Source: Physcia stellaris
Taxonomy: Eukaryota > Ascomycota > Lecanoromycetes > Caliciales > Physciaceae
Direction of reading: 5' to 3'
NCBI GenBank assembly: GCA_018902385.1
Contig: JABSSW010000020.1
Span: 1-64,000, forward strand
Length of the DNA stretch: 64,000 nucleotides
This document shows positions 1 to 64,000 of the stretch, one piece after another. The position numbers and the translations under genes are program-made. Each line of letters begins with the position of its first letter. Position 1 is the stretch's first letter. The notes under the pieces were generated by a model. The model saw only the letters and a list, made by a program, of their open reading frames with translations. It was not told the DNA's origin and did not search any database.

Positions 1-1433
1 AATTGATTTGAATATTCAAACGATGAAAATTCGAATAAAAAATTGAAAATTTTGAATGTCGAACATGATCAAATTTCGATATTTTCGACGTACGTTGCGT
101 TAATGATTTGAATTTTCATAAATGTTTTCGAGGAAAATTGATTATCATTATTTCATTTTCGAAATAATTCAAATGTTATATCGACGAGATTGAATATGTT
201 TAATTGTTTTTTTTTTTCAATTCAGCCGATTATTGTCGTGATCATAAATCGAGCAATTTCAAATCGTCGTTGTTAATCGTGAGTTTATCGTGAACGTTGA
301 TTTTTCACGTGAATCAATCAAAATTCACATCGTTCGTGAATTTATCGAAATTCGAAACGTTTGTTCGTGCGTTTTTTTTTCGAGAATTTGACAAAATTTG
401 TAACGATCGAATCGTCATCAATAAATTTTTTCGTCATTATCGATATTGTTTGAATTTTCATTTGAATCGAGATTGAAAACACGTTCAAAACGACGAATTT
501 CATTCAATTTGATCAAATCGTTATACTCAATACGTTTGTTAATGAATTAATTTATCATTCGCTTTTTTTTCTCGAACGTTTTAAATTTGTCGCGTATTTG
601 TTCAAAAATATTATCGATATCGAATAGATTTTTTTTTTGAATTTTGAACAATTTGACGAATTCGTGAAAATTCTTTAAAACGATCAGATATTTGTCTCGA
701 TCAATGCGTAAATTATTGAACACGTTCAAAAAATCGTCGAAATAATATTGAATTCAATATTTCAATTGACGAACGATTTTTATGTTCAAAAAATGCGTGA
801 AATCGTCGTTCTGATTCGACACAATGTTTGAAATAAAAAAAAACTGACGAAATTTGTAACGAATCGTGAATTTTTTATCGATTTCGTGAATTTCGTTCAA
901 CATTTGTTCAACGTTTTTTTGTATCTCGTCGATATTCAAATTTTGACGAAATGAATTGAATGAAATTGTTTCATGATGATTGCGAATCATTTCGAAAAAA
1001 AAATCGTCGTCGTTTCGTCGTTTTTTATCGTCGAAAAATTCGTCGTTTGCGTGTAAATTCGATTTGTAATTACACGATTTTCGTCGTTTGTTTCGTCAGA
1101 AAAATTTTTCGTCGTTTGTTTTTCACGAAAAATTTGATCGATTTGAAGTTTTATTTTTGAACGCTCGCGTATCACGACGAGCGATAAAAATTGAAAATTT
1201 ATTGTAATATCATGAATCGTGTTTGTATGATTGTATTGATTGATTAATTAGACGAAAAACAATAAATTTGCAAAACAAATAGATATAAAATGTTGAAATT
1301 GCAAACAATGTGCGACGTCAAATTTCAAATCACGTTAATTTCGACGTAAAAATTAAAACATAATTCGTTGTTCGATCACATATCATATCAATTATTTATT
1401 TGTCAAATTTATTTGTCAAACATGTTCGTAACA
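1..1433 (-). mobile_element. 5' part of a RIP-degraded gypsy LTR retrotransposon, runs off left edge
   Basis: This minus-strand element has its 5' LTR at 1203-1433 and continues leftwards into the leader and gag. The degraded reading frame on the minus strand at 754-990 (starting MIRNHHETI) matches the start of the frame at 8461 in the full-length gypsy element further right, and the leader next to the LTR matches base for base apart from transitions. It is therefore the same family as the element at 7961-20730, inserted in the opposite orientation. Many stops interrupt every frame. The sequence has almost no CC, CT, AG or GG dinucleotides. The 3' part lies outside the window, so completeness cannot be judged. 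Confidence 0.85.
1203..1433 (-). repeat. LTR of the left-edge gypsy element
   Basis: Read on the minus strand this 231-bp sequence starts TGTTACGAACATGTTTGAC and ends ATGATATTACA. It aligns along its whole length with the LTR at 7961-8202. The ends are the usual TG...CA. Confidence 0.88.
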
Positions 1434-2104
1434 CATATCGTTAAAAAATCAATCAATTTTTTTGCAAATATGCACAAAATGTATTTATAAATTTACGAAC
1501 TTTTTTGTTGCAATGTCGTTGAACGATAATATTGTTATTGAATAAATTTTGTTCAAACGCATAAATTGAAAAAATGCAAAAACGATGTTTGAATTACGAA
1601 AATTGTTCAATGAAAATTCGTTCGTTTTCGAAAATTATATTCAAATTTGAAAATTTTTAATTTTGATTCGAATAAGAAATTGTTATATTGATATTAAAAT
1701 CGTCGAAATGAAAATATTTAAAAAAAATCGTATTAAAATAAATTCAAATTCAAATAAAAACAAAATGAACATAAAATCGAATATATTTCAAACAATAATT
1801 TACGAATACGTTTATCAATATATGCGTGCGATTACATCGATGTCATTTCGTAAATTTTCAATGACACACGAAAATGATTTTATTAACGTATATAAATTTT
1901 GTTGTTTATTATGTTCATTTGATTTTTAATCGTGTTCGTTGTTATGAAAACAAAAATTACAATGAACAAATGTTTGAAAAATTAATTCAAAAATTTCTCG
2001 ATAATTTCAAAAACAAAAACAAAAACAAATTTGTAATTGAAATTAAATCATTTTTAAATTTTTGTGAAAATTTAAATCACAACGAATTTGACATGTAATT
2101 TATT
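1434..2104. other. AT-rich sequence with no recognised gene
   Basis: This stretch is hypermutated AT-rich DNA. Together with 6042-6600 it is the older sequence into which the short LTR element at 2110-6036 inserted. Short open frames at 1663-1929 and 1874-2098 (+) show no domain I recognise and look like the by-product of low stop density in Lys/Asn/Phe-rich sequence. It may be the inside of an older transposon. Confidence 0.5.
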
Positions 2105-2109
2105 TAAAT

Positions 2110-2290
2110 TGTAAAACGCGTGTCTAAAATTCAATAAATAACATAACGAAAATATTTGATTTAGAAAACAAATATGTATACGATGATCGAATGTCAAAAT
2201 AAAATGTATGTCAAATCAACATTAATTCACATCAGTATTTTCGTTGATAAAATAAAATTTTAATCGAGATTTTCAAACATGTTCGTAACA
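2110..2290 (-). repeat. Left LTR of element B
   Basis: This 181-bp LTR starts TGTAAAACGCGTGTCT on the plus strand and ends CATGTTCGTAACA. It matches the split right LTR of the same element. Confidence 0.85.
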
Positions 2291-3900
2291 TTATTTTTTT
2301 TTAAATTTCGTTTCGAAACGATTATTTTTTCTTCTGATCGATCGACATTGCGAAAAGAATCATCGACGATGATTCAAATATTTGTTTGATCATAATTGAC
2401 GTTAAAAATTTCAAAACAAATGCGATAAACGTGAAAAAATAAATGCGAAAACAAAAAACGCGAAAACGAAAACAAAACATATATGCGAAAACGAAAATGA
2501 AAATCTTGTTGAAAATTTTGATCGCGAAAATATTTGCAAATTAATATAATGAAACGATCGATGTTTCAAAATTAAACAGAAACAAAAACAACAAAACGAT
2601 ATCGATTTCGCGAGCGTATGTTGTTTCAAATTTTTCGAATTTGAATTTTTCGAGTTTTTATTAATCGACGCGTTCTGATTGATTGCAAATATTCGAGATA
2701 TGACGTGTTGACGATCGACAAACAGACAGACAGAAATTTGTGAAAAAGACGAGCTGAATTGACTGCGTGACAAATTCACATTGATTGTTGTTTTTCATTT
2801 TTTCATGTCATTTGCTTTCGTATCGCTGTATGTAATAGATTCATTTTCGTTGATGTTGATTGCAAAGATGTAAAAATGAACACATGCGTTTTTGAAATCG
2901 TTGTAACAAATTCATTGAAATCGATGCGAACTCGTTCGTAAAATGTCATTGAAACAAAATTACTAGTCGTTGTAGCGAATTCATTAAATGTCATCGAAAC
3001 GAGCAAATCGCTGAAACAAAAACGAAACGAAACGAAATTCAAATTTTTTTGTTTGATGTTTTGAATGATTGTTTGTTGATTTGAGATAAATGATTTGATG
3101 TGTGTGATTTCTATTTTTCTTTTTAACAAACGATGTTTCAACGTTTCAAAAAGATGATTATTGTAGAAATCATTCGATGAATGAGTTGATTGATTCGAAA
3201 AAACAAAAAAATCGTTTATTGATTGAATGTCGACTGATTTCGACGAACAAAAAAATCGACTATTGATTGTCGTTGTAGCAAACTCACTGATTAATTGATT
3301 TTTAAAACAAAAAAGTCAATTGTTGACGATCGTTTCGTTGACATGAAAATGTTTTATGTAAAATTTTCATTCAATTCACGAAAACGTCGTGTTTCGTGAT
3401 TTTTTTCAAAAGAATTTTCGTTTCGTGAAAATTCGTTTTGTTATTTCATTCACGAAGATTCGTTTTGTTGTTTCGTGATTTTTCTCGAGAGAATTTTCGT
3501 TTCGTTGATTTGAAGATGTTTTATGTAAATTTTTCATTCAATTCACGAAAATTCGTTCTGTTGTTTCGTGATCTTTTTCTAAAAAAATTTCACATTTTGA
3601 CGATTTTATTTAACTATTCGCGTATTTCGACGAGCAATTTTTGCAAAATTTGATCGAATGTCAATTAATTTTGCAAAACTCAAAGCGAAAAATTTTGTTG
3701 TGTTAAAAACGTGAAAATGATCTCGTCATCGTCACGACGAATTGATAGAAAATTGCGTTGAAAACGTTATCGTCGCAAATTGATTGAGATTTCGTGTTGA
3801 AAATGAAATCGTCACGAATTGAATGATCGCGTTTTTTTTTACTCGTTGATTTTGCAAATGTGAAATTTACATCGTTCGTCACGATGAAAATCAAATATAA

Positions 3901-3977
3901 TGTAAAACGCGTGTTTAGAATTCAATAAATAACATAACGAAAATATTTGATTTAGAAAACAAATATGTACACGATGA
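3901..3977 (-). repeat. Right LTR of element B, first piece
   Basis: It matches the first 77 bases of the left LTR and stops exactly at the GATGA target site (3973-3977) where element C begins. The rest of this LTR resumes at 5931. Confidence 0.85.
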
Positions 3978-4145
3978 TGTAAAACGCGTGTCTAGAAATC
4001 AAATAACATAACGAGAATATTTGATCTAAAAAACAAATATGTACAGATAAAAATCGAAAAATATGTGTAAAGTTTGCGAAAATTAAATTCTAGTCACGTG
4101 CTTTTTTCAATTTTGCGACAATGTTTTCAAAACACGTTCGTAACA
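3978..4145 (-). repeat. Left LTR of element C
   Basis: This 168-bp LTR starts TGTAAAACGCG and ends CGTTCGTAACA. Most differences from 5758-5925 are C/T or G/A changes at CpT or ApG. Confidence 0.87.
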
Positions 4146-5267
4146 TTATTTTTTTCTTTTTTTCAAGTTTCGTCTCGAAACGATTATTCATTTTTTCTAT
4201 CGATCGACATTGCGAAAAAATTCATTGATTGTGATTCAAATATTTGTTTAATCGTGATTTACGTTGAAAATTTCATGACAAATGCGATAAACGTGAAAAA
4301 ATAAATTCGAAAACAAAAAATGTGCGAGAAAAAGACAAATAAATATATGCGACGAGAATGAGAATTTTGATCGCGAAAATATCTGCAAATTAATATGCAA
4401 AAACGATCGATTTTTCGAACAAAACAGAAACAAAAACAGCAAAACGATATCGATTTCGCGAACGTGTGTTGTTTCAAATTTTTCGAATTTGAATTTTTCG
4501 AATTTCTATCAATCGACGCGTTTTGATTGATTGCAAATTATAAAACGAAAAGTCGATTAACAAAATATTGACGTATTGACGACGACAAAAAATTGCGAAA
4601 AAAACGAATTGAATTGATTGCGTAACAAATTCACGTTGATTGTTGTTTTTTATTTTTTTATGTCATTTACTTTCGTATCGTTGCTTTGATATAATAGATT
4701 CATTTTCTTTGATGTTGATTGCGAAAATGTAAAAAATCGAACGCATACATATTGAAATCGTTTTAATCGATTCATTAATAGAATTTCATTGAAACAAATT
4801 CATTAATCATTGTAGCGAATTCACTAAATGTCGTTGAAACGAACAAATCGCGAAAATTAACGAAACGAAACGAAACATAATTCAAATTTTTTGTTTGATG
4901 TTTTGAATGTTGATTTGTTGATAAATTAAATGTGAAATTGTTGTTGATGTAATTTTTTTTTTTTTTATTAAACGATGTTTCAACGTTTAAAAAAAATGAT
5001 TATTGTAAAGATTTTCGAAAATAAATGAATTGACAAATTCGAAAAAACATGAAAATCGTTTATTGATTGAATGTCGAAAACTCGAAAAAAAAAATCGACA
5101 ATTGACTGAATGTCGATTGATTTCGACGAACAAAAAAATCGATTCTTGACAAATCGTCATTTTCGCAAATTTATAATCATTTTCGCTGATTCACGATGCG
5201 CATAATGAAAATGAAATGCAATCATCGTTTTCAAAAAGAAAATTTCAAATCGACGATTTTCTTTTGA

Positions 5268-5490
5268 TTCGCGTATTTCTACGAATGATTCGACGATTTT
5301 TTTTTGATTTGCGTATTTTTACAAATGATTTGACGATTTTTTTTTGAACATTCGCGTATTTTTACGAGCGATAAAAATTTTGTTTCTACTCGTTCTTTCT
5401 ACGAGCAATCGATTTTTTTTAATTTCGCGTATCTTTACGAAATTGACGATTTTATTTCGTTTGCTCGCGTATTTCGACGAGCAATCTATT
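5268..5490. repeat. Array of short hairpin repeats in the leader of element C
   Basis: Units of the form TTCGCGTATTTTTACGAA or CTCGCGTATTTCGACGAG recur about every 40-60 bp, separated by T-rich GACGATTTTTTTT stretches. Each unit is an imperfect inverted repeat (CGTA...TACG) with a short loop. Similar arrays lie at 3598-3640 and 6785-6925, in the matching places of the other short elements. A single related unit lies beside the LTR in the gypsy leader (around 1160-1190 and 8220-8245). Confidence 0.7.
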
Positions 5491-5757
5491 CGAAACAAAG
5501 AATTTGACGAGTGTCAATTAATTTCGCAAAACTCAAAACGAGAAATTTGCTGTGCAAAAGACAATGAATCATCGTCATTGCGAATTGATGAAAATTTCGT
5601 GTTGAAAATGAAATCGTCACGAAATTGATCGAAAAATTCGTGTTGAAAATGTGTAATCGTTACGAATTGAACGATTTTGTTTTTTTTTTATTCGTTGATC
5701 GTTTGCGATAACGAATGTGAAATTTACATCGTTCGTCACGATGAAAATCAAATATAA

Positions 5758-5925
5758 TGTAAAACGCGTGTCTAAAAATCAAATAACATAACGAGAATAT
5801 TTGATTTAAAAAGCAAATATGTACAAATGAAAATCGAAAAATATGTGTAAAGTTTGCGAAAATCAAATTCTAATCACGTGTTTTTTTCAGTTTTGCGACA
5901 ATGTTTTCGAAACACGTTCGTAACA
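5758..5925 (-). repeat. Right LTR of element C (5' LTR of the minus-strand element)
   Basis: This is the 168-bp partner of 3978-4145 with the same ends. It is followed directly by the AATGA copy of the target site and then by the remaining piece of element B's LTR. Confidence 0.87.
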
Positions 5926-5930
5926 AATGA

Positions 5931-6036
5931 TCGAATGTCAAAAATAAAAATGTGTGTCAAATCAACACTAGTTCACATCAAGATTCTCGCTGATAAGATA
6001 AAATCTCAATCGAGATTTTCAAACATGTTCGTAACA
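5931..6036 (-). repeat. Right LTR of element B, second piece
   Basis: The sequence resumes the LTR of element B at the base where 3977 left off, after the repeated target site. It ends CATGTTCGTAACA, followed by the TAAAT target copy. Confidence 0.85.
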
Positions 6037-6041
6037 TAAAT

Positions 6042-6609
6042 ATCGATCAATTATTTGTTAAAAATTTGATAATAAACGAAAAAATGAAAATTTGTTTTTG
6101 TTTTTCGAAATTTCTTTGCATATTGTTGATTCATTTATATCAATAATGTTATTCATTTAACATGAATTATTTAATATTCGAAAATTGTTTGCATAATCAA
6201 ACATTAATTTTTTTTGTTATTTTTTTTACGATAAAAATTAAAATTAATCATCAACATTAATTAAATTGAACGTATTTTTTTGAAAACAACATAAAACGAA
6301 CGAATATAAACGATAAATCATACGATAATCAAAATTAATTGTTAATTCAAAAAACGAAAATAAACAAATTATATTTACATGCGTTTTGATGTGAAATTAT
6401 AACGTCGTAACAACAAATGTTTTTCGATAAATGAAAATTTTGTTTCAACATAAAATGTTTGAAATCGATTACAATTTTTTGATGTTATGTTTTATGAATT
6501 CGATATTGCTTCGAATATTATGTAAAAAAACTAAAAATGTTAAAAATTGATTTCAAACGTTTCAAACGTTTTGATTAAAATCGATTCGATTTCAAATGAA
6601 TAAACAATA
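6042..6609. other. AT-rich sequence with no recognised gene
   Basis: This is hypermutated sequence between element B and the partial element D. I see no LTR ends, coding remnant or tandem repeat. It continues the older sequence interrupted at 2105. Confidence 0.5.
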
Positions 6610-7391
6610 AAATATTTTTTCGACACGATACGTCAAATGAAAATAAAATGCAATGATCGTTAAAAAAAAACTTTTTCATTAACGCAAATTCACGATCATT
6701 TTCGTTGATTTACGTTGCGTATAATGAAAATGAAATATATTCATCGTTTTCAAAAAAAAAATTAATTGACGATTTTTTTTAAATTTGCGTATTTTTACAA
6801 ATGATTCGACGATTTTCTTTTGACTCGCGTATTTTTACGAATGATTCGACGATTTTTTTTTGATTCGCGTATTTTTACGAATGTAATTGACGATTTTATT
6901 TTGTTTATTCGCGTATTTCGACGAGCAATTCACTATTTATCGAAACAAAACGTTTGATCGAATATCAATTAATTTCGCAAAATTCAAAACGAAAAATTTT
7001 GTTGTGTTAAAAACAATGAATTATCGTCATTGCGAATTGATAAATAATTGCGTTGAAAACGTTATCGTCGCAAATTGATTGAAATTTCGTGTTTAAAATG
7101 AAATCGTCACGAATTGAATCGTCGTGTTTTTTTATTCGTTGACGATATTAACGAATGTGAAATTTACATCGTTCGTCACGATAAAAATCAAATATAATAT
7201 CAAAAATCGTATTTGATTAAAAAATAAACAAATAACAAAACGAAAATATTTGATTTAAAAAACAAATATGTACACGAAAAATCGAAATGTTTGAAATAAA
7301 TTGTACGTTAAATTCAAATCACGCTAATTTTTATAAAAATTTTCGTTGATAAAATAAATTTTCAATTGAGATTTCAAATATGTTCGTAACA
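6610..7391 (-). mobile_element. Partial copy D of the short LTR element family
   Basis: From about 6610 the sequence follows the inside of element C (around 5150-5757), including the hairpin array. It then continues into an LTR at 7198-7391 that ends ATGTTCGTAACA. The left half and left LTR are missing or too degraded to see. No coding remnant is visible. Confidence 0.7.
7198..7391 (-). repeat. LTR of partial element D
   Basis: This 194-bp sequence is most like the LTRs of element B in its right half. The expected TG start reads TA here, consistent with C:G to T:A mutation. Confidence 0.65.
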
Positions 7392-7960
7392 CGTAATAAT
7401 TTTTTTTTGCACATTTCGTGATTTCGTCGCGATTTTTTTCTGTTTGATTTTTCGTCGTTTTGATTTTATTGATGTCGAAATTCAAATTTGATAACAACGA
7501 CGACGAACAAAAATTTATCAAATTCGTATTTATAATCGAAAAATAAAAAAACGTTTTTATTTTCGATAACAATCATTTGATGTAATGATAAAAAAATTAA
7601 TTGTTGCGAAAATATAAATATTTCATGAATATTTTTTTTTGAATATTACATTACGAAAGTTTTGAAATTTATTTATCGATAAATTATGAATAAATTATCG
7701 ATTATCGAATGAACGATTCGAAAATTGATTTTGTCAAAAATTTTACAAATAATAAAATGTATTTTACGAATAATGACAATTTTCTTTTTTTTGTTTTTGT
7801 GCATTGAATTTTTTTTATTTTTAATGAAATTGTTATTTGTATTTTTATTTTCATTACGTTTTTTTTTCGACGATTTGTATTTTTTGATCGCGTTTGTAAT
7901 AATCGTTACAATTCAATTTTCAAATATGCGATTGTAATAATATGTTCGAACACGTGTAAT
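7392..7960. other. AT-rich sequence with no recognised gene
   Basis: This is hypermutated sequence between element D and the LTR of the full-length gypsy element. Short open frames on both strands are Phe/Leu/Asn/Lys-rich and show no recognisable domain. Confidence 0.45.
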
Positions 7961-8202
7961 TGTTACGAGCATGTTTGACAAATAAATTTGACAAATAAAT
8001 AATTGATATGATAAATGATTAAACAAATATGTTTAAATCGAATTATGTTTTAATTTTTTGACGAAATTAACGTGATTTGAAATTTGACGTTCGCACATTA
8101 TTTGCAATTTTATCATTTTGTATTTATTTGTTTTTGCAAATTTATTGTTTTCGTTTAATTAATCAATAATACGTTTATTCAAACACGATTCATGATATTA
8201 CA
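7961..8202 (+). repeat. 5' LTR of the gypsy element
   Basis: This 242-bp LTR begins TGTTACGAGCATGTTTGAC and ends CATGATATTACA. It matches 20489-20730 and, in reverse, 1203-1433. Confidence 0.9.
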
Positions 8203-8460
8203 ATAAATTTTCAATTTTTATCGTTCGTCGTGATACGCGAACGTTCAAAAATAAAATTTCAAATCGATTAAATTTTTTTGACGAGACAAACGACGAAAAA
8301 ATTCTGTTGATCAAACAAACGATCAAAAATTTTTTTGACGAAACATTTGACGAAAATCGTGAAATAACAAAACGAATTTTCACGTAATCGACGATAAAAA
8401 ACGAAAATTGATTCGATTAATTTTTTTTTTTTTATCATTTTCAATTTTTCATTTTCAGTC

Positions 8461-9814
8461 ATGATTCGAAATCATCACGAAACAATTTTTTTCGAATTTT
8501 TTATTTCGATAAAACAACGTTTCAAAACGTTACGCGTCAACGTGAATCGTATGTTGCATAAAATTAACGACAATTTTTTTGACGAAAATTTCGTTGATCA
8601 ATTCAAACGTCGTCGATTTGTATCAACGATCGAATTCATAAAAATGAAAAATGAAAAAATTATTCATTTTTTGAATATCGTCATTATCGATCAATTGAAA
8701 TGATGAATCAATCATAAAATCGTCGATTTTTTAAAAAAATTTGATCGATTACGCATCGATCGTAACAATTATTTGAACGTTTTAATTCAATATCAAAATT
8801 TGTACAATATTGTCAACGTCGATCGTGACGAATTGATCAATACGAATGTCGAATTAAATGAAATTCGTCGAAAATTAAATATTTTGAAAAACGAATACGA
8901 AAAACAACGTGATTTACTTTTGATCAAACAAAAAAATTATATTTTTTTGAAAAAAATCACGACGTTTTGTTAATCAAAATTCGCAATTGTGCACGAAATT
9001 TTGACGTCAACGATAAAAAAAACGACGATAAAATCAACGTAATTCATTTTTTTCAAAAAAATAAACGACGTTTCAAAACACATTCAAGTTTTTTTAAATT
9101 TATCGATGAAATGAAATTCATTTGACGTGTTTGAAAAACAAAAATACACGATAAAATGACGATCAACGTTGATCATTACGACACGAACATAATTGCAATT
9201 ATTATTGTGATTGATTGAATTGAAAATGATATCGATAATCACATACAATCGATTCGTGATATTAATATGAATCATTTCAAAATTTAACATATGATGTTGA
9301 AATTTTTGAACATTATTTACGAAAATTTTGATTTCAAACGCAATATGCGTAATCAATTTCAAACATTAATCATGAATATTCAGAATTTTCAATTTTTTTA
9401 TTTCATTTTTTTTCGTTTTAGCAATTCAATTGATTATAACGAAATCATCAAAATCGAAAAATTGATGAACAAAATTTTTTGAAATTTAAAAAAAAAACGA
9501 TGAATGTATATTCACGTGAATTTATCACGTTCGATGAAATTCGAATCATTTTGCAACAAATATACAATCGACAATCGAATTTTCGAAAAAAAAAAATCGC
9601 GACACGTCAACAACGTTTTGAATTATTTCAATTCAAATCAATTTTTGTCGTCTCGATTTCGATGTTTTTTACGAAATTTGTCATTTCGACTTTTTTCGTG
9701 AAATTTACAATTCATTTTTATTTCAACGTTGAAATCAAAATTCGTGATTCGATGATCGACAAATTAATCGTCACGAACAAATGTTTCACATATGATGAAA
9801 TCGAACATATTTGA
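8461..9814 (+). pseudogene. Gag remnant of the gypsy element
   Basis: Open pieces at 8461-8703, 8773-8973 and 9479-9814 lie where gag is expected between the 5' LTR and the protease. The first piece (starting MIRNHHETI) is matched by the minus-strand copy at 754-990. The proteins are rich in Lys, Asn, Phe and Ile, reflecting the mutation bias. I cannot make out a CCHC zinc knuckle, so the gag call rests on position and on the shared copy. Confidence 0.6.
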
Positions 9815-9983
9815 AAAAAATGTTCGAACGTTCACAAACATTAAAAACGTCATTGACACAAAATGCAAATGTTTTATATGAATTTGATTGACGAATCGAA
9901 CGATTTTGAATCGAAAAATTAACAATTCACATCGAAAACGCGATTGATGAATATTTAAAAATTTTTTTATTCACGATGATAAT

Positions 9984-10271
9984 ATGTTTGATTTTTTCAT
10001 CAAACGATTTTTAATCATCAATTGTACGTTATCATTCAACGATAATAAACATAAATTAAAAATTTTAATAAATATTGATGCAATTGATTATGCATTCATT
10101 GATAAAAAAATCGCGCAATTTGTATACAATATGTTGAACATGAAATTTATATTTTTATTGAAATCGAAATCATTGATTGAATTCGACAATCGTCATATTT
10201 TTTCAATAATTCACGTCATATATTTTAAATTAACGATAAAATTGCATTTCGAATTGATCGTTTTTTGTTAA
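9984..10271 (+). pseudogene. Retropepsin-like protease remnant of the gypsy element
   Basis: The 95-residue open piece follows the gypsy protease pattern: a strand, the active-site loop, then YAFIDKKIA and, later, EFDNRHI. The catalytic Asp-Thr/Ser-Gly triplet reads Asn-Ile-Asp, explained by G-to-A and C-to-T changes, so the protease is inactive. It sits upstream of the reverse transcriptase, as expected for Ty3/gypsy pol. Confidence 0.75.
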
Positions 10272-10822
10272 TCATCGATTTGAATAATCATTCGATAATT
10301 TTAAAAAAATCGTGAATAAACAAACATGAAATCATATTGAACATGATTTACGATAAATTAATTTTCAAATTGTTCAAATGTAATTATCATGGCAATATAG
10401 TCAATCAAATTGTTTAAATTCGACGTTTGAAAATTTTCAAATCAAATCGTCGATAAAATGTATTTAATTGACGTCGTGATATCGTATTATCGCAAAAAAA
10501 CAATTCGAAACATATAACGATAATAAAATTTCGATATATTATTTTATTTCGTTTCAAAATCAAATTTTTATTTTTTACAATTGAGAACGAATCAAATGTA
10601 TTCGATTCGAAATATTTCGAATGTTTAATTCATTCGAACGTCGATGACGATAACGAATCGTTAATCATTAAATCAAATAATTCAAAAATTGATATCACAA
10701 CGATTACGAAAACGACATTCGTTAAAAAAACAAATTTGAAAAAACAACGCAACAAACGTTAAAAAATCAAAAAACAACAATTCGAAATTTTTTCATTTTC
10801 GAAATTAAATTCAGACGATTCA

Positions 10823-12440
10823 ATGAATATCGCGATGATTGATGCAATTTTTTTTTGTTTGTTCGTCGATTTCAAAAATCGAAAACAAAAAATGCAATGT
10901 TTTTTTATTACGATCAATCAAATCGATGTCGCGTTCAAAACATTGCGAACGAATTTTAAATCGTTGAAAATTGTTGTCATGATTAAAAAAATTTTGAAAC
11001 ACGAACAAATCAAATCGATTTTTGAACGTATAATGAAAAAAATATCGAAATATTTCAAACATTTGTCAAAAATATTCGATTTTCAAAAAACAATTGAATT
11101 GTCATCGTATCGATTTTACGATCACAAAATCGAATTTTTAAACGATAACAATACATTGTTTCGAAACAAAATATATTCATTGTTCGAATTCAAATTTCAA
11201 AAACTCAAAAAATATTTGAAAAATAATTTTCAAAAAAATTTTATTGTATTCAATCAAATTATTTACATTTCGTTCGTTTTATTTGCAATCAAATCAAATG
11301 ATCAATTACGTTTGTGTGTGAATTATTGACGATTCAATCACATCACGAAACGCAATCGATATTTCATTTTTTTGATCGAAAAAATTTTAATTAAAATGCA
11401 AAATTGCAAATATTTGATCAAATTGAATATTATATCGATTTTCAACAAATTTCGAATGAATGAAAAAAATAAAAAATTCATCACGTTCGTTATTTTTATG
11501 AAATCGTACAAATATCAAATATTATTTTTCGAATTGATCAACGAATTCGCGAATTGACAACATTACATGAACGATTTGTTATTCAATTTTTTGAACGATT
11601 TTTGTCAAATTTATTTAAATGATATTTTCATTTACAACAAATTCAAAAAAAAAACATATCGTTCACGTTCGCAAAATGTTGAAAAAATTCAAAAAAATCG
11701 AATTACAAATGAATATTGAAAAATGCGAATTTTTCAAAAAAAAAATGACATTTTTGAACGTCATATTATCGATAAATAATTTTCGCATGAATTCAAAAAA
11801 AAATAAAAATTATTGTCAATTGAAAACGTTTTACGAATTTGAAAAAAATACAAATTTTCGTGAGTTTCGTCAATTTTTACAAACGATTCATTCGTGATTT
11901 TTCGAAAAAAACTCGAATTTTTACTCGAATGATCAAAAAATTCGTGAATTTCGAATGAATTATTGAAATCGAAAAAATTTTTAATTTTTTCAAAAAAACG
12001 ATGACGAAAATTTTCATATTACAACATTACGATCGAATCAAACAAATCATTTTGAAAATTGATTTTTTGATTACGTCAATGCGAAAATATTATTTCAATA
12101 CGACGACGAAAAATTTTTGCATTTTGTTGTTTTTTATAATCGCAACATGATTTCAATCGAATGCAATTACGAAATTTACGACAAAAAATTGTTGATCATT
12201 ATTCGTTGTTTAAAATATTGACGTTTTGAATTTGAAAATATTGAAAAATCGATCAAAATTTTCATCGATTACAAAAATCTGAAAATTTTCATGACGTCAA
12301 AAAAATTCATTTTTCGTCAAATTCGTTGAACAAAAATTCTTTCGAAATTCAACATTGTCATTCAATTTCAATTCGAAACTCAAAACGTTAAAACAAATGT
12401 TTTGATTCGTATGTTTGATTTTTGATTCAAAAACGAAATT
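10823..12440 (+). pseudogene. Reverse transcriptase and RNase H remnant of the gypsy element
   Basis: The piece at 10823-11329 ends in the family's entry region (LPKGxxYPLS-like, then LRLCVNY). The piece at 11372-11557 gives the palm segment. Around 11605-11640 the catalytic YLDD box reads YLND, an Asp-to-Asn change. The piece at 11619-11897 continues with the thumb (EKCEFFKKKMTFLNVI). RNase H follows: a CNYEIYDKKLL segment near 12164-12200 and a FIDYKNLKIFMTSKKF segment near 12260-12315. Stops interrupt the frame throughout. The order and spacing are those of Ty3/gypsy pol. Confidence 0.85.
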
Positions 12441-12639
12441 GATGAACGACATCAATATCGAAAACAAATATTATTTATTTCGAAACGATTCGAAATTGAC
12501 ACGATAAAATTTGACAAATCTATTTACGAACGAGTTTTGATTATCAATAAAATTGACGATGATTGCACGATATATCGTGAAATTATCGAACAAAATTTCA
12601 CATCAATGAACGAAATCGATTTACGAAATTGCAATGAAA

Positions 12640-12818
12640 AAAACGATGTTTTATATCGAAATGATCGATTATAAATGTCTGTCGACGTTTTTTTATTCGT
12701 TGATTTTTTTAAAAAAATTTATGAATTTTCGATTTCGAAACATTCAAATTTTAATCGTATGAAAAATTTTATATGTCGCGATTATTATTGATTCATCATG
12801 CGCAAATTCGTTCGTCGA
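12640..12818 (+). pseudogene. Integrase N-terminal zinc-binding remnant, cut by the nested element
   Basis: A YYxxxMRKFVRR segment near 12783-12818 matches the start of the integrase zinc-binding domain (YYWPxMRxxVxxYV). The frame runs straight into the GTCGA target site at 12814-12818. The continuation (RYIRNYYKCQRTK) is found at once after the nested element at 18841. The nested element therefore inserted between the His and Cys halves of this domain. Confidence 0.8.
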
Positions 12819-13109
12819 TGTAAAAAATTCAGAATTCAAAACAATGCGAATCGAATTTCGATTGTCAAAAATTCAAATCAAGCAAATTCGAAATATCAAT
12901 TCACGAAACGATCAATTTCATCATATTAGTCATTCGACATTTATATCGCATATCGACTAAATATTCATGCGCAAAAATTCAGAAATTCGTATCATTGAAC
13001 AAACAAAACGAATATATATTGCGAAATTTGCAAAACAATTAGTTTTGCAATTATTAGTTTAGTAATACTATTGTTTTTGTTATACATTTCTGATGTCATG
13101 CTTCTTACA
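12819..13109 (+). repeat. 5' LTR of the nested element
   Basis: This 291-bp sequence differs from its partner at about 22 positions by my count. Nineteen differences are transitions, 17 of them at CpT or ApG. Confidence 0.92.
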
Positions 13110-16100
13110 TTTTAATAACTATAATAATCATTAAATTAGCATCACTCGTGTATAGTTACAATAAGCATCTACAACGACTGAACGTGTAATCATGTTTTCA
13201 ACGTTCGATCGAGACGAGAAACTTTCTCTACGATAGTTGAAACGAGAAATTTCTTCTTCGAAAATTGAAACGAACATCAGATCGAGAATGAAAAGTTTAC
13301 AGTTATATAGTTGAGTATCGCAATTCAAACTGATTGTATTATTATATTATCACGTATTGTTCAATCTAAAAAACGAACACGAATTCGAAAAATTACAAAA
13401 CAACAATTTCAAAAGCAAATTATCTATTTTCATGCAATGACAAATTTACATACGTGATTTCAATCATTTGATTTCATTGACATTTTCAGCGACAAGCGTC
13501 AATCGTTTCAAATTTTCTGATTATTCATAGCAATATTCATAGATCAAAAACGTCAACACGATTGAAAACGTCTGCGCAGTTTGTCAGAACATTCATGCGA
13601 AATGAATTTTTCATATTCTATACTCGAGTCATCGAAACAACTCGAAAACAACGATCTTGATCGTTCTATTCTTTCTGCGAATTCTCAAGAGTCAAAATAC
13701 GAACAGCATGATCAATAGCTTAATCGAACGACGATTTCAACAGAAACATAACAAAATGTTCTCGTCAAGAAACAACTCGAGAGCAACGATTTCGAACGAC
13801 TTATTTTCAATTCAAAACATCAAGAAACACGCGATTAAGAAATCGCATGAACGCAATACAACGACTTGAACAAACATTTCTACAATGATCGAATCTCGTA
13901 GAAATGCAATATAGTTCGAAATCAAAAAGACGATAGAAAATTCACTTTCGATAAAACTAATAGAAGTCAATTAAAATTCAACGATCTATATCGTTTCACA
14001 AAAAAGATGTCGATTTTGCAAAAGTTGATCAAAAAGAAACAACAATTGAATCAATTGATCATTTTTAGTCAAATTCGCATAGTGAATGTTCTCATAAGCA
14101 ATAAGTAATAAGCAATAATAGCAACGAATTTTCGACGACGAGTCATGTCGACGTTCGCATCAAACGTTGTCGCAAAAAATTTCGCATGACTAGTTGCAAT
14201 AAAGAGATTAATTGCAATAAAATTCAAGATATGAATAGAAATCAAAGCGATTTCGAATTTGAGAGCAGAAATCAATCAAAAAACAATGTTTTTATTGAAT
14301 TCAAACAGTTTCGTTTCGAATTTCTAGTCACGATGTTGCGACATTGAACAACAGTCAATTCAAATCATTGACGTCTGCTTCGTACGAATGACATTTTCGA
14401 ACGAGACTAACTACAGATGCTTCTAAGAATGATTTGAGTCAATCGATATTTCGTGAAATTGCTCTCAATGCAACTGTCAAATCAAGATGAATATATCGAT
14501 CAAATTCGATTTTGACATTCTTCGATAAATTTTTTCGTCATAAATCGTTTCGAGCACACGAAACAGAAAGAATTCGTCGATTCTATTATCTATAATCAGA
14601 ACAGAATCTTTGATGTGTTCGTACGAATACTCGATAGCGAAAATACGACTTCGCATGAAGCGCATTTTGAACAATAAACTCGCATAAATCAAGTTCTGTC
14701 GAAAATCAAAACATGTGCAGAAATATCAACAAGAAAACATATGAATCATTTCGTCACGAATTATGAATTTGACGAACATACAATTTGTTCAATGAACACG
14801 CAACAGATTTGACGAGTTTGCGATATGTTTGACGAGTTCGCGATGAATCACAAACATGCGATAAATCAACAATAAATCATAGATTTGAAATTGAACAAAA
14901 GATCATTTCATAATTCTATTTACTTTTTATCAAAAAATGACTAACGATACAGAGAATTTATCTGAGCGAATATTTGACGAACAATTCTATCAAATCTAAA
15001 GTCGAATAAAAAGACGTCAATTATATCGTTTCGCTCATAGAGATTATTTTGATCATTATAATTCGACGAAGATCGCAATCTGAATAAATCATATGATTTA
15101 TACAACAGACTTCGCGTAAAACAAATGATGAACACAAACGACGTCGATAATATCATTCGATTGCTCGACGAAAACTCATCGTTTAAACGAGATTATATGA
15201 ATGTCGCATGCAACAAACTTCGTACAGAACAAACAAATTACAACAAACAGCAAAACATAAAAACAAAACGACGTTAAAACGAATCATAAATTGTTGAATA
15301 CATTTATTCTTTGTCTCACTGATTCGTTTACACAATAGATTTCTGACGAAACGTTTAGAACTATACGTTATAATGTATTTCAAACAAATACGATCATGAA
15401 GTTTATAGTATAAACTTCTTGAATTTCGTCGTTTTCTCAAAAAATTTCATAAATAAAAATCAAGACAAACAACGATCAATCGCGTCGACGAAACGCACTT
15501 TTGAAATATTTTCGAAAACATCTATTTTGCATTAATTCGATTCGACTAAATCGTTCGTGTGAAAATCAACGCTAAAAACAAAGCAATAAGTCATAGCATC
15601 ATCGAAATCTCAGCAAACTCGACGAACAAAAAAACTTTTGAAAAAAAAATTTCAAAAGCAATCGTCAATCTAGCGTAATTGCAACGATTTTTGCAAACGT
15701 CTCGATCAATTCGAATTTGTCAAATGCGAAAATCACGATCAAAATGATTTTTTAAATCATTTCGATGCGATTCAAGCAATGATGCAAATCAAATCAAGAA
15801 AAAAATTATAAATTTTTCAAAAAATTTCTATCAACTACAAAAAGCAAAGTGAAGTCATAAATTCTTCGAGAAATTTCTGACAATTGAAACAAATATTTCA
15901 TGTTCGAGTGAATTTCAAATCAAAGCGAAAATTATGTATTTTTCGAATGATTTTCAAAGAGAAGTTATAGATTCTTCGAAAGACTTTTGACAACGAAAAA
16001 CTAATTTTGCGAATGATTTCGTTTTTGTTTTCGATTGTGCATCAAATGTGATCGTCGATGAATATAGTATAATAATATTGATGATGCGCGAATTCTTCAA

Positions 16101-16539
16101 TCTGATCGAGAAATGATTGCGACAGAAACATATTCACGAATCTAAAATATAAAAAACATTGACGACGACTTTCAAATATAAATGTTTGATTCGTTGATTG
16201 TCGCAAGTCTCGTGTGCAATTGTGAAACAAAAATTAGTTATTTCTGATATAATCACGCTCGCATTGACAACAAAACGAAATTGAAAATTAGCAATTGCTT
16301 TACGTGTCATCAAGTTTTATAAAAGAAAACGTCACTCGTGCGAAACAATTTTTGATCGAGCATTTCGATGCGAAATACATTTTGAAATCAATACGAAAGT
16401 ACTGTAAATCGAATAAAATTATAAAGAAAACGTCGTCAATACAGACAATCTCTGATCGAGCACGTTGATGAAAACATCATCGAACATATGTGATCGAATC
16501 AAACAAACGAAATGATTCATCAAACATCGAACACGATTT

Positions 16540-16920
16540 CAGCATGCACGCACGATCATAAATTGCGAAATAAAAATCATTTGTAAAAACATTTCGTCAA
16601 AATCTGAACATGAATGAAAACTACGAAATTATAAATTACGAAATATAAAGTCGCTGCAAACATCTCGTTAAAATTTGAACATGTCGACGAAATCATAAAT
16701 TGCGAAACATAGATCGCTTGTCAAGACATCTCGTCGAAATTTAAATATATTCTCATATGTAATAAATCAATCGAAAGCGAAATATAAATCAATTGTCAAA
16801 ACATCTCGTTCGAATTGAAACATACGACTAAAAATCATATTCGAACATGCGTAAAATCATAAACTGCAAAATATAGTGTCATTGCAAAGCATTTTGACAA
16901 AATTAAAACAAACATAAATC
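16540..16920 (+). repeat. Degenerate direct repeats, about 65-75 bp, inside the nested element
   Basis: Five or so copies of a motif like ATAAATTGCGAAATATA followed by ACATCTCGTCGAAATTTGAA recur in the same orientation. Copies differ mainly by transitions and short length changes. Confidence 0.65.
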
Positions 16921-17489
16921 AAAAAATAGCAAACAAACGTTTCATAATAAATTATACGATAATTTGTCGTTTCAATTCAACGAGCATTGACATAAACTAA
17001 TTTTATATGAATTTCATAGAAAATTGTCAAAGAATAGAGCATGATTTGTGCATTCAAAAATGATGATCGCAAAAAATCTCGCACATCGCACAACTTCATG
17101 ACTTTTTCTCATCATGCAAAACACAATAGATAAAACAATTGATTGTCATGACAGAATCTTTTTGCAAAACATGCACAGTTCAAACGAGAATATCATCGTT
17201 CGAAAATTTGTCGAAATTTTTCAAAGATAAATCAAATATGCAAATTATGCGCGAATAATTCGCGATACTTTTAACAACATAAAATCTGAAAATAGTGAAA
17301 AAAATGCGAACAAACATCGAAAATGTTTTCGTCTCGCTTTTTCACGAAATTATAACTAAAAAAGAAAAAAGAATTTCGTTAATTAAAAACAAACATTTAA
17401 AATTCATGCATCAATTAAAACACATAAACATTGACAAAAAACAATTATAAATATAGTCAAGTCGCGAACAAATCGTGCAACAGATTCAA

Positions 17490-17890
17490 ATCAAATCATA
17501 TAGCGAAAATTTATTTGAAAATCAACAACACGACAGTACAATTTTCTTGATAATACAATCGATTCGAGACAATCTAATATCATGACGCGTTCGATGTCGA
17601 GCGCTTTTCGCAAATATAATTCATGTAACAAAACAATTGATTCAAATAATCATATCAGTATCACGACGCGATCAACGTTCTATAGTAACGAATAAATGAT
17701 CAAATCATGATCAAATCATACAGCGAAACGTATTTGATAATCACTATCGCAACGTTTATACGTGCGATTTTTCTGATGATACAATTGATTCAAACAATTT
17801 CGCATCGAGCATCATGACGCGCTCAAACGTTTTGTAAATGCAATTCATTTGATAAAACAATTGATTTGAATAGTCGTTTCAAATTTCATG
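17490..17890 (+). repeat. Two copies of a roughly 200-bp direct repeat inside the nested element
   Basis: The blocks starting near 17490 and 17710 share ordered motifs: CAAATCATA(T/C)AGCGAAA, then a TGATAATACAATTGATTC-like motif, then ATCATGACGCG, then AACAATTGATT(C/T)(A/G)AAT. They are imperfect and in tandem. Confidence 0.65.
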
Positions 17891-18549
17891 TCACAATTTT
17901 ATGTTGTTTATTGTCTAAAGCTTACGACGCATGAAAAACTGAATCGTGTTAAAAACATTTTCAAAAACTATTGCTCGATCTAATCGAGCGATAAATATTG
18001 TGAATGTGAATGTAAAATAAAATGCAAAAAATCGAGAAAATTTCGAAATTTGATATTCAATGCGATCGCGATTACGACGCTTTTCGCGTTTAATTTTTTT
18101 TTCATCAATTCATCGATTTCGACATACGAAAAAAGAAAATAGAAAGATATAAATTGATTCAAATTCAAATTTCACTGTCACACAATTAATTGTCAATTAT
18201 CAAATCGAGAGTCGTGAATTATACGAAATCAAATTCTCGATTTTGAAAACAATTGACAGTCGAGTCATCAAATCATGCTTTTTTTGAATCATTCACGAAA
18301 ATGATTTTCAAATTTTTAATGCAAACTGACTAGAAATCGAAAAGAATAATAAAATATTCGATGCGAAAATCACGATCACAATGATTTTTCAAGTCATAAA
18401 ATGATTTTCGATGCGAAAGTCACGATCACAATGATTTTTCAAATTTCATGAATACAACATACGAATACATCAATCTATGAATCTTTGTTGCAAAGCATAC
18501 GAAAAATATTGATCATTTCAAAAAATTTCGATGTTTAGAAAAAAACGCG

Positions 18550-18840
18550 TGTAAAAAACTCAAAATTCAAAACAATGCGAATCGAATTTCTATTGTCAAG
18601 AATTCAAATCAAACAGATTCGAAACATCAATTCACGCAACGATCAGTTTCATCATATTAGTCACTCGACATTTATATCGCATATCGATTAGATATTCATG
18701 CGCAAAAACTCAAAAATTCGTATCATTGAACAGACAAAACGAATATATATTGCGAAATTTGCAAAACAATTAATTTTGCAATTATTAATCTAGTTATACT
18801 ATTGTTTTTGTTATACATTTTTGATGTTATGCTTTTTACA
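18550..18840 (+). repeat. 3' LTR of the nested element
   Basis: This is the 291-bp partner of 12819-13109. It is followed directly by the GTCGA target copy and by the resumed integrase frame. Confidence 0.92.
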
Positions 18841-20040
18841 GTCGATACATACGCAATTATTATAAATGTCAACGTACGAAAATTTTCAAAAATCGAAAAA
18901 ATGATTTATTCATTTTTTTGATCATTTTTTTTGCAACGTTGAATCGACATATTCATGAATTTTATCATCGAGTTATTCGACGTTTACGATCACAACATAA
19001 TTTGCACGATAATCGACAAATTTAATAAAAAACGTCATTACGTGTTTTGCATCGTCGACGATGAAAATACAAATGCAAAAATCACGATTAAAATATTTAT
19101 CAATTACGTGTTTCGTACGCATGAATTATTTTTTTTTATAACGTCAAATCGAAAATCGCAATTCATATCATTCGTTTGACAAACATTTTGCAAAATTCTC
19201 GACATCAAATGTAAATTTTTTATCGTTTTTCATTCAAAAATCGATAAACAAATCGAAAAAATCAATCAAAATATCGAAAAACAATTGCGACAATATTGCA
19301 ATTACATGCAAAACGATTGAAACGTTTGATTATTCATGATCGAATTTGCAAACAACAACGCGATATTTGCAACAACAAAATTATCATCATTTTTCATCAA
19401 TAAAAGTTTTCATTTTCGTATGAATTTTTCATCAAATTTTATTTCGTATGTTATAACGAAAAAACGATTTTTGATTATCAAAACAAAAAATATTATCGAC
19501 ACGATGCAAAATATTTTCAATTACGTACGAAATCATGCAAAAATGATTCAAAAACGTATAACAATTCAAATCAACAAACATCGAAAAATCGTGAAATACG
19601 TCGAAAAAAATTTCGTTTTTTTGAATCGACGAAACATCAAAACGATCAAATTATCTGACAAATTTGATGACAAAAAACTAAATTCGTACAAAATATTAAA
19701 ACGTAAAAACAATTTTTATCGATTCGAATTGTCAAAAATTATGCGAATTTACGATGTGTTTCATTGTTGACTTTTTCGCAAAAATTTTCGTGATTCATTC
19801 GAAAATCAAATCAATAAATTTTTTGATTTCGTCATAATCAACGAAAATTTCGAATGAAAAATGAACGATATTTTGAAATTTCGATATCATTACAATCGTT
19901 TTCAATATCGTGTCAATTGATTGAATTGATTTCATGATCGAACGTGATATTATGTCGACAACGAAAAATTCGATAATGTTCGCGATGTGATGAACGATTT
20001 TCATCGTAATCATTTTACGACAATAGATTCAAAATCGTTC
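18841..20040 (+). pseudogene. Integrase core, C-terminal region and chromodomain remnant of the gypsy element
   Basis: The frame resumes after the nested element with the Cys half of the zinc-binding domain. The core follows at 18955-19179, starting MNFIIELFD where the family has an MDFI start, so the first catalytic Asp reads Asn. The piece at 19336-19770 ends with the GPY-like C-terminal region (KIMRIYDVFH). Near 19850-20010 is a segment with RYHYNRFQYRVN, a WY pair and VMNDFH. This is the layout of a chromodomain, which in chromoviruses directs integration towards modified chromatin. Stops interrupt the frame. Confidence 0.8.
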
Positions 20041-20488
20041 AAAACGTTGATTTTAATATTTCAAATCGTCGTCAACGAATCAAATTTTTCAACGAATCGT
20101 CGTCGTTTTCGAAAAAAAATTGTCATGTTGACATTAATCGAAATTATTTTCAATTAATATTTGAAATTACGAATTCAATGTTCATTCATTCGTTTTTAAT
20201 TTCACAATTTTTATTCAACATTTCAATTTTTATTATCATTTCGATGTTATTTACAGTCAAAATTTACATCGCATAAAAAATTGAATCGTGTCAAAAACAT
20301 TTTCAAAAATTGTCGTCAAATTTTATCGAGCGTTGAAATGACAATAAAACACTAAAAGATGAAAAATGATAATCGTGAAATTTTTGAATTTTGCAATTAT
20401 ACGAATTGATCAACAAAATTCTCAATAACGTTTTCAATTTCGAAACAACAACGAATCGTCGAAACGACGTTCGCGAAAAAAAAAATAG

Positions 20489-20730
20489 TGTTACGAACAT
20501 GTTTGACAAATAAATTTGACAAATAGATAGTTGATATAATAAATGATTAAACAAATATGTTTGAATCGAATTATGTTTTAATTTTTTGACGAAATTAACG
20601 TGATTTGAAATTTGACGTTCGCACATTGTTTGCAATTTCATCATTTTGTATTTATTTGTTTCTGCAAACTTATTGTTTTCGTTTAACTAATCAATAATAC
20701 GTCTATTCAAGCACGATTCATGATAATAAT
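20489..20730 (+). repeat. 3' LTR of the gypsy element
   Basis: The sequence starts TGTTACGAACATGTTTGAC and matches 7961-8202. The last bases (CATGATAATAATCATAAT) depart from the 5' LTR end, so the boundary is approximate. Confidence 0.85.
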
Positions 20731-21019
20731 CATAATATCACGAATTGATCGATGATGATGATGAATTATTGAAATCGAAAAAATCGATTTTATCGATTTA
20801 GTTTGCAAAAACAAAAAATGCATTCAAAATTTCGCGCGAACGCGAAAAGATACAAATCGAAATATTGTTAATTTTGAATAATAGTTGATTGTGATTTTGT
20901 TATTTTGTTTTAGTTTTCAACGATTTGACGAGAATAACGCTAATATTTCGACAAAATCGATGTTTGAAACAGACGTTTGCAAGACGCGATCCAGCAATGA
21001 AGCAGTGCTTTGATTTGAA
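20731..21019. other. Edge of the AT-rich block
   Basis: AT-rich sequence without gene or repeat signal continues to about 20935. Composition then switches within a few tens of bases to ordinary genic sequence containing CC and GG. The stop codon of the next gene lies at 21020. Confidence 0.6.
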
Positions 21020-21863
21020 CTATGCTGTCTGAGGAAATCCCATACCGATCAGTATAGCAGGTTCTTTGATACTGTGATGTGCATAACTCATGATTCCAAT
21101 GGCTCCAGGTTCCATCATCATAGTGAAGGAAAAGTCCATTGGATATCTGAGCCATCTCTTCGTGAAGGCACGCAGAATATGGCCATGAGCAACCTACAAT
21201 GATGATTAGAGAGCACGTGGACCGGTGCCATAACTAGTTACGTACCACTAACACGTCACCTTTCGCGCCCCCATGAATAAGTGGTTCCTGGACCTCGTAG
21301 ATCTTGTGGATTAGGCGATCCAGGCGCTCTTCCACTTGCTTTGCAGATCTGATTGTGTGAACGTTGGGCGCCAGAACAGTTGGCCACGAACTCACTCTCC
21401 GTTTGGACATCCATCCACCCATATGTTCCAACTCTCTAGACCTTGCTGCTTCCTGAGCTCTGCAATCTCATGCGGTTTGATACCTTCGTAGTCTCCATAG
21501 TCCCATTCTGCAATGTCCTCTGTGACGGTGATACTCCCAGCCTTCTCCAATGCTGCCTTTTGCTCGGCACCAAGAAGAAGGTCCATGGTGACAACGGCGC
21601 GTTGGCGAGGACTGCAGAAGATATGGGCAATCTTGGAGGGATCCACGAGCTTGCCGGGTCCTACAAGCATCTCGCCCGTTCCTCTGACTTGTTTGGTGCC
21701 ATTCTGGGTCAGTTCTAGCTCGGTCTTCCCGGTGCACCGTCCGTTGATTGTCCACTCAGTCTCGCCTATATGATCAGTCTTGTATGGCCTCAAGATGACC
21801 AGAAAAGCTTATACCGTGGCGAGCAATGTAAACTCTGGGAGTTGTCGCGTTCGCATCAGACAT
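21020..21863 (-). CDS. SHB17: Sedoheptulose 1,7-bisphosphatase, histidine phosphatase family (Shb17-like)
   Basis: The gene has four exons on the minus strand (21815-21863, 21396-21765, 21246-21348, 21020-21193), joining in frame to 231 residues. The join at the first intron restores the catalytic RHGETEW motif of histidine phosphatases. Further family signatures are CSPRQRA, EWDYGDYEG, a WNIWxDGCPNGES stretch restored at the second intron, and the second catalytic His in VAHGH, restored at the third. YGDYEG and NIWxDGCxxGE are typical of yeast Shb17, which hydrolyses sedoheptulose 1,7-bisphosphate in the cytosol and feeds the non-oxidative pentose phosphate pathway. The protein is somewhat shorter than the yeast one, mainly before the C-terminal part. 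The start MSDANATTPRVYIARHG is the only ATG that fits. The stop lies 85 bp from the AT-rich repeat block. Confidence 0.9.
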
Positions 21864-22828
21864 TCTAGTTTATCGTGCTATGACTTGCTGTGAGGTAATA
21901 TCAAGGTGAAAATTGGCTCTCACAAAACTTCTAGGCTGACGACCGTTGGCGTTGAAACTTGCTGGGAGCAAGAAGGTACCCCATCTGTAGTAATACACAT
22001 TGGGCCGTAGAAGCTAGTAGCTCTTTCATTCACCCTGCACTCCGTGATGTGTTCAATTGCTGCCTGAAGACAGCTTAAGCAGCGTGAAGGTTGAGGCCCA
22101 TACCTCGTCGCTATGAAGTTAGCGTGAAAGAGGCTATCACTCTGTCTCATTCAGAAAAGTTGCTAAACTAATCTAATGGAAGTTTCGTCGGAGTTGTTGG
22201 GTAGCCTCAATTCAAATGCGACGTTAAGGGGAGACCTCGGGTCTGGATGAAGCATGAAGGGGAACTACTATCTATCTGATGTCCACCGGAGCCACCCTAG
22301 CTACAGTATCCGTACTCGAAAATCCGACGTTGAAATGGAACCTCTTCAGCTTCATCGCGGAGTTTAATCTATATATACTAATCGTGCAATATCTTCTCAC
22401 ACGTTTAGTGAGTAGCAGATAGTCGTGCTTTGCTCAGATATCTTTGAATAGCTTAGATATATCTCCACTTCTCTGTCGACTTCACAGCTTATACTGCGCC
22501 CAACACAACGGCTTGGGCGGGCTCATGCTTCCCTAGATAGTCAAGCTACCCACGTCCTGCCTGCCTTTCTTCAAGAAGCCGACCAAGTAGTGTATGGCAA
22601 CAGGATATTGAAACTCAGCCCATCCTCTCTCATGCCTACGCTCCCGACCGCGAGCACCGGATCAAAGCACTTTCTTCAGTTGGGGTTTGATGGCGGACTT
22701 GACTTCAGTGATATTTGCGTTCGGATCTTACGGATGGGAGACTGGGATAGGCAATTTGCCGGCTGTGGAGGAACATGAGTGTTAGCAGAGTCGCTGCAGA
22801 GAACAGGGCGAAAGAGAGGGGATCGACT
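21864..22828. other. Intergenic region without a recognised gene
   Basis: This stretch has ordinary base composition upstream of the Shb17-like gene. Open frames at 21920-22150 (-) and 22590-22778 (+) show no family resemblance and no intron-supported extension. It presumably holds the Shb17-like promoter. Confidence 0.5.
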
Positions 22829-22830
22829 TA

Positions 22831-23082
22831 GCGTGGAAACGTTTCTTGCAATTTCTTGGCATCCTCCTCCTTCCCCCCAAATTAATATGAAAAAATGTTT
22901 CAGTTGATGTTTCAATCATGTATTCAAGCATATATTTGAAATATAATGTTAGTTTGTCGACGACATCATATCGTCAATGATTTCGTTGAAGAATCAAAAT
23001 AATTTGAATTTTGATGATGTTATCGATGTTGCGATAAAACATGTAGGAGAATGCCAAGAAATTGCAAGAAACCTTTTCACGC
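22831..23082. mobile_element. 252-bp MITE with about 40-bp terminal inverted repeats and TA duplication
   Basis: The left end GCGTGGAAACGTTTCTTGCA continues ATTTCTTGGCATCCTCCT. The right end is its reverse complement with only three or four differences (GCGTGAAAAGGTTTCTTGCA and on). TA flanks both ends (22829-22830, 23083-23084), the target duplication of Tc1/mariner-type elements. The ends have normal composition while the middle is AT-rich and lacks CC and GG. There is no coding capacity, so it would depend on a transposase elsewhere. It lies about 150 bp before the start of PUS7. Confidence 0.85.
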
Positions 23083-23235
23083 TAAATTACATAGGGTTAG
23101 AACTAGAGTGTACCTAGGTACTTACATACCCTGTATTTACATGTAAGATACCTAGAAGCATCCAAATTACGCACCAATCTGGCGCGACATTAATTATTCA
23201 TGATGGACGCGCCATAACCTAAAGACAGACATAAC

Positions 23236-25831
23236 ATGGATGGGATCGATATCACCACCTCGCCCCGTAAAAAGGTGAAGTTGCAACACGCGATAGACGG
23301 CGCAATGGATGAGACCGCTGCGGACACTCATAGACCTGCCGTCCATGCAGATCAAACGACCTCTCAGCTCGACAAGGAGGTGCAATGTGGAATCACCGAG
23401 TTTGTTCGCCCGGGTCTACCAGGGTTCACGGGCGTTTTAAAGAAGAGGTAGTACGTGGTCCGCTGCATCTGTCTAAAGCTAATCCAAAATCGCAAGGTAC
23501 ACTGATTTCCTTGTCAATGAAATCCTCCCTTCTGGCAAAGTCGTCCACTTGGACGACTTCAAAGTGCCGCGCATTCAGAAAGCACATTCTTCTACCAAGG
23601 AGACAGTGAGATCCGATGCTATAACACTAGAAAGCACAGAATCTCAATTGCCTGTGAAAGCACTCCCACAGCTACTAGCCCCAGAACCCGTCAACCGCAT
23701 AAAACATAAGATTGTTTTGCGAGAGACCGATGAAGGCGTCGAAGAAGTCACCCGAAACCAGATATACCAGGAACCACCAGATACTTTACAGAAAGAGAAC
23801 TCCAGGAATAACCCGGAGTCAGATGCTCTCCTGGATGCAGCAAGTGGACAGCAATCCACAGGGCTTGGGAGAGAGTCTTTCCCAAGTACCACGTCTGACT
23901 GGAATGCATACGCAGGCAAGTCAGCACGATTTGAGGTAGGCGCCATCCCGGATCATCGGCTCCCGGCTAATGAACATAAGTTATCTCACGAGGATCAAGA
24001 GACATTGTCGGCGTACTTTGAGGCTGAGATTATTTATGACATCGTCGCTCTCTACAATCGAGTCTTACATTCTCCAAACAAGAGGTTTAAAGAGCACGGA
24101 TCGGTTAAGACAGCGGTTATCACCGATCGTGCAACGCGCACCAATGTCCATCAGGACCTGCGACGTATATTCCAATCCCGTCTTGAATCTATGACGGATA
24201 GTGATGGAGCAATGATCATCTGCGCAATGGCTGCGAAGCCGCAATGGGGCTCACGGCAACCCACAGGAAACGGCCCTTCGAGGAAGCCCCAGCAGAACAA
24301 GCGGCCTCAATGGCAAGAACTTGGTGGCGACTATCTTCACTTCACGTTGTACAAAGAGAATAAGGACACAATGGAAGCAATTTCGTGGCTTGCAAGGCAG
24401 CTTAAATTGCCCGCCAAGTCGTTTCAGTTTGCTGGCACAAAGGACCGTCGCGGTGTCACTGTACAACGAGTCAGCGTTTATCGAGTTCTCGCGGATCGAA
24501 TGATTGGTGCTGGCCGAACATTGAAACAAGCAAAAATAGGAAATTACGAATACCAGCCTCATGAGCTTCGGTTGGGAGATCTAATTGGCAATGAATTTGT
24601 CATTACCTTACGAGACTGCTGTTTCCAAGTTGTTGGGGATTACACCCAGGAAGAAAGACTGTCGAAATCTGTCGCCTTTATTAAAGGTTTGGGGCAACAA
24701 TTACGCGAGAATGGTTTCATTAATTACTATGGACTCCAGCGCTTTGGTACCTTCTCTACCCGCACGGATAGTATCGGTGTTAAAATGCTCCAAGGGGACT
24801 TCAAAGGTGCAGTTGAGGCTATCCTCAACTTCAGTCCGGCCTTGTTGGAGACATCTCAAGATCCTAAATCAGGCTTTGACAAGGTCGCCGCAGACAACCA
24901 AGCTCGGGCTCATGCCATTCAAATATTCAATGAGACTGGCAAGAGCCACTCAGCTCTTGAGAGCCTGCCGAAGAAGTTCTCCGCCGAATCGAGCATCATT
25001 CGCCACCTGAGCGGAAACAATCAGTACAATGACTATCAAGGCGCTCTCAATACAATCCCAAGGAACCTACGGCTCATGTATGTCCACGCTTACCAATCGC
25101 TGGTATGGAATGTCATGGCGAGTCTACGCTGGAGGATCCACGGTGACAAGGTGGTAGAAGGTGACCTCGTCCTCATTAGCGAGCATCCAGACAGACCCGG
25201 GGCTTCATCAAAGCCGGTAGAAACCGACGCTGACGGGGAGCTTGTGGTGCAGCCCGAGGAGGAAGATCGTGCAATTAACCCAGATGACCTGTTCGAGCGC
25301 GCTCGTGCACTAAGTACCGAAGAGGCTCAGAGTGGAAATTATACAGTTTTCGATGTCGTGCTACCCACTCCAGGCTATGATATTCTATATCCAGCAAATG
25401 ATATGGCAGATCATTATCAAACCTTCATGGCGAGTGAGCGAGGCGGTGGTCTTGATCCTCAGAATATGCGTCGCGGATGGAAAGATACTAGTCTGAGTGG
25501 AAATTATCGCAAATTGCTTGCACGTCCTATGAGCGACATCCAGTCTGAACTCAAAAAGTATAGCAAAGATGACGAGCAGTTTGTTCAGACCGATCTAGAG
25601 ATGATGTCTCAAGGACCGAAGCATACCCATTCCAACCAGCGCCATCCTCGGGCTTCCGATTGTGTTGACAAGGGAGAAGCCGCAGCTCCCGAAGCAAACG
25701 TCGGGCAAAAGCTTGCGGTGATACTACGATTACAGCTGGGCTCTAGCCAGTACGCCACTATGGCGTTGAGGGAACTGATGGGGCCTGATGGACTTCAAAC
25801 TTACAAGCCAGACTACGGTGGTGGACGGTGA
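23236..25831 (+). CDS. PUS7: tRNA/mRNA pseudouridine synthase Pus7 (TruD family)
   Basis: Two exons (23236-23447 and 23497-25831) join across a 49-bp GT-AG intron with a GCTAATC branch point to give 848 residues. The family converts uridine to pseudouridine in tRNAs, U2 snRNA and mRNAs, mainly in the nucleus. TruD hallmarks are the catalytic-Asp motif FAGTKDRRGVTVQ (about residue 384), NGFINYYGLQRFGT (about 475), MYVHAYQSLVWN and YDILYP near the end. The N-terminal part (YTDFLVNEI straight after the intron) matches the domain start in Pus7 proteins. The product is longer than yeast Pus7, largely through low-complexity stretches and an insertion of about 60 residues before the last motif. The start is the first ATG in frame with exon 1. 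A MITE lies 150 bp upstream. Confidence 0.93.
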
Positions 25832-27031
25832 TTGGAGAGCTAATGGGAGATTGATTTGCATTAAGATGGAACGACATCAACAAGGCGTGAACGAGTTGCA
25901 TAACGTGGTATGCGTAGAACCACATACGTAGAACGGACGACACCATGATGCAAATTTAGAGCTGACTTGAAAATGGGCTCGAAGTATTGCTGCATAAATT
26001 GCAAATATGTAGAAGCTTTGACGTTCTTAATATCTCAGCTTCAAACGATGTCTATATTCTTACAGATGACAGACATCTCTATAGGGTCTCTTCACAATGC
26101 ATCCCGTCCACGGAGGTGGGCGACTGCTAAACATCTGGTTATACACACGACAAAATATTGGGCGTTAGCACCTCACTGCAACTTTATGTCCCTAGTACTC
26201 GCCTTACGCAGATCAGCTGCATCCTCCAACCATTGACGTCTTCCGAATCATATTGGGACGTCCATCCTTTGCCCGGAGACAAGGGCCTCGAATTGATGCT
26301 TCAGGAGACCCCATCCTCAAGCACCTGCAAGAACACGGTCCCTGTATGTCTTCATTCCTGGATCATTCTTCTTCCAACGCTTTCTACATGAGAGCGAAGG
26401 AAGAGCTCGTGAGAAAGATGCTAATCTGTAATGGTAGGAGACTTGAGGATTGAAAACGAGTATTGCTAGGCATATGACCCGTGATTATAACACATAGAAA
26501 TATTCACGGCAGGCTTCGAGATATGTAATTAAGTTTTGCAGAGTGAGGAACGTTGGTCTAGCAGGTGAGACGACAGGGAAGTAGTGGAATCTTGTTTTAT
26601 TGTTTATAATAACTGGTGCTAGTGGGACAGCAAATAGATCGACAGACAAATGGTGTTTGGATTAGGCGGTCTCATGTGGAAGCTCGGCCACCTGTCAGTC
26701 ATACGAGCAGACTAACCAATACCCAGGCGGACATCCACTGTTTGAAAGCTACCTTAATGGGTCCATTGTATAGGTACCCTTTGTCCCAGATCGCGTTGCT
26801 GAGGATTTTGTTTAGTACCTATTAGCCCATTACCCGAGACGATGTAGATGTTGGTGGAAAGACAGTTGCTCTACACCTCGAGCGGCTGAAATTTAAGTGA
26901 GGGCAACCTGAGGTCTCGGACGTAAATTTGCGTCATGTATTTCCACAGAGCGCACTCGCAAAGAATGGCCAAGATGATTGTGCAGGATTCCCACCACCTC
27001 GCCTTGGTTGCTTGTCCTTGCGCGGATACCT
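25832..27031. other. Intergenic region without a convincing gene
   Basis: This is the space between the convergent PUS7 gene and the small membrane protein. An open frame at 26253-26453 (+), containing RIDASGDPILKHLQEHGPC, looks mildly protein-like. It has no recognisable family, start context or supporting introns. It could be a gene fragment. Confidence 0.4.
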
Positions 27032-27460
27032 CTATCCTCCAAAAGCTCCTGCAACATAGCATATCACCAGCGTCACAATGATAATAACCGTCGTCACGGC
27101 AACGATGGACGGGATCATGATGTGTTTGTTGAACTTCCTCCGAGGCCTAAGCGGAGGGAAGACTGTCTTCTTCGTTTGAGGTGCCGGTTTCGCTGAACGA
27201 TCTGTGACGGCGTAGTACTGTTGGGACTGGAAGTGCCCATCGCTCTCTTGTTGCGAGAGGGCAATGCCAGGCTCATGAAGCGGCGCGATGCTTGGGTCGG
27301 AGATTCCCTGTGGTCCAGAGTCGCTGTGTGGATGTGAGAATGCATTTTGGGCCTCGAGGTTACTGGTTGTTACTCGCTTGGGTGCATGAGGGTCGAGATC
27401 GTCGTCGTGAAGTTTGGAGTATGTTGTTCGACGAGACGGAGGCGCAAATGCTTGATTCAT
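27032..27460 (-). CDS. Hypothetical small tail-anchored membrane protein
   Basis: This single-exon frame of 142 residues starts at an ATG. The N-terminal 110 residues are hydrophilic, rich in Pro, Ser, His and Gln and probably disordered. A basic patch (RPRRKFNKH) is followed by one hydrophobic helix at about residues 114-140 and only two further residues, suggesting tail anchoring with the N-terminus in the cytosol. I do not recognise a family. Many fungal proteins have such an N-terminus plus helix followed by a long outer domain, so the model may be cut short by a missed intron. Confidence that it is a real gene is moderate. Confidence 0.5.
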   Translation of the reverse strand: MNQAFAPPSRRTTYSKLHDDDLDPHAPKRVTTSNLEAQNAFSHPHSDSGPQGISDPSIAPLHEPGIALSQQESDGHFQSQQYYAVTDRSAKPAPQTKKTVFPPLRPRRKFNKHIMIPSIVAVTTVIIIVTLVICYVAGAFGG

Positions 27461-28211
27461 AATTCCGTTAATAAATGACTAGGGAATCTTTCTCGTGTTG
27501 AAGGGGACAGTGTTAATGTGGCTTTTGTTGAAGAATATATCTTCCAGTAAATCTTGACCGAGGATGCTAAGTTCATAGTGTACAAGCTGATTGATCTAGC
27601 AGAAGCGAAATATGTATCTGGAAGAGTCGCTGCGCCTGGGCTGCGCCTCACATGCCTGTAAGCTTCAGGATGATCTGCCCTCTTGGTCAACTTAGGAGCT
27701 GACATATGTAGCTGTTTTTAGTTGAAGCTAGGAGCGAATGAAAGTTAATTGAGGTACCACTGTCCAAGCTCACGCGCACGCCAATTGACATGCCTAGAGA
27801 CCAATGAATGACCGCAAACCGAAGGTATGAGTACATTGTTCGTACGGAAAAGTATACAATCGCCTTGTTCAGAGACTGCAAGTAGAGACGTTTCATGCAT
27901 TCCAGGATAAGTATTCCAATCGATGCAGTGCTTGGAGAATTGCAAGTGGTACGTTGCTGTACCATACCCATGCGCTATGCTGTGGCTGACGAGCGAAATC
28001 GCATGAAATTCGAAGACACAAATCGATGTATCTTTACTTGTAAACTTCTGGAGTATTAAATAGACTCAGGTAATCCGATAAATACCTATACTCATCGAAG
28101 TTTGACTGTTTGGCAAAAGTTAAGAATTGTGCAAGGTGCTTCAGCATACGCGGTCTCGACGCCATGCATCTCGATGTGAATGCTCAATAGTGTAAAGGAA
28201 TACAAGTGTTC
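27461..28211. other. Intergenic region without a recognised gene
   Basis: Short minus-strand frames (27457-27705, 27687-27971) show no domain or coding bias I can defend. The stretch holds the 3' side of the MFS gene and probably the promoter of the small membrane protein. Confidence 0.45.
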
Positions 28212-30237
28212 CTACAGAACGAACCTGAAACCTTTGCTCGCCGCTTCGCCTGGGACGCCTTCTCCCATGACCACAGCGCCTTCAACAGTCTCGCCGCGAT
28301 CAAGTTTCTTGTTCAAACGGACGAGTATGAAGCGGAGAAAGGTCGCAGAACAGATTGCGATGAAAGCTGTGACACAGTTGACAGACATAGCAACGACTAA
28401 CAATAATTGGTAAGCTTTACTTCGTTCAATGTCTCACAATAGCTGGGATAACGGGCGCTAGGACTTACCATAGCGAGGGCCGGCGGATTCTGGATACATG
28501 TAACTCGCGTAGATCGAAGATGCGTTGGAAACAGCGTTGATGGCTGCCAGTGCTGCCGCGCGCTAAGAATCACAGAAATCAATGCATGAACTCTACATTG
28601 GCAAGTGAAATAACATACCTTCGCTGGAGGCCGCGGTAGAGTATTCGATATCCATGCCAAAGCCACCACATACCCTGTGTACACTCCAGGAACCATCATC
28701 ATCATAGCTACATATCGTGGCGCTGTCGTCGTAGTTGACGCCGCGATGATGAAGGCGATAACAGCGAAATATAAGGGAAGCGTGATGTGCAAATAGCGTT
28801 CGCCAGTTCTGTCCGCGTGCCACGAATTGATAAAGGTAGTTATGACCCCAAGGACGTAAGGCGGAACGGTTAGCAGGAGAGATATGATATTCGAATAGCC
28901 TAGGGTGCCGACAACAGTGGGGAAAAGGTTCGTGACGGTGCCGGACGCCACGATACAGAATAAGAGAACCATCTATGTTTGTTAGCCACTCAAAGAAGGC
29001 CGACTTGGATGATAATCACCAGTATCCACATCTTAATGTCCGCGAAAGCTAGTTTCATACCATGAAAGAAGGTCTGCTGTTCACTTCCTATCCAGTCATC
29101 CTCACCAATATCCTCATCAAGCCGCCAGATGGCAAGCTGCCTTTCATTTTCGGTGAGCCATGTGGTTGTTCGAGGGAAATTTGGCAAAACTAAGTATGCA
29201 GCGAATGCGATTACGATCGTGATAACTCCTTCAATGATGAACAGCCATCGCCAAGCCCTTAAACCCTTTGCGCCGTCTAATCCGTTGGTAATCCCGGCAG
29301 AGATCAGGCCGAGAAAGCGCCGGAAAGCAGGGAGCCGGAGTATAGAATTGCAGTCCTGAAGCCTAGCTCTTTTCGAGTATACCAGGAGGACAGAAAGAAC
29401 AAACAGCCTGGGAAATAGGCAGCTTCAACAAAGCCGAGGAAGAAACGGATCGCAATCAGCCCCCCAAAGCTCTGAGCTCCAGCCGTCGCAGCTGATATGA
29501 CGCCCCAGACTATCATGACTGTGGGCAGATAGAGGGCGGGCTTTCCCAACTTGTTCAAAAAGAGGTTGGAGGGGATCTGCATGAGTAAATAGCCTACGAA
29601 GAGGATCGAAAGCGCAGTCAGATACTGGGTGGATGAGAGGTTCAGTTCTTCTTCCAAGCCTGCTAGGCGTGCCGCGGCAATGTTATTGCGATCCAAGTAA
29701 TTCATGATATACATAAGAACAAGCACTTTTATAATCCCTTGAGTCAGCTTTTCCCATCTCTCGTAGACGTTGGATTTTCAACTCATAGTGCAGAGCTGAT
29801 TGCTGAGACCGCTATTATGACACTCATGAAGCCCTCGACGAGTACCTGAATAATTCGAAGGACATACTGGGTAGAAGTCGGATGTCGATTTTCCGCACAA
29901 GTTTGATTTCCAGGTCATGACGCTCGATGCCGGTCAAGTGTTTGACCAGCGGCGGAGCCTCCCTAGGTAATCTACCGCTCTTTGAAGCTTCGAGGGAGCC
30001 GGCGTCCGAGGCATGTTCGACATTGAGATTATCATCGGCATCGAAGCCCCTGGTGCCACACACGAGGCGTTAGCGACATATCTCTCTAGCAATTTTCTAG
30101 CTGGAGGATTGCGGTCCTGGATGACAGCCAATAGAGCTAAGCTTGAGAGGTCGCCTCATTGTGTAGACCAATGATATCTGCCAATGCACTTACCGGATTT
30201 CGGGTTTCCTCGACTGTGGTGCTGGCAAGACGGACAT
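28212..30237 (-). CDS. MFS transporter, anion:cation symporter (Dal5/Tna1-like) family, with one frameshift
   Basis: Six exons are inferred on the minus strand: 30194-30237, 29868-30049, 29020-29725, 28619-28972, 28469-28562 and 28212-28396. They give about 521 residues, the usual size. Family signs are the pre-helix segment KLVRKIDIRLLP, YIMNYLDRNNIAAARL in helix 1, RFFLGFVEAAYFPG, the RAWRWLFIIEG motif after helix 6, and SNIISLLLTVPPY followed by HADRTGERY. The family carries organic anions such as allantoate, nicotinate, pantothenate or tartrate across the plasma membrane; the substrate cannot be told. In exon 3 the frame shifts once, at about 29308-29312, after a YSGSLLSGAF segment: one base is missing before GLISAGITNG. 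It is either a pseudogene or an assembly error. The first two introns (142-144 bp) are longer than most here, so the N-terminus is less certain. Confidence 0.82.
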
Positions 30238-30363
30238 GCTGCTAACCCTGGTCCGTGTCCGTACGGACTGGAATTGGGCGAAGGGGTTGCCAAATAGTTG
30301 TATTTGCGGTCTGAAGCGATGGGAATACCCAGACAGCAGGCAGCAGAAGACATGGCTGCATGG

Positions 30364-30476
30364 TATATAACATGGCGATGTATGTGCGAGCGAAGCGGCA
30401 CGATATGACGGCACCTCGCATCTTATCCATCGGAGCTCATGGACCAATCAGACGAATGAGATAGTCGTCACACGTG
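30364..30476 (-). promoter_or_regulatory. Candidate promoter elements of the MFS gene
   Basis: A TATATAA motif at 30364-30370 lies about 127 bp before the inferred ATG. A CCAAT box is at 30444-30448 and a CACGTG box at 30471-30476. CACGTG is bound by bHLH factors in fungi. The assignment to the MFS gene is positional only. Confidence 0.35.
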
Positions 30477-30552
30477 ACGCCGGACGGTTGTGCTAAAACC
30501 GAGATTGCGGGGTTAGAACTACGAGTAGTAGCGGCCTTGGCTTTCTTCATCC

Positions 30553-31185
30553 TCAGGTACCTCCGTATCCCGCGATTAGGCCTTGCAATTGCAGGCGAAG
30601 CTCTTCGTCCACCAAACCGTTCCCGGCGCCGATGTCCTCGAATTTAGAATGGTCGGCTTGCTGTCCGGCTTCTCTAAGCTCGATGTGAGTGGCAAGAAGA
30701 GCTACTAATTCTTGGGGTGAATGACACCGGTGACGGATCTGGAAAAGCGATTCGTAGAGATCTTGATGAGAATATATAGTGCTGTAATCGTGCAATCGAA
30801 CCCTTTTGCTAAAAAAGGAAGGGCTGACATGAGTGGGTGGAAAGCTTATGTCGACATGTTCGCTGTCTTGTGCGACCAAGGTATCCAGGAGTGGGAACTC
30901 AAAAGCGAAGGCGGCCTTCAGTCGGTCTGCACGAAGATCAAAAGATCCCCAACGCTGAAAAGATAAGCGGGTGTCAATGTCCGTAAGCGTGGTTACACAG
31001 TAGGATGGGTAAACCTTAAGAACATCTACCAGCGAATGGTTGGTCACTCGTCGTAATGGCCAAGTGTAAGTCCCGCGGAGGAAGGAGGAAACGGGCGGAG
31101 AGGATGTTGCGATTCTCCTGATGTCTTTAGTCACTGCTGCCCTGATGTATTCCGTATACCGAGTAAAAGCTTTGGGATATCTCAT
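30553..31185 (-). CDS. Hypothetical protein, about 210 residues
   Basis: The open frame runs to a stop at 30553. I chose the ATG at 31185 (MRYPKAFTRYTEY) because the frame further upstream opens on TTG; another ATG in frame lies near 31272. The protein is mixed alpha-type, without membrane segment or signal peptide. It has a serine/proline patch near residue 30 and an acidic Gln/Leu-rich C-terminus (VDEELRLQLQGLIAGYGGT). I do not recognise the family. It could be the 3' exon of a longer gene, because the upstream sequence was not resolved. Codon use is compatible with a real gene. Confidence 0.5.
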   Translation of the reverse strand: MRYPKAFTRYTEYIRAAVTKDIRRIATSSPPVSSFLRGTYTWPLRRVTNHSLVDVLKVYPSYCVTTLTDIDTRLSFQRWGSFDLRADRLKAAFAFEFPLLDTLVAQDSEHVDISFPPTHVSPSFFSKRVRLHDYSTIYSHQDLYESLFQIRHRCHSPQELVALLATHIELREAGQQADHSKFEDIGAGNGLVDEELRLQLQGLIAGYGGT

Positions 31186-31284
31186 TTCAGGGCATTCATT
31201 TGTATTCTGCTCTAAAGAGTACCACGTACATCTCTTACTCACAGTCGATATAACAAGACAGTCGCAAGTCATGAAAGGGGACAA

Positions 31285-32811
31285 AGCTCAAACAGAACCG
31301 ATTTGACTGCTTGTCTTTGAAGATCCACATGACAAAAGTCCCTGTTCTTTTCTAGGCTAGACATCTCGCCTAGGCGTTTTCTCCGGGATTAGTACAGTAA
31401 CCTTTGATAGGATTTGTCTTGCGAACTTCCATTCTTGACTCGTAGTCAAATCTCATTTAAATGTGTGGGTTTTCTAGATAAGCGAGGAAGCCCATCAAAT
31501 CCTCAGACAAAATCTTGGCCAAACTGTACGGTTGCTTGTTCACTGTTACAGGTGTGGGATCCAGATAGACGGCGAAAGATGACAATGAAGCCCGTAATAA
31601 TGCATCACAGAGAAACAGAGCATTAGAACTGTATTATTCGTGATTTCTTGGAGGAGCGACTAACAGCCATCTCCGACTACCCGAGCGTCTGCGGCTCACT
31701 GCATGCTTCCTGCGGTACACACTCTCAAACGGTACCATCTCTCATCTGTGTGTGACCCTCTCCCCATGCAAGAGCGAGGAATGTATTACGACTCTTCCGA
31801 TATTGAAGTACGAAGGCGGAACAAGCGATCTGAGGAGGCCAATCTAGCAGATAGCCGAAGGGATGGTGCTAAAGTATATACTCCGTATTCCTGTAACGAA
31901 CGCTCCTCGCGCTCGTACCATTTCTAGCCGGTCCTCTGTAAATCATCATAATGCGGACCGTTGAATGGTGGATGACGGCAGGCACACATTAGCCCTGTGA
32001 TAACCGCGGGTTCCTGGTGATAATTGCGTTGAAATGATTCCTTTTCAGGCTCTAGTGATATTGTTGTAGTAGAAACATGTGCGTTAAATTCAAAAACTTT
32101 GCTTATCCGCTCTCGGATCCTCATTTACCTACCTTGTATGTACAACGCACTGTGCTGTATCACGGTCTGACCGTATCACGCATCGGTTCCTGCCGAACAA
32201 GGAATCGTAATAATGCTGCTTGAGAGGCAGCATGTAGATTCGAGGTTGTGTCATCACGGCATGTGAAGGTTGTTCAAGCTTTGCCAATCGTTCCTCCCCT
32301 TGATCCTCATCGGAGAAACTCCAGATATCCAACACATGTTACGACCAAACAAGAATGCACGGTATCTAGCACGAAGGGTCTCACAAAACAAGGGGAAAAG
32401 TCTGATTGCTGGTTGACATCTATAGGAGATGTTGAGACCCGCGAGCCTGGAGGTCGAGGAGTCAGGACGTGTTCCAGACCTTGGGATGCAGGTCTCACCG
32501 GGAAGCGCAGGGACTGATGACGAATAACGAACAGCGCGATCCATGAATGCAGAGGATTGGACGCGAAAGTGTGGCCCGTTAAGGCTAGCTTGAGCGCGTT
32601 CCAACCACAAATTGCTGTTTCGTGGTGGGGTGAGGGGATGCAGCTTGACGATTTCGTGAATTGTCGTCCCGCTCTATCGAAAGAGGAGGATCTCGCTGCA
32701 AGATCACAGGAAGGGAAGGATGGGCATAGTTCTAAGATAAAGGGTGAAGTGTGTGGCATTCATCGGCTTGCTGTCCTTTTATCAGCCTTTGTGTCAAGAC
32801 AAGCTGTTAGA
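31285..32811. other. Intergenic region without a recognised gene
   Basis: This 1.5-kb stretch of ordinary composition lies between the unknown minus-strand gene and a hypermutated repeat. Several overlapping open frames (for example 31703-31927 and 32307-32759) show no domain, intron pattern or family similarity. Confidence 0.45.
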
Positions 32812-32817
32812 GAGACA

Positions 32818-33705
32818 CAAGTTTGCCCGTGAATTTTTTCAAAAAAATTCCGTGCAGAGCTTCAGGGTTAGATTTGAATCTGATAAGATTGCGAAAATCG
32901 ATATTTCGCAATTGCTTTGCGATTTCAGCGATTTCGCATTTTAATAGCATTTGCATTCGACAAATAAAACATACAAACGAAAACTCGTTTTGAAACTCGA
33001 AATGAATTCTATTCAAATAATCAATAATATCGAAAATCGATCGAATGCGCATTGAATTATGATCGAAATCGCATCGAAACGTTGAAAAAATTTGACAAAT
33101 TTGAATTTTTAAAAAACGAAACATTCGACGATGTAATTTTGAAAATTTCAAAATTATTGCGATAACGAATCGATTTCAATGATTTTTGAAACGTTGAAAT
33201 GCGTTCACTTAATTTTACAATTTTGAATAGTTAAGTGAAAATCATATGTGATTGTTGATCGAAATGCAAAATGCGAAACAACTGTACAAACAACGAAGAA
33301 TTGAACGAAATTTTTTCGCAAACATCTCAATTGACGAATTGACACAGATTTGACAACGACGAAATCTTGAAAATTTTAGAACTATTGCGATAATGAATCG
33401 ATTTTCGTTTTTTTTGCAATTTTGAATTGCGTTCTTTTTGTTCTACAATTTTGATTGTGTACATGACAAAAACACGCGATTGTCATGTACGATGCAAAAG
33501 ATGAAATAACTGTACAGACGCAAACGACTTTGATGATTGATCGAAAAAAAATTAGTTTTTTTTTTATTTGAAAACGTGAATTATGTATTGATTGAATTTA
33601 TCGAATTTAACGAATACGAAGTCAAAATTGACTCAAATTCTTTTCGATCGATCATTCGCGTCAAGCGAATTTACAGGATATTTTATTATAGGAAGAGTTT
33701 ATGGT
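32818..33705 (+). repeat. Isolated AT-rich repeat, internal fragment of the DNA transposon at 43030-46315
   Basis: About 890 bp align end to end with 45250-46135 inside the large TA-flanked transposon, without that element's terminal repeats. Differences are mostly single transitions at CpC, CpT, ApG or GpG. This copy keeps several CC and GG sites (GCCCG, TTCCG, CAGGG) that are mutated in the other, so it is the less mutated of the two. It contains two tandem copies, about 225 bp apart, of a motif like ATTGCGATAATGAATCGATT followed later by an AACTGTACA motif. I see no TA duplication at its edges. Confidence 0.8.
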
Positions 33706-34915
33706 TGTGCAAGTTGTCTTCAGTGCCATGATTAGATAGCCAGGCCCGCCCTTGGTCTTGATGCTGCGCTTGACATGTCAATCAATGATCGCCATGGACA
33801 GGAACCAGTGCGCTGAAGAGATGAATGGAAAGCACAGCTCCCCCTCCTTCGGTGCCTCGGAAATCGGAATGCAAATCGGCGTGTGTGATATGAAGCTTTC
33901 GAACAAGTATCTTACTGTTCAAGGCGAGTGTCTGTTTTGTGCCATTGGAGCTAAACGCGTAATGGTAGCTGTTTCATGCGAAATCATTGGATATCGTCGA
34001 TCCTCGTTAGCACCCTTGCTCGTTGCTGTGCTTGGCCTTGAATTTCAAGACGAAAAGGAGGGATACTAGCAGGTATTATTGTAGCTAGTTAGCTGGAGCT
34101 AAAACGCTGGCCAATGCGGATATTTTTTTTTTGCACCACTGCTCACCGTTACCGCCATCTAAAATCCATCCTTTTGACAGTCTCGTAACGACCAGCTGGT
34201 GCACTCCTCCAAAAGCCCTTCTCCCTCCTGGCGGCCCCCCATTATTTTATTAACTCGTGTACTAATCCCTTCAGCATCGCGTTGTGTTTTGCTCCATTCC
34301 ACTCCATTCCCCGCTAATATTAACCCTAAGGTAGTTTCGCTACCCGTGTACAAGTAAAGGGGAAGGAAATTTCAATCCGTTTCTCCCAGTCAACTACCAC
34401 CACCCTCCGTCACCGGCATTCACCTCGGAGTTCATCGAGGTGCTTCACCCGTCGTGTGTCTTCGATTCCCGCATTTCCTTCTTCAACAAGGGCCTCTGGT
34501 GTCTTCTTGCTTTACCTTGATTTCTGCAAAGACTACTGAGGAACACGGTACAGTCAGTCGATTTCGCTCCTTCACCGGCCTGGCTCCGTTCGATCATTGT
34601 ATCAACATTCATTGTATCTTCGATTCACCCATTTGCTCATGAATAATCGATAGTCGCTACCGACAGCCTGTATGTCCAGCCTTGACCCATTCGGCGTCTG
34701 TTTCAGAGCAAGCTCTCGTGATCAATCATCCTGAATGGACTACTATACATGCCCTCCATCGTGGATAGCTTCATGAAGTAGCTTGAGTATCTAAAAGCTG
34801 ACCACTGCTGCCATCTGCTACAGGTCTCAGTTTTGCCATTTCCACCCATCGCTCATTTAAGAGTCCTTTCTTCCTGACCGATCTTTACCACACCTCCATT
34901 GTCCCTGGTGGCAGT
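33706..34915. other. Intergenic region and probable long 5' leader of the Bni4-like gene
   Basis: Normal composition returns at 33706. From about 34170 the plus strand becomes rich in C and T, typical of fungal promoters and 5' leaders just upstream of a start codon. The open frame at 33752-34069 (+) is not recognised. Confidence 0.45.
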
Positions 34916-37590
34916 ATGGCGGCTTTGGTGCAATCATTTCCATCACCGTCTTCCACAATCACCATGCTCCAGACACGGCCGGCCTCCTCAGATGCGTTTC
35001 AGAGTGGATCACAAGGCCAGCAACATCAACGGGGCTCGCAGATGCCTAGAAACATGTACAATACTTCTATGGGAGGGATGGCAACTACAAACTATCGAGG
35101 GCATACATCGTTAGCATCGGTACCTGTCGCTCCATATGCTTTCTCGGGCACGCCTGTCCTGCCTGGCAGCAGTAATCCTCTCCGTCAACATCCTACCGTC
35201 CCACATCTTCGCCAAGAGAACCGAACAACATCTGCACCAGCCATACCTGTTAATCAACAGTCTTCCAATACCCTCAGTAATCTGGGCCGTTATCGTCCTC
35301 ATGATCCCTCCACTAGCACAACCTCATCACATCCAGGCCAAAGCAAAGATGACTCGGCTATATTGTCTCAAGCCCACAAACAATTCTCTCCACGGCCCCT
35401 GTCATCAATTGAACTCAATGCTCCGTGTCTTTCTCCCAATCCATCAATGACCTTGCCAGCCAAAACCTCGCCAGATCGATATCGTCGTAATCACCGTCGA
35501 GCTGAGACGACCGGGCTGCCGAGTACCAATGTATCATTTCCAAGCGGATCTGCACTCCCTTCCGGGTCTGGAATGGCAACTGTTGGCCATTTATACAGCA
35601 ATTCGGCGCACTCGAGCAGCTCTCCATCCTTGTCAACATATTCCACTTACCGTCGCGCTCATTCTCCCTCCAACCACAATCAAAGTGCTGTCGACGATAC
35701 GACCATTTCTAAGCAGGGTCCAACCGAGCTAGCTAAGAGATATCGTCGGAGAAGTATTAGCAGCATGGATGTTGGGGACTACAAAGTCGAAGCTGTAGAT
35801 GTATCTTCACAATCTCCAGGCCAGACTACGACTTATGCTGCAATGCTGGCAGGGCCTCCATCGCAGGAAAGGAAGGAATCTCGTCCTTTGGCTTTACAGC
35901 GACCGAGCTCCTCCCACGGACGAAAAGACAGCGCTGAGAGCTCCATTTCTGGACGATCTAGCTCAAGACCTTCCTCGGTACGTATGCTGCTTCTTGCTTG
36001 ACTGAGATTGTCGTCCCTTTTTCTTGGAGGCACTAGCTGATAGATGCTTGTTCGTACAGTCGAAGCGCGAAGTGGCCGCCACTGTCCCTGCGTCTAATCC
36101 TGTAATCCAACAAGCTACTCCAGTTGCGGGCCAAGCCAAGATTGTGAATATCCCTCCGCGTGGCTCCTCGGAGGCTAATAAACGGCTCACGAATCCTTCT
36201 CCTCTATCTCAACCTTTGAGCCCTTCGAGCCCTGGTGCGTCCTCGAATAGAATTGCTTTTACGGCTGCAGTACAGCAAATGCCAACTACGCCGTCTCTCC
36301 CACTGGCAGTCCAGAACATTGGTCCGGAAAGCGCAGCAGCACAGAGCTTGGCAGGACTGAACAAAAGGGATGCCAAAAAGGAGGGTAAATCGTCGAGGCT
36401 ACGGCGTGCCTTTTCTTTTGGCAGCGCCGCAGAGCTCCGCAAATCCTCCGCCGAGAACAGCTTGAAAACTGACGTGGCAACGGATCGAGCAAAGCTGAGG
36501 AAAGATCGCTATCAAGACGAACGTGAAGCTGAACAGGCCGCTATTGCCCAGAAACAGGAAGCCAGTGGTCTTGGAGAAGGCATCTACTCTGGACAGGGGC
36601 AATTTTTTACAGGATCTACTGACAATCTATCTATATCATCGACTGCATCTTCTGCATCGGTGATGATTAGAAAGATGGGCAAAGGCATGAAGAAGGGTTC
36701 TCGGTCCCTGGTTGGACTGTTCCGACCAAAGTCGGTCGTTGGAGTACCGGCAGCTGATACCGCTGTACCGGAGCCGAGCGTGGCCCAGGTTTCAATGGTT
36801 ACTGTCGAAGCTGAAAGAGAGAAGGTTAATGTCAATGTGAAGCCTGACGAGCAGACCGGAGGTGGAACAGGGTTTCCCAAGCTGGAGAGAAATTCATTAG
36901 ATGCTGCGAGCGTTGCCATGGAGCCAGCACCCCTGGGTCGTCATGATTTCGTCACCCCAAGGCGTAGCATCGTTGGTGGGGAAAAAGAACGTGCAGAGGT
37001 CTTAGCTGCAGTGAAGAAGGGTATTTTGAAGCGTAAGACTACCGCCTAGGACATGCTGGTTTGGCTAACGGTTATAGGTGCTGGGACTGACTCTTCCAAC
37101 TCCTCACCAACCCTCAAGCCAATGGATGCCAGAGGACCTGAACCTGTCCTTGCTCAAGCGCCTAGATTCAGCGAATCTCCCCGCTCTAGCTCACCTAGTA
37201 CCCCTGCGGATGACCATCCTCCACGTCTGGGACACCGCCGAACTGATTCGGTTGCTATCGAAGGCGAAGACTACTTCATGTCTTTGGCCCGGTTCGCAAG
37301 TGGAGAATCTAAGAGTGTTCCTGGGACACCTCCGAGCATTGCCGCTCGCAACATCAGCTTCAGCCCGAGGATTCAGTTTCACGATACTTGGCCAAGCGGA
37401 GAGTATGATAGGCGAGGCGAAGTAGCAACTTGCAATCGCCTAACGCCGATGCTTGCCCAGCAGATCAAGGAAGAGCTCAACACCTTCAAAATGGTACGTG
37501 ACAGTTTATGTGTCGTGATACTCAATGTCTGACCAAAAGTAGGAAATGGAAGTACACGAGCAATCCAAAGTTTACACGCACTTCTTTTAA
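34916..37590 (+). CDS. BNI4: Bni4-like protein (bud-neck/septum chitin synthase scaffold)
   Basis: Four exons (34916-35977, 36060-37032, 37078-37493, 37543-37590) give 832 residues. The first three-quarters are disordered and rich in Ser, Pro and Gln, with a conserved-looking patch around SSRLRRAFSFGSAAELRKSS and a Lys-rich RKMGKGMKKGSRSLVGLFRP segment. The C-terminus is the diagnostic part: ISFSPRIQFHDTW, EYDRRGEVATCNRLTPMLA, then IKEELNTFKMEM and the final VHEQSKVYTHFF. This matches the C-terminal region of yeast Bni4, which recruits the PP1 phosphatase Glc7 and links septins to chitin synthase III. ISFSPRIQF includes an RVxF-type PP1-docking sequence. The last exon has only 16 codons and is supported by the conserved ending. 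In filamentous fungi the role is presumably septal wall synthesis. Confidence 0.85.
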
Positions 37591-39515
37591 CTTACCAGGC
37601 TTCTCCCACGTGGTCCAGTTTATAGGAATTCAGTGCCTTCAAATGGTCGCCCATACCCGTCATCATTTGCCACATCCACTACTTCGAAATGTACATGATA
37701 CTACCCGATCTCAGAAGATTAATGAATAATGTCAATGTCCTCCACACCCGCCCAGCTGAATTACAGTCTCATGGCGTCTTCAGCTTCTTTGGCAAGGATT
37801 GAGCCCGTCAGTGTTGTTTGCGAGATGTTGGTCGCATCAACGGGCAACGAAAGGGTGGGGTTTAATTTGGGACCCTCACGAGCCCAGAATGAAATGCCTC
37901 ACAGCATATCGACCACCATAGCTCTCCCAGCTATCGCATCTCGGTCTTCTTCCTCTGCCCCGCTATCACAAAAACTGGCTGCATACCTTTATTCTTAGAG
38001 CGTTAGGGAGTTTTGGTAATGGCATCGGCTTTTCTGTCGGCCACTCTCCTTTGTTTCTCAATTGTTGTCATGGTTTGCGAGGAAATTCTTGAGCGAGCGA
38101 GTCATGTTTTTCTACACATAGCTTTCTCAAATATCACCAGGTTCAGTAGGGAGGGCATATGATGGCAATGACATGAAGATTCGAAGAAGTCCAAGATTGT
38201 ATCCTGCCTGCGTGATTCTCATTCAATTAGGGCTTCCAGCTCTACAATCTCTGAACGGTTGTACTCATCCTCCTTCCATGCTCTGCAGTCAAGCTATTTC
38301 ATGCTTACAGTATTGACTGCAATTGACAGACTGATGACATTTTCTGACCTGGAGTCTCCCTTTGATGAAACACGTCCGTCGCCCGAGTCAGTCGACAAAT
38401 CCATATTACTATCGGGTGCGATACTCTCTACAACCGTGCGATCACGTCAGGCAGAAGCCGCACGCTTATTGATTCTGTGGCTGGGTGCGACAATTCAAGG
38501 AGCTGCTGCTTGTGTGATGTGAGTTCAGGGGGAGGATACGAGCAGTCAGCCGTGAGCTATTCTTATATAATTCCTATGACTATTTACTGTTCCTCACGCA
38601 TCGTCCTAGAATCATCACGCAGCTTCTCGCCTTTCCTCGAGTAAACCTCAGCAGACCCTCGCATCTTCATCTACAGGTGATCTATGATTCACAATCAATC
38701 TTCAGCCCTTTTCATTTACGGAGTCACAATGTGGACTTCGTATCACTCAACCAACAGTTGCGATTGCATGATCATTTCTTGGAATATTGGTTGAATCAGC
38801 TCAGGGAGTATTTGCTGGTGAAGAAGAGAGCGGAAAAGCGTCTTTGAAAGGGGCGCAGCAGACCTCGACGGAATTGGGGTTATGGATGGAAGATAATACC
38901 TTCAGTCGCAGTATCGGAGTAATGTCTATAGATAACATCACCCACTCTGCCTTCGTTTTAGCCACCACTGGATATGCGGGTTCCATCTGCCTTACTCGAA
39001 GAAAGCGGAGAATAACAAGCAATAAAAGAACAGATATGCCAGCTTTGGATATAAATCTCCAGTTTGCCTGAAACGATTGATATGTCCCGATAGTGCTACG
39101 TCCATTCATCTTGGAGTTTGGGGCTATGTTAGACTCATTTCTGTAGGTAAGCCCTCATAGAATTTCTGCATCCTGCTCCGAATCGCGAATCTAGGATGTG
39201 ACCTACCGCTAGGGCAACTGGAATACGAGAACATACGGTTTCCGAGACGATCGGTTTAGGGAGGGTATGCCATAGGATACGGCTAAATCGTAAATATGCC
39301 AAGTATATGCGATCTTGACCGCCATCCCACGGCGTTGTGGTTGAAGATTGGAACCCCTTAAGTCTAGTAGTACAGAACTCCATAGAGTGTATAAGGTGCA
39401 TAAAGTGAATCTTTCAGACAGAGGCCTCGCGCTCATCACGAAAAGTCATCGTGTTGAGCGTATGTTGTAATGAGAAGACTCAGATTTTCACCAGCATGTA
39501 TTCCACCGGCTGGTA
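37591..39515. other. Intergenic region without a recognised gene
   Basis: This 1.9-kb stretch lies between convergent genes (Bni4-like and alcohol oxidase). Open frames at 37729-37998, 38259-38522 (+) and 38801-39109 (-) lack recognisable domains. I see no tRNA or repeat. Confidence 0.45.
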
Positions 39516-42232
39516 TCACAGCCTTGCCTCGATCTTTTCGGGATCACCAGTCATGGCCCTCACTATACCCCGACTGATATAGTCACTGATCGCCATAGTC
39601 GTGACCATCGGGTTTACGCCTGATGCAGAAGGGAATACACTAGCGTCTGCAACGTAAAGGGCTTCCTGATACATTCTGGAGTCAGCAATCCTCTCTAAAA
39701 TTGTCTTGCGAGCTGAGACAGGTTGCATTGTATACGAAATGCAACGAAGAATTTTTTTTACTTACGGTACCCCAAACTTTACCGTCTGCGTCAACCACGC
39801 CTGCTGGTTCTCTGCCTCTTCCTTTCTCGGATGAACTCATACGGCAGGTCCCCATCTGATGTGCGGAGCCAAACGCAGCCTCGGGAAGATTAAGCCCTTT
39901 CGCCCGAATCGTTGATAGGAAATCCTGGAACGCAGGATCGTTAATACCCAGATCTTGGGCAGCGCTTTCATCAGAGCGATTAAAAGTGGGCCAGCCCTTT
40001 ACAGATCCGAAGATTGCTCTCGCTCCATTAACATAGGCTATCTTTGCTAAGGCGATTACGCCTTCCAAAGCAGCCTTTCTCTCGAAATTGCCTGGAGTAT
40101 AGGAGAAACGGCAGCGGCCGTCCACAGGATCAGGATAGACGCGCCCCGTGTTCTTGTCTCGAACGAGGCTGATGTGGCCACTAGTGTGAGAAAAGGCAGA
40201 GCAGAAGAGTTTGTAACTAAGGCCCGAGTCCCAGGGTTGGAAAGGGAGAAACCAAGAAGGTAGCATGGTCATAGCTTCTAATTTGGCGCCGTGGCCTTCG
40301 CCATCGAGGTCTTGTAGGTCGGTTACGAGAGAAGTAAGTATACCACCCTCCCAAGGATTGAGAGCGTTTGGATATGTTGCGCCCAGTAGTGTTACTGCAA
40401 TAAAAGGGAGACGTTAGCTGAGTCTCCTGGCCTGAGAGGCCAACATTTGATAGTAGAATTCCCGAGATTGTTGATATTCCAATCTTACCAGGATGTAGAT
40501 GAAGATTACGACCGATTTGCGGGTTTCCACCAAGACCACTACGCAGCAGAAGCAAAGGCGATTGAAGTGATCCTGCAGAAATGATGACACACTTTGCTCT
40601 TATGATCACCGGACGGGTTATCCGGTCAGTGCCGCTCACACCTCCATTAGTATCTCTGGATCGCCAGAAGCCTTTGACCGCCACAGCAGTCTTTTTACCA
40701 TCGATGTTCTCGAATAAGATCTTCTCGGCCTCGAAGCCCTCGATGAAATGAGCTCCAGCTTTATCTGCATCAGGCAGGAAGGACACGACTGGCCCCTGTT
40801 TCTCAGCAGACCCACATCCAAGGGTACAGTACCCGCAATAGTGTTTATTACCACCAGTATTTTGTGGTACGACCTTGGAGTTGTACCCTAGCTTTCGGGC
40901 CCCTTCAAGAAGAGCACTGTTATTCGCATTGTGCTCAACGAGTTCCGTTGAAACACCCATGCGGTGACACACACGGTCTAGTGAGGCTTGAAACGCCGAG
41001 GATGTGAAAAATGGCAGTCCAGAATTTGCCCACTCCTGTCGGACATAATTCTGGGTTTGAAGAGATGCGGACCAATTGACTGTTCCGCCGCCACCCCATG
41101 CTGAACCGGCAATGACAGCAATGCTGTTGTCATCCGAGACATCAACACCGCCGTTAGCAAAAAGATGTATCGAAGCATCAGCCTCGGTCATGGGAAGGTG
41201 CTCAGGCGGGTAATGGTAGGCTTTCTCCACTACGATGACTCTCTGACCTGCTTCAGCGAGGTTCTTGGCACAGACTCCACCGCCGCAGCCACTCTGTGTC
41301 GAAGTTGAATCAGCAATGCGAATCTCGGGTAGATGCTTACTTGCAATACATGTTCCTTGCGCCAAACGTGCCACACACGCGTAACAGCTTCGGGTGGAAT
41401 TTATAATGGTCAAGATGGTCAGAGAAGACATACCCCTACTATAACCACGTCTGTATTGAGTGTTGCTGGCTCATCGTCAGGTGGAAATTGGATAAAATTG
41501 TAACCAGTGCCTTTGCCTGGTTTGCCGTGGATGGGTACTCGAGGGAACCCAAGGATGGGACCAAGCGTGGCGCTTTTTTTGGCCCATGTTGCCGTGACGA
41601 CACTCTGGAATGCTTTGGCGCTTTGACGAAGGAAAGGCAAGTACGATGAGCCCCAAGAGATTAGAATCTGATGACGGATATTTAGCGGCTGGAGGTGGAA
41701 GGAGGTCGTGCTGCCGGTTACGAGAAGACAGCCTGCCCGGGTGCTATACTGCTTTTAATGGCCATAATGTTATGACGAGATCGAGGAATAGATCTTACTC
41801 AAGTGTGGACAGCACAACCCTCTAGCGATAAATACGTGTCAAAAACCTGAACAAGGTGTGAGGCGTTATGAAAGGACCTACTATGCCCTTGACTGCATCT
41901 TCCCGTGTGTAATGACCCAATTGCCTCTGAACGGATTCTTTGAAGCCTGGGGTCGAGCTCGCAGACTCTTGAAGGTATCTCTCAGCAGCAGCCTGAGCGT
42001 CTGATGTGGCAGGGATGTTCCTCTTGATCTGTTCTATAGCACCCGCGTATTCGGATGCTTGAATGGAAAGCTTATTGGCTGACGCGACTGTCGAAACCTC
42101 GATGGACGGGATGATGACATCAGCGATAGCCATGAATGTTCGCCATTGTGCAGCTGTGAGAACCTCACCCTTGGGAGGGGCAGGAAGAGGGCTTTCCAGA
42201 GGCTTTAGGAGGTTTAATTCGGTGCTGGTCAT
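39516..42232 (-). CDS. FAO1: Long-chain fatty alcohol oxidase, GMC flavoprotein (FAO1-like)
   Basis: Five exons (41847-42232, 41434-41743, 40489-41293, 39766-40394, 39516-39665) give 759 residues. The enzyme oxidises long-chain alcohols to aldehydes with O2 in peroxisomes or microsomes, part of omega-oxidation of fatty acids and alkanes. An N-terminal helical region (about 1-200) precedes the FAD-binding loop VIVGSGCGGG restored at the second intron (about residue 230). GSAWGGGGTVNW and a Cys-rich CGYCTLGCGS follow, as in the FAO family. The active-site region is AFGSAHQMGTCRM, and the C-terminus is VADASVFPSASGVNPM. The first intron uses a weak donor (AG/GTTTTTG); it is the only in-frame solution I found, so that join is the least certain. 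The 355-bp MITE-like element at 42364 lies 132 bp upstream of the start. Confidence 0.9.
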
Positions 42233-42363
42233 GCTTGCCCGACGATCCGATGGGCTTGATCTCTGAGTTGGCTCAATCGTCCAGCATGCAAGCCTCACAC
42301 GCCTCGGCTATACAGCTCCAGCATTCGGTGGCAGTGAGATTGGATTGAGTGCAAAAGAGAATA

Positions 42364-42718
42364 CAGTGAATTCCCCTTATAAGAATCGAGTTTTTCTTGA
42401 CACTTTTAATTCTTAAAAAGCGAAAATTCTTACATCATATATACGCTAGTAGATTTCAGAATTCTGTAAACGTGTATAATTCTATGAAACAGTCTCACAA
42501 TTCTAGAAATATAGAATTAAAAGCTGAGTTCGAAGATCTAATAGATCAAATAAAATCTGAATGTAAGAACTATTCGCGAAAATTTTCTGAAATTTTAAAA
42601 ATCATCGTAATAAAACGAAAGTCTTTAATTTACATACAAAAAAAACTCGTCGTGAAATTTTCAGTTTTTAAAACTCGAAAGTTTTTACAAACTGAGTTTT
42701 AATAAAAGAAATTCACTG
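42364..42718 (-). mobile_element. 355-bp internal-deletion derivative of the neighbouring DNA transposon
   Basis: The element starts CAGTGAATTCC, ends AATTCACTG and is flanked by TA (42362-42363, 42719-42720). Read in reverse, its first 177 bases match the left end of the element at 43030 and its last 178 match that element's right end, joined at about 42541. It is thus the two ends of the large element with the middle lost, inserted in the opposite orientation. It sits in the promoter of the alcohol oxidase gene and could affect it. Confidence 0.85.
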
Positions 42719-42720
42719 TA

Positions 42721-43027
42721 TGAAATGAGTGTCGCGAATGAAAATGCGTGTTGCAGCAAAATCGAGAAAAACGTATTTGTTCAACTCGACAAATGCGATG
42801 TGATCGCTCGAAGACTGACAGATGTCGAAAAGCAAAAGACAATAAAGAATAAAAAATGAAAAAAGTGAAAATTGAAAAATTTTCAGAACAAATGCGAAAA
42901 TTAAGTGAACAGAATTAGAAATCAATAGATCAATATTAATGAATCAGCGAAGTAGATGAAAGCTGCTCATTTCACATTCACAGTTCTTGTTAGCGTCAAC
43001 GATTCGCGTCAAAAGAATGTAAATATC
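42721..43027. other. AT-rich spacer between the two TA-flanked elements
   Basis: These 307 bases are hypermutated, with no CC or GG seen, and have no recognisable gene. They show that both elements inserted into sequence that was itself repeat-like or was mutated along with them. Confidence 0.5.
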
Positions 43028-43029
43028 TA

Positions 43030-46000
43030 CAGTGAATTTCTTTTATTAAAATTCAATTTGTAAAAACTTTCGAGCTTTAAAAATTGAAAGTTTCACGACG
43101 AATTTTTTTTGTATGTAAATTAAGAATTTTCGCTTTATTACGATGATTTTTAAAATTTCAAAAAATTTTCGCGAATAGTTTTTACATTCAAATTTTATTT
43201 GATTTACAAGTTTGTTCGTGAATTTTTTCAAAAAAATTTCATGCAGAATTTCAGAATTAGAACTAATTTGCATATCAGCAGACACAATTTTAACAGCGAA
43301 ATAATTTTCAAAGCTTCAAAACTATTGCGATCATGAATCGATTTTTGTCATTTATGCAACATTGAAATGCGCTTATCTTGTTCTACAATTGTAGCTAGAT
43401 AAATGAAAATCATATGAAGTGAATGTTTGATGTGCAAATTGCGAATCATCTGTACGAACGCATTGCATTTTTGATGATTGATGAAAATTCTGATCTAGAC
43501 TCAATGAGAAAACAATGTCGCAAAGATGAAACGGAAAATCTCTCTCGAAAATCTCGTGAGCTCGAAGATTGATCTCGAAATCGAAGCAATTTGACAGCAT
43601 CTTCGAATCATGATATGATTTCTATTGAAAATTAATGCATTAGAATTTGAATCGAGTCTTTGTTTTAATATCGTTCATTCTGAACTCTATGTACATTCGA
43701 TGACTTCTGGAAATTGCAAAATGATTTTTTTTTTCGTAAATTTTCAATAACGCTCTCAAGCCGAAATAATTTGATCGTTTTCGAAGAAGCGAAATCATAT
43801 CAATCATATCGTTTTGCAATTCGCGATACATTCGTGATTTGAAATCAAAGAAACTTTTTTTTTTGAACAATCGTCTCATTTCGTGTTCGAAAAATTTCTG
43901 TACAAAATCATCGAGTCTTCATTCTTTACTCTTCTTGAATCGTTTTAGAAACATTCAATCAACATTGATATCGTCTTGTTTGATCTCAAACTCGATAATT
44001 AATCGATTCGATTCAATATAAGATCGAATCTTTTTATCATAGCATTTTCATCGTCGTTGTGATAAATTTTCACGTATGATCTTTCGCAATGTCGTGTAGC
44101 GTCAGAAAAAGTGATTTTCAACAAATGATTTCGAATGCTGTTGTATCGAGTCTTTTTGATTCGTTGAAATTTCAATAGTTCAAATTGATCATCGATGCTC
44201 ATTTTTAATCACTGTTCGTTCTTCTCGCGAGAGTTTTTCTGTTTGTATTGACATAGCGTTCTTAATCGACTTCTCAAAGATTTTTTAGTTTTCGAGATAT
44301 TCATGATAAAACGACGAGTTGAAAAGAAAATTTCATGATGTGCGTTGACGTTCTTCATATCGTAAATGTATTGCACGACGTTGTGTTCATCGACAGATTG
44401 TTTATTGACAGCGAAAATAGACTTTCGTGAAGACGAATTTCAGAAGAAAAAAAAAAAGTGAAAAAGATGAAAAAGATAAGTTGAGATCGAGACTCGAACA
44501 TTTGTTGCTGTTGATGTTTTTCGCGCGTTTGTCGTTTTTTCGCGTGTTTAATGATTTGTTTTCGCGATCGAGCACTGTCAAATAGATCAAAATCGAAAAA
44601 TCTTTCATGACGAACGTGCAAATGTTTGAGAAATAAATAAATAAATAAACAAATGAGACTTTGCGAAAAATTGATCATTTCGCAAACTTTTCAACAAAAC
44701 AAATAATTTACACAAATCATAACTTTCGCGACAGCGCATCGATTTTCGTTATTTTTGATGCATTGAAATGCGTTTAATATGTTTTATAATTTGACTTCAG
44801 CAAATCGAAATCGTATGTGATTGATGCTTGATGTGCAAAATGCAAAACAATTGTATGATCGCAAAAGTTTTGATGTTCGTGCTAAATTCAATGAACAATG
44901 ATCGTTTTTCTTTTTGAAAATCTGAATTAAAAATTGATGAAAACATCGAATTTAACAAATAATTTTGAAAAAAATTTTGATTTGCGAAAGCGTCTTGACA
45001 GATTCGAAAATCTCAATACTTTGAATTTCATAACATACTCAATATTATTCGAATTTTTTTGATTTTTGATGCGTTGAAATGCGCTTGAAAAGCGTTACAA
45101 TTGTAGTTCATTTCATGTGTGCAATGCATAGTGAATGATGATGAACGAAAGTGCAAAAATTTTGATGTTCGAATTCTGAAAAGTTGACTTCTCGATCGAG
45201 TCAGAAATTTCTGTTAAAAAGTGTTCAAAATATTTTATTATAGAAAAACAAATTTGCTCGTGAATTTTTTCAAAAAAATTTCGTGCAAAGCTTCAAAATT
45301 AAATTTGAATTTGATAAAATTGCGAAAATCGATATTTCGCAATTGCTTTGCGATTTCAACGATTTCGCATTTTAATAACATTTGCATTCGACAAATAAAA
45401 CATACAAACGAAAATTCGTTTTGAAATTCGAAATGAATTCTATTCAAATAATCAATAATATCGAAAATCGATCGAATGCGCATTGAATTATGATCGAAAT
45501 CGCATCGAAACGTTGCAAACATTTGAAAAAATTGAATTTTCAAAAAACGAAACGTTCGACGATGTAATTTTGAAAATTTCAAAATTATTGCGATAACGAA
45601 TCGATTTCAATGATTTTTGAAACGTTGAAATGCGCTCATTTAATTTTACAATTTTGAGTAATTAAATGAAAATTATATGTGATTGTTGATCGAAATGCAA
45701 AATGCGAAACAACTGTACAAACAACGAAAAATTGAACGAAATTTTTTCGCAAACATTTCAATTGACGAATTGACACAAATTTGACAACGACGAAATTTTG
45801 AAAATTTTAGAACTATTGCGATAATGAATCGATTTTCGTTTTTTTTGCAATTTTGAATTGCGTTCTTTTTGTTTTACAATTTTGATTATGTACATGACAA
45901 AAACACGCGATTGTCATGTACGATGCAAAAAATGAAATAATTGTACAAACGCAAACGATTTTGATGATTGATCGAAAAAAAATTAATTCTTTTTCTATTT

Positions 46001-46315
46001 GAAAACGTGAATTATGTATTGATTGAATTTATCGAATTTAACGAATACGAAATCAAAATTGATTCAAATTCTTTTCGATCGATCATTCGCGTCAAGCGAA
46101 TTTACAAAATATTTTATTATAGAAAGAGTTTATAGTATTAGATTTTCGAACTCAACTTTTAACTCTATATTTCTAGAGTTGTGAGACTGTTTCATAGAAT
46201 TATACACGTTTACAAAATTCTGAAATCTACTAACGTATATATGATGTAAAAACTTTCGTTTTTTAAAAATTAAAAATGTCAAAAAAAATCCGATTCTTAT
46301 AAGAGAAATTCACTG
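43030..46315. mobile_element. 3,286-bp TA-flanked DNA transposon, hypermutated
   Basis: The element starts CAGTGAATTTCTTTTATTA and ends with the inverted TTATAAGAGAAATTCACTG. It is flanked by TA (43028-43029, 46316-46317), as in Tc1/mariner/pogo-type elements. True terminal inverted repeats are short, about 18 bp. The 178-bp subterminal regions are shared with the derivative at 42364. The inside has a degraded minus-strand coding stretch (43640-44202) and several copies of a repeat (near 43300, 44710, 45030, 45590 and 45810). The last 890 bp are also found at 32818-33705. I could not recognise a DDE transposase, so the superfamily rests on the TA site and ends. Confidence 0.75.
43640..44202 (-). 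pseudogene. Degraded coding stretch inside the DNA transposon
   Basis: The minus-strand pieces 43999-44202 and 43640-43879 read like parts of one charged protein (FELLKFQRIKKTRYNSIR; LLKIYEKKNHFAISRSHRMY). They are interrupted by stops, some of which are TAA where a CAA codon would keep the frame open. Asp/Glu, Lys/Arg and His content is more balanced than in random AT-rich frames. I do not recognise the family. By position it could encode the mobility protein. Confidence 0.4.
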
Positions 46316-46317
46316 TA

Positions 46318-46636
46318 CATTCTTAATTTTTTGTTCTATCAAGATTATTCTACCCGTCCTCGGGTTGAATTCAGGTAGAATATTAGATCTTGGAGCTCGA
46401 CGTATTCCCGAGTCGGCTTATCACCTATTCCAAGGCTCATCTCGCCGAGTTTGGTGACGACGTGAAGCAATGACACAGAACTCGGATCAGCATCCACTTC
46501 TCAGGCCGAGTGCGATTGCTGAAGCTGCAACGAGGCAAAAGCTCGTGAAGACGATATCAGATATCACAGTGGGATCTTGCATCAAAACTCGTCATCTTCC
46601 GGATCGCTCCAGCTTCCAATTCTCATCTTCTTCACA
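46318..46636. other. Intergenic sequence next to the transposon
   Basis: Ordinary composition resumes right after the TA at 46316-46317. I see no gene. This is the 3' side of the glutathione transferase pseudogene. Confidence 0.45.
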
Positions 46637-47360
46637 TCAAGGTTCCACTTCTGGCGTTGGATCCATGGGAGTGATCGCTTCGGGATTGATGTCTGCATGT
46701 GACTTGCTGTAATTCTCCTTGATGTGCTGGAAGTCAATTGTTTCGCGTATCTCAGGTACATTCCAATACTCCGTACATGTTCTTGACCCACCGATTGAGC
46801 CGAGGGTACTTGCGCCGTATGCTCCCAAGCATGAGTTTGAAAGCTATTTGGTCGGTTTGATGTCAACTTCAGAGGGCACATTTCGCAAGGAAATATTATT
46901 GCTGTCAACAAGCATGTGTTCCAATCGTTCAAGCGTTTGGAAGACCAAGGCACAGTGTTCATCATGGTCTTCCTGCATATCCCTTTGTAAACACCTTCGT
47001 TCGGGTTCGGCATCAACCAACTGTTGATGGGATCAGAGTTGTTTTTCAGCCCGGGAGGATATAGATTCAATTTCCTTCGCTCGCTATTCTTAGGAAGATG
47101 ATCGTTGAAAGCGCTGTTCAGCATCCGCATTATATGTTCACTCTTATTGTTGACGATGAAACTGACACGGAATACTTGCCTTGGTACTTCGGCTCAGAGA
47201 TGAAGTAGATCTGGTGGAGAAATCTCCAATGAAAGACATCGTCAATCGTGCTTCCAACATTCTCATCGTTGCCTGCCGCAAAACGCCAACCACCGCCTTC
47301 GTTTGGATACGACTCAACGATATCAATTGAAAGGCATGACTGAAGGCCTTTCAGCTGGGC
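46637..47360 (-). pseudogene. Glutathione transferase pseudogene (Ecm4/Gto, omega-like), frameshifted and 5'-truncated
   Basis: Pieces in different frames follow the Ecm4-type order. LKGLQSCLSIDIVESYPNEG and GGWRFAAGNDENVGS come first. The beta-sheet/helix region with RMLNSAFNDHLP (47060-47130) follows, then a helical part with VFQTLERLEHML. Next comes KYPRLNRWVKNMY, and the end is EYWNVPEIRETIDFQHIKEN followed by KSHADINPEAITPMDP and a stop at 46637. At least three frame changes and an internal stop separate them. The N-terminal catalytic Cys region (CPWAHR in intact homologues) is absent. Composition is normal, with no hypermutation, so decay was by indels. It lies about 320 bp from the DNA transposon. 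Confidence 0.85.
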
Positions 47361-48747
47361 GGGTAATTTGCCCGTGGATTAGGGATTAGCGTTCGGGTGA
47401 GTGCCGAAATGAAGGTGGTTTCAAGAACGTCTCGCGAAGGCAAACGAAGCTCCAGGGAGAGGAGGAGAGGAGATGGTCCGGAAGGACTTAGCTAACCCGA
47501 TGTGCGAAGGGACCGGAGAGGCCTACGATGAGATCATATCTGTCTGGCTCAGCAGGAAAGCGAGGAGAGGCAAGCCAGTAGTGTCGCCCTGCGCCGTTGG
47601 TAGGCGAGTAACTGGGCATAATAGTAAGTTTAGTAACTCAGGTGCGTGGTTTGGCTGCGGCTAGCTGCGGTATCCAAACCCTCAAGTGAAGGCTACAGAC
47701 GGAACAAGTCACATTCAGCAATGGAAAATGTGGTCTGGCCAATCAGGTAGGATTGATGATAATTGAGAGTTTGAGACAGGTTCTGGTCAAAGCGAGCTGT
47801 TACCCGGCGATGGATGATAAGGTTGGCGACACGGAATGACGTTCCCGGATCGTTACGCTTATCAGACTATTCCACGCAGCAATTGCTTGTATCTGTCCCA
47901 TCCTTGTTAGTCACTCCTTAGTCCCTAATCCCCAAAGTCAATTCTGAAAGGGATGAAGGAAAGTCAAAAAGGGTACAGGCGAGACAGGCAGAGGTCGCAT
48001 AAAGCGAAGACCCTGTGAAAAAGGGTCTGTGCCTTGCTTGCTTCTACAGCTAGATCATAGATGCGCAAAAATCCGGGTGTAAGGCCGGTAGTAATAGTAT
48101 CGTGCAGCAGTAGGAATATCTGGTGGCTCCTGATGATATGATCTGATCCGGGCAGCCTCTGGAGATAAGGGGCGCCGCGATCGCTGGTTGGCAACTTTCA
48201 TTGTTCGAATCTTCCATCGCGGCACTTTATCGCTGCAGCACACTACTCTCCTAGCTCTCCAAGTCCCGCTCCCCAGCTCCCAAGTCCCAAACGCTGTTCC
48301 GGTTGGAAATAAGAACAAATGATAATCCCAATGACCCCTCGGAAGTATATTTTCCATCACCTATCTCCCCCTTCTCTGTCCTCCCCTTGATCATTCCGCT
48401 GCCACCCCTTCTCCCTGCCGTGTTCGTCGTCCTTCCGCCCTCTTCCATTTCTTTGTTCCCCGCGAGCAGTGCATTCCGAGGACAAGTCGCTCTGTTTTCC
48501 ATCAGGTCACCGTCCAAGTCGCTCGTTTCCAGCCAGGCTACTCCGCCCGTGTTCGCCACGTGCTGGGCCCTTCGGACGACGGTCCCGCATGATTGTACAA
48601 CCCCAGATGCGCCTTTATCTCGAGCGATTTGATAGCGGACAACTGCCCCAGTGGCATTTCTAATTCGCTCCCTGAGTCCCTCGGCTTTCCCATCGACCCA
48701 GTCTCCCCATTCTCCCAATCAAGATCCGCCTTGTCCCGTCCTCCGGC
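47361..48747. other. Intergenic region; 5' side of the FYVE gene
   Basis: No gene is recognised. From about 48260 the plus strand is strongly C/T-rich, like a fungal promoter and leader. This creates several long but meaningless overlapping frames on both strands (48251-48718 minus, 48303-48632 plus). Confidence 0.5.
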
Positions 48748-49557
48748 ATGGCTACAACCGCACAGTTCTATACCACCCCGCCAAATTCTCAACCCAATAT
48801 ACAGGCACCTTTGCATGCTCGCACGCCCTTCTCACCAGTCCACTCGGCCGTGGCAACACCGATGAACCAGTCTCCCTCCTCTCCAAGCAACAATGCCGTG
48901 TTTCCCAACTTTCCACTGGCCACGCGCCAATTGCGAGGTCCCAAATCACCCATGTATGTCCCGGCCGTCCTGCGACCCACCGAAAGACCACCTCGCTCAT
49001 CGCCCCTGACACCACCGCGAAGTGTGCATGGCAGCACCGATAGCCTGGATGGAGCCGAGAGCGTCAGGCCTCGCAGTAGACGGTCAACTACCGACAGTAA
49101 GAAGAGTAGGAAGCTAGGCCAGGTGATGGAGGACGAGCCTGTATCGACTGAAGACCTAGCCCCAGTCAGTGGTCCGCCGTCGCGTGGGCACTGGAAACCC
49201 GATGCAAACGCGCTCATATGCGACGCTCCCATTTGTCAGAAGGCCTTTTCGCTCTTCGAACGACGGCATCACTGCCGGCACTGCGGCCATGTCTTCTGCA
49301 ATGCACATTCATATTGGCGGATACCCCTGAATCAGGACGCCGATTACCACCCGAAAGGTGCTCAAGTGCGATCATGCCAGCACTGCTTTGATCAATACGG
49401 AATATGGAAATCAGCCCGCATCTCAAGAGCAAACAGCATTCACGAGCAGCCCGCATCCACACCGAACACGCCCATCAAGGGAGCCCCCAGCAAAGGTTCC
49501 GAGCAGAAGACTGTGGCAAACAGTGTCCCAAGGGACTGGAATTGGAGTACATTTTAG
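48748..49557 (+). CDS. FYVE-type zinc finger protein
   Basis: A single exon encodes 269 residues. The N-terminal 145 residues are disordered and rich in Pro, Ser and Thr. A FYVE domain spans about residues 148-217, with the lipid-binding basic motif RRHHCRHCG at 172-180 and zinc ligands C158, C163, C176, C179, C184, C210 and C213. A His (H187) stands where many FYVE domains have Cys. The domain binds phosphatidylinositol 3-phosphate on endosomes and vacuoles. No kinase, RING or other effector domain is present, so it is probably an adaptor. The conserved-looking C-terminus ends PRDWNWSTF. The start is the first ATG after a C/T-rich leader. Confidence 0.88.
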   Translation: MATTAQFYTTPPNSQPNIQAPLHARTPFSPVHSAVATPMNQSPSSPSNNAVFPNFPLATRQLRGPKSPMYVPAVLRPTERPPRSSPLTPPRSVHGSTDSLDGAESVRPRSRRSTTDSKKSRKLGQVMEDEPVSTEDLAPVSGPPSRGHWKPDANALICDAPICQKAFSLFERRHHCRHCGHVFCNAHSYWRIPLNQDADYHPKGAQVRSCQHCFDQYGIWKSARISRANSIHEQPASTPNTPIKGAPSKGSEQKTVANSVPRDWNWSTF

Positions 49558-50899
49558 ATGATCGCACCGCAGTGCTTCCTTCATGGAATCTATGCCCGAT
49601 CTCTCTGTGAGCTCCGGCTGTCATTGGAGCTGCGATAGGGAACTCTGAGAGCCACTGTGGGATCATAAGTTGAACAATTCTCAACATCGGAATATACCAG
49701 GTATAATCACGCCGCCGTCACTACCCAAGCGGCATTCAACGGCAATCACACCCACATACCCCCTGATTAACAACATTGCATCCTGAGCCTGGAGCTCCCC
49801 CGTATCTGCCAATCAGATTCTAATACCATATTCATTTGATTTACTGCGTTCTAGCGTAGCATAACCACATTCCAAACAAATTGATACCCCCTGATCGCAA
49901 TCACTTGAACATTATTCATGGAGGTTTTTTAGGAAGGATAATTATGACTTTGCAAGAGGCGTTGGCGATACCTACTGGCTTTTTGTATTAGGTATGAACT
50001 GGTCAATGAAAATTGGACGTTCGCTCAGATATTAAAGAGTAGGGTAAAGAGCGAGAGAAGCACGTCTTAATGGTGTATTAGTAATGCCTGAAAACGTCCA
50101 CAGGTCCATGACCATCATTGATCGAACGACCAACCTATTCATAACGCTACTCTTCTATCCTCTTACAACAATCATTCCTACGACTTTAATCTGACTTAGA
50201 TGAATTTATTTTAATCGTTACGATTCCCACCCTAACTTCATCCTTTCTCTCCATCAATATCTTTTCGAAGCTGTTCTTTCTAGCAGGATTTTAGGACTAC
50301 TATCTAGCTTTCAAATTCTGCTTCGACCATAGGCTTATCTTTTCATATTATACATTGGGCAAAGCCTCCGCAGATACAATTTTCCAAACTTGTATATATC
50401 TCAATGCTGATTAGACTGTGACATGCCTGTAGACAGATTCAACCTTTACCTTATTCGGCTCGAATACTGCAAGATGGGAGAATCAGCTGAACGATATCAC
50501 CTATGGGCCCAGATACCGACGGGGAGGTCACAGACCTTTGGCTCACGGCAGAATCGCTCAGCTGGTTGATATGTCACCGCTTGACGACCCCGATATGCAC
50601 ATGAAATCATAGCTTAACCAGTCCGCGCCTCTGGAAAAGCGATATTACGTGAAAGGTACTGGAGCATTCAATGTGGAATTAAATATTAACTATGTTATAG
50701 AACCCAGGCCCAGCCTCAGCTCTCCTTCCCATTATCTCCACATTTAAAAAGATCACTCGTTAACAATTGTTGCTGAAATTCTTGAAACCAGCTTTCGAGG
50801 CGATTGATGGCACGAACGAATGTACAAGAAGTTCCTAAGCCTAAGCCCGATCCTGAACGCCAATACTCATAATTGTCTGCGTACAATGGGTTGTTGCTA
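49558..50899. other. Intergenic region between convergent genes
   Basis: This 1.3-kb stretch has moderately AT-rich, ordinary composition. I see no coding signature, tRNA or repeat. It holds the 3' ends of the FYVE and Sur2 genes. Confidence 0.5.
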
Positions 50900-52387
50900 T
50901 TACCTCCCTTTGTCAACCCCGATAATTGCCGCTCCTCGGTGCATACCGCCCGCCCCTGAGACCCTTTCTCTCAATCCTGCAAGAGTCTCTTTACTTGAAC
51001 TCTTCGCGCGTTTCCTCGGACTTCGGCGGAGCATACCTCGTGCGTCTTGCTCCTCGGAAGCCTCCTCTCGTAATACATTAGGACCACCACTTTTCTTGTC
51101 GTCCAATATCTGCTGCCGCGAACCCGCGGCTTGATACTCTGCTTTGCCTGCAGTCGCCGAAGGTTGTTGTGCTGATTCTGGGATGCAGAACAGATCCGTT
51201 GCAGTCTTAATGTCTTCTTCATAAGGATGGAGAGGTTGAGAAGCGCTTTCCGCCGGGTCAGAATGGGTAACAGTGTTCTTTTGACTGAGGTCCATGTCGA
51301 CCGCCTTCTGAGCAGCCAACTTGGCTTTCTCATAACGAGCAGAGACGTCTCCACCGGTCCATACCGTGCCCAAGGCGCGATCCCAAAATGTGAAGAAAGG
51401 CTGACTGAAGTTCGTCTTGATGCCCCAACTTTGATGGTGGACGTCATGGTATCCAGCGTTGTTGCTCGTAAGGCGTTGGAGAGGGTCAAAAGGAAGCGCA
51501 TATCCGCAATGGTCGTCTACGGTCTTGAAGGTGCTGCCGGTGAAAAACCACATTCCTTGTCTAGTAGACATTCCGGCGACTTTGTAGGCTATGCTGGCGC
51601 CTAGGGTATCAAGAAGGAACCCCTCGAATGGATGATTATAGAGCGCTCCGTACGCGTAAGGAACATAAAGCCGGTGGTGACGGCTATGAAAGGTTGTGTA
51701 GAGCCACTTATTCATATGCATGGCGCGGTGGAGAAAGTACTGCCATGTGTCGACGACCAGGATGGCAATGAGATACTGGATAGCCGGGACGAAGTAGTGA
51801 TAAAGAAATGAGGCAAACGTTAGCTCCCAGTCGGCAAAGGCTGGCCCCTCTCTCTTCATGCCATTATCGACAAATGAAGTTGATAGGAAAGTGTGCTTTC
51901 CTCCATTGATTGCGTTTGCAAAATTAGGGGAAGAAGCTGCCAATTTGATGGCTACACCGTGGGCATTGATCCCCACGACTGACAAAAGAGCCGGAATAGC
52001 TCTTTGTCCAAGTCGTATCCTCCTTGCCCACACAGCGATGTCGTAACTTTCTTTGCCGATGAAGTCATCCGGCTCCGTCATACCTAGAAGGATACCGACG
52101 AAGGTCTGTACCATCTGCTGGATTATCACATCTCGCACCACCTCCCACCTCGAGACTTTGTTTCGCTTCATGACTTCGGCTGGTGTATGCAATCGATATT
52201 GAGGAAAATAGTCTTTAGTGTCGATCCAATGGAAAAACATCGACAGACCCCAGTAGGCAATTATGGGCAGAAGCAAAGTTGCTAGCTTGTCCGGTATTGG
52301 TGGGAAGAGTGGAGGAAGTGGTGCGAGTCTGTAGCTTGGTAAAGGAGGGAGATCAAAGACATTATGAACTGAGCTGGTATTGGACAT
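50900..52387 (-). CDS. SUR2: Sphinganine C4-hydroxylase (Sur2), fatty acid hydroxylase superfamily
   Basis: A single exon of 495 residues encodes the ER enzyme that hydroxylates dihydrosphingosine or dihydroceramide at C4 to give phytosphingosine. The three histidine clusters of the di-iron site are HRAMH (about residue 219), HSRHH (about 234) and HDVHH (about 314), in the canonical order and spacing. Several hydrophobic segments span the first 300 residues. The protein exceeds yeast Sur2 (349 residues) by a hydrophilic C-terminal tail of about 120 residues with a basic RRSPRKRAKSSSKE stretch. I chose MSNTSSVHNVF because the frame upstream opens only on TTG. It is divergent from the TCTP gene with 502 bp between starts. 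Confidence 0.92.
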   Translation of the reverse strand: MSNTSSVHNVFDLPPLPSYRLAPLPPLFPPIPDKLATLLLPIIAYWGLSMFFHWIDTKDYFPQYRLHTPAEVMKRNKVSRWEVVRDVIIQQMVQTFVGILLGMTEPDDFIGKESYDIAVWARRIRLGQRAIPALLSVVGINAHGVAIKLAASSPNFANAINGGKHTFLSTSFVDNGMKREGPAFADWELTFASFLYHYFVPAIQYLIAILVVDTWQYFLHRAMHMNKWLYTTFHSRHHRLYVPYAYGALYNHPFEGFLLDTLGASIAYKVAGMSTRQGMWFFTGSTFKTVDDHCGYALPFDPLQRLTSNNAGYHDVHHQSWGIKTNFSQPFFTFWDRALGTVWTGGDVSARYEKAKLAAQKAVDMDLSQKNTVTHSDPAESASQPLHPYEEDIKTATDLFCIPESAQQPSATAGKAEYQAAGSRQQILDDKKSGGPNVLREEASEEQDARGMLRRSPRKRAKSSSKETLAGLRERVSGAGGMHRGAAIIGVDKGR

Positions 52388-52889
52388 GGTGTGAAAAATG
52401 TAACTTCCTAGAATTGACGAAGCGTTTTTGGCTTCTGGGACAGGATCACTGGATATCAATGGCTGCTACCGCCAGTTTGGAGCTCGAGCAATTGATAGTA
52501 GCCCGCAAACAGGGACAGCGTGAGCGCGGATTGAATCTGGAAAAACGGAGGTGGAGCTATTATTTTGAATGGTCAATGACAGTGAGGAAGAGAGACTGCG
52601 GGATGATTATTAGGATCGTGGAAGCAACAATGAGGCTTTGCAATCTCACGTCACAGCCGATTTTTGCCACTCCGGACCCTTCCCCTTCAGCCTTATGATT
52701 GGATGCTTAGCCGGATTGGTGGTAGTGTGAAAATGCGGGGCACCATGGCATCTGTACTTAGATTTGCTGACTTCGACAATCGAAAAACCGTTCGAATCTT
52801 GGTATTGTCATTGAATCGCTTCCGCTTGTCCGCTCGTCTGGAAGTGTTACACATTCTACATTACGCTACCACAGCTTTCGATTGTCGCA
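52388..52889. other. Shared intergenic region between SUR2 and the TCTP gene
   Basis: The two genes are divergent, so this 502-bp stretch must hold both promoters. Open frames on the plus strand here overlap no recognisable domain. I could not single out a TATA box or known factor site with confidence. Confidence 0.5.
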
Positions 52890-53711
52890 ATGATTATCTA
52901 CAAGGTACTATCCGGCAACTGGCAGTGCCCCACTAGCCTATATGCAGACAATGGGGCAATCTGGGCTGACAGTATTGATTTCCTAGGATATAGTGACCGG
53001 CGATGAGATAATCTCGGATAGTTATGATATGAAAGAGGTTGATGATACCGTCTACGAAGTCAACTGCAAGAAAATCGTACGGGGCGGTGACAACTTTGGT
53101 CTGTTATTCGCCCTGCTCGCGCTTTGCTCATCCCTTAGTAAAGGCGGCCGAGCTAATACTCTTGCATAGATATTGGTGCGAATCCGTCGGCTGAAGAGCA
53201 AGACGAGGCGCTCGAAGAAGGACAGAAGCAGGTCATTGACGTCGTCGACGCATTCCGACTGAACTTTTACGGCGATGAAGAATCTGGGACTCGAGCGTTG
53301 ACGTCAAAGAAAGACTTCATGTCACAATTCAAAGGTAGACCCTCATCAATCTATGCTTACGCCACTCATTTCTATGAGGATATGTGATCAGCCTGACCGA
53401 GTCGCACAGGCTATCTGAAGAAGGTGATCGGAAAATTGAAGGAAGGCGGCGCGGATGAGGCAAAGATTAAAGACTTCCAGACCAAAGTCCAGAGCTACTA
53501 CACCTCCAAGATCGCCCCAAATTTCCAAGATTTTGACTTCTACTTGGGCGAATCCATGGATCCTGATGGAATGTACGCGTGTTCTTGTTCTTTCAAAGTA
53601 AACGTATGCTGACATTATCCGTGAAGGGTGATTCTACTGAATTACCGGGAAGACGGCATGACACCTTATGTCACAATCTGGAAAGATGGTTTGACGGAAA
53701 TGAAGGTTTGA
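52890..53711 (+). CDS. TMA19: Translationally controlled tumour protein homologue (TCTP, Tma19)
   Basis: Five exons (52890-52904, 52987-53098, 53170-53334, 53410-53572, 53627-53711) give 179 residues, near the usual 170. The first exon has just five codons, MIIYK, and the join restores the universal start MIIYKDIVTGDEIISDS. Other hallmarks are EVDDTVYEV, DIGANPSAEE, YTSKIAPNFQDFDFY, the TCTP signature ESMDPDGM(V)ILLNYREDG and the end DGLTEMKV. Yeast Tma19 associates with ribosomes and moves to mitochondria under stress; TCTP proteins act in growth control and protein synthesis. All introns are 55-82 bp with GT-AG ends. Confidence 0.95.
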
Positions 53712-55893
53712 AGAGCGAGATAGATGGTAGAAAGACCAGGTCTCGATGTCAAGCTTAACTTAGACGACATTTAAGAATGGCAAATCCCCGCGACTTCAAA
53801 TGGTCAGATCTGATCTGACCCGTCTTGCAAGTGTAAGGGTCGACTTTTGGAATTTCAGAATCGCTTACCGTATAATGGACATTGTGTTGCCGCTGTGTGT
53901 CTAAACCTATGGATAACGATATCTAACATCCCATAGTGAGTAGATTGTTACAGGAGCTAACAATTATCGACAATAAAGGAGAGTTAAATGTGGATCATTT
54001 CCATAGATATTGGGTAGAGGTAATAATAAGGCACTGTGGATCGACTAAGGATCAGTGCAACCTTCTTGAAACACAACAAACCTGGGTCCTCAAGGATTAA
54101 GGCTCTCTGACGAAACTCCGGCATCAGTATCCTTGCTTGCGTCAAGGGGTTCCCATTTTTTAGGAAGAATAATAATGGGTTTCCTGTGCGGGAGACCAGA
54201 CGCTTCATTGAATGCGGCAACGATATGGCGTCCAGTACAATGCCCACTGTGAGCCATGAAACTCTTCAATTCTGCCAGCGCAATCCAGAAGCCAGGGAAG
54301 GGTCAGCAGGTCCAGCTACCACAGGAACATTGAGTATTGTAGCCCACAGCGCTTCGCAGGGCGTATCAGCTTTCTGCTGGGTAATTAAGGATGCAAGATA
54401 CTTGCAGATCATGTCGTGCATTCATGTATGGCATAGGTGCAGAAATTGTGGGGTATGCATAGGTAGGTGGAGTATGCACGATCTGGACTTCATTACAACG
54501 AGAATATACTTCCCTTGCTTATTAGCATGCCGCAGACTGCGGTCCTGGGACAAGCATGCGAGGGTTCAAACAGCGAGGGAGAAGCACTGTCGCAATCATG
54601 CAATGTCCAAGAGATAGTGTGAGCAGAGCGGGCAACGAGAAGTGGTAGATTGCAGTGACGGTCCCGTCAAAGGATACGAGTAATGATTCTCTCTTGGATG
54701 GTATGATATCATAATAGGTAATCAGCGAGGGGAGACTTTAGGGTGAATAATAATGGAAGCGCTACGCACTGACTCCTGACCAATGCCCACGCTTAAATAG
54801 AGTGGACGATTCAAGTTATTATTAGCCAAGCTCGAACATGCGCCTCTTTTAGCATCGAGGCTGCCGGAAACGTGCAAGCTTGACCGGGGATCCACACCGC
54901 GTTGCTTAGTGGTGGTGGTTCATGCAGACAGACGACAACCACAGGCGGCGACAGCGCCATGATCGGAAACGACCAACAACCCGATTCGATGCCAATGCAT
55001 TATCGTGCGCTGTGAGAGAGTATCAACGGCGCTTGGATTTTACTTAGAGTAATCAATCACAATCTGGGCAGCCGATTGGCCTTCAGTTGGCCATGGGATG
55101 TTTATCATCTCCTCTACTCCCGAGCTTCGAACCTTTCCTGTACGTATCTTCCTATTCCATCTAGCGTCAATCTCATTGATCGTCTCTCTCTTCATCCTTC
55201 AGATTTGGCGTTTTGTTACCTTCTGGCTCGCATGGATCTTATCCCATACGATGACAATAAAAGATAAAGTGACCATGCTCCCCACGACTCTCGGTCACTC
55301 CCGCCCGCCTGCACGCTCCCTAAATCCCTAGCCACGATAATTCTCCGAGCACTCACATTTTCTTTGGTCAAAGGTAACGTTACGGTACCTTTCAGCACGT
55401 AGCAATCTGCCTGGGCGGGTCATTCTTGAGGATTGTCATCTTCGGGATTGGCACGTCAAGTACCCGACGACCTCGTCCCAGCTGCATCACCCACGAAGGC
55501 GCTTTTGACATGAACTCTTCACAGTAAAGGCGCTGGTCTGAAGAAGTCGGGAAGAAACGTTGTGGGATAAAAAGACTGTACCTTGCAGTTGAAATCATCA
55601 ACAGCCTTGGCGCAATTGCCCTGACCCCAATTATTAAATTTGGACTCTCAGATGCTCTTTCCCTTGATGCTAAGGTAGGTCGCATCCATAGCCGAAGTTT
55701 ATTGGAAAAGGCTTATTCCCCTGCAGCTTGTACGTGAGTCGTATTATGTGCTATTAAGTATCCGGCCGCTTCGATTACTCCCGTCGTCTTCTCAGGATCA
55801 CTTCTGTTCAGATGATACCTTTTCCTTCGGTGGCTCTCCCCTAGGCCCCGGTCCGTGATGAGTTTCACAACGCTCGTAGCTTTCCTCCTGTAG
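53712..55893. other. Intergenic region; 5' end of the following gene not resolved
   Basis: No gene is recognised in these 2.2 kb. Open frames such as 54186-54617 (+) and 55392-55685 (-) have no domain. The first exon of the following gene should lie in the right part, but no choice of ATG and donor was convincing. Confidence 0.45.
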
Positions 55894-57688
55894 GTTGCGC
55901 CATCCAGTGGCTTGTCCACGCATTGGACGTCATTGAGCTGACCGTTAATCGTAGCCAGACTGCACCCTCCACTCGCACGGTTGAGCTTCTTGGATCATGG
56001 GACAATTTTTCTCGTCCCTATCGTCTGGAGAGGGATCTACGAATGGGACGAGGACATTGGCGAGGTTGCCACTCGTTCACAAACATCACTTGCGACGGTG
56101 ATACGGAGCTATCTGTCCAACGCCGGAATGGAGGCCTGAGAATGGGAGGAACGTATTGGTACTTCGTAAGCCTTCAGTCTAATGATTTGAGGGTATTGAC
56201 TGATCGATCATGTCTTAGTACCGCCTTGATGGCGAGGTTGAAATCTTCAATATTGCCGAGCCCTCGACAACCTTTTGCCCTTTCCTGCCAGGACAAGAGG
56301 TTAATCTGCTGGAGGTCCCTACCGAGGCCGGAGCACCTAAGAATTCCTTTCCAATCACGCTGAGCAGCTCAACCGAATCCACTGTTTTCACTCTTGATCC
56401 AGAGCAAAAGTACCTTGCGTTAAAGCCCTCGGCTCGCAAGCCAACGTCAACGGAGAGTGACCCGGTCCCCTCTAAACATCCTTCAGCTCAAACATGCGCC
56501 CAAGTGTGTAATTTGAGAAACGGCCACTCGGACCACCGGGCCAGAGCTTCTCAAGGATGCCCTATATTACTGCCAGAGCCGTCCAGAGGAAGGATTGAAG
56601 CCCGACCGACCTCGTCTGGCCTCGTCAAAGAATCTGCTCTGATGGCTGTCTTTCACCGTATGCGAGGGATCAGATCTGCTGAATACCCACGCGATGGGAA
56701 GGAAGCTCGCTCATTCGTATACTCCAGAGAAAAGCTGTCAAAGCCGATCGCTGAGAACAAAAAACCTTTCGAGCGAGCAGTAAGGAATACTGGTGACGGG
56801 AAGTCTGCGTCGGCTAGCCACGGCAGCTCGTCTATTCCTGCGTCCCTGCTAGCCAGACTCCTGCCCCCCAAGCCTCCAATCCAACCATCGGACGAGAAGG
56901 GCTTCGATGTTGCACAAAGGCCCCCAATGCCATTAAAGCACGAAGTTCCTCCAAATAGTCCTGCAGGATGTAGCTGCAAAATCACCGACAGTCTTCCAGC
57001 AGGATCCCGACTCCAATTAAACAAAAGGTCGGCGAGCTCAGGAGCAACTTCGTCAATTCCAATAGTGAGCAGTGCCTCAACCAGCCAGCTCGTCAGTTCA
57101 TTCGATAACAGGATCTCTCCGAGTCTGCACGGACAGAATTATGAATCGTCAAGCGAGCGGACTAGTAATGAAAGGAGCATTAATGAACATATGCGCCCAC
57201 CTTCGTCAACAGTGACGTTCGACCGCGTCTTCTCTGAGAGTCTAGAAAACAGAAGCGTGCATGCTGGCACGTTCTTTCCACGGTGCCTCTCGGAATCCGA
57301 CTCTGCTTTCTGGTCCTTTGCTGATGGGCCACATAGGTCGCTCGATTATGGTTTAGATCATGGCGATGCGATCAATAGCGTCGCTGATGTTAGAGTGCCT
57401 AAGGGAAATGAAGCTAGAATCTTAGGCAGGAACGCGACCCGGGACGAATCATCCCTCCAGGACTGCTTCGCAGGCTACAATCTACCCTTGGCCGGACAAG
57501 CATCTGCCATGAAGATCAAGCTGCCGCAGGCGACAATCTCGCAACCTGATCTCTTGGCATCTTCCCTCCTCCGTAGTGACGCGCATCCACCCCGCGTGCA
57601 GGTGTGGGGTGATGAAAGCGAACACCACTTCACAGCTATGGAGGAGCTGGTGTACGACCTAGGATACCTTGGCAATGCCATCATATAA
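55894..57688 (+). CDS. Conserved fungal protein of unknown function (5' end not determined)
   Basis: Two exons are clear: one from an acceptor at about 55893 to 56165, and 56219-57688, joined across a 53-bp intron in the middle of a WYFYRLDGEVE stretch. The N-terminal part (VELLGSWDNFSRPYRLERD, then a GHWRGCHSF segment and GGTYWYF) resembles the layout of carbohydrate-binding beta-sandwich modules of the CBM20/48 kind. This is inferred from pattern only. About 400 disordered, Ser/Pro-rich residues follow, then a compact C-terminus MEELVYDLGYLGNAII that looks conserved. No ATG occurs between an upstream in-frame stop and the acceptor, so the start exon is upstream and missing here. Function unknown; starch- or glycogen-related regulation is one guess. 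Confidence 0.7.
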
Positions 57689-58381
57689 CAAAGACATCCA
57701 GCTCGTTGGGCGAGCATAATGATCGTCTGCACCAAACAGACTCTAATTTCCAATTTTACGAATACACCAGGGTTAACGAAAGAGCAAGCATTTGGATAGG
57801 TATACCCCATATAGCGCATGGCTTTTTCTTTTTTTTTTGATAGACATGTCGTGAGGAAACGTAGATGAAGCAAAGAGGAATGAGTGTTATACCAAAAATG
57901 ATACGGGCTTACAATACGTACATACAGCATCATCAAGAGTCGTCGAATAATACCATAGTCTGGCCGACACGATCCAATGGACTGATCTAGTTGGATTTTT
58001 TCCGAAACTAGAGGGGAAGGGCATGACTGTAAGATGGCTTCAGAGAGAGAAGTCAATTTGTCTTGCGGAAGCACGTGGAGCAAGATGGCTGTAGACTGGC
58101 AGCATGAAAGCTTGTACTCGTAGGTACGTAGTATTAGTAATATGATTATTGTCGCCAATAAATAGATGTAGTATCATACTCGCCACCTGTGATTAAGGTG
58201 AAGCTTGGCGCTGGGCCGAGAATCCCCGCAAAGTGTCATGCATTATTATTAACATAGAACTACTAGGTACATGTACCTACTCCCTGAGTACTGTACTCTT
58301 ACCAGCTTTTTGAGCTCTCTGCCGAAAGTACTACTGCCTCTTACCTGAACTTGAGCCGTTACTGCTTCCAGTATACACATC
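57689..58381. other. Intergenic region; promoter side of the OMP decarboxylase gene
   Basis: No gene is recognised. A minus-strand frame of 227 codons (57475-58158) overlaps the end of the preceding gene and has no domain; I treat it as chance. A T-run lies at 57826-57838. Confidence 0.5.
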
Positions 58382-59596
58382 ATGCCGTCCTCAACCCATT
58401 CGCAAACATATTCTCTGCGAGCCGACAACCCCAGCGCGCCTACCTTGACGAGCTATCTACTTCAATTGATATCCATCAAGAAATCCAATCTCTGTGTTTC
58501 TGCCGACGTGCATACTTCCTCCGCCTTGCTCCGCCTAGCCGAGGACGTCGGTGACTACATCTGCGTTTTGAAGACTCATGCCGACATTATTGATGACTTC
58601 TCCGAGCAAACCATCAAACGCCTCAGCGAAGTTTCAAGGCGGAAGAACTTTTTGCTGTTCGAGGACCGAAAATTTGGTGACATTGGCAGTATGTATAAAT
58701 GCACAGCCGGCTGTGAAAGCAGCCGACATCGAGTCATAAGATTCGCTCACAACTGGCTATCTAGGCACCGTGCAGTCGCAGTATACACGAGGACCTCTTG
58801 CCATCGCAACTTGGGCCCACTTGACAAACGCTCACATCTTCCCCGGTCCTGCCATCATTGAAGCTCTGCATTCTGCTGCGAATGATACATTGCTGTCAAT
58901 CAACCGGTCTGTTTCCACCGAAATCTCCATTGGTACTCCACGTCTTAGCTTGGATGGATCCACAAACGGGCACGAGAACGAAGATGTGCCGACTCTAGTA
59001 TCAGAGGAATCCCTCAGCCCCAGGCCATCGGACGCTGGCCTGCGCAAAGGCAGCATTGTCACCGCTACAACAACAATATCGCAAACGTTTGAACCTGGGC
59101 CACCTAGTCCTGGTCTGTATCGTAGCCTCTCGTCTGGGGAAGGCGACGTTCAAGACAAGGAGATGGCATTGCAGGAGTTGGGACCTCCACCCCATGCGAG
59201 AGGCTTGCTCTTGTTGGCAGAAATGAGCTGCGAGGGCCATTTGATGACTCAGGATTATACTTCGACATGTCTTAGAGTGGCTCGGAAAGATCGAGAATTC
59301 GTCGTTGGCTTTGTCGCTCAACGATCGCTGAACACACAACCTGAAGATACGTTCATAACATTCACACCGGGTATCAACCTTCCACCAGAAGGCGTCCGAG
59401 GTGATTGGAAAACGGGGACGGATTCGGTCAGCAATGGAGAACCCCGAAGGAGGTGGTGTTTAAACATGGAGCCGATATCGTCATTGTCGGACGAGGCATA
59501 CTGAATGCGAGAGATCGACGGAAAGAAGCCGAAAGGTATCGAAAGGCTGCATGGGCGGCCTACTCAGACAGGGTCGGACGACGACCGTCGGAATAA
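58382..59596 (+). CDS. pyrG: Orotidine 5'-phosphate decarboxylase (pyrG/URA3), with one frameshift
   Basis: Two exons (58382-58688, 58765-59596) give about 379 residues. The enzyme makes UMP from OMP, the last step of pyrimidine synthesis. The active-site block is intact: [10 protein letters not shown] (about residue 61) and [10 protein letters not shown] (about 93), the latter completed across the 76-bp intron to GSTVQSQY. An insertion of about 90 Ser/Thr/Pro-rich residues follows the HIFPGP segment, as in pyr-4-type enzymes. The end has [31 protein letters not shown] and [11 protein letters not shown]. At 59407-59416, in GGAAAACGGGG, the frame changes once as if one base were lost, between GDWK and NGDGFGQQW. 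The rest is intact, so either an assembly error or a recent loss is possible. Confidence 0.88.
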
Positions 59597-60174
59597 ACTT
59601 CGTCAAACACAAGTCAGACCGGCAGCCAATTCCAATCTTATTCTGGACGTTCTAGGAGATCGACCTCGTTCAACGTCCTAATGCCCTTGATGGACATGAG
59701 ATGTTCGTACCCATTACCGATTACAATGGCGGCAAAGCCACAGTGTACAAGTACTCTACTCATGTCGTGGGGCCTGGGTCCTAAGAGAACACGTTCAACT
59801 GTTGGGACTTCTGAAATGAAGGATTTTCGCTATGTATCACGTATGATCGACGAGAAAGTGCTTTCAGTTATTGCAGCGACCCGCAGTCAGCTCAGGGCAG
59901 GTGCTTTGCTGGCGGTTCGATAGCATCTTTCGAGCCTCTACTAGACCCGCACAGGCGAGATTCGAAGTCACTTCGCGTCATCAATAGAAATGCAGCAAGT
60001 CCAGCCCAAAGTCAAAGTTCTCAGTCTGCTCGCTCACTCGCTTCAACCTCATCTGTGCCAATGGTATCTCTACGGAGGTTCGAAAACACCAAAAAAAAAA
60101 TATACTTTATTTCATTTCATCCTTCATACCTTCCATCGAATGCACCAAGCCTCTAAACTATCTACATCAACTAT
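59597..60174. other. Intergenic region without a recognised gene
   Basis: The 3' side of pyrG and of the Ser-rich wall protein gene converge here. The open frame at 59681-59923 (+) has no domain. A run of nine A's lies near 60092. Confidence 0.45.
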
Positions 60175-60759
60175 TTACATCATTCCCACCAGACCGACCG
60201 CCCCCAGCACGCCGGCACCAGCAGCCATCACCGCGGCCGTCGGCATCCCAACCGCGGCATTACTTGTGTTGGTCGCCTGCTTCGTCAACAAGCTGATCTC
60301 AGCTTTGTACACACTGCTCCAATAACTTTGCATTTCCTTTGGCAAATTCGTGGGTACCGACGGCTGTTCGGTCGTGCCAACCACATTGACGGCCTTCTGC
60401 AGCACACTGATCACCGATGGGGCATAAGGGTCGAACGACTCTATTGCGGCGGTCTGGGTCGCGGTTGCAGTGATGGACGATAGGGACTCGCGGGCGGAGG
60501 TATCGTGGCCGCGAGAGGAGGTGAAGCTTGCGTAGGCGTCGCTCTGGGCGGAGTTTAGGCCGGTGAGTGTGTAGGATGCTGTTGCGCCCGTACCGCTTGA
60601 TGAGGACTTCTTTGAAATTGAAGAGGAGGGTTTAGAGGAGGAGGATGCTTTGGCTGATGCTGATGCTGATGCTGATGCTGATAATGATGAGGAGTCGGCG
60701 GCGAAGGCGAGAGGGGAAAGGGCGAGGAGAGAGATGAGGGTTGTGAGTGTCAGTTGCAT
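60175..60759 (-). CDS. Ser/Ala-rich GPI-type cell surface protein
   Basis: A single exon encodes 194 residues. A signal peptide is evident (MQLTLTTLISLLALSPLAFA). A Ser/Ala repeat region follows (SASASASASAKASSSS, encoded by a GCTGAT-type hexamer repeat), then Ser/Thr-rich sequence likely to carry O-glycans. A more ordered part around SVISVLQKAVNVV and EMQSYWSSVYKAEISLLTK comes next. The C-terminus is hydrophobic after a small-residue stretch (SNAAVG...), typical of GPI attachment. It is paralogous in layout to the gene at 61759-62565, with which it shares a Y-x-SS-x-Y-x-A helix. The exact function is unknown; it is presumably bound to the wall or plasma membrane. Confidence 0.75.
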   Translation of the reverse strand: MQLTLTTLISLLALSPLAFAADSSSLSASASASASAKASSSSKPSSSISKKSSSSGTGATASYTLTGLNSAQSDAYASFTSSRGHDTSARESLSSITATATQTAAIESFDPYAPSVISVLQKAVNVVGTTEQPSVPTNLPKEMQSYWSSVYKAEISLLTKQATNTSNAAVGMPTAAVMAAGAGVLGAVGLVGMM

Positions 60760-61758
60760 GATTGCTAGTAGTTTGTGTTAAAAGAGTTCTTTAGATGGAG
60801 ATTGTGATGTTATTCTGGCTATGAGGTTCTGCGGTTATCGTCGAAATGGTCTGGTCTTTGATGTCAATCCCTCCAACAAACGACCACCATTGAAGACTTG
60901 TTATATACATTCACTCCATCGGGAACTGTCCTCAGCTGCTTTGGTATCAGCAATGCAGCATGTCCATCAACGGTTCATCCGGCATTGCGCCATGTGTGTA
61001 AAAGCCACGGCCAAGAATGCCAGATGCTCGTAATGCTGCTTCCTGACAACGTTGCTGCCAGGTGTGTCGACCACTGGAATCCTTCTAGATGGTTATATGA
61101 AACCCCCTGCGCCATCACTTTTCCTGAGAGACTATCCCTGGAGATTTGAAATAATCGTTGGAATAAGCATAGCAGGTCGAGTTACACAGCCTTGGGGATT
61201 CTGATCCTCCAGGATCCTGTCTTGGCACAGGCCACGCTCGATGCGCAGCACCAATTCTGAAACGACGTGAACTTTGCGGAGTCTCGAAACTTCAATTTTG
61301 TTGAGCTCATTCCGTTTGGGGAGGTTGGAAACATTGCAATGCTGTCAATGGCTTTACTTGGGGTCACATTGTGGACGATGGTGATGGTGTGTCGTGAGAT
61401 TACGTCTGCTTGAGCCATATTATTATTGATGAACTACGAGGACGCAGCGTTCGCATCGGTCTTTCCAACGGTTCCAGTGGTCATAATAAAATAACAGTAG
61501 ATGGAAACATCAGCTTCGACAACAAAGGGAAGTGGAGGCACATGGAGCGGAATGAAGCGTAGCATCTGGTGTCATCGATGATAGTAAAACGATATATTGG
61601 AAAATGACTCTTGGGGTATTTCCGCGCTATGCTATGCCAGACAAGATCGCTCAAAAGACAGATACCTAAAAGCAATGAACGCCGCTAATGCACTCGCTAA
61701 GTTCGCAGCAAACAACAGAGAAGAGGTTATCGTCGATAGACGCATGTTTTGATCACGA
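60760..61758. other. Region between the two wall-protein genes
   Basis: This stretch holds the promoter of the 60175-60759 gene. It also has a minus-strand frame of 78 codons at 61182-61418 (MAQADVISRHTITIVHNV...), with balanced codon use and several Cys. That frame could be a small gene or a fragment but has no recognisable family or signal peptide, so I do not call it as a gene. Confidence 0.4.
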
Positions 61759-62565
61759 TCATAGGAAAGCAGCCACTCCAGCGACTCCCAACATACCGAG
61801 ACCCGCCATCTTCATGGCACCAGTTGGTTGTGCCATAGCGGCAGCACCAGTGCTGCTGCTTGAACTGGCAGTACCGGTTCCGGTCGCCTTGGAGTCTTTC
61901 TTTGTGGTTGATTCCTTGGGTCGGCCGGTGGTCTCAAGCGGCTTGACACCTGTAGAGGTGGAAGAGCCAGACCCAGTGCTACTCGATTCGAGGGCAACGG
62001 CAGGATCTTGTCCCTTGGTTGCCTTCGGAGTGGACGAGGCCTTCTTTGTGGATGAGGGCCTCTTTGTGCCAGTGCTCGTTGGTTTGTCAGATCTGTTGGT
62101 TTCGGTGGTCTTTGCTGGGGTTTTGGTCGGGGCACTTGGGCTAGTGATGTCTGGCAGAAGCTGTGCTACATCGCTGCTTGTCTGAACATCTTTCTTGTCT
62201 ACCATTCTGTTGATGATGCTTGCCTGGGCGAGGTAGTAGCTGGAAAGGTAGGCGGATGCTTTGGGGTTGGTGTCTTTGAGGTACTCTGGGAGCTCTGGCT
62301 TAGCTGTTTCCAAGGCCTTGATGCGGAAATCCGACTCCTCCTTCGCCTTTGTGGCGACTGGGACATCGGCAGTTGCAAGGACTCTGTTGACTGAGCTGAA
62401 TTCTGACTTGGTCGCTTGAGCGTGTTGGTAGTCTTTGATTGCGGACCATTGTTGATCACTCAAGCCTGTAGCAGCGACGGCAGCAGTAGACTTGGGAGCG
62501 GCAGAGACTGTGGAAGTGAGGGTGAGGAAGGAGATGACTGGAATGGCGACGGCGGACTTCATCAT
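61759..62565 (-). CDS. Ser/Thr-rich GPI-type cell surface protein
   Basis: A single exon encodes 268 residues. A signal peptide (MMKSAVAIPVISFLTLTSTV) precedes an alpha-helical region to about residue 115, including LSDQQWSAIKDYQHAQATKS and PKASAYLSSYYLAQASIINR. A long Ser/Thr/Lys/Pro-rich stalk follows, then small residues and a hydrophobic tail (MAGLGMLGVAGVAAFL) typical of GPI attachment. Layout and the AYLSSYYLAQASI helix match the neighbouring gene at 60175, so the pair probably arose by duplication. It is presumably a cell wall protein; function unknown. A TATATA motif on the same strand at about 62755-62760 may be its TATA box. Confidence 0.78.
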   Translation of the reverse strand: MMKSAVAIPVISFLTLTSTVSAAPKSTAAVAATGLSDQQWSAIKDYQHAQATKSEFSSVNRVLATADVPVATKAKEESDFRIKALETAKPELPEYLKDTNPKASAYLSSYYLAQASIINRMVDKKDVQTSSDVAQLLPDITSPSAPTKTPAKTTETNRSDKPTSTGTKRPSSTKKASSTPKATKGQDPAVALESSSTGSGSSTSTGVKPLETTGRPKESTTKKDSKATGTGTASSSSSTGAAAMAQPTGAMKMAGLGMLGVAGVAAFL

Positions 62566-63740
62566 GAAAAGGATTATACAAAGTGAAGAGGGTTGAAAGA
62601 GGAGGGTTTGGTGTCTCCGTAGGCTTTTGTGAAATGAGTGATTCAGGTATAAAGCTTTGGTTTTGGAGAAAGATTGAGATGTATGTGAGAGTGTGGGGAA
62701 GAATTTTGCTTAGACGAGGAAGATGGAGAAGAGGATGAGAACGGAAAGCGTTGATATATACTGGGGTCGTAGCACCAACAAATCCTACGAAGACGTTCAA
62801 AATAGGTATCCATAGACTCGCGTTGGCAACATGAGGCTGGTGATGTGATCCTTGGGGCATGGCTTGTATCTGATCCCTTGGACCTAGTGCACGGATACAT
62901 AGCCCTACTCAGAGCCCCAACGCTATCTTGCACCTTTACTGGCATAGCTACGAGCGAGTTGACCTTGCGAGACGGATGCGAAACACAGGTGGTAAAGATG
63001 CTTCGCATGGGAAAGCAGCTGGCGTGACTTGAGCTGAGACTGTGCTGTCTTCGCTACCTCGATTTTCGGCGGGTAGAGATGCAAAAGGACTGCTCACGAT
63101 GTGAAGTACGGAGTACCCTCGAGTCCCACAGCTCTCAAATTCAGCAGCCACAAAGCCGGACGTGTGCTGCACGAGGTCAATTGTTTCGTGATCCAACGTC
63201 GTTGACAGTGACAACAAATTCAGATGTACGTACGGAGTATTCTAGGAGACAACGAACAATTCGAACTTTCTTGGCAAGGGTCTGTTCTACTTCGACGCTG
63301 ACTGGCTGGTGGAGGATAGTGAAACAACTGCGGCCAAGGGAGAATACTACTACTAGATAGTAGTAGGGAGTAGGCGTAAAGAGATTCATAGATCCATCGT
63401 GTCGTCAATCTCGTTTCACCTCACTCCAGCTACCTTCTCAAGCTCGAATTACCTTGGGACAAGGTCGCCGGACAGAATTTCGCTCCGATCAATCCAAAAT
63501 TGCCAGGGTGGAAGCTTGGTCACCAGCGAGCAGTTCATTGAAGCCCGATAATAATGGAACGTTCCGTTTCTTACCAAGGCCTTCTGCAGTAAGGTAGTTG
63601 GCGTCTTCTCCTTTGAACAATCGAATAATTAATATTATTAAACCCCTCCCCGTGCTTGGCAAGATTCTTGGTTTCTGGTTTCTGGTTTCTGATTACATAA
63701 TGCCAGGATCGAGATCTGGAAAGGGTCACTGGCCAGATGG
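62566..63740. other. Intergenic region without a recognised gene
   Basis: Besides the probable promoter of the wall-protein gene, I see only overlapping chance frames. A 7-bp repeat (GGTTTCT, three to four copies) lies at about 63664-63691. Confidence 0.45.
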
Positions 63741-63908
63741 TTGTCTCAGTTAATCAGACCCCTGGCTAGCCTAAAAGCCAGCATTTCTCGCCAGAGAGTC
63801 TGAGTCAAAGATCGAGTAAATCGTTGTCTCAGCTATTCAGACCCCTGGCTAGTTCGGCCAAGCCTTCATTTTTCGCCAAAAATCTGAGCCAAATAACGAA
63901 TAAATTTT
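63741..63908. repeat. Imperfect tandem duplication, two units of about 84 bp, at an AT-block edge
   Basis: Units 63741-63823 and 63824-63908 both start TTGTCTCAG and share CAGACCCCTGGCTAG and a TCGCCA...TCTGAG stretch. The right unit has lost several CT, AG and GG sites relative to the left, for example CTCGCCAGAGAG against TTCGCCAAAAA. The right unit adjoins the AT-rich block that begins at about 63900. Confidence 0.75.
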
Positions 63909-64000
63909 GTTTTGAATTTTTTCGACTGCAATATTATTCAAAAAAAAATTCAATTAATCAAAATTTTGTGTATTTTCTGAAAAATTGAACGAAATTTTGA
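63909..64000. other. Start of another AT-rich hypermutated block
   Basis: The last 92 bases have no CC or GG and are very AT-rich, like the first 20.9 kb. The block continues beyond the window. Confidence 0.6.

What the first reader, a model, noticed from the sequence alone, without database searches (positions are those of the whole stretch)
1..20935. RIP-like hypermutation with CpC/CpT specificity that spares CpA and CpG
Seen: in the AT-rich repeats nearly every remaining C is followed by A or G, and nearly every remaining G is preceded by T or C. CC, CT, AG and GG are close to absent in the oldest parts (rare exceptions near 131 and 10391), while TCG, ACG, CAA and TTG are everywhere. Known: RIP in Neurospora acts mainly on CpA, which would deplete CA/TG and enrich TA. 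Inference: the mutator of this species prefers CpY, leaving CpA and CpG intact, which would be an unusual RIP dialect. I do not know whether it has been reported in this lineage.
Basis: partly seen in the sequence, partly recalled or inferred. Interest (0 to 1): 0.88.

Follow-up and report, generated by a model that had tools for sequence, protein, structure and literature searches.

The report
RIP-like hypermutation that hits CpC/CpT
In this lichen fungus, repeated DNA has been rewritten by C-to-T mutation at nearly every C that is followed by C or T, while Cs followed by A or G are left almost untouched, the opposite preference to textbook repeat-induced point mutation and one that the standard tests for that process score as absent.

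Summary
Confirmed and extended. The window lies in the lichen fungus Physcia stellaris. In window 250-20200 CC occurs 0 times and GG once, while CA and CG are not depleted. The proof comes from aligned copies: an unmutated retroelement locus (L005) against a hypermutated one (L022) shows CC>TC 440/442, CT>TT 448/461, CA>TA 26/444, CG>TG 0/410, with 5 other point differences. CC > CT >> CA, CG recurs in Copia and pogo-type elements. The base before the C hardly matters. In 41 hypermutated domains 131 of 139 in-frame stops are TGA; in all 297 listed matches 695 of 838, as CpY mutation predicts. Tracts end near element borders. The genome holds two RID/Masc1-class methyltransferase genes and a DIM-2-like one, so RIP by a RID-class enzyme with a 3'-pyrimidine preference is the best reading; enzyme and timing are inferred. 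None of 56 loci passes both classical RIP thresholds. Ten paper searches showed no CpC- or CpY-dominant RIP.

The parts
227..20990 (.). Block of hypermutated repeats; the only CC/GG inside is the GG at 10391
   Evidence: a 900-base piece (4001-4900) matches 51 stretches in the genome (40 of 247 candidates scored)
9825..12819 (-). Hypermutated relic of a reverse-transcriptase element, aligned to the unmutated loci L006 and L007
   Evidence: L006 to window CC>TC 383/400, CT>TT 361/386, CA>TA 69/387, CG>TG 36/377 at 68% identity
2110..3269 (+). Hypermutated repeat copy, 77% identical to 3978-5108
3978..5108 (+). Hypermutated repeat copy, 77% identical to 2110-3269
42362..46317 (.). About 4-kb element with terminal inverted repeats (42362-42543 and 46136-46317, 91% identical); the hypermutated tract ends near its borders
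   Evidence: the outermost TIR bases keep some CC and CT
32807..33705 (+). Separate 899-base hypermutated copy, 94.7% identical to 45238-46136, in genic DNA
   Evidence: related copies elsewhere in the genome

Best explanation
The AT-rich blocks are transposable elements changed by a RIP-like, repeat-directed C-to-T process whose target is a cytosine followed by a pyrimidine (CpC about 1.5 to 3 times faster than CpT), acting on both strands until nearly every CpY is gone. CpA is hit at a few per cent (mostly CpApY) and CpG hardly or not at all. Shown: the substitution spectrum, its 3'-neighbour rule, its near independence of the 5' neighbour, near-saturation, both strands, confinement to repeats, presence in several element classes. 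Inferred: that a RID/Masc1-class cytosine methyltransferase (RID-A at L001 or RID-B at L003) does it in the premeiotic phase as in Neurospora, and that its target recognition has shifted from CpA to CpY. A consequence that follows from the genetic code and is seen in the data: the process makes one kind of nonsense codon only (TGG to TGA), so it disables elements mainly by missense change (loss of Pro and Gly codons) and loss of regulatory sequence.
For: L005 to L022: 915 C>T or G>A changes, 5 other point differences, 13 gap positions; CC 440/442, CT 448/461, CA 26/444, CG 0/410. Eight pooled close pairs from three element classes: CC 2821/2978, CT 2518/3207, CA 187/3456, CG 90/3056; 5' base effect small (CT converted 0.755-0.820 whatever the 5' base). 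Both strands hit in L022: CC 183/183 and 257/259, CT 189/194 and 259/267. Stops: TGA 131, TAA 7, TAG 1 in 41 hypermutated domains against an in-silico expectation of TGA only for CpY and of TAG/TAA only for CpA or CpG; over all 297 listed matches TGA 695, TAA 137, TAG 6 (counts copied by me). Window family: CG (50-54) and CA+TG (95-101) constant over six copies while CT+AG runs from 6 to 51. Tracts coincide with repeats. Two RID/Masc1-class genes with motif VI EET and EQT, the marks of that group (PMC6709928, passages), and a third C5-methylase gene (L002) that I call DIM-2-like from recall.
Against: Long unmutated pairs exist: L006/L007 (94.9% identical over 3477 columns) and L038/L039 (96.8% over 3197), with only a mild CpY excess among their C/T differences, 79 of 133 and 39 of 67; either recent arrivals or the process is not obligatory. 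TAA stops are commoner in the full lists (137 of 838) than in the fetched subset (7 of 139), so CpA or other change adds up in older copies. RID dependence, timing and the repeat-length threshold are untested. In the eight most distant pairs the contrast is blurred, and in L010 to L009 (56% identity, L010 itself mutated) nearly lost: CC 8/20, CT 18/69, CA 20/87, CG 24/117.
Confidence: 0.77

Rival explanations
1. Slow decay: repeats are methylated at CpC and CpT, for instance by the DIM-2-like enzyme, and 5-methylcytosine deaminates spontaneously over long times.
For: A DIM-2-like gene is present (L002); older copies are more saturated than younger ones.
Against: L022 differs from L005 by 915 C>T changes but only 5 other point differences; spontaneous deamination would hardly outrun ordinary substitution so far. 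CpG, the classic methylated site, is untouched (0/410).
Confidence: 0.1
2. A cytosine deaminase of the AID/APOBEC kind edits element DNA.
For: Near-saturating C-to-T change; one copy (L036) looks hit mainly on one strand (GG 73 against CC 229).
Against: AID/APOBEC enzymes read the 5' side of the C (recalled); here the 5' base hardly matters and the 3' base decides. Both strands and DNA transposons are hit. A search for APOBEC_N found nothing but is uninformative by the tool's own remark.
Confidence: 0.04
3. The DIM-2-like enzyme (L002), not a RID, carries out the RIP-like process.
For: Neurospora has a second, DIM-2-dependent RIP pathway (PMC12543289, passage); L002 is a long open gene.
Against: In the Neurospora crosses summarised in PMC12543289 (section read) Rid1, not Dim2, is needed for the shift in the repeats themselves; the tracts here are the repeats.
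Confidence: 0.08
4. Compositional drift to AT, or a sequencing or assembly artefact.
For: The assembly rests partly on Nanopore reads (PMC7513301, passages).
Against: CpG is kept in full while CpY is lost, which neither gives; Illumina data at 30x were used too; unmutated and mutated copies of the same elements coexist.
Confidence: 0.01

Closest known systems
Neurospora-type RIP (RID-dependent, CpA)
   Same: Repeat-directed C-to-T change on both strands in a genome with RID-class genes, leaving AT-rich, stop-bearing elements
   Different: Target is CpC then CpT instead of CpA; CpA and CpG are kept; TA is under- rather than over-represented; stops are mostly TGA; both classical indices fail
CpT-biased RIP reported in Magnaporthe, Botrytis, Sclerotinia, Colletotrichum and Anisogramma (PMC4352252, PMC6180176, PMC10998396; passages)
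   Same: CpT is a target; RID-class gene present; Anisogramma also has two rid genes and one dim-2
   Different: There CpT comes beside CpA, or in other families of the same genome, and TA/AT is raised where given; CpC is not named as a dominant target in the passages; here CpC leads and CpA is hardly hit
RIP in other lichen fungi: Cladonia rangiformis (PMC12542154) and Endocarpon pusillum (PMC3897900), passages
   Same: Lichen fungi with strongly AT-rich repeats (Cladonia has RID and DIM-2 homologues)
   Different: Cladonia repeats reach 10-20% GC, lower than the 24-37% of the hypermutated RVT_1 loci here, no context given in the passages; Endocarpon scores as classical RIP (1.47 and 0.70)
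CpG-directed C-to-T mutation in Microbotryum and rusts (PMC4352252, passages)
   Same: Element-directed C-to-T change with a fixed 3' neighbour
   Different: CpG is the target there and the untouched context here; those species have only a Masc2-like class IIA enzyme

Membership tests
RIP in the broad sense | C-to-T (G-to-A) transitions far above other changes, in repeats | tested here: met
   915 against 5 point differences, L005 to L022
RIP in the broad sense | Confined to repeated DNA | tested here: met
   Tract borders near element borders, genic flanks normal; the tracts tested occur in many copies
RIP in the broad sense | Both strands affected | tested here: met
   L022 top and bottom strand alike
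RIP in the broad sense | RID/Masc1-class methyltransferase gene with EQT or EET motif VI and PCQ motif IV | tested here: met
   RID-A EET, RID-B EQT, both with PPCQ; marks of the group from PMC6709928 (passages)
RIP in the broad sense | All sufficiently long, similar duplicates are hit | tested here: inconclusive
   Pairs L006/L007 and L038/L039 escaped
RIP in the broad sense | Premeiotic timing and dependence on RID | not testable with these tools
   Needs crosses
Neurospora-type (CpA) RIP | CpA is the main target | tested here: not met
   CA>TA 187/3456 against CC>TC 2821/2978
Neurospora-type (CpA) RIP | TA/AT of at least 0.89 and (CA+TG)/(AC+GT) of at most 1.03 in repeats | tested here: not met
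   0 of 34 loci pass both (L033, a GC-rich locus, passes the first alone); 0 of 22 pass the first; window 250-20200 scores 0.46 and 1.32
AID/APOBEC-type editing | Dependence on the 5' neighbour of the C (recalled) | tested here: not met
   CT converted 0.785, 0.820, 0.755, 0.818 after A, C, G, T

The most novel reading that the evidence does not exclude
A RID-class enzyme in the Physciaceae, perhaps the DmtA-like paralogue RID-A with its EET motif, recognises C followed by a pyrimidine. The resulting RIP dialect erases CC and GG from roughly a quarter of the genome (estimate from published G+C), spares CpG, avoids making TAA/TAG stops, and is shared by related fungi: 29 of 30 database relatives of a hypermutated reading frame have under 2% Pro+Gly+Trp (the search favours such hits and the organisms are unnamed). 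Index-based surveys would have scored such lineages RIP-negative.
Probability: 0.55. Interest if true: 0.82.

Novelty: new variant of a known kind. Interest (0 to 1): 0.74.

Why it matters
RIP is treated as a CpA process by the common detection indices and by the newest kingdom-wide survey I found, which concludes that RIP-like defences share a CpA preference and lists no Lecanoromycetes among its 130 species with strong recent signatures (PMC12543289, section read). Here a very strong and clean signature has the opposite targets and is rated negative by the standard indices. If RID sets the context, this natural switch from CpA to CpY gives a handle on how RID-class enzymes choose their cytosine, an open matter since RID and Masc1 have not been shown to have methyltransferase activity (PMC2432034, abstract in a search listing). 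It also shows that a mutator can disable transposons with few nonsense codons, and it offers a simple CpY index for rescanning fungal genomes.

Tried and rejected
Plain AT bias or artefact: rejected by CG 0/410 with CC 440/442 in one alignment. Pure CpA or CpG RIP: rejected by alignments, indices and stop types. Editing of cDNA only: DNA transposons and both strands are hit. The Pfam APOBEC_N search is uninformative. My first count of stop codons was wrong because minus-strand loci had not been turned; one search replaces it. Of 25 aligned pairs (17, 8), 8 were pooled; the 8 most distant were left out because ordinary divergence blurs them, and 9 others because they repeat L005 (7) or are the two comparisons with the window. 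Rfam found nothing in the window. No DNA of other lichen fungi was reached, so the spread of the dialect was tested only through protein composition. No structure was predicted. Which of the two RIDs acts could not be decided.
Full report
WHAT IS THERE. Window 227-20990 is a block of AT-rich repeats in which CC and GG have vanished (in 250-20200: CC 0, GG 1) and CT and AG are at about a quarter of expectation, while CA and TG are at 1.2 and CG at 3.4 times expectation. CG per kb (about 61 in this block, my arithmetic) is no lower than in genic DNA (46-53 per kb in four of the five flanks measured, 35 in the fifth), so CpG has been left alone. The same state fills an element of about 4 kb with 182-base terminal inverted repeats (42362-46317) and a separate 899-base copy at 32807-33705 surrounded by normal genic DNA.

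WHERE IT COMES FROM. The genome (44.0 Mb, 147 contigs) is that of Physcia stellaris, Caliciales, Lecanoromycetes: the protein read from L003 matches a P. stellaris protein at 100% on a contig of the same length as C5 (lineage). The published draft was made from a culture grown from ascospores, with Nanopore (31x) and Illumina (30x) data, and has 43.3% G+C (PMC7513301, passages). With about 49% in genic DNA and 27% in mutated repeats, roughly a quarter of the genome would be affected; this is my estimate, not a count.

THE PROOF BY ALIGNED COPIES. Some elements still exist in unmutated form. L005 (51% GC, no stop in the domain) against L022: 915 C>T or G>A differences, 5 other point differences and 13 gap positions; CC>TC 440/442, CT>TT 448/461, CA>TA 26/444, CG>TG 0/410, T>C 1/1703. 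All ten derived copies compared with L005 agree (CC 0.95-1.00, CT 0.76-0.98, CA 0.03-0.14, CG 0.00-0.07). Copia elements: L036 to L042 CC 226/240, CT 214/357, CA 6/448, CG 0/344; L035 to L046 CC 446/460, CT 371/415, CA 42/477, CG 21/422. Pogo-type DDE_1: L047 to L053 CC 224/280, CT 183/303, CA 20/295, CG 18/310. The window's own retroelement relic (9825-12819) against L006 gives CC 383/400, CT 361/386, CA 69/387, CG 36/377 at 68% identity. I tabulated 25 pairs (17, 8); 8 close ones were pooled: CC 2821/2978, CT 2518/3207, CA 187/3456, CG 90/3056. The eight most distant pairs (54-70% identity, the two with the window apart) are blurred, with CA 0.19-0.29 and CG 0.13-0.33; in one of them, L010 to L009, the order is nearly lost (CC 8/20, CT 18/69, CA 20/87, CG 24/117).

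THE TARGET RULE. CC is converted 1.5 to 3.1 times as fast as CT in each of the 8 pooled pairs. The base before the C hardly matters (CT converted 0.785, 0.820, 0.755, 0.818 after A, C, G, T). CCC is converted less (0.87) than CCA (0.98), as expected if a C whose neighbour has already become T falls to the slower CT rate. CpA is hit mainly as CAC (0.093) and CAT (0.073) rather than CAA (0.029) or CAG (0.043). A 3'-neighbour rule is what a cytosine methyltransferase would give; deaminases of the APOBEC kind read the 5' side (recalled).

AN INDEPENDENT TEST BY STOP CODONS. CpY mutation can make only one new stop, TGA from TGG; CpA or CpG mutation makes TAA and TAG. Over the 41 fetched loci with GC under 0.44 the in-frame stops are TGA 131, TAA 7, TAG 1. 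Saturating in-silico mutation of 8 unmutated domains (1466 codons) gives 23 TGA for CpY, 50 TAG + 31 TAA for CpA, 22 TAA + 10 TAG for CpG. Over all 297 matches listed the sum is TGA 695, TAA 137, TAG 6 (RVT_1 250/33/3, RVT_2 401/101/3, DDE_1 44/3/0). The TAA share is higher there; I take it for the weak CpA activity in older copies, any TAG being turned to TAA by AG>AA. That is inference.

A TEST INSIDE THE WINDOW'S OWN FAMILY. Six copies of 45300-46100 have CG 50-54 and CA+TG 95-101 but CT+AG from 6 to 51 and CC+GG from 0 to 5; of 749 C/T differences in 15 (not independent) pairs, 521 lie at CT, 42 at CC, 120 at CA, 64 at CG and 2 beside a gap, with 107 transversions. This repeat matches 44 stretches in the genome (40 of 263 candidates scored).

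EARLY STAGES. L036 looks like a young case hit mainly on one strand: GG 73 against CC 229 with AG 206 and CT 223, whereas three unmutated Copia loci have GG/CC of 1.04-1.18. A database relative of another hypermutated element (P0243) has 24 Pro but 1 Gly and no Trp, which is what one-strand mutation would leave. These are two suggestive cases, not a statistic. L050 and L010 are mutated in patches.

STANDARD INDICES MISS IT. Window 250-20200 scores TA/AT 0.46 and (CA+TG)/(AC+GT) 1.32, and none of 34 loci passes both classical thresholds (L033, GC-rich, passes the first alone at 0.96); the 22 loci L035-L056 have TA/AT 0.36-0.73. The thresholds are those of PMC2621366 and PMC3897900 (passages).

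THE LIKELY MACHINE. A search for PF00145 found three C5-methylase genes: L002 (methylase plus DUF7893 by Pfam; DIM-2-like by recall, not placed in a tree); L003, RID-B, 932 aa, motif VI EQT; and L001, RID-A, at least 513 aa, motif VI EET, with two introns. The two RID proteins are 39% identical over the catalytic part. EQT or EET in place of ENV marks the RID/Masc1 group (PMC6709928, passages). In a quick tree of 60 rows RID-B sits in a clade whose named rows are Lecanoromycetes (membership recalled), and RID-A in a group of nine rows (one other named, Heterodermia) within a set of 19 that holds Aspergillus and Histoplasma DmtA (SH-aLRT 96; several long branches, so provisional). Which of the two acts cannot be told from sequence.

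RELATIVES. A search with a 344-aa stop-free frame of a hypermutated element (no Pro, Gly or Trp) found 30 proteins; 29 have under 2% Pro+Gly+Trp (18 have none) but keep His, Gln, Cys and Met. That is the CpY mark, but the search favours proteins of like composition and the source organisms are not named.

AGAINST. L006/L007 and L038/L039 are long, 95-97% identical and not hypermutated, and their differences show only a mild CpY excess (79 of 133 and 39 of 67 C/T differences). Either they are recent arrivals or the process is not obligatory. RID dependence and timing are inferred.

LITERATURE. Ten searches and passages of 14 papers, in one of them (PMC12543289) two whole sections. Reported dominant contexts are CpA, CpT or CpG (PMC4352252; PMC2621366; PMC10998396; PMC6180176); PMC8959702 mentions CpC>TpT double changes beside classical CpA; PMC7882544 mentions CpT as the dominant form in its control repeats; PMC3828140 reports that CpA is less preferred in one nematode-trapping fungus, with raised TA. 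The 2025 survey PMC12543289 concludes a shared CpA preference. In what I saw there is no report of CpC- or CpY-dominant RIP, and the 12 of 17 passages of the Physcia genome note that were shown do not describe RIP. Subscription papers, notably Clutterbuck 2011 (seen only in reference lists), could not be read here.

Noticed in passing
L006, L007 (C5 and C12); L038, L039 (C8 and C42): Two pairs of long, 95-97% identical retroelement loci with intact domains that show no hypermutation although both copies sit in one genome; recent arrival or escape from the process.
   Followed up: partly
L001 (C6): A second RID/Masc1-class gene, close in a quick tree to Eurotiomycete DmtA rather than to the Lecanoromycete RID clade; old paralogue or transfer is open.
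   Followed up: partly
L036: A Copia copy with GG depleted threefold but CC normal, as if only CpC on one strand had been hit so far.
   Followed up: partly
CpA changes in 8 pooled pairs: The rare CpA changes prefer CpApY over CpApR (0.093 and 0.073 against 0.029 and 0.043), as if a pyrimidine one base further on can partly substitute.
   Followed up: no
P0240-P0269: Protein databases hold reading frames from hypermutated elements as predicted proteins almost free of Pro, Gly and Trp.
   Followed up: partly
23483-25831; 40217-41470; 50900-52465: Ordinary genes flank the repeats: a TruD/PUS7-type pseudouridine synthase, a GMC oxidoreductase and a fatty acid hydroxylase family protein.
   Followed up: no
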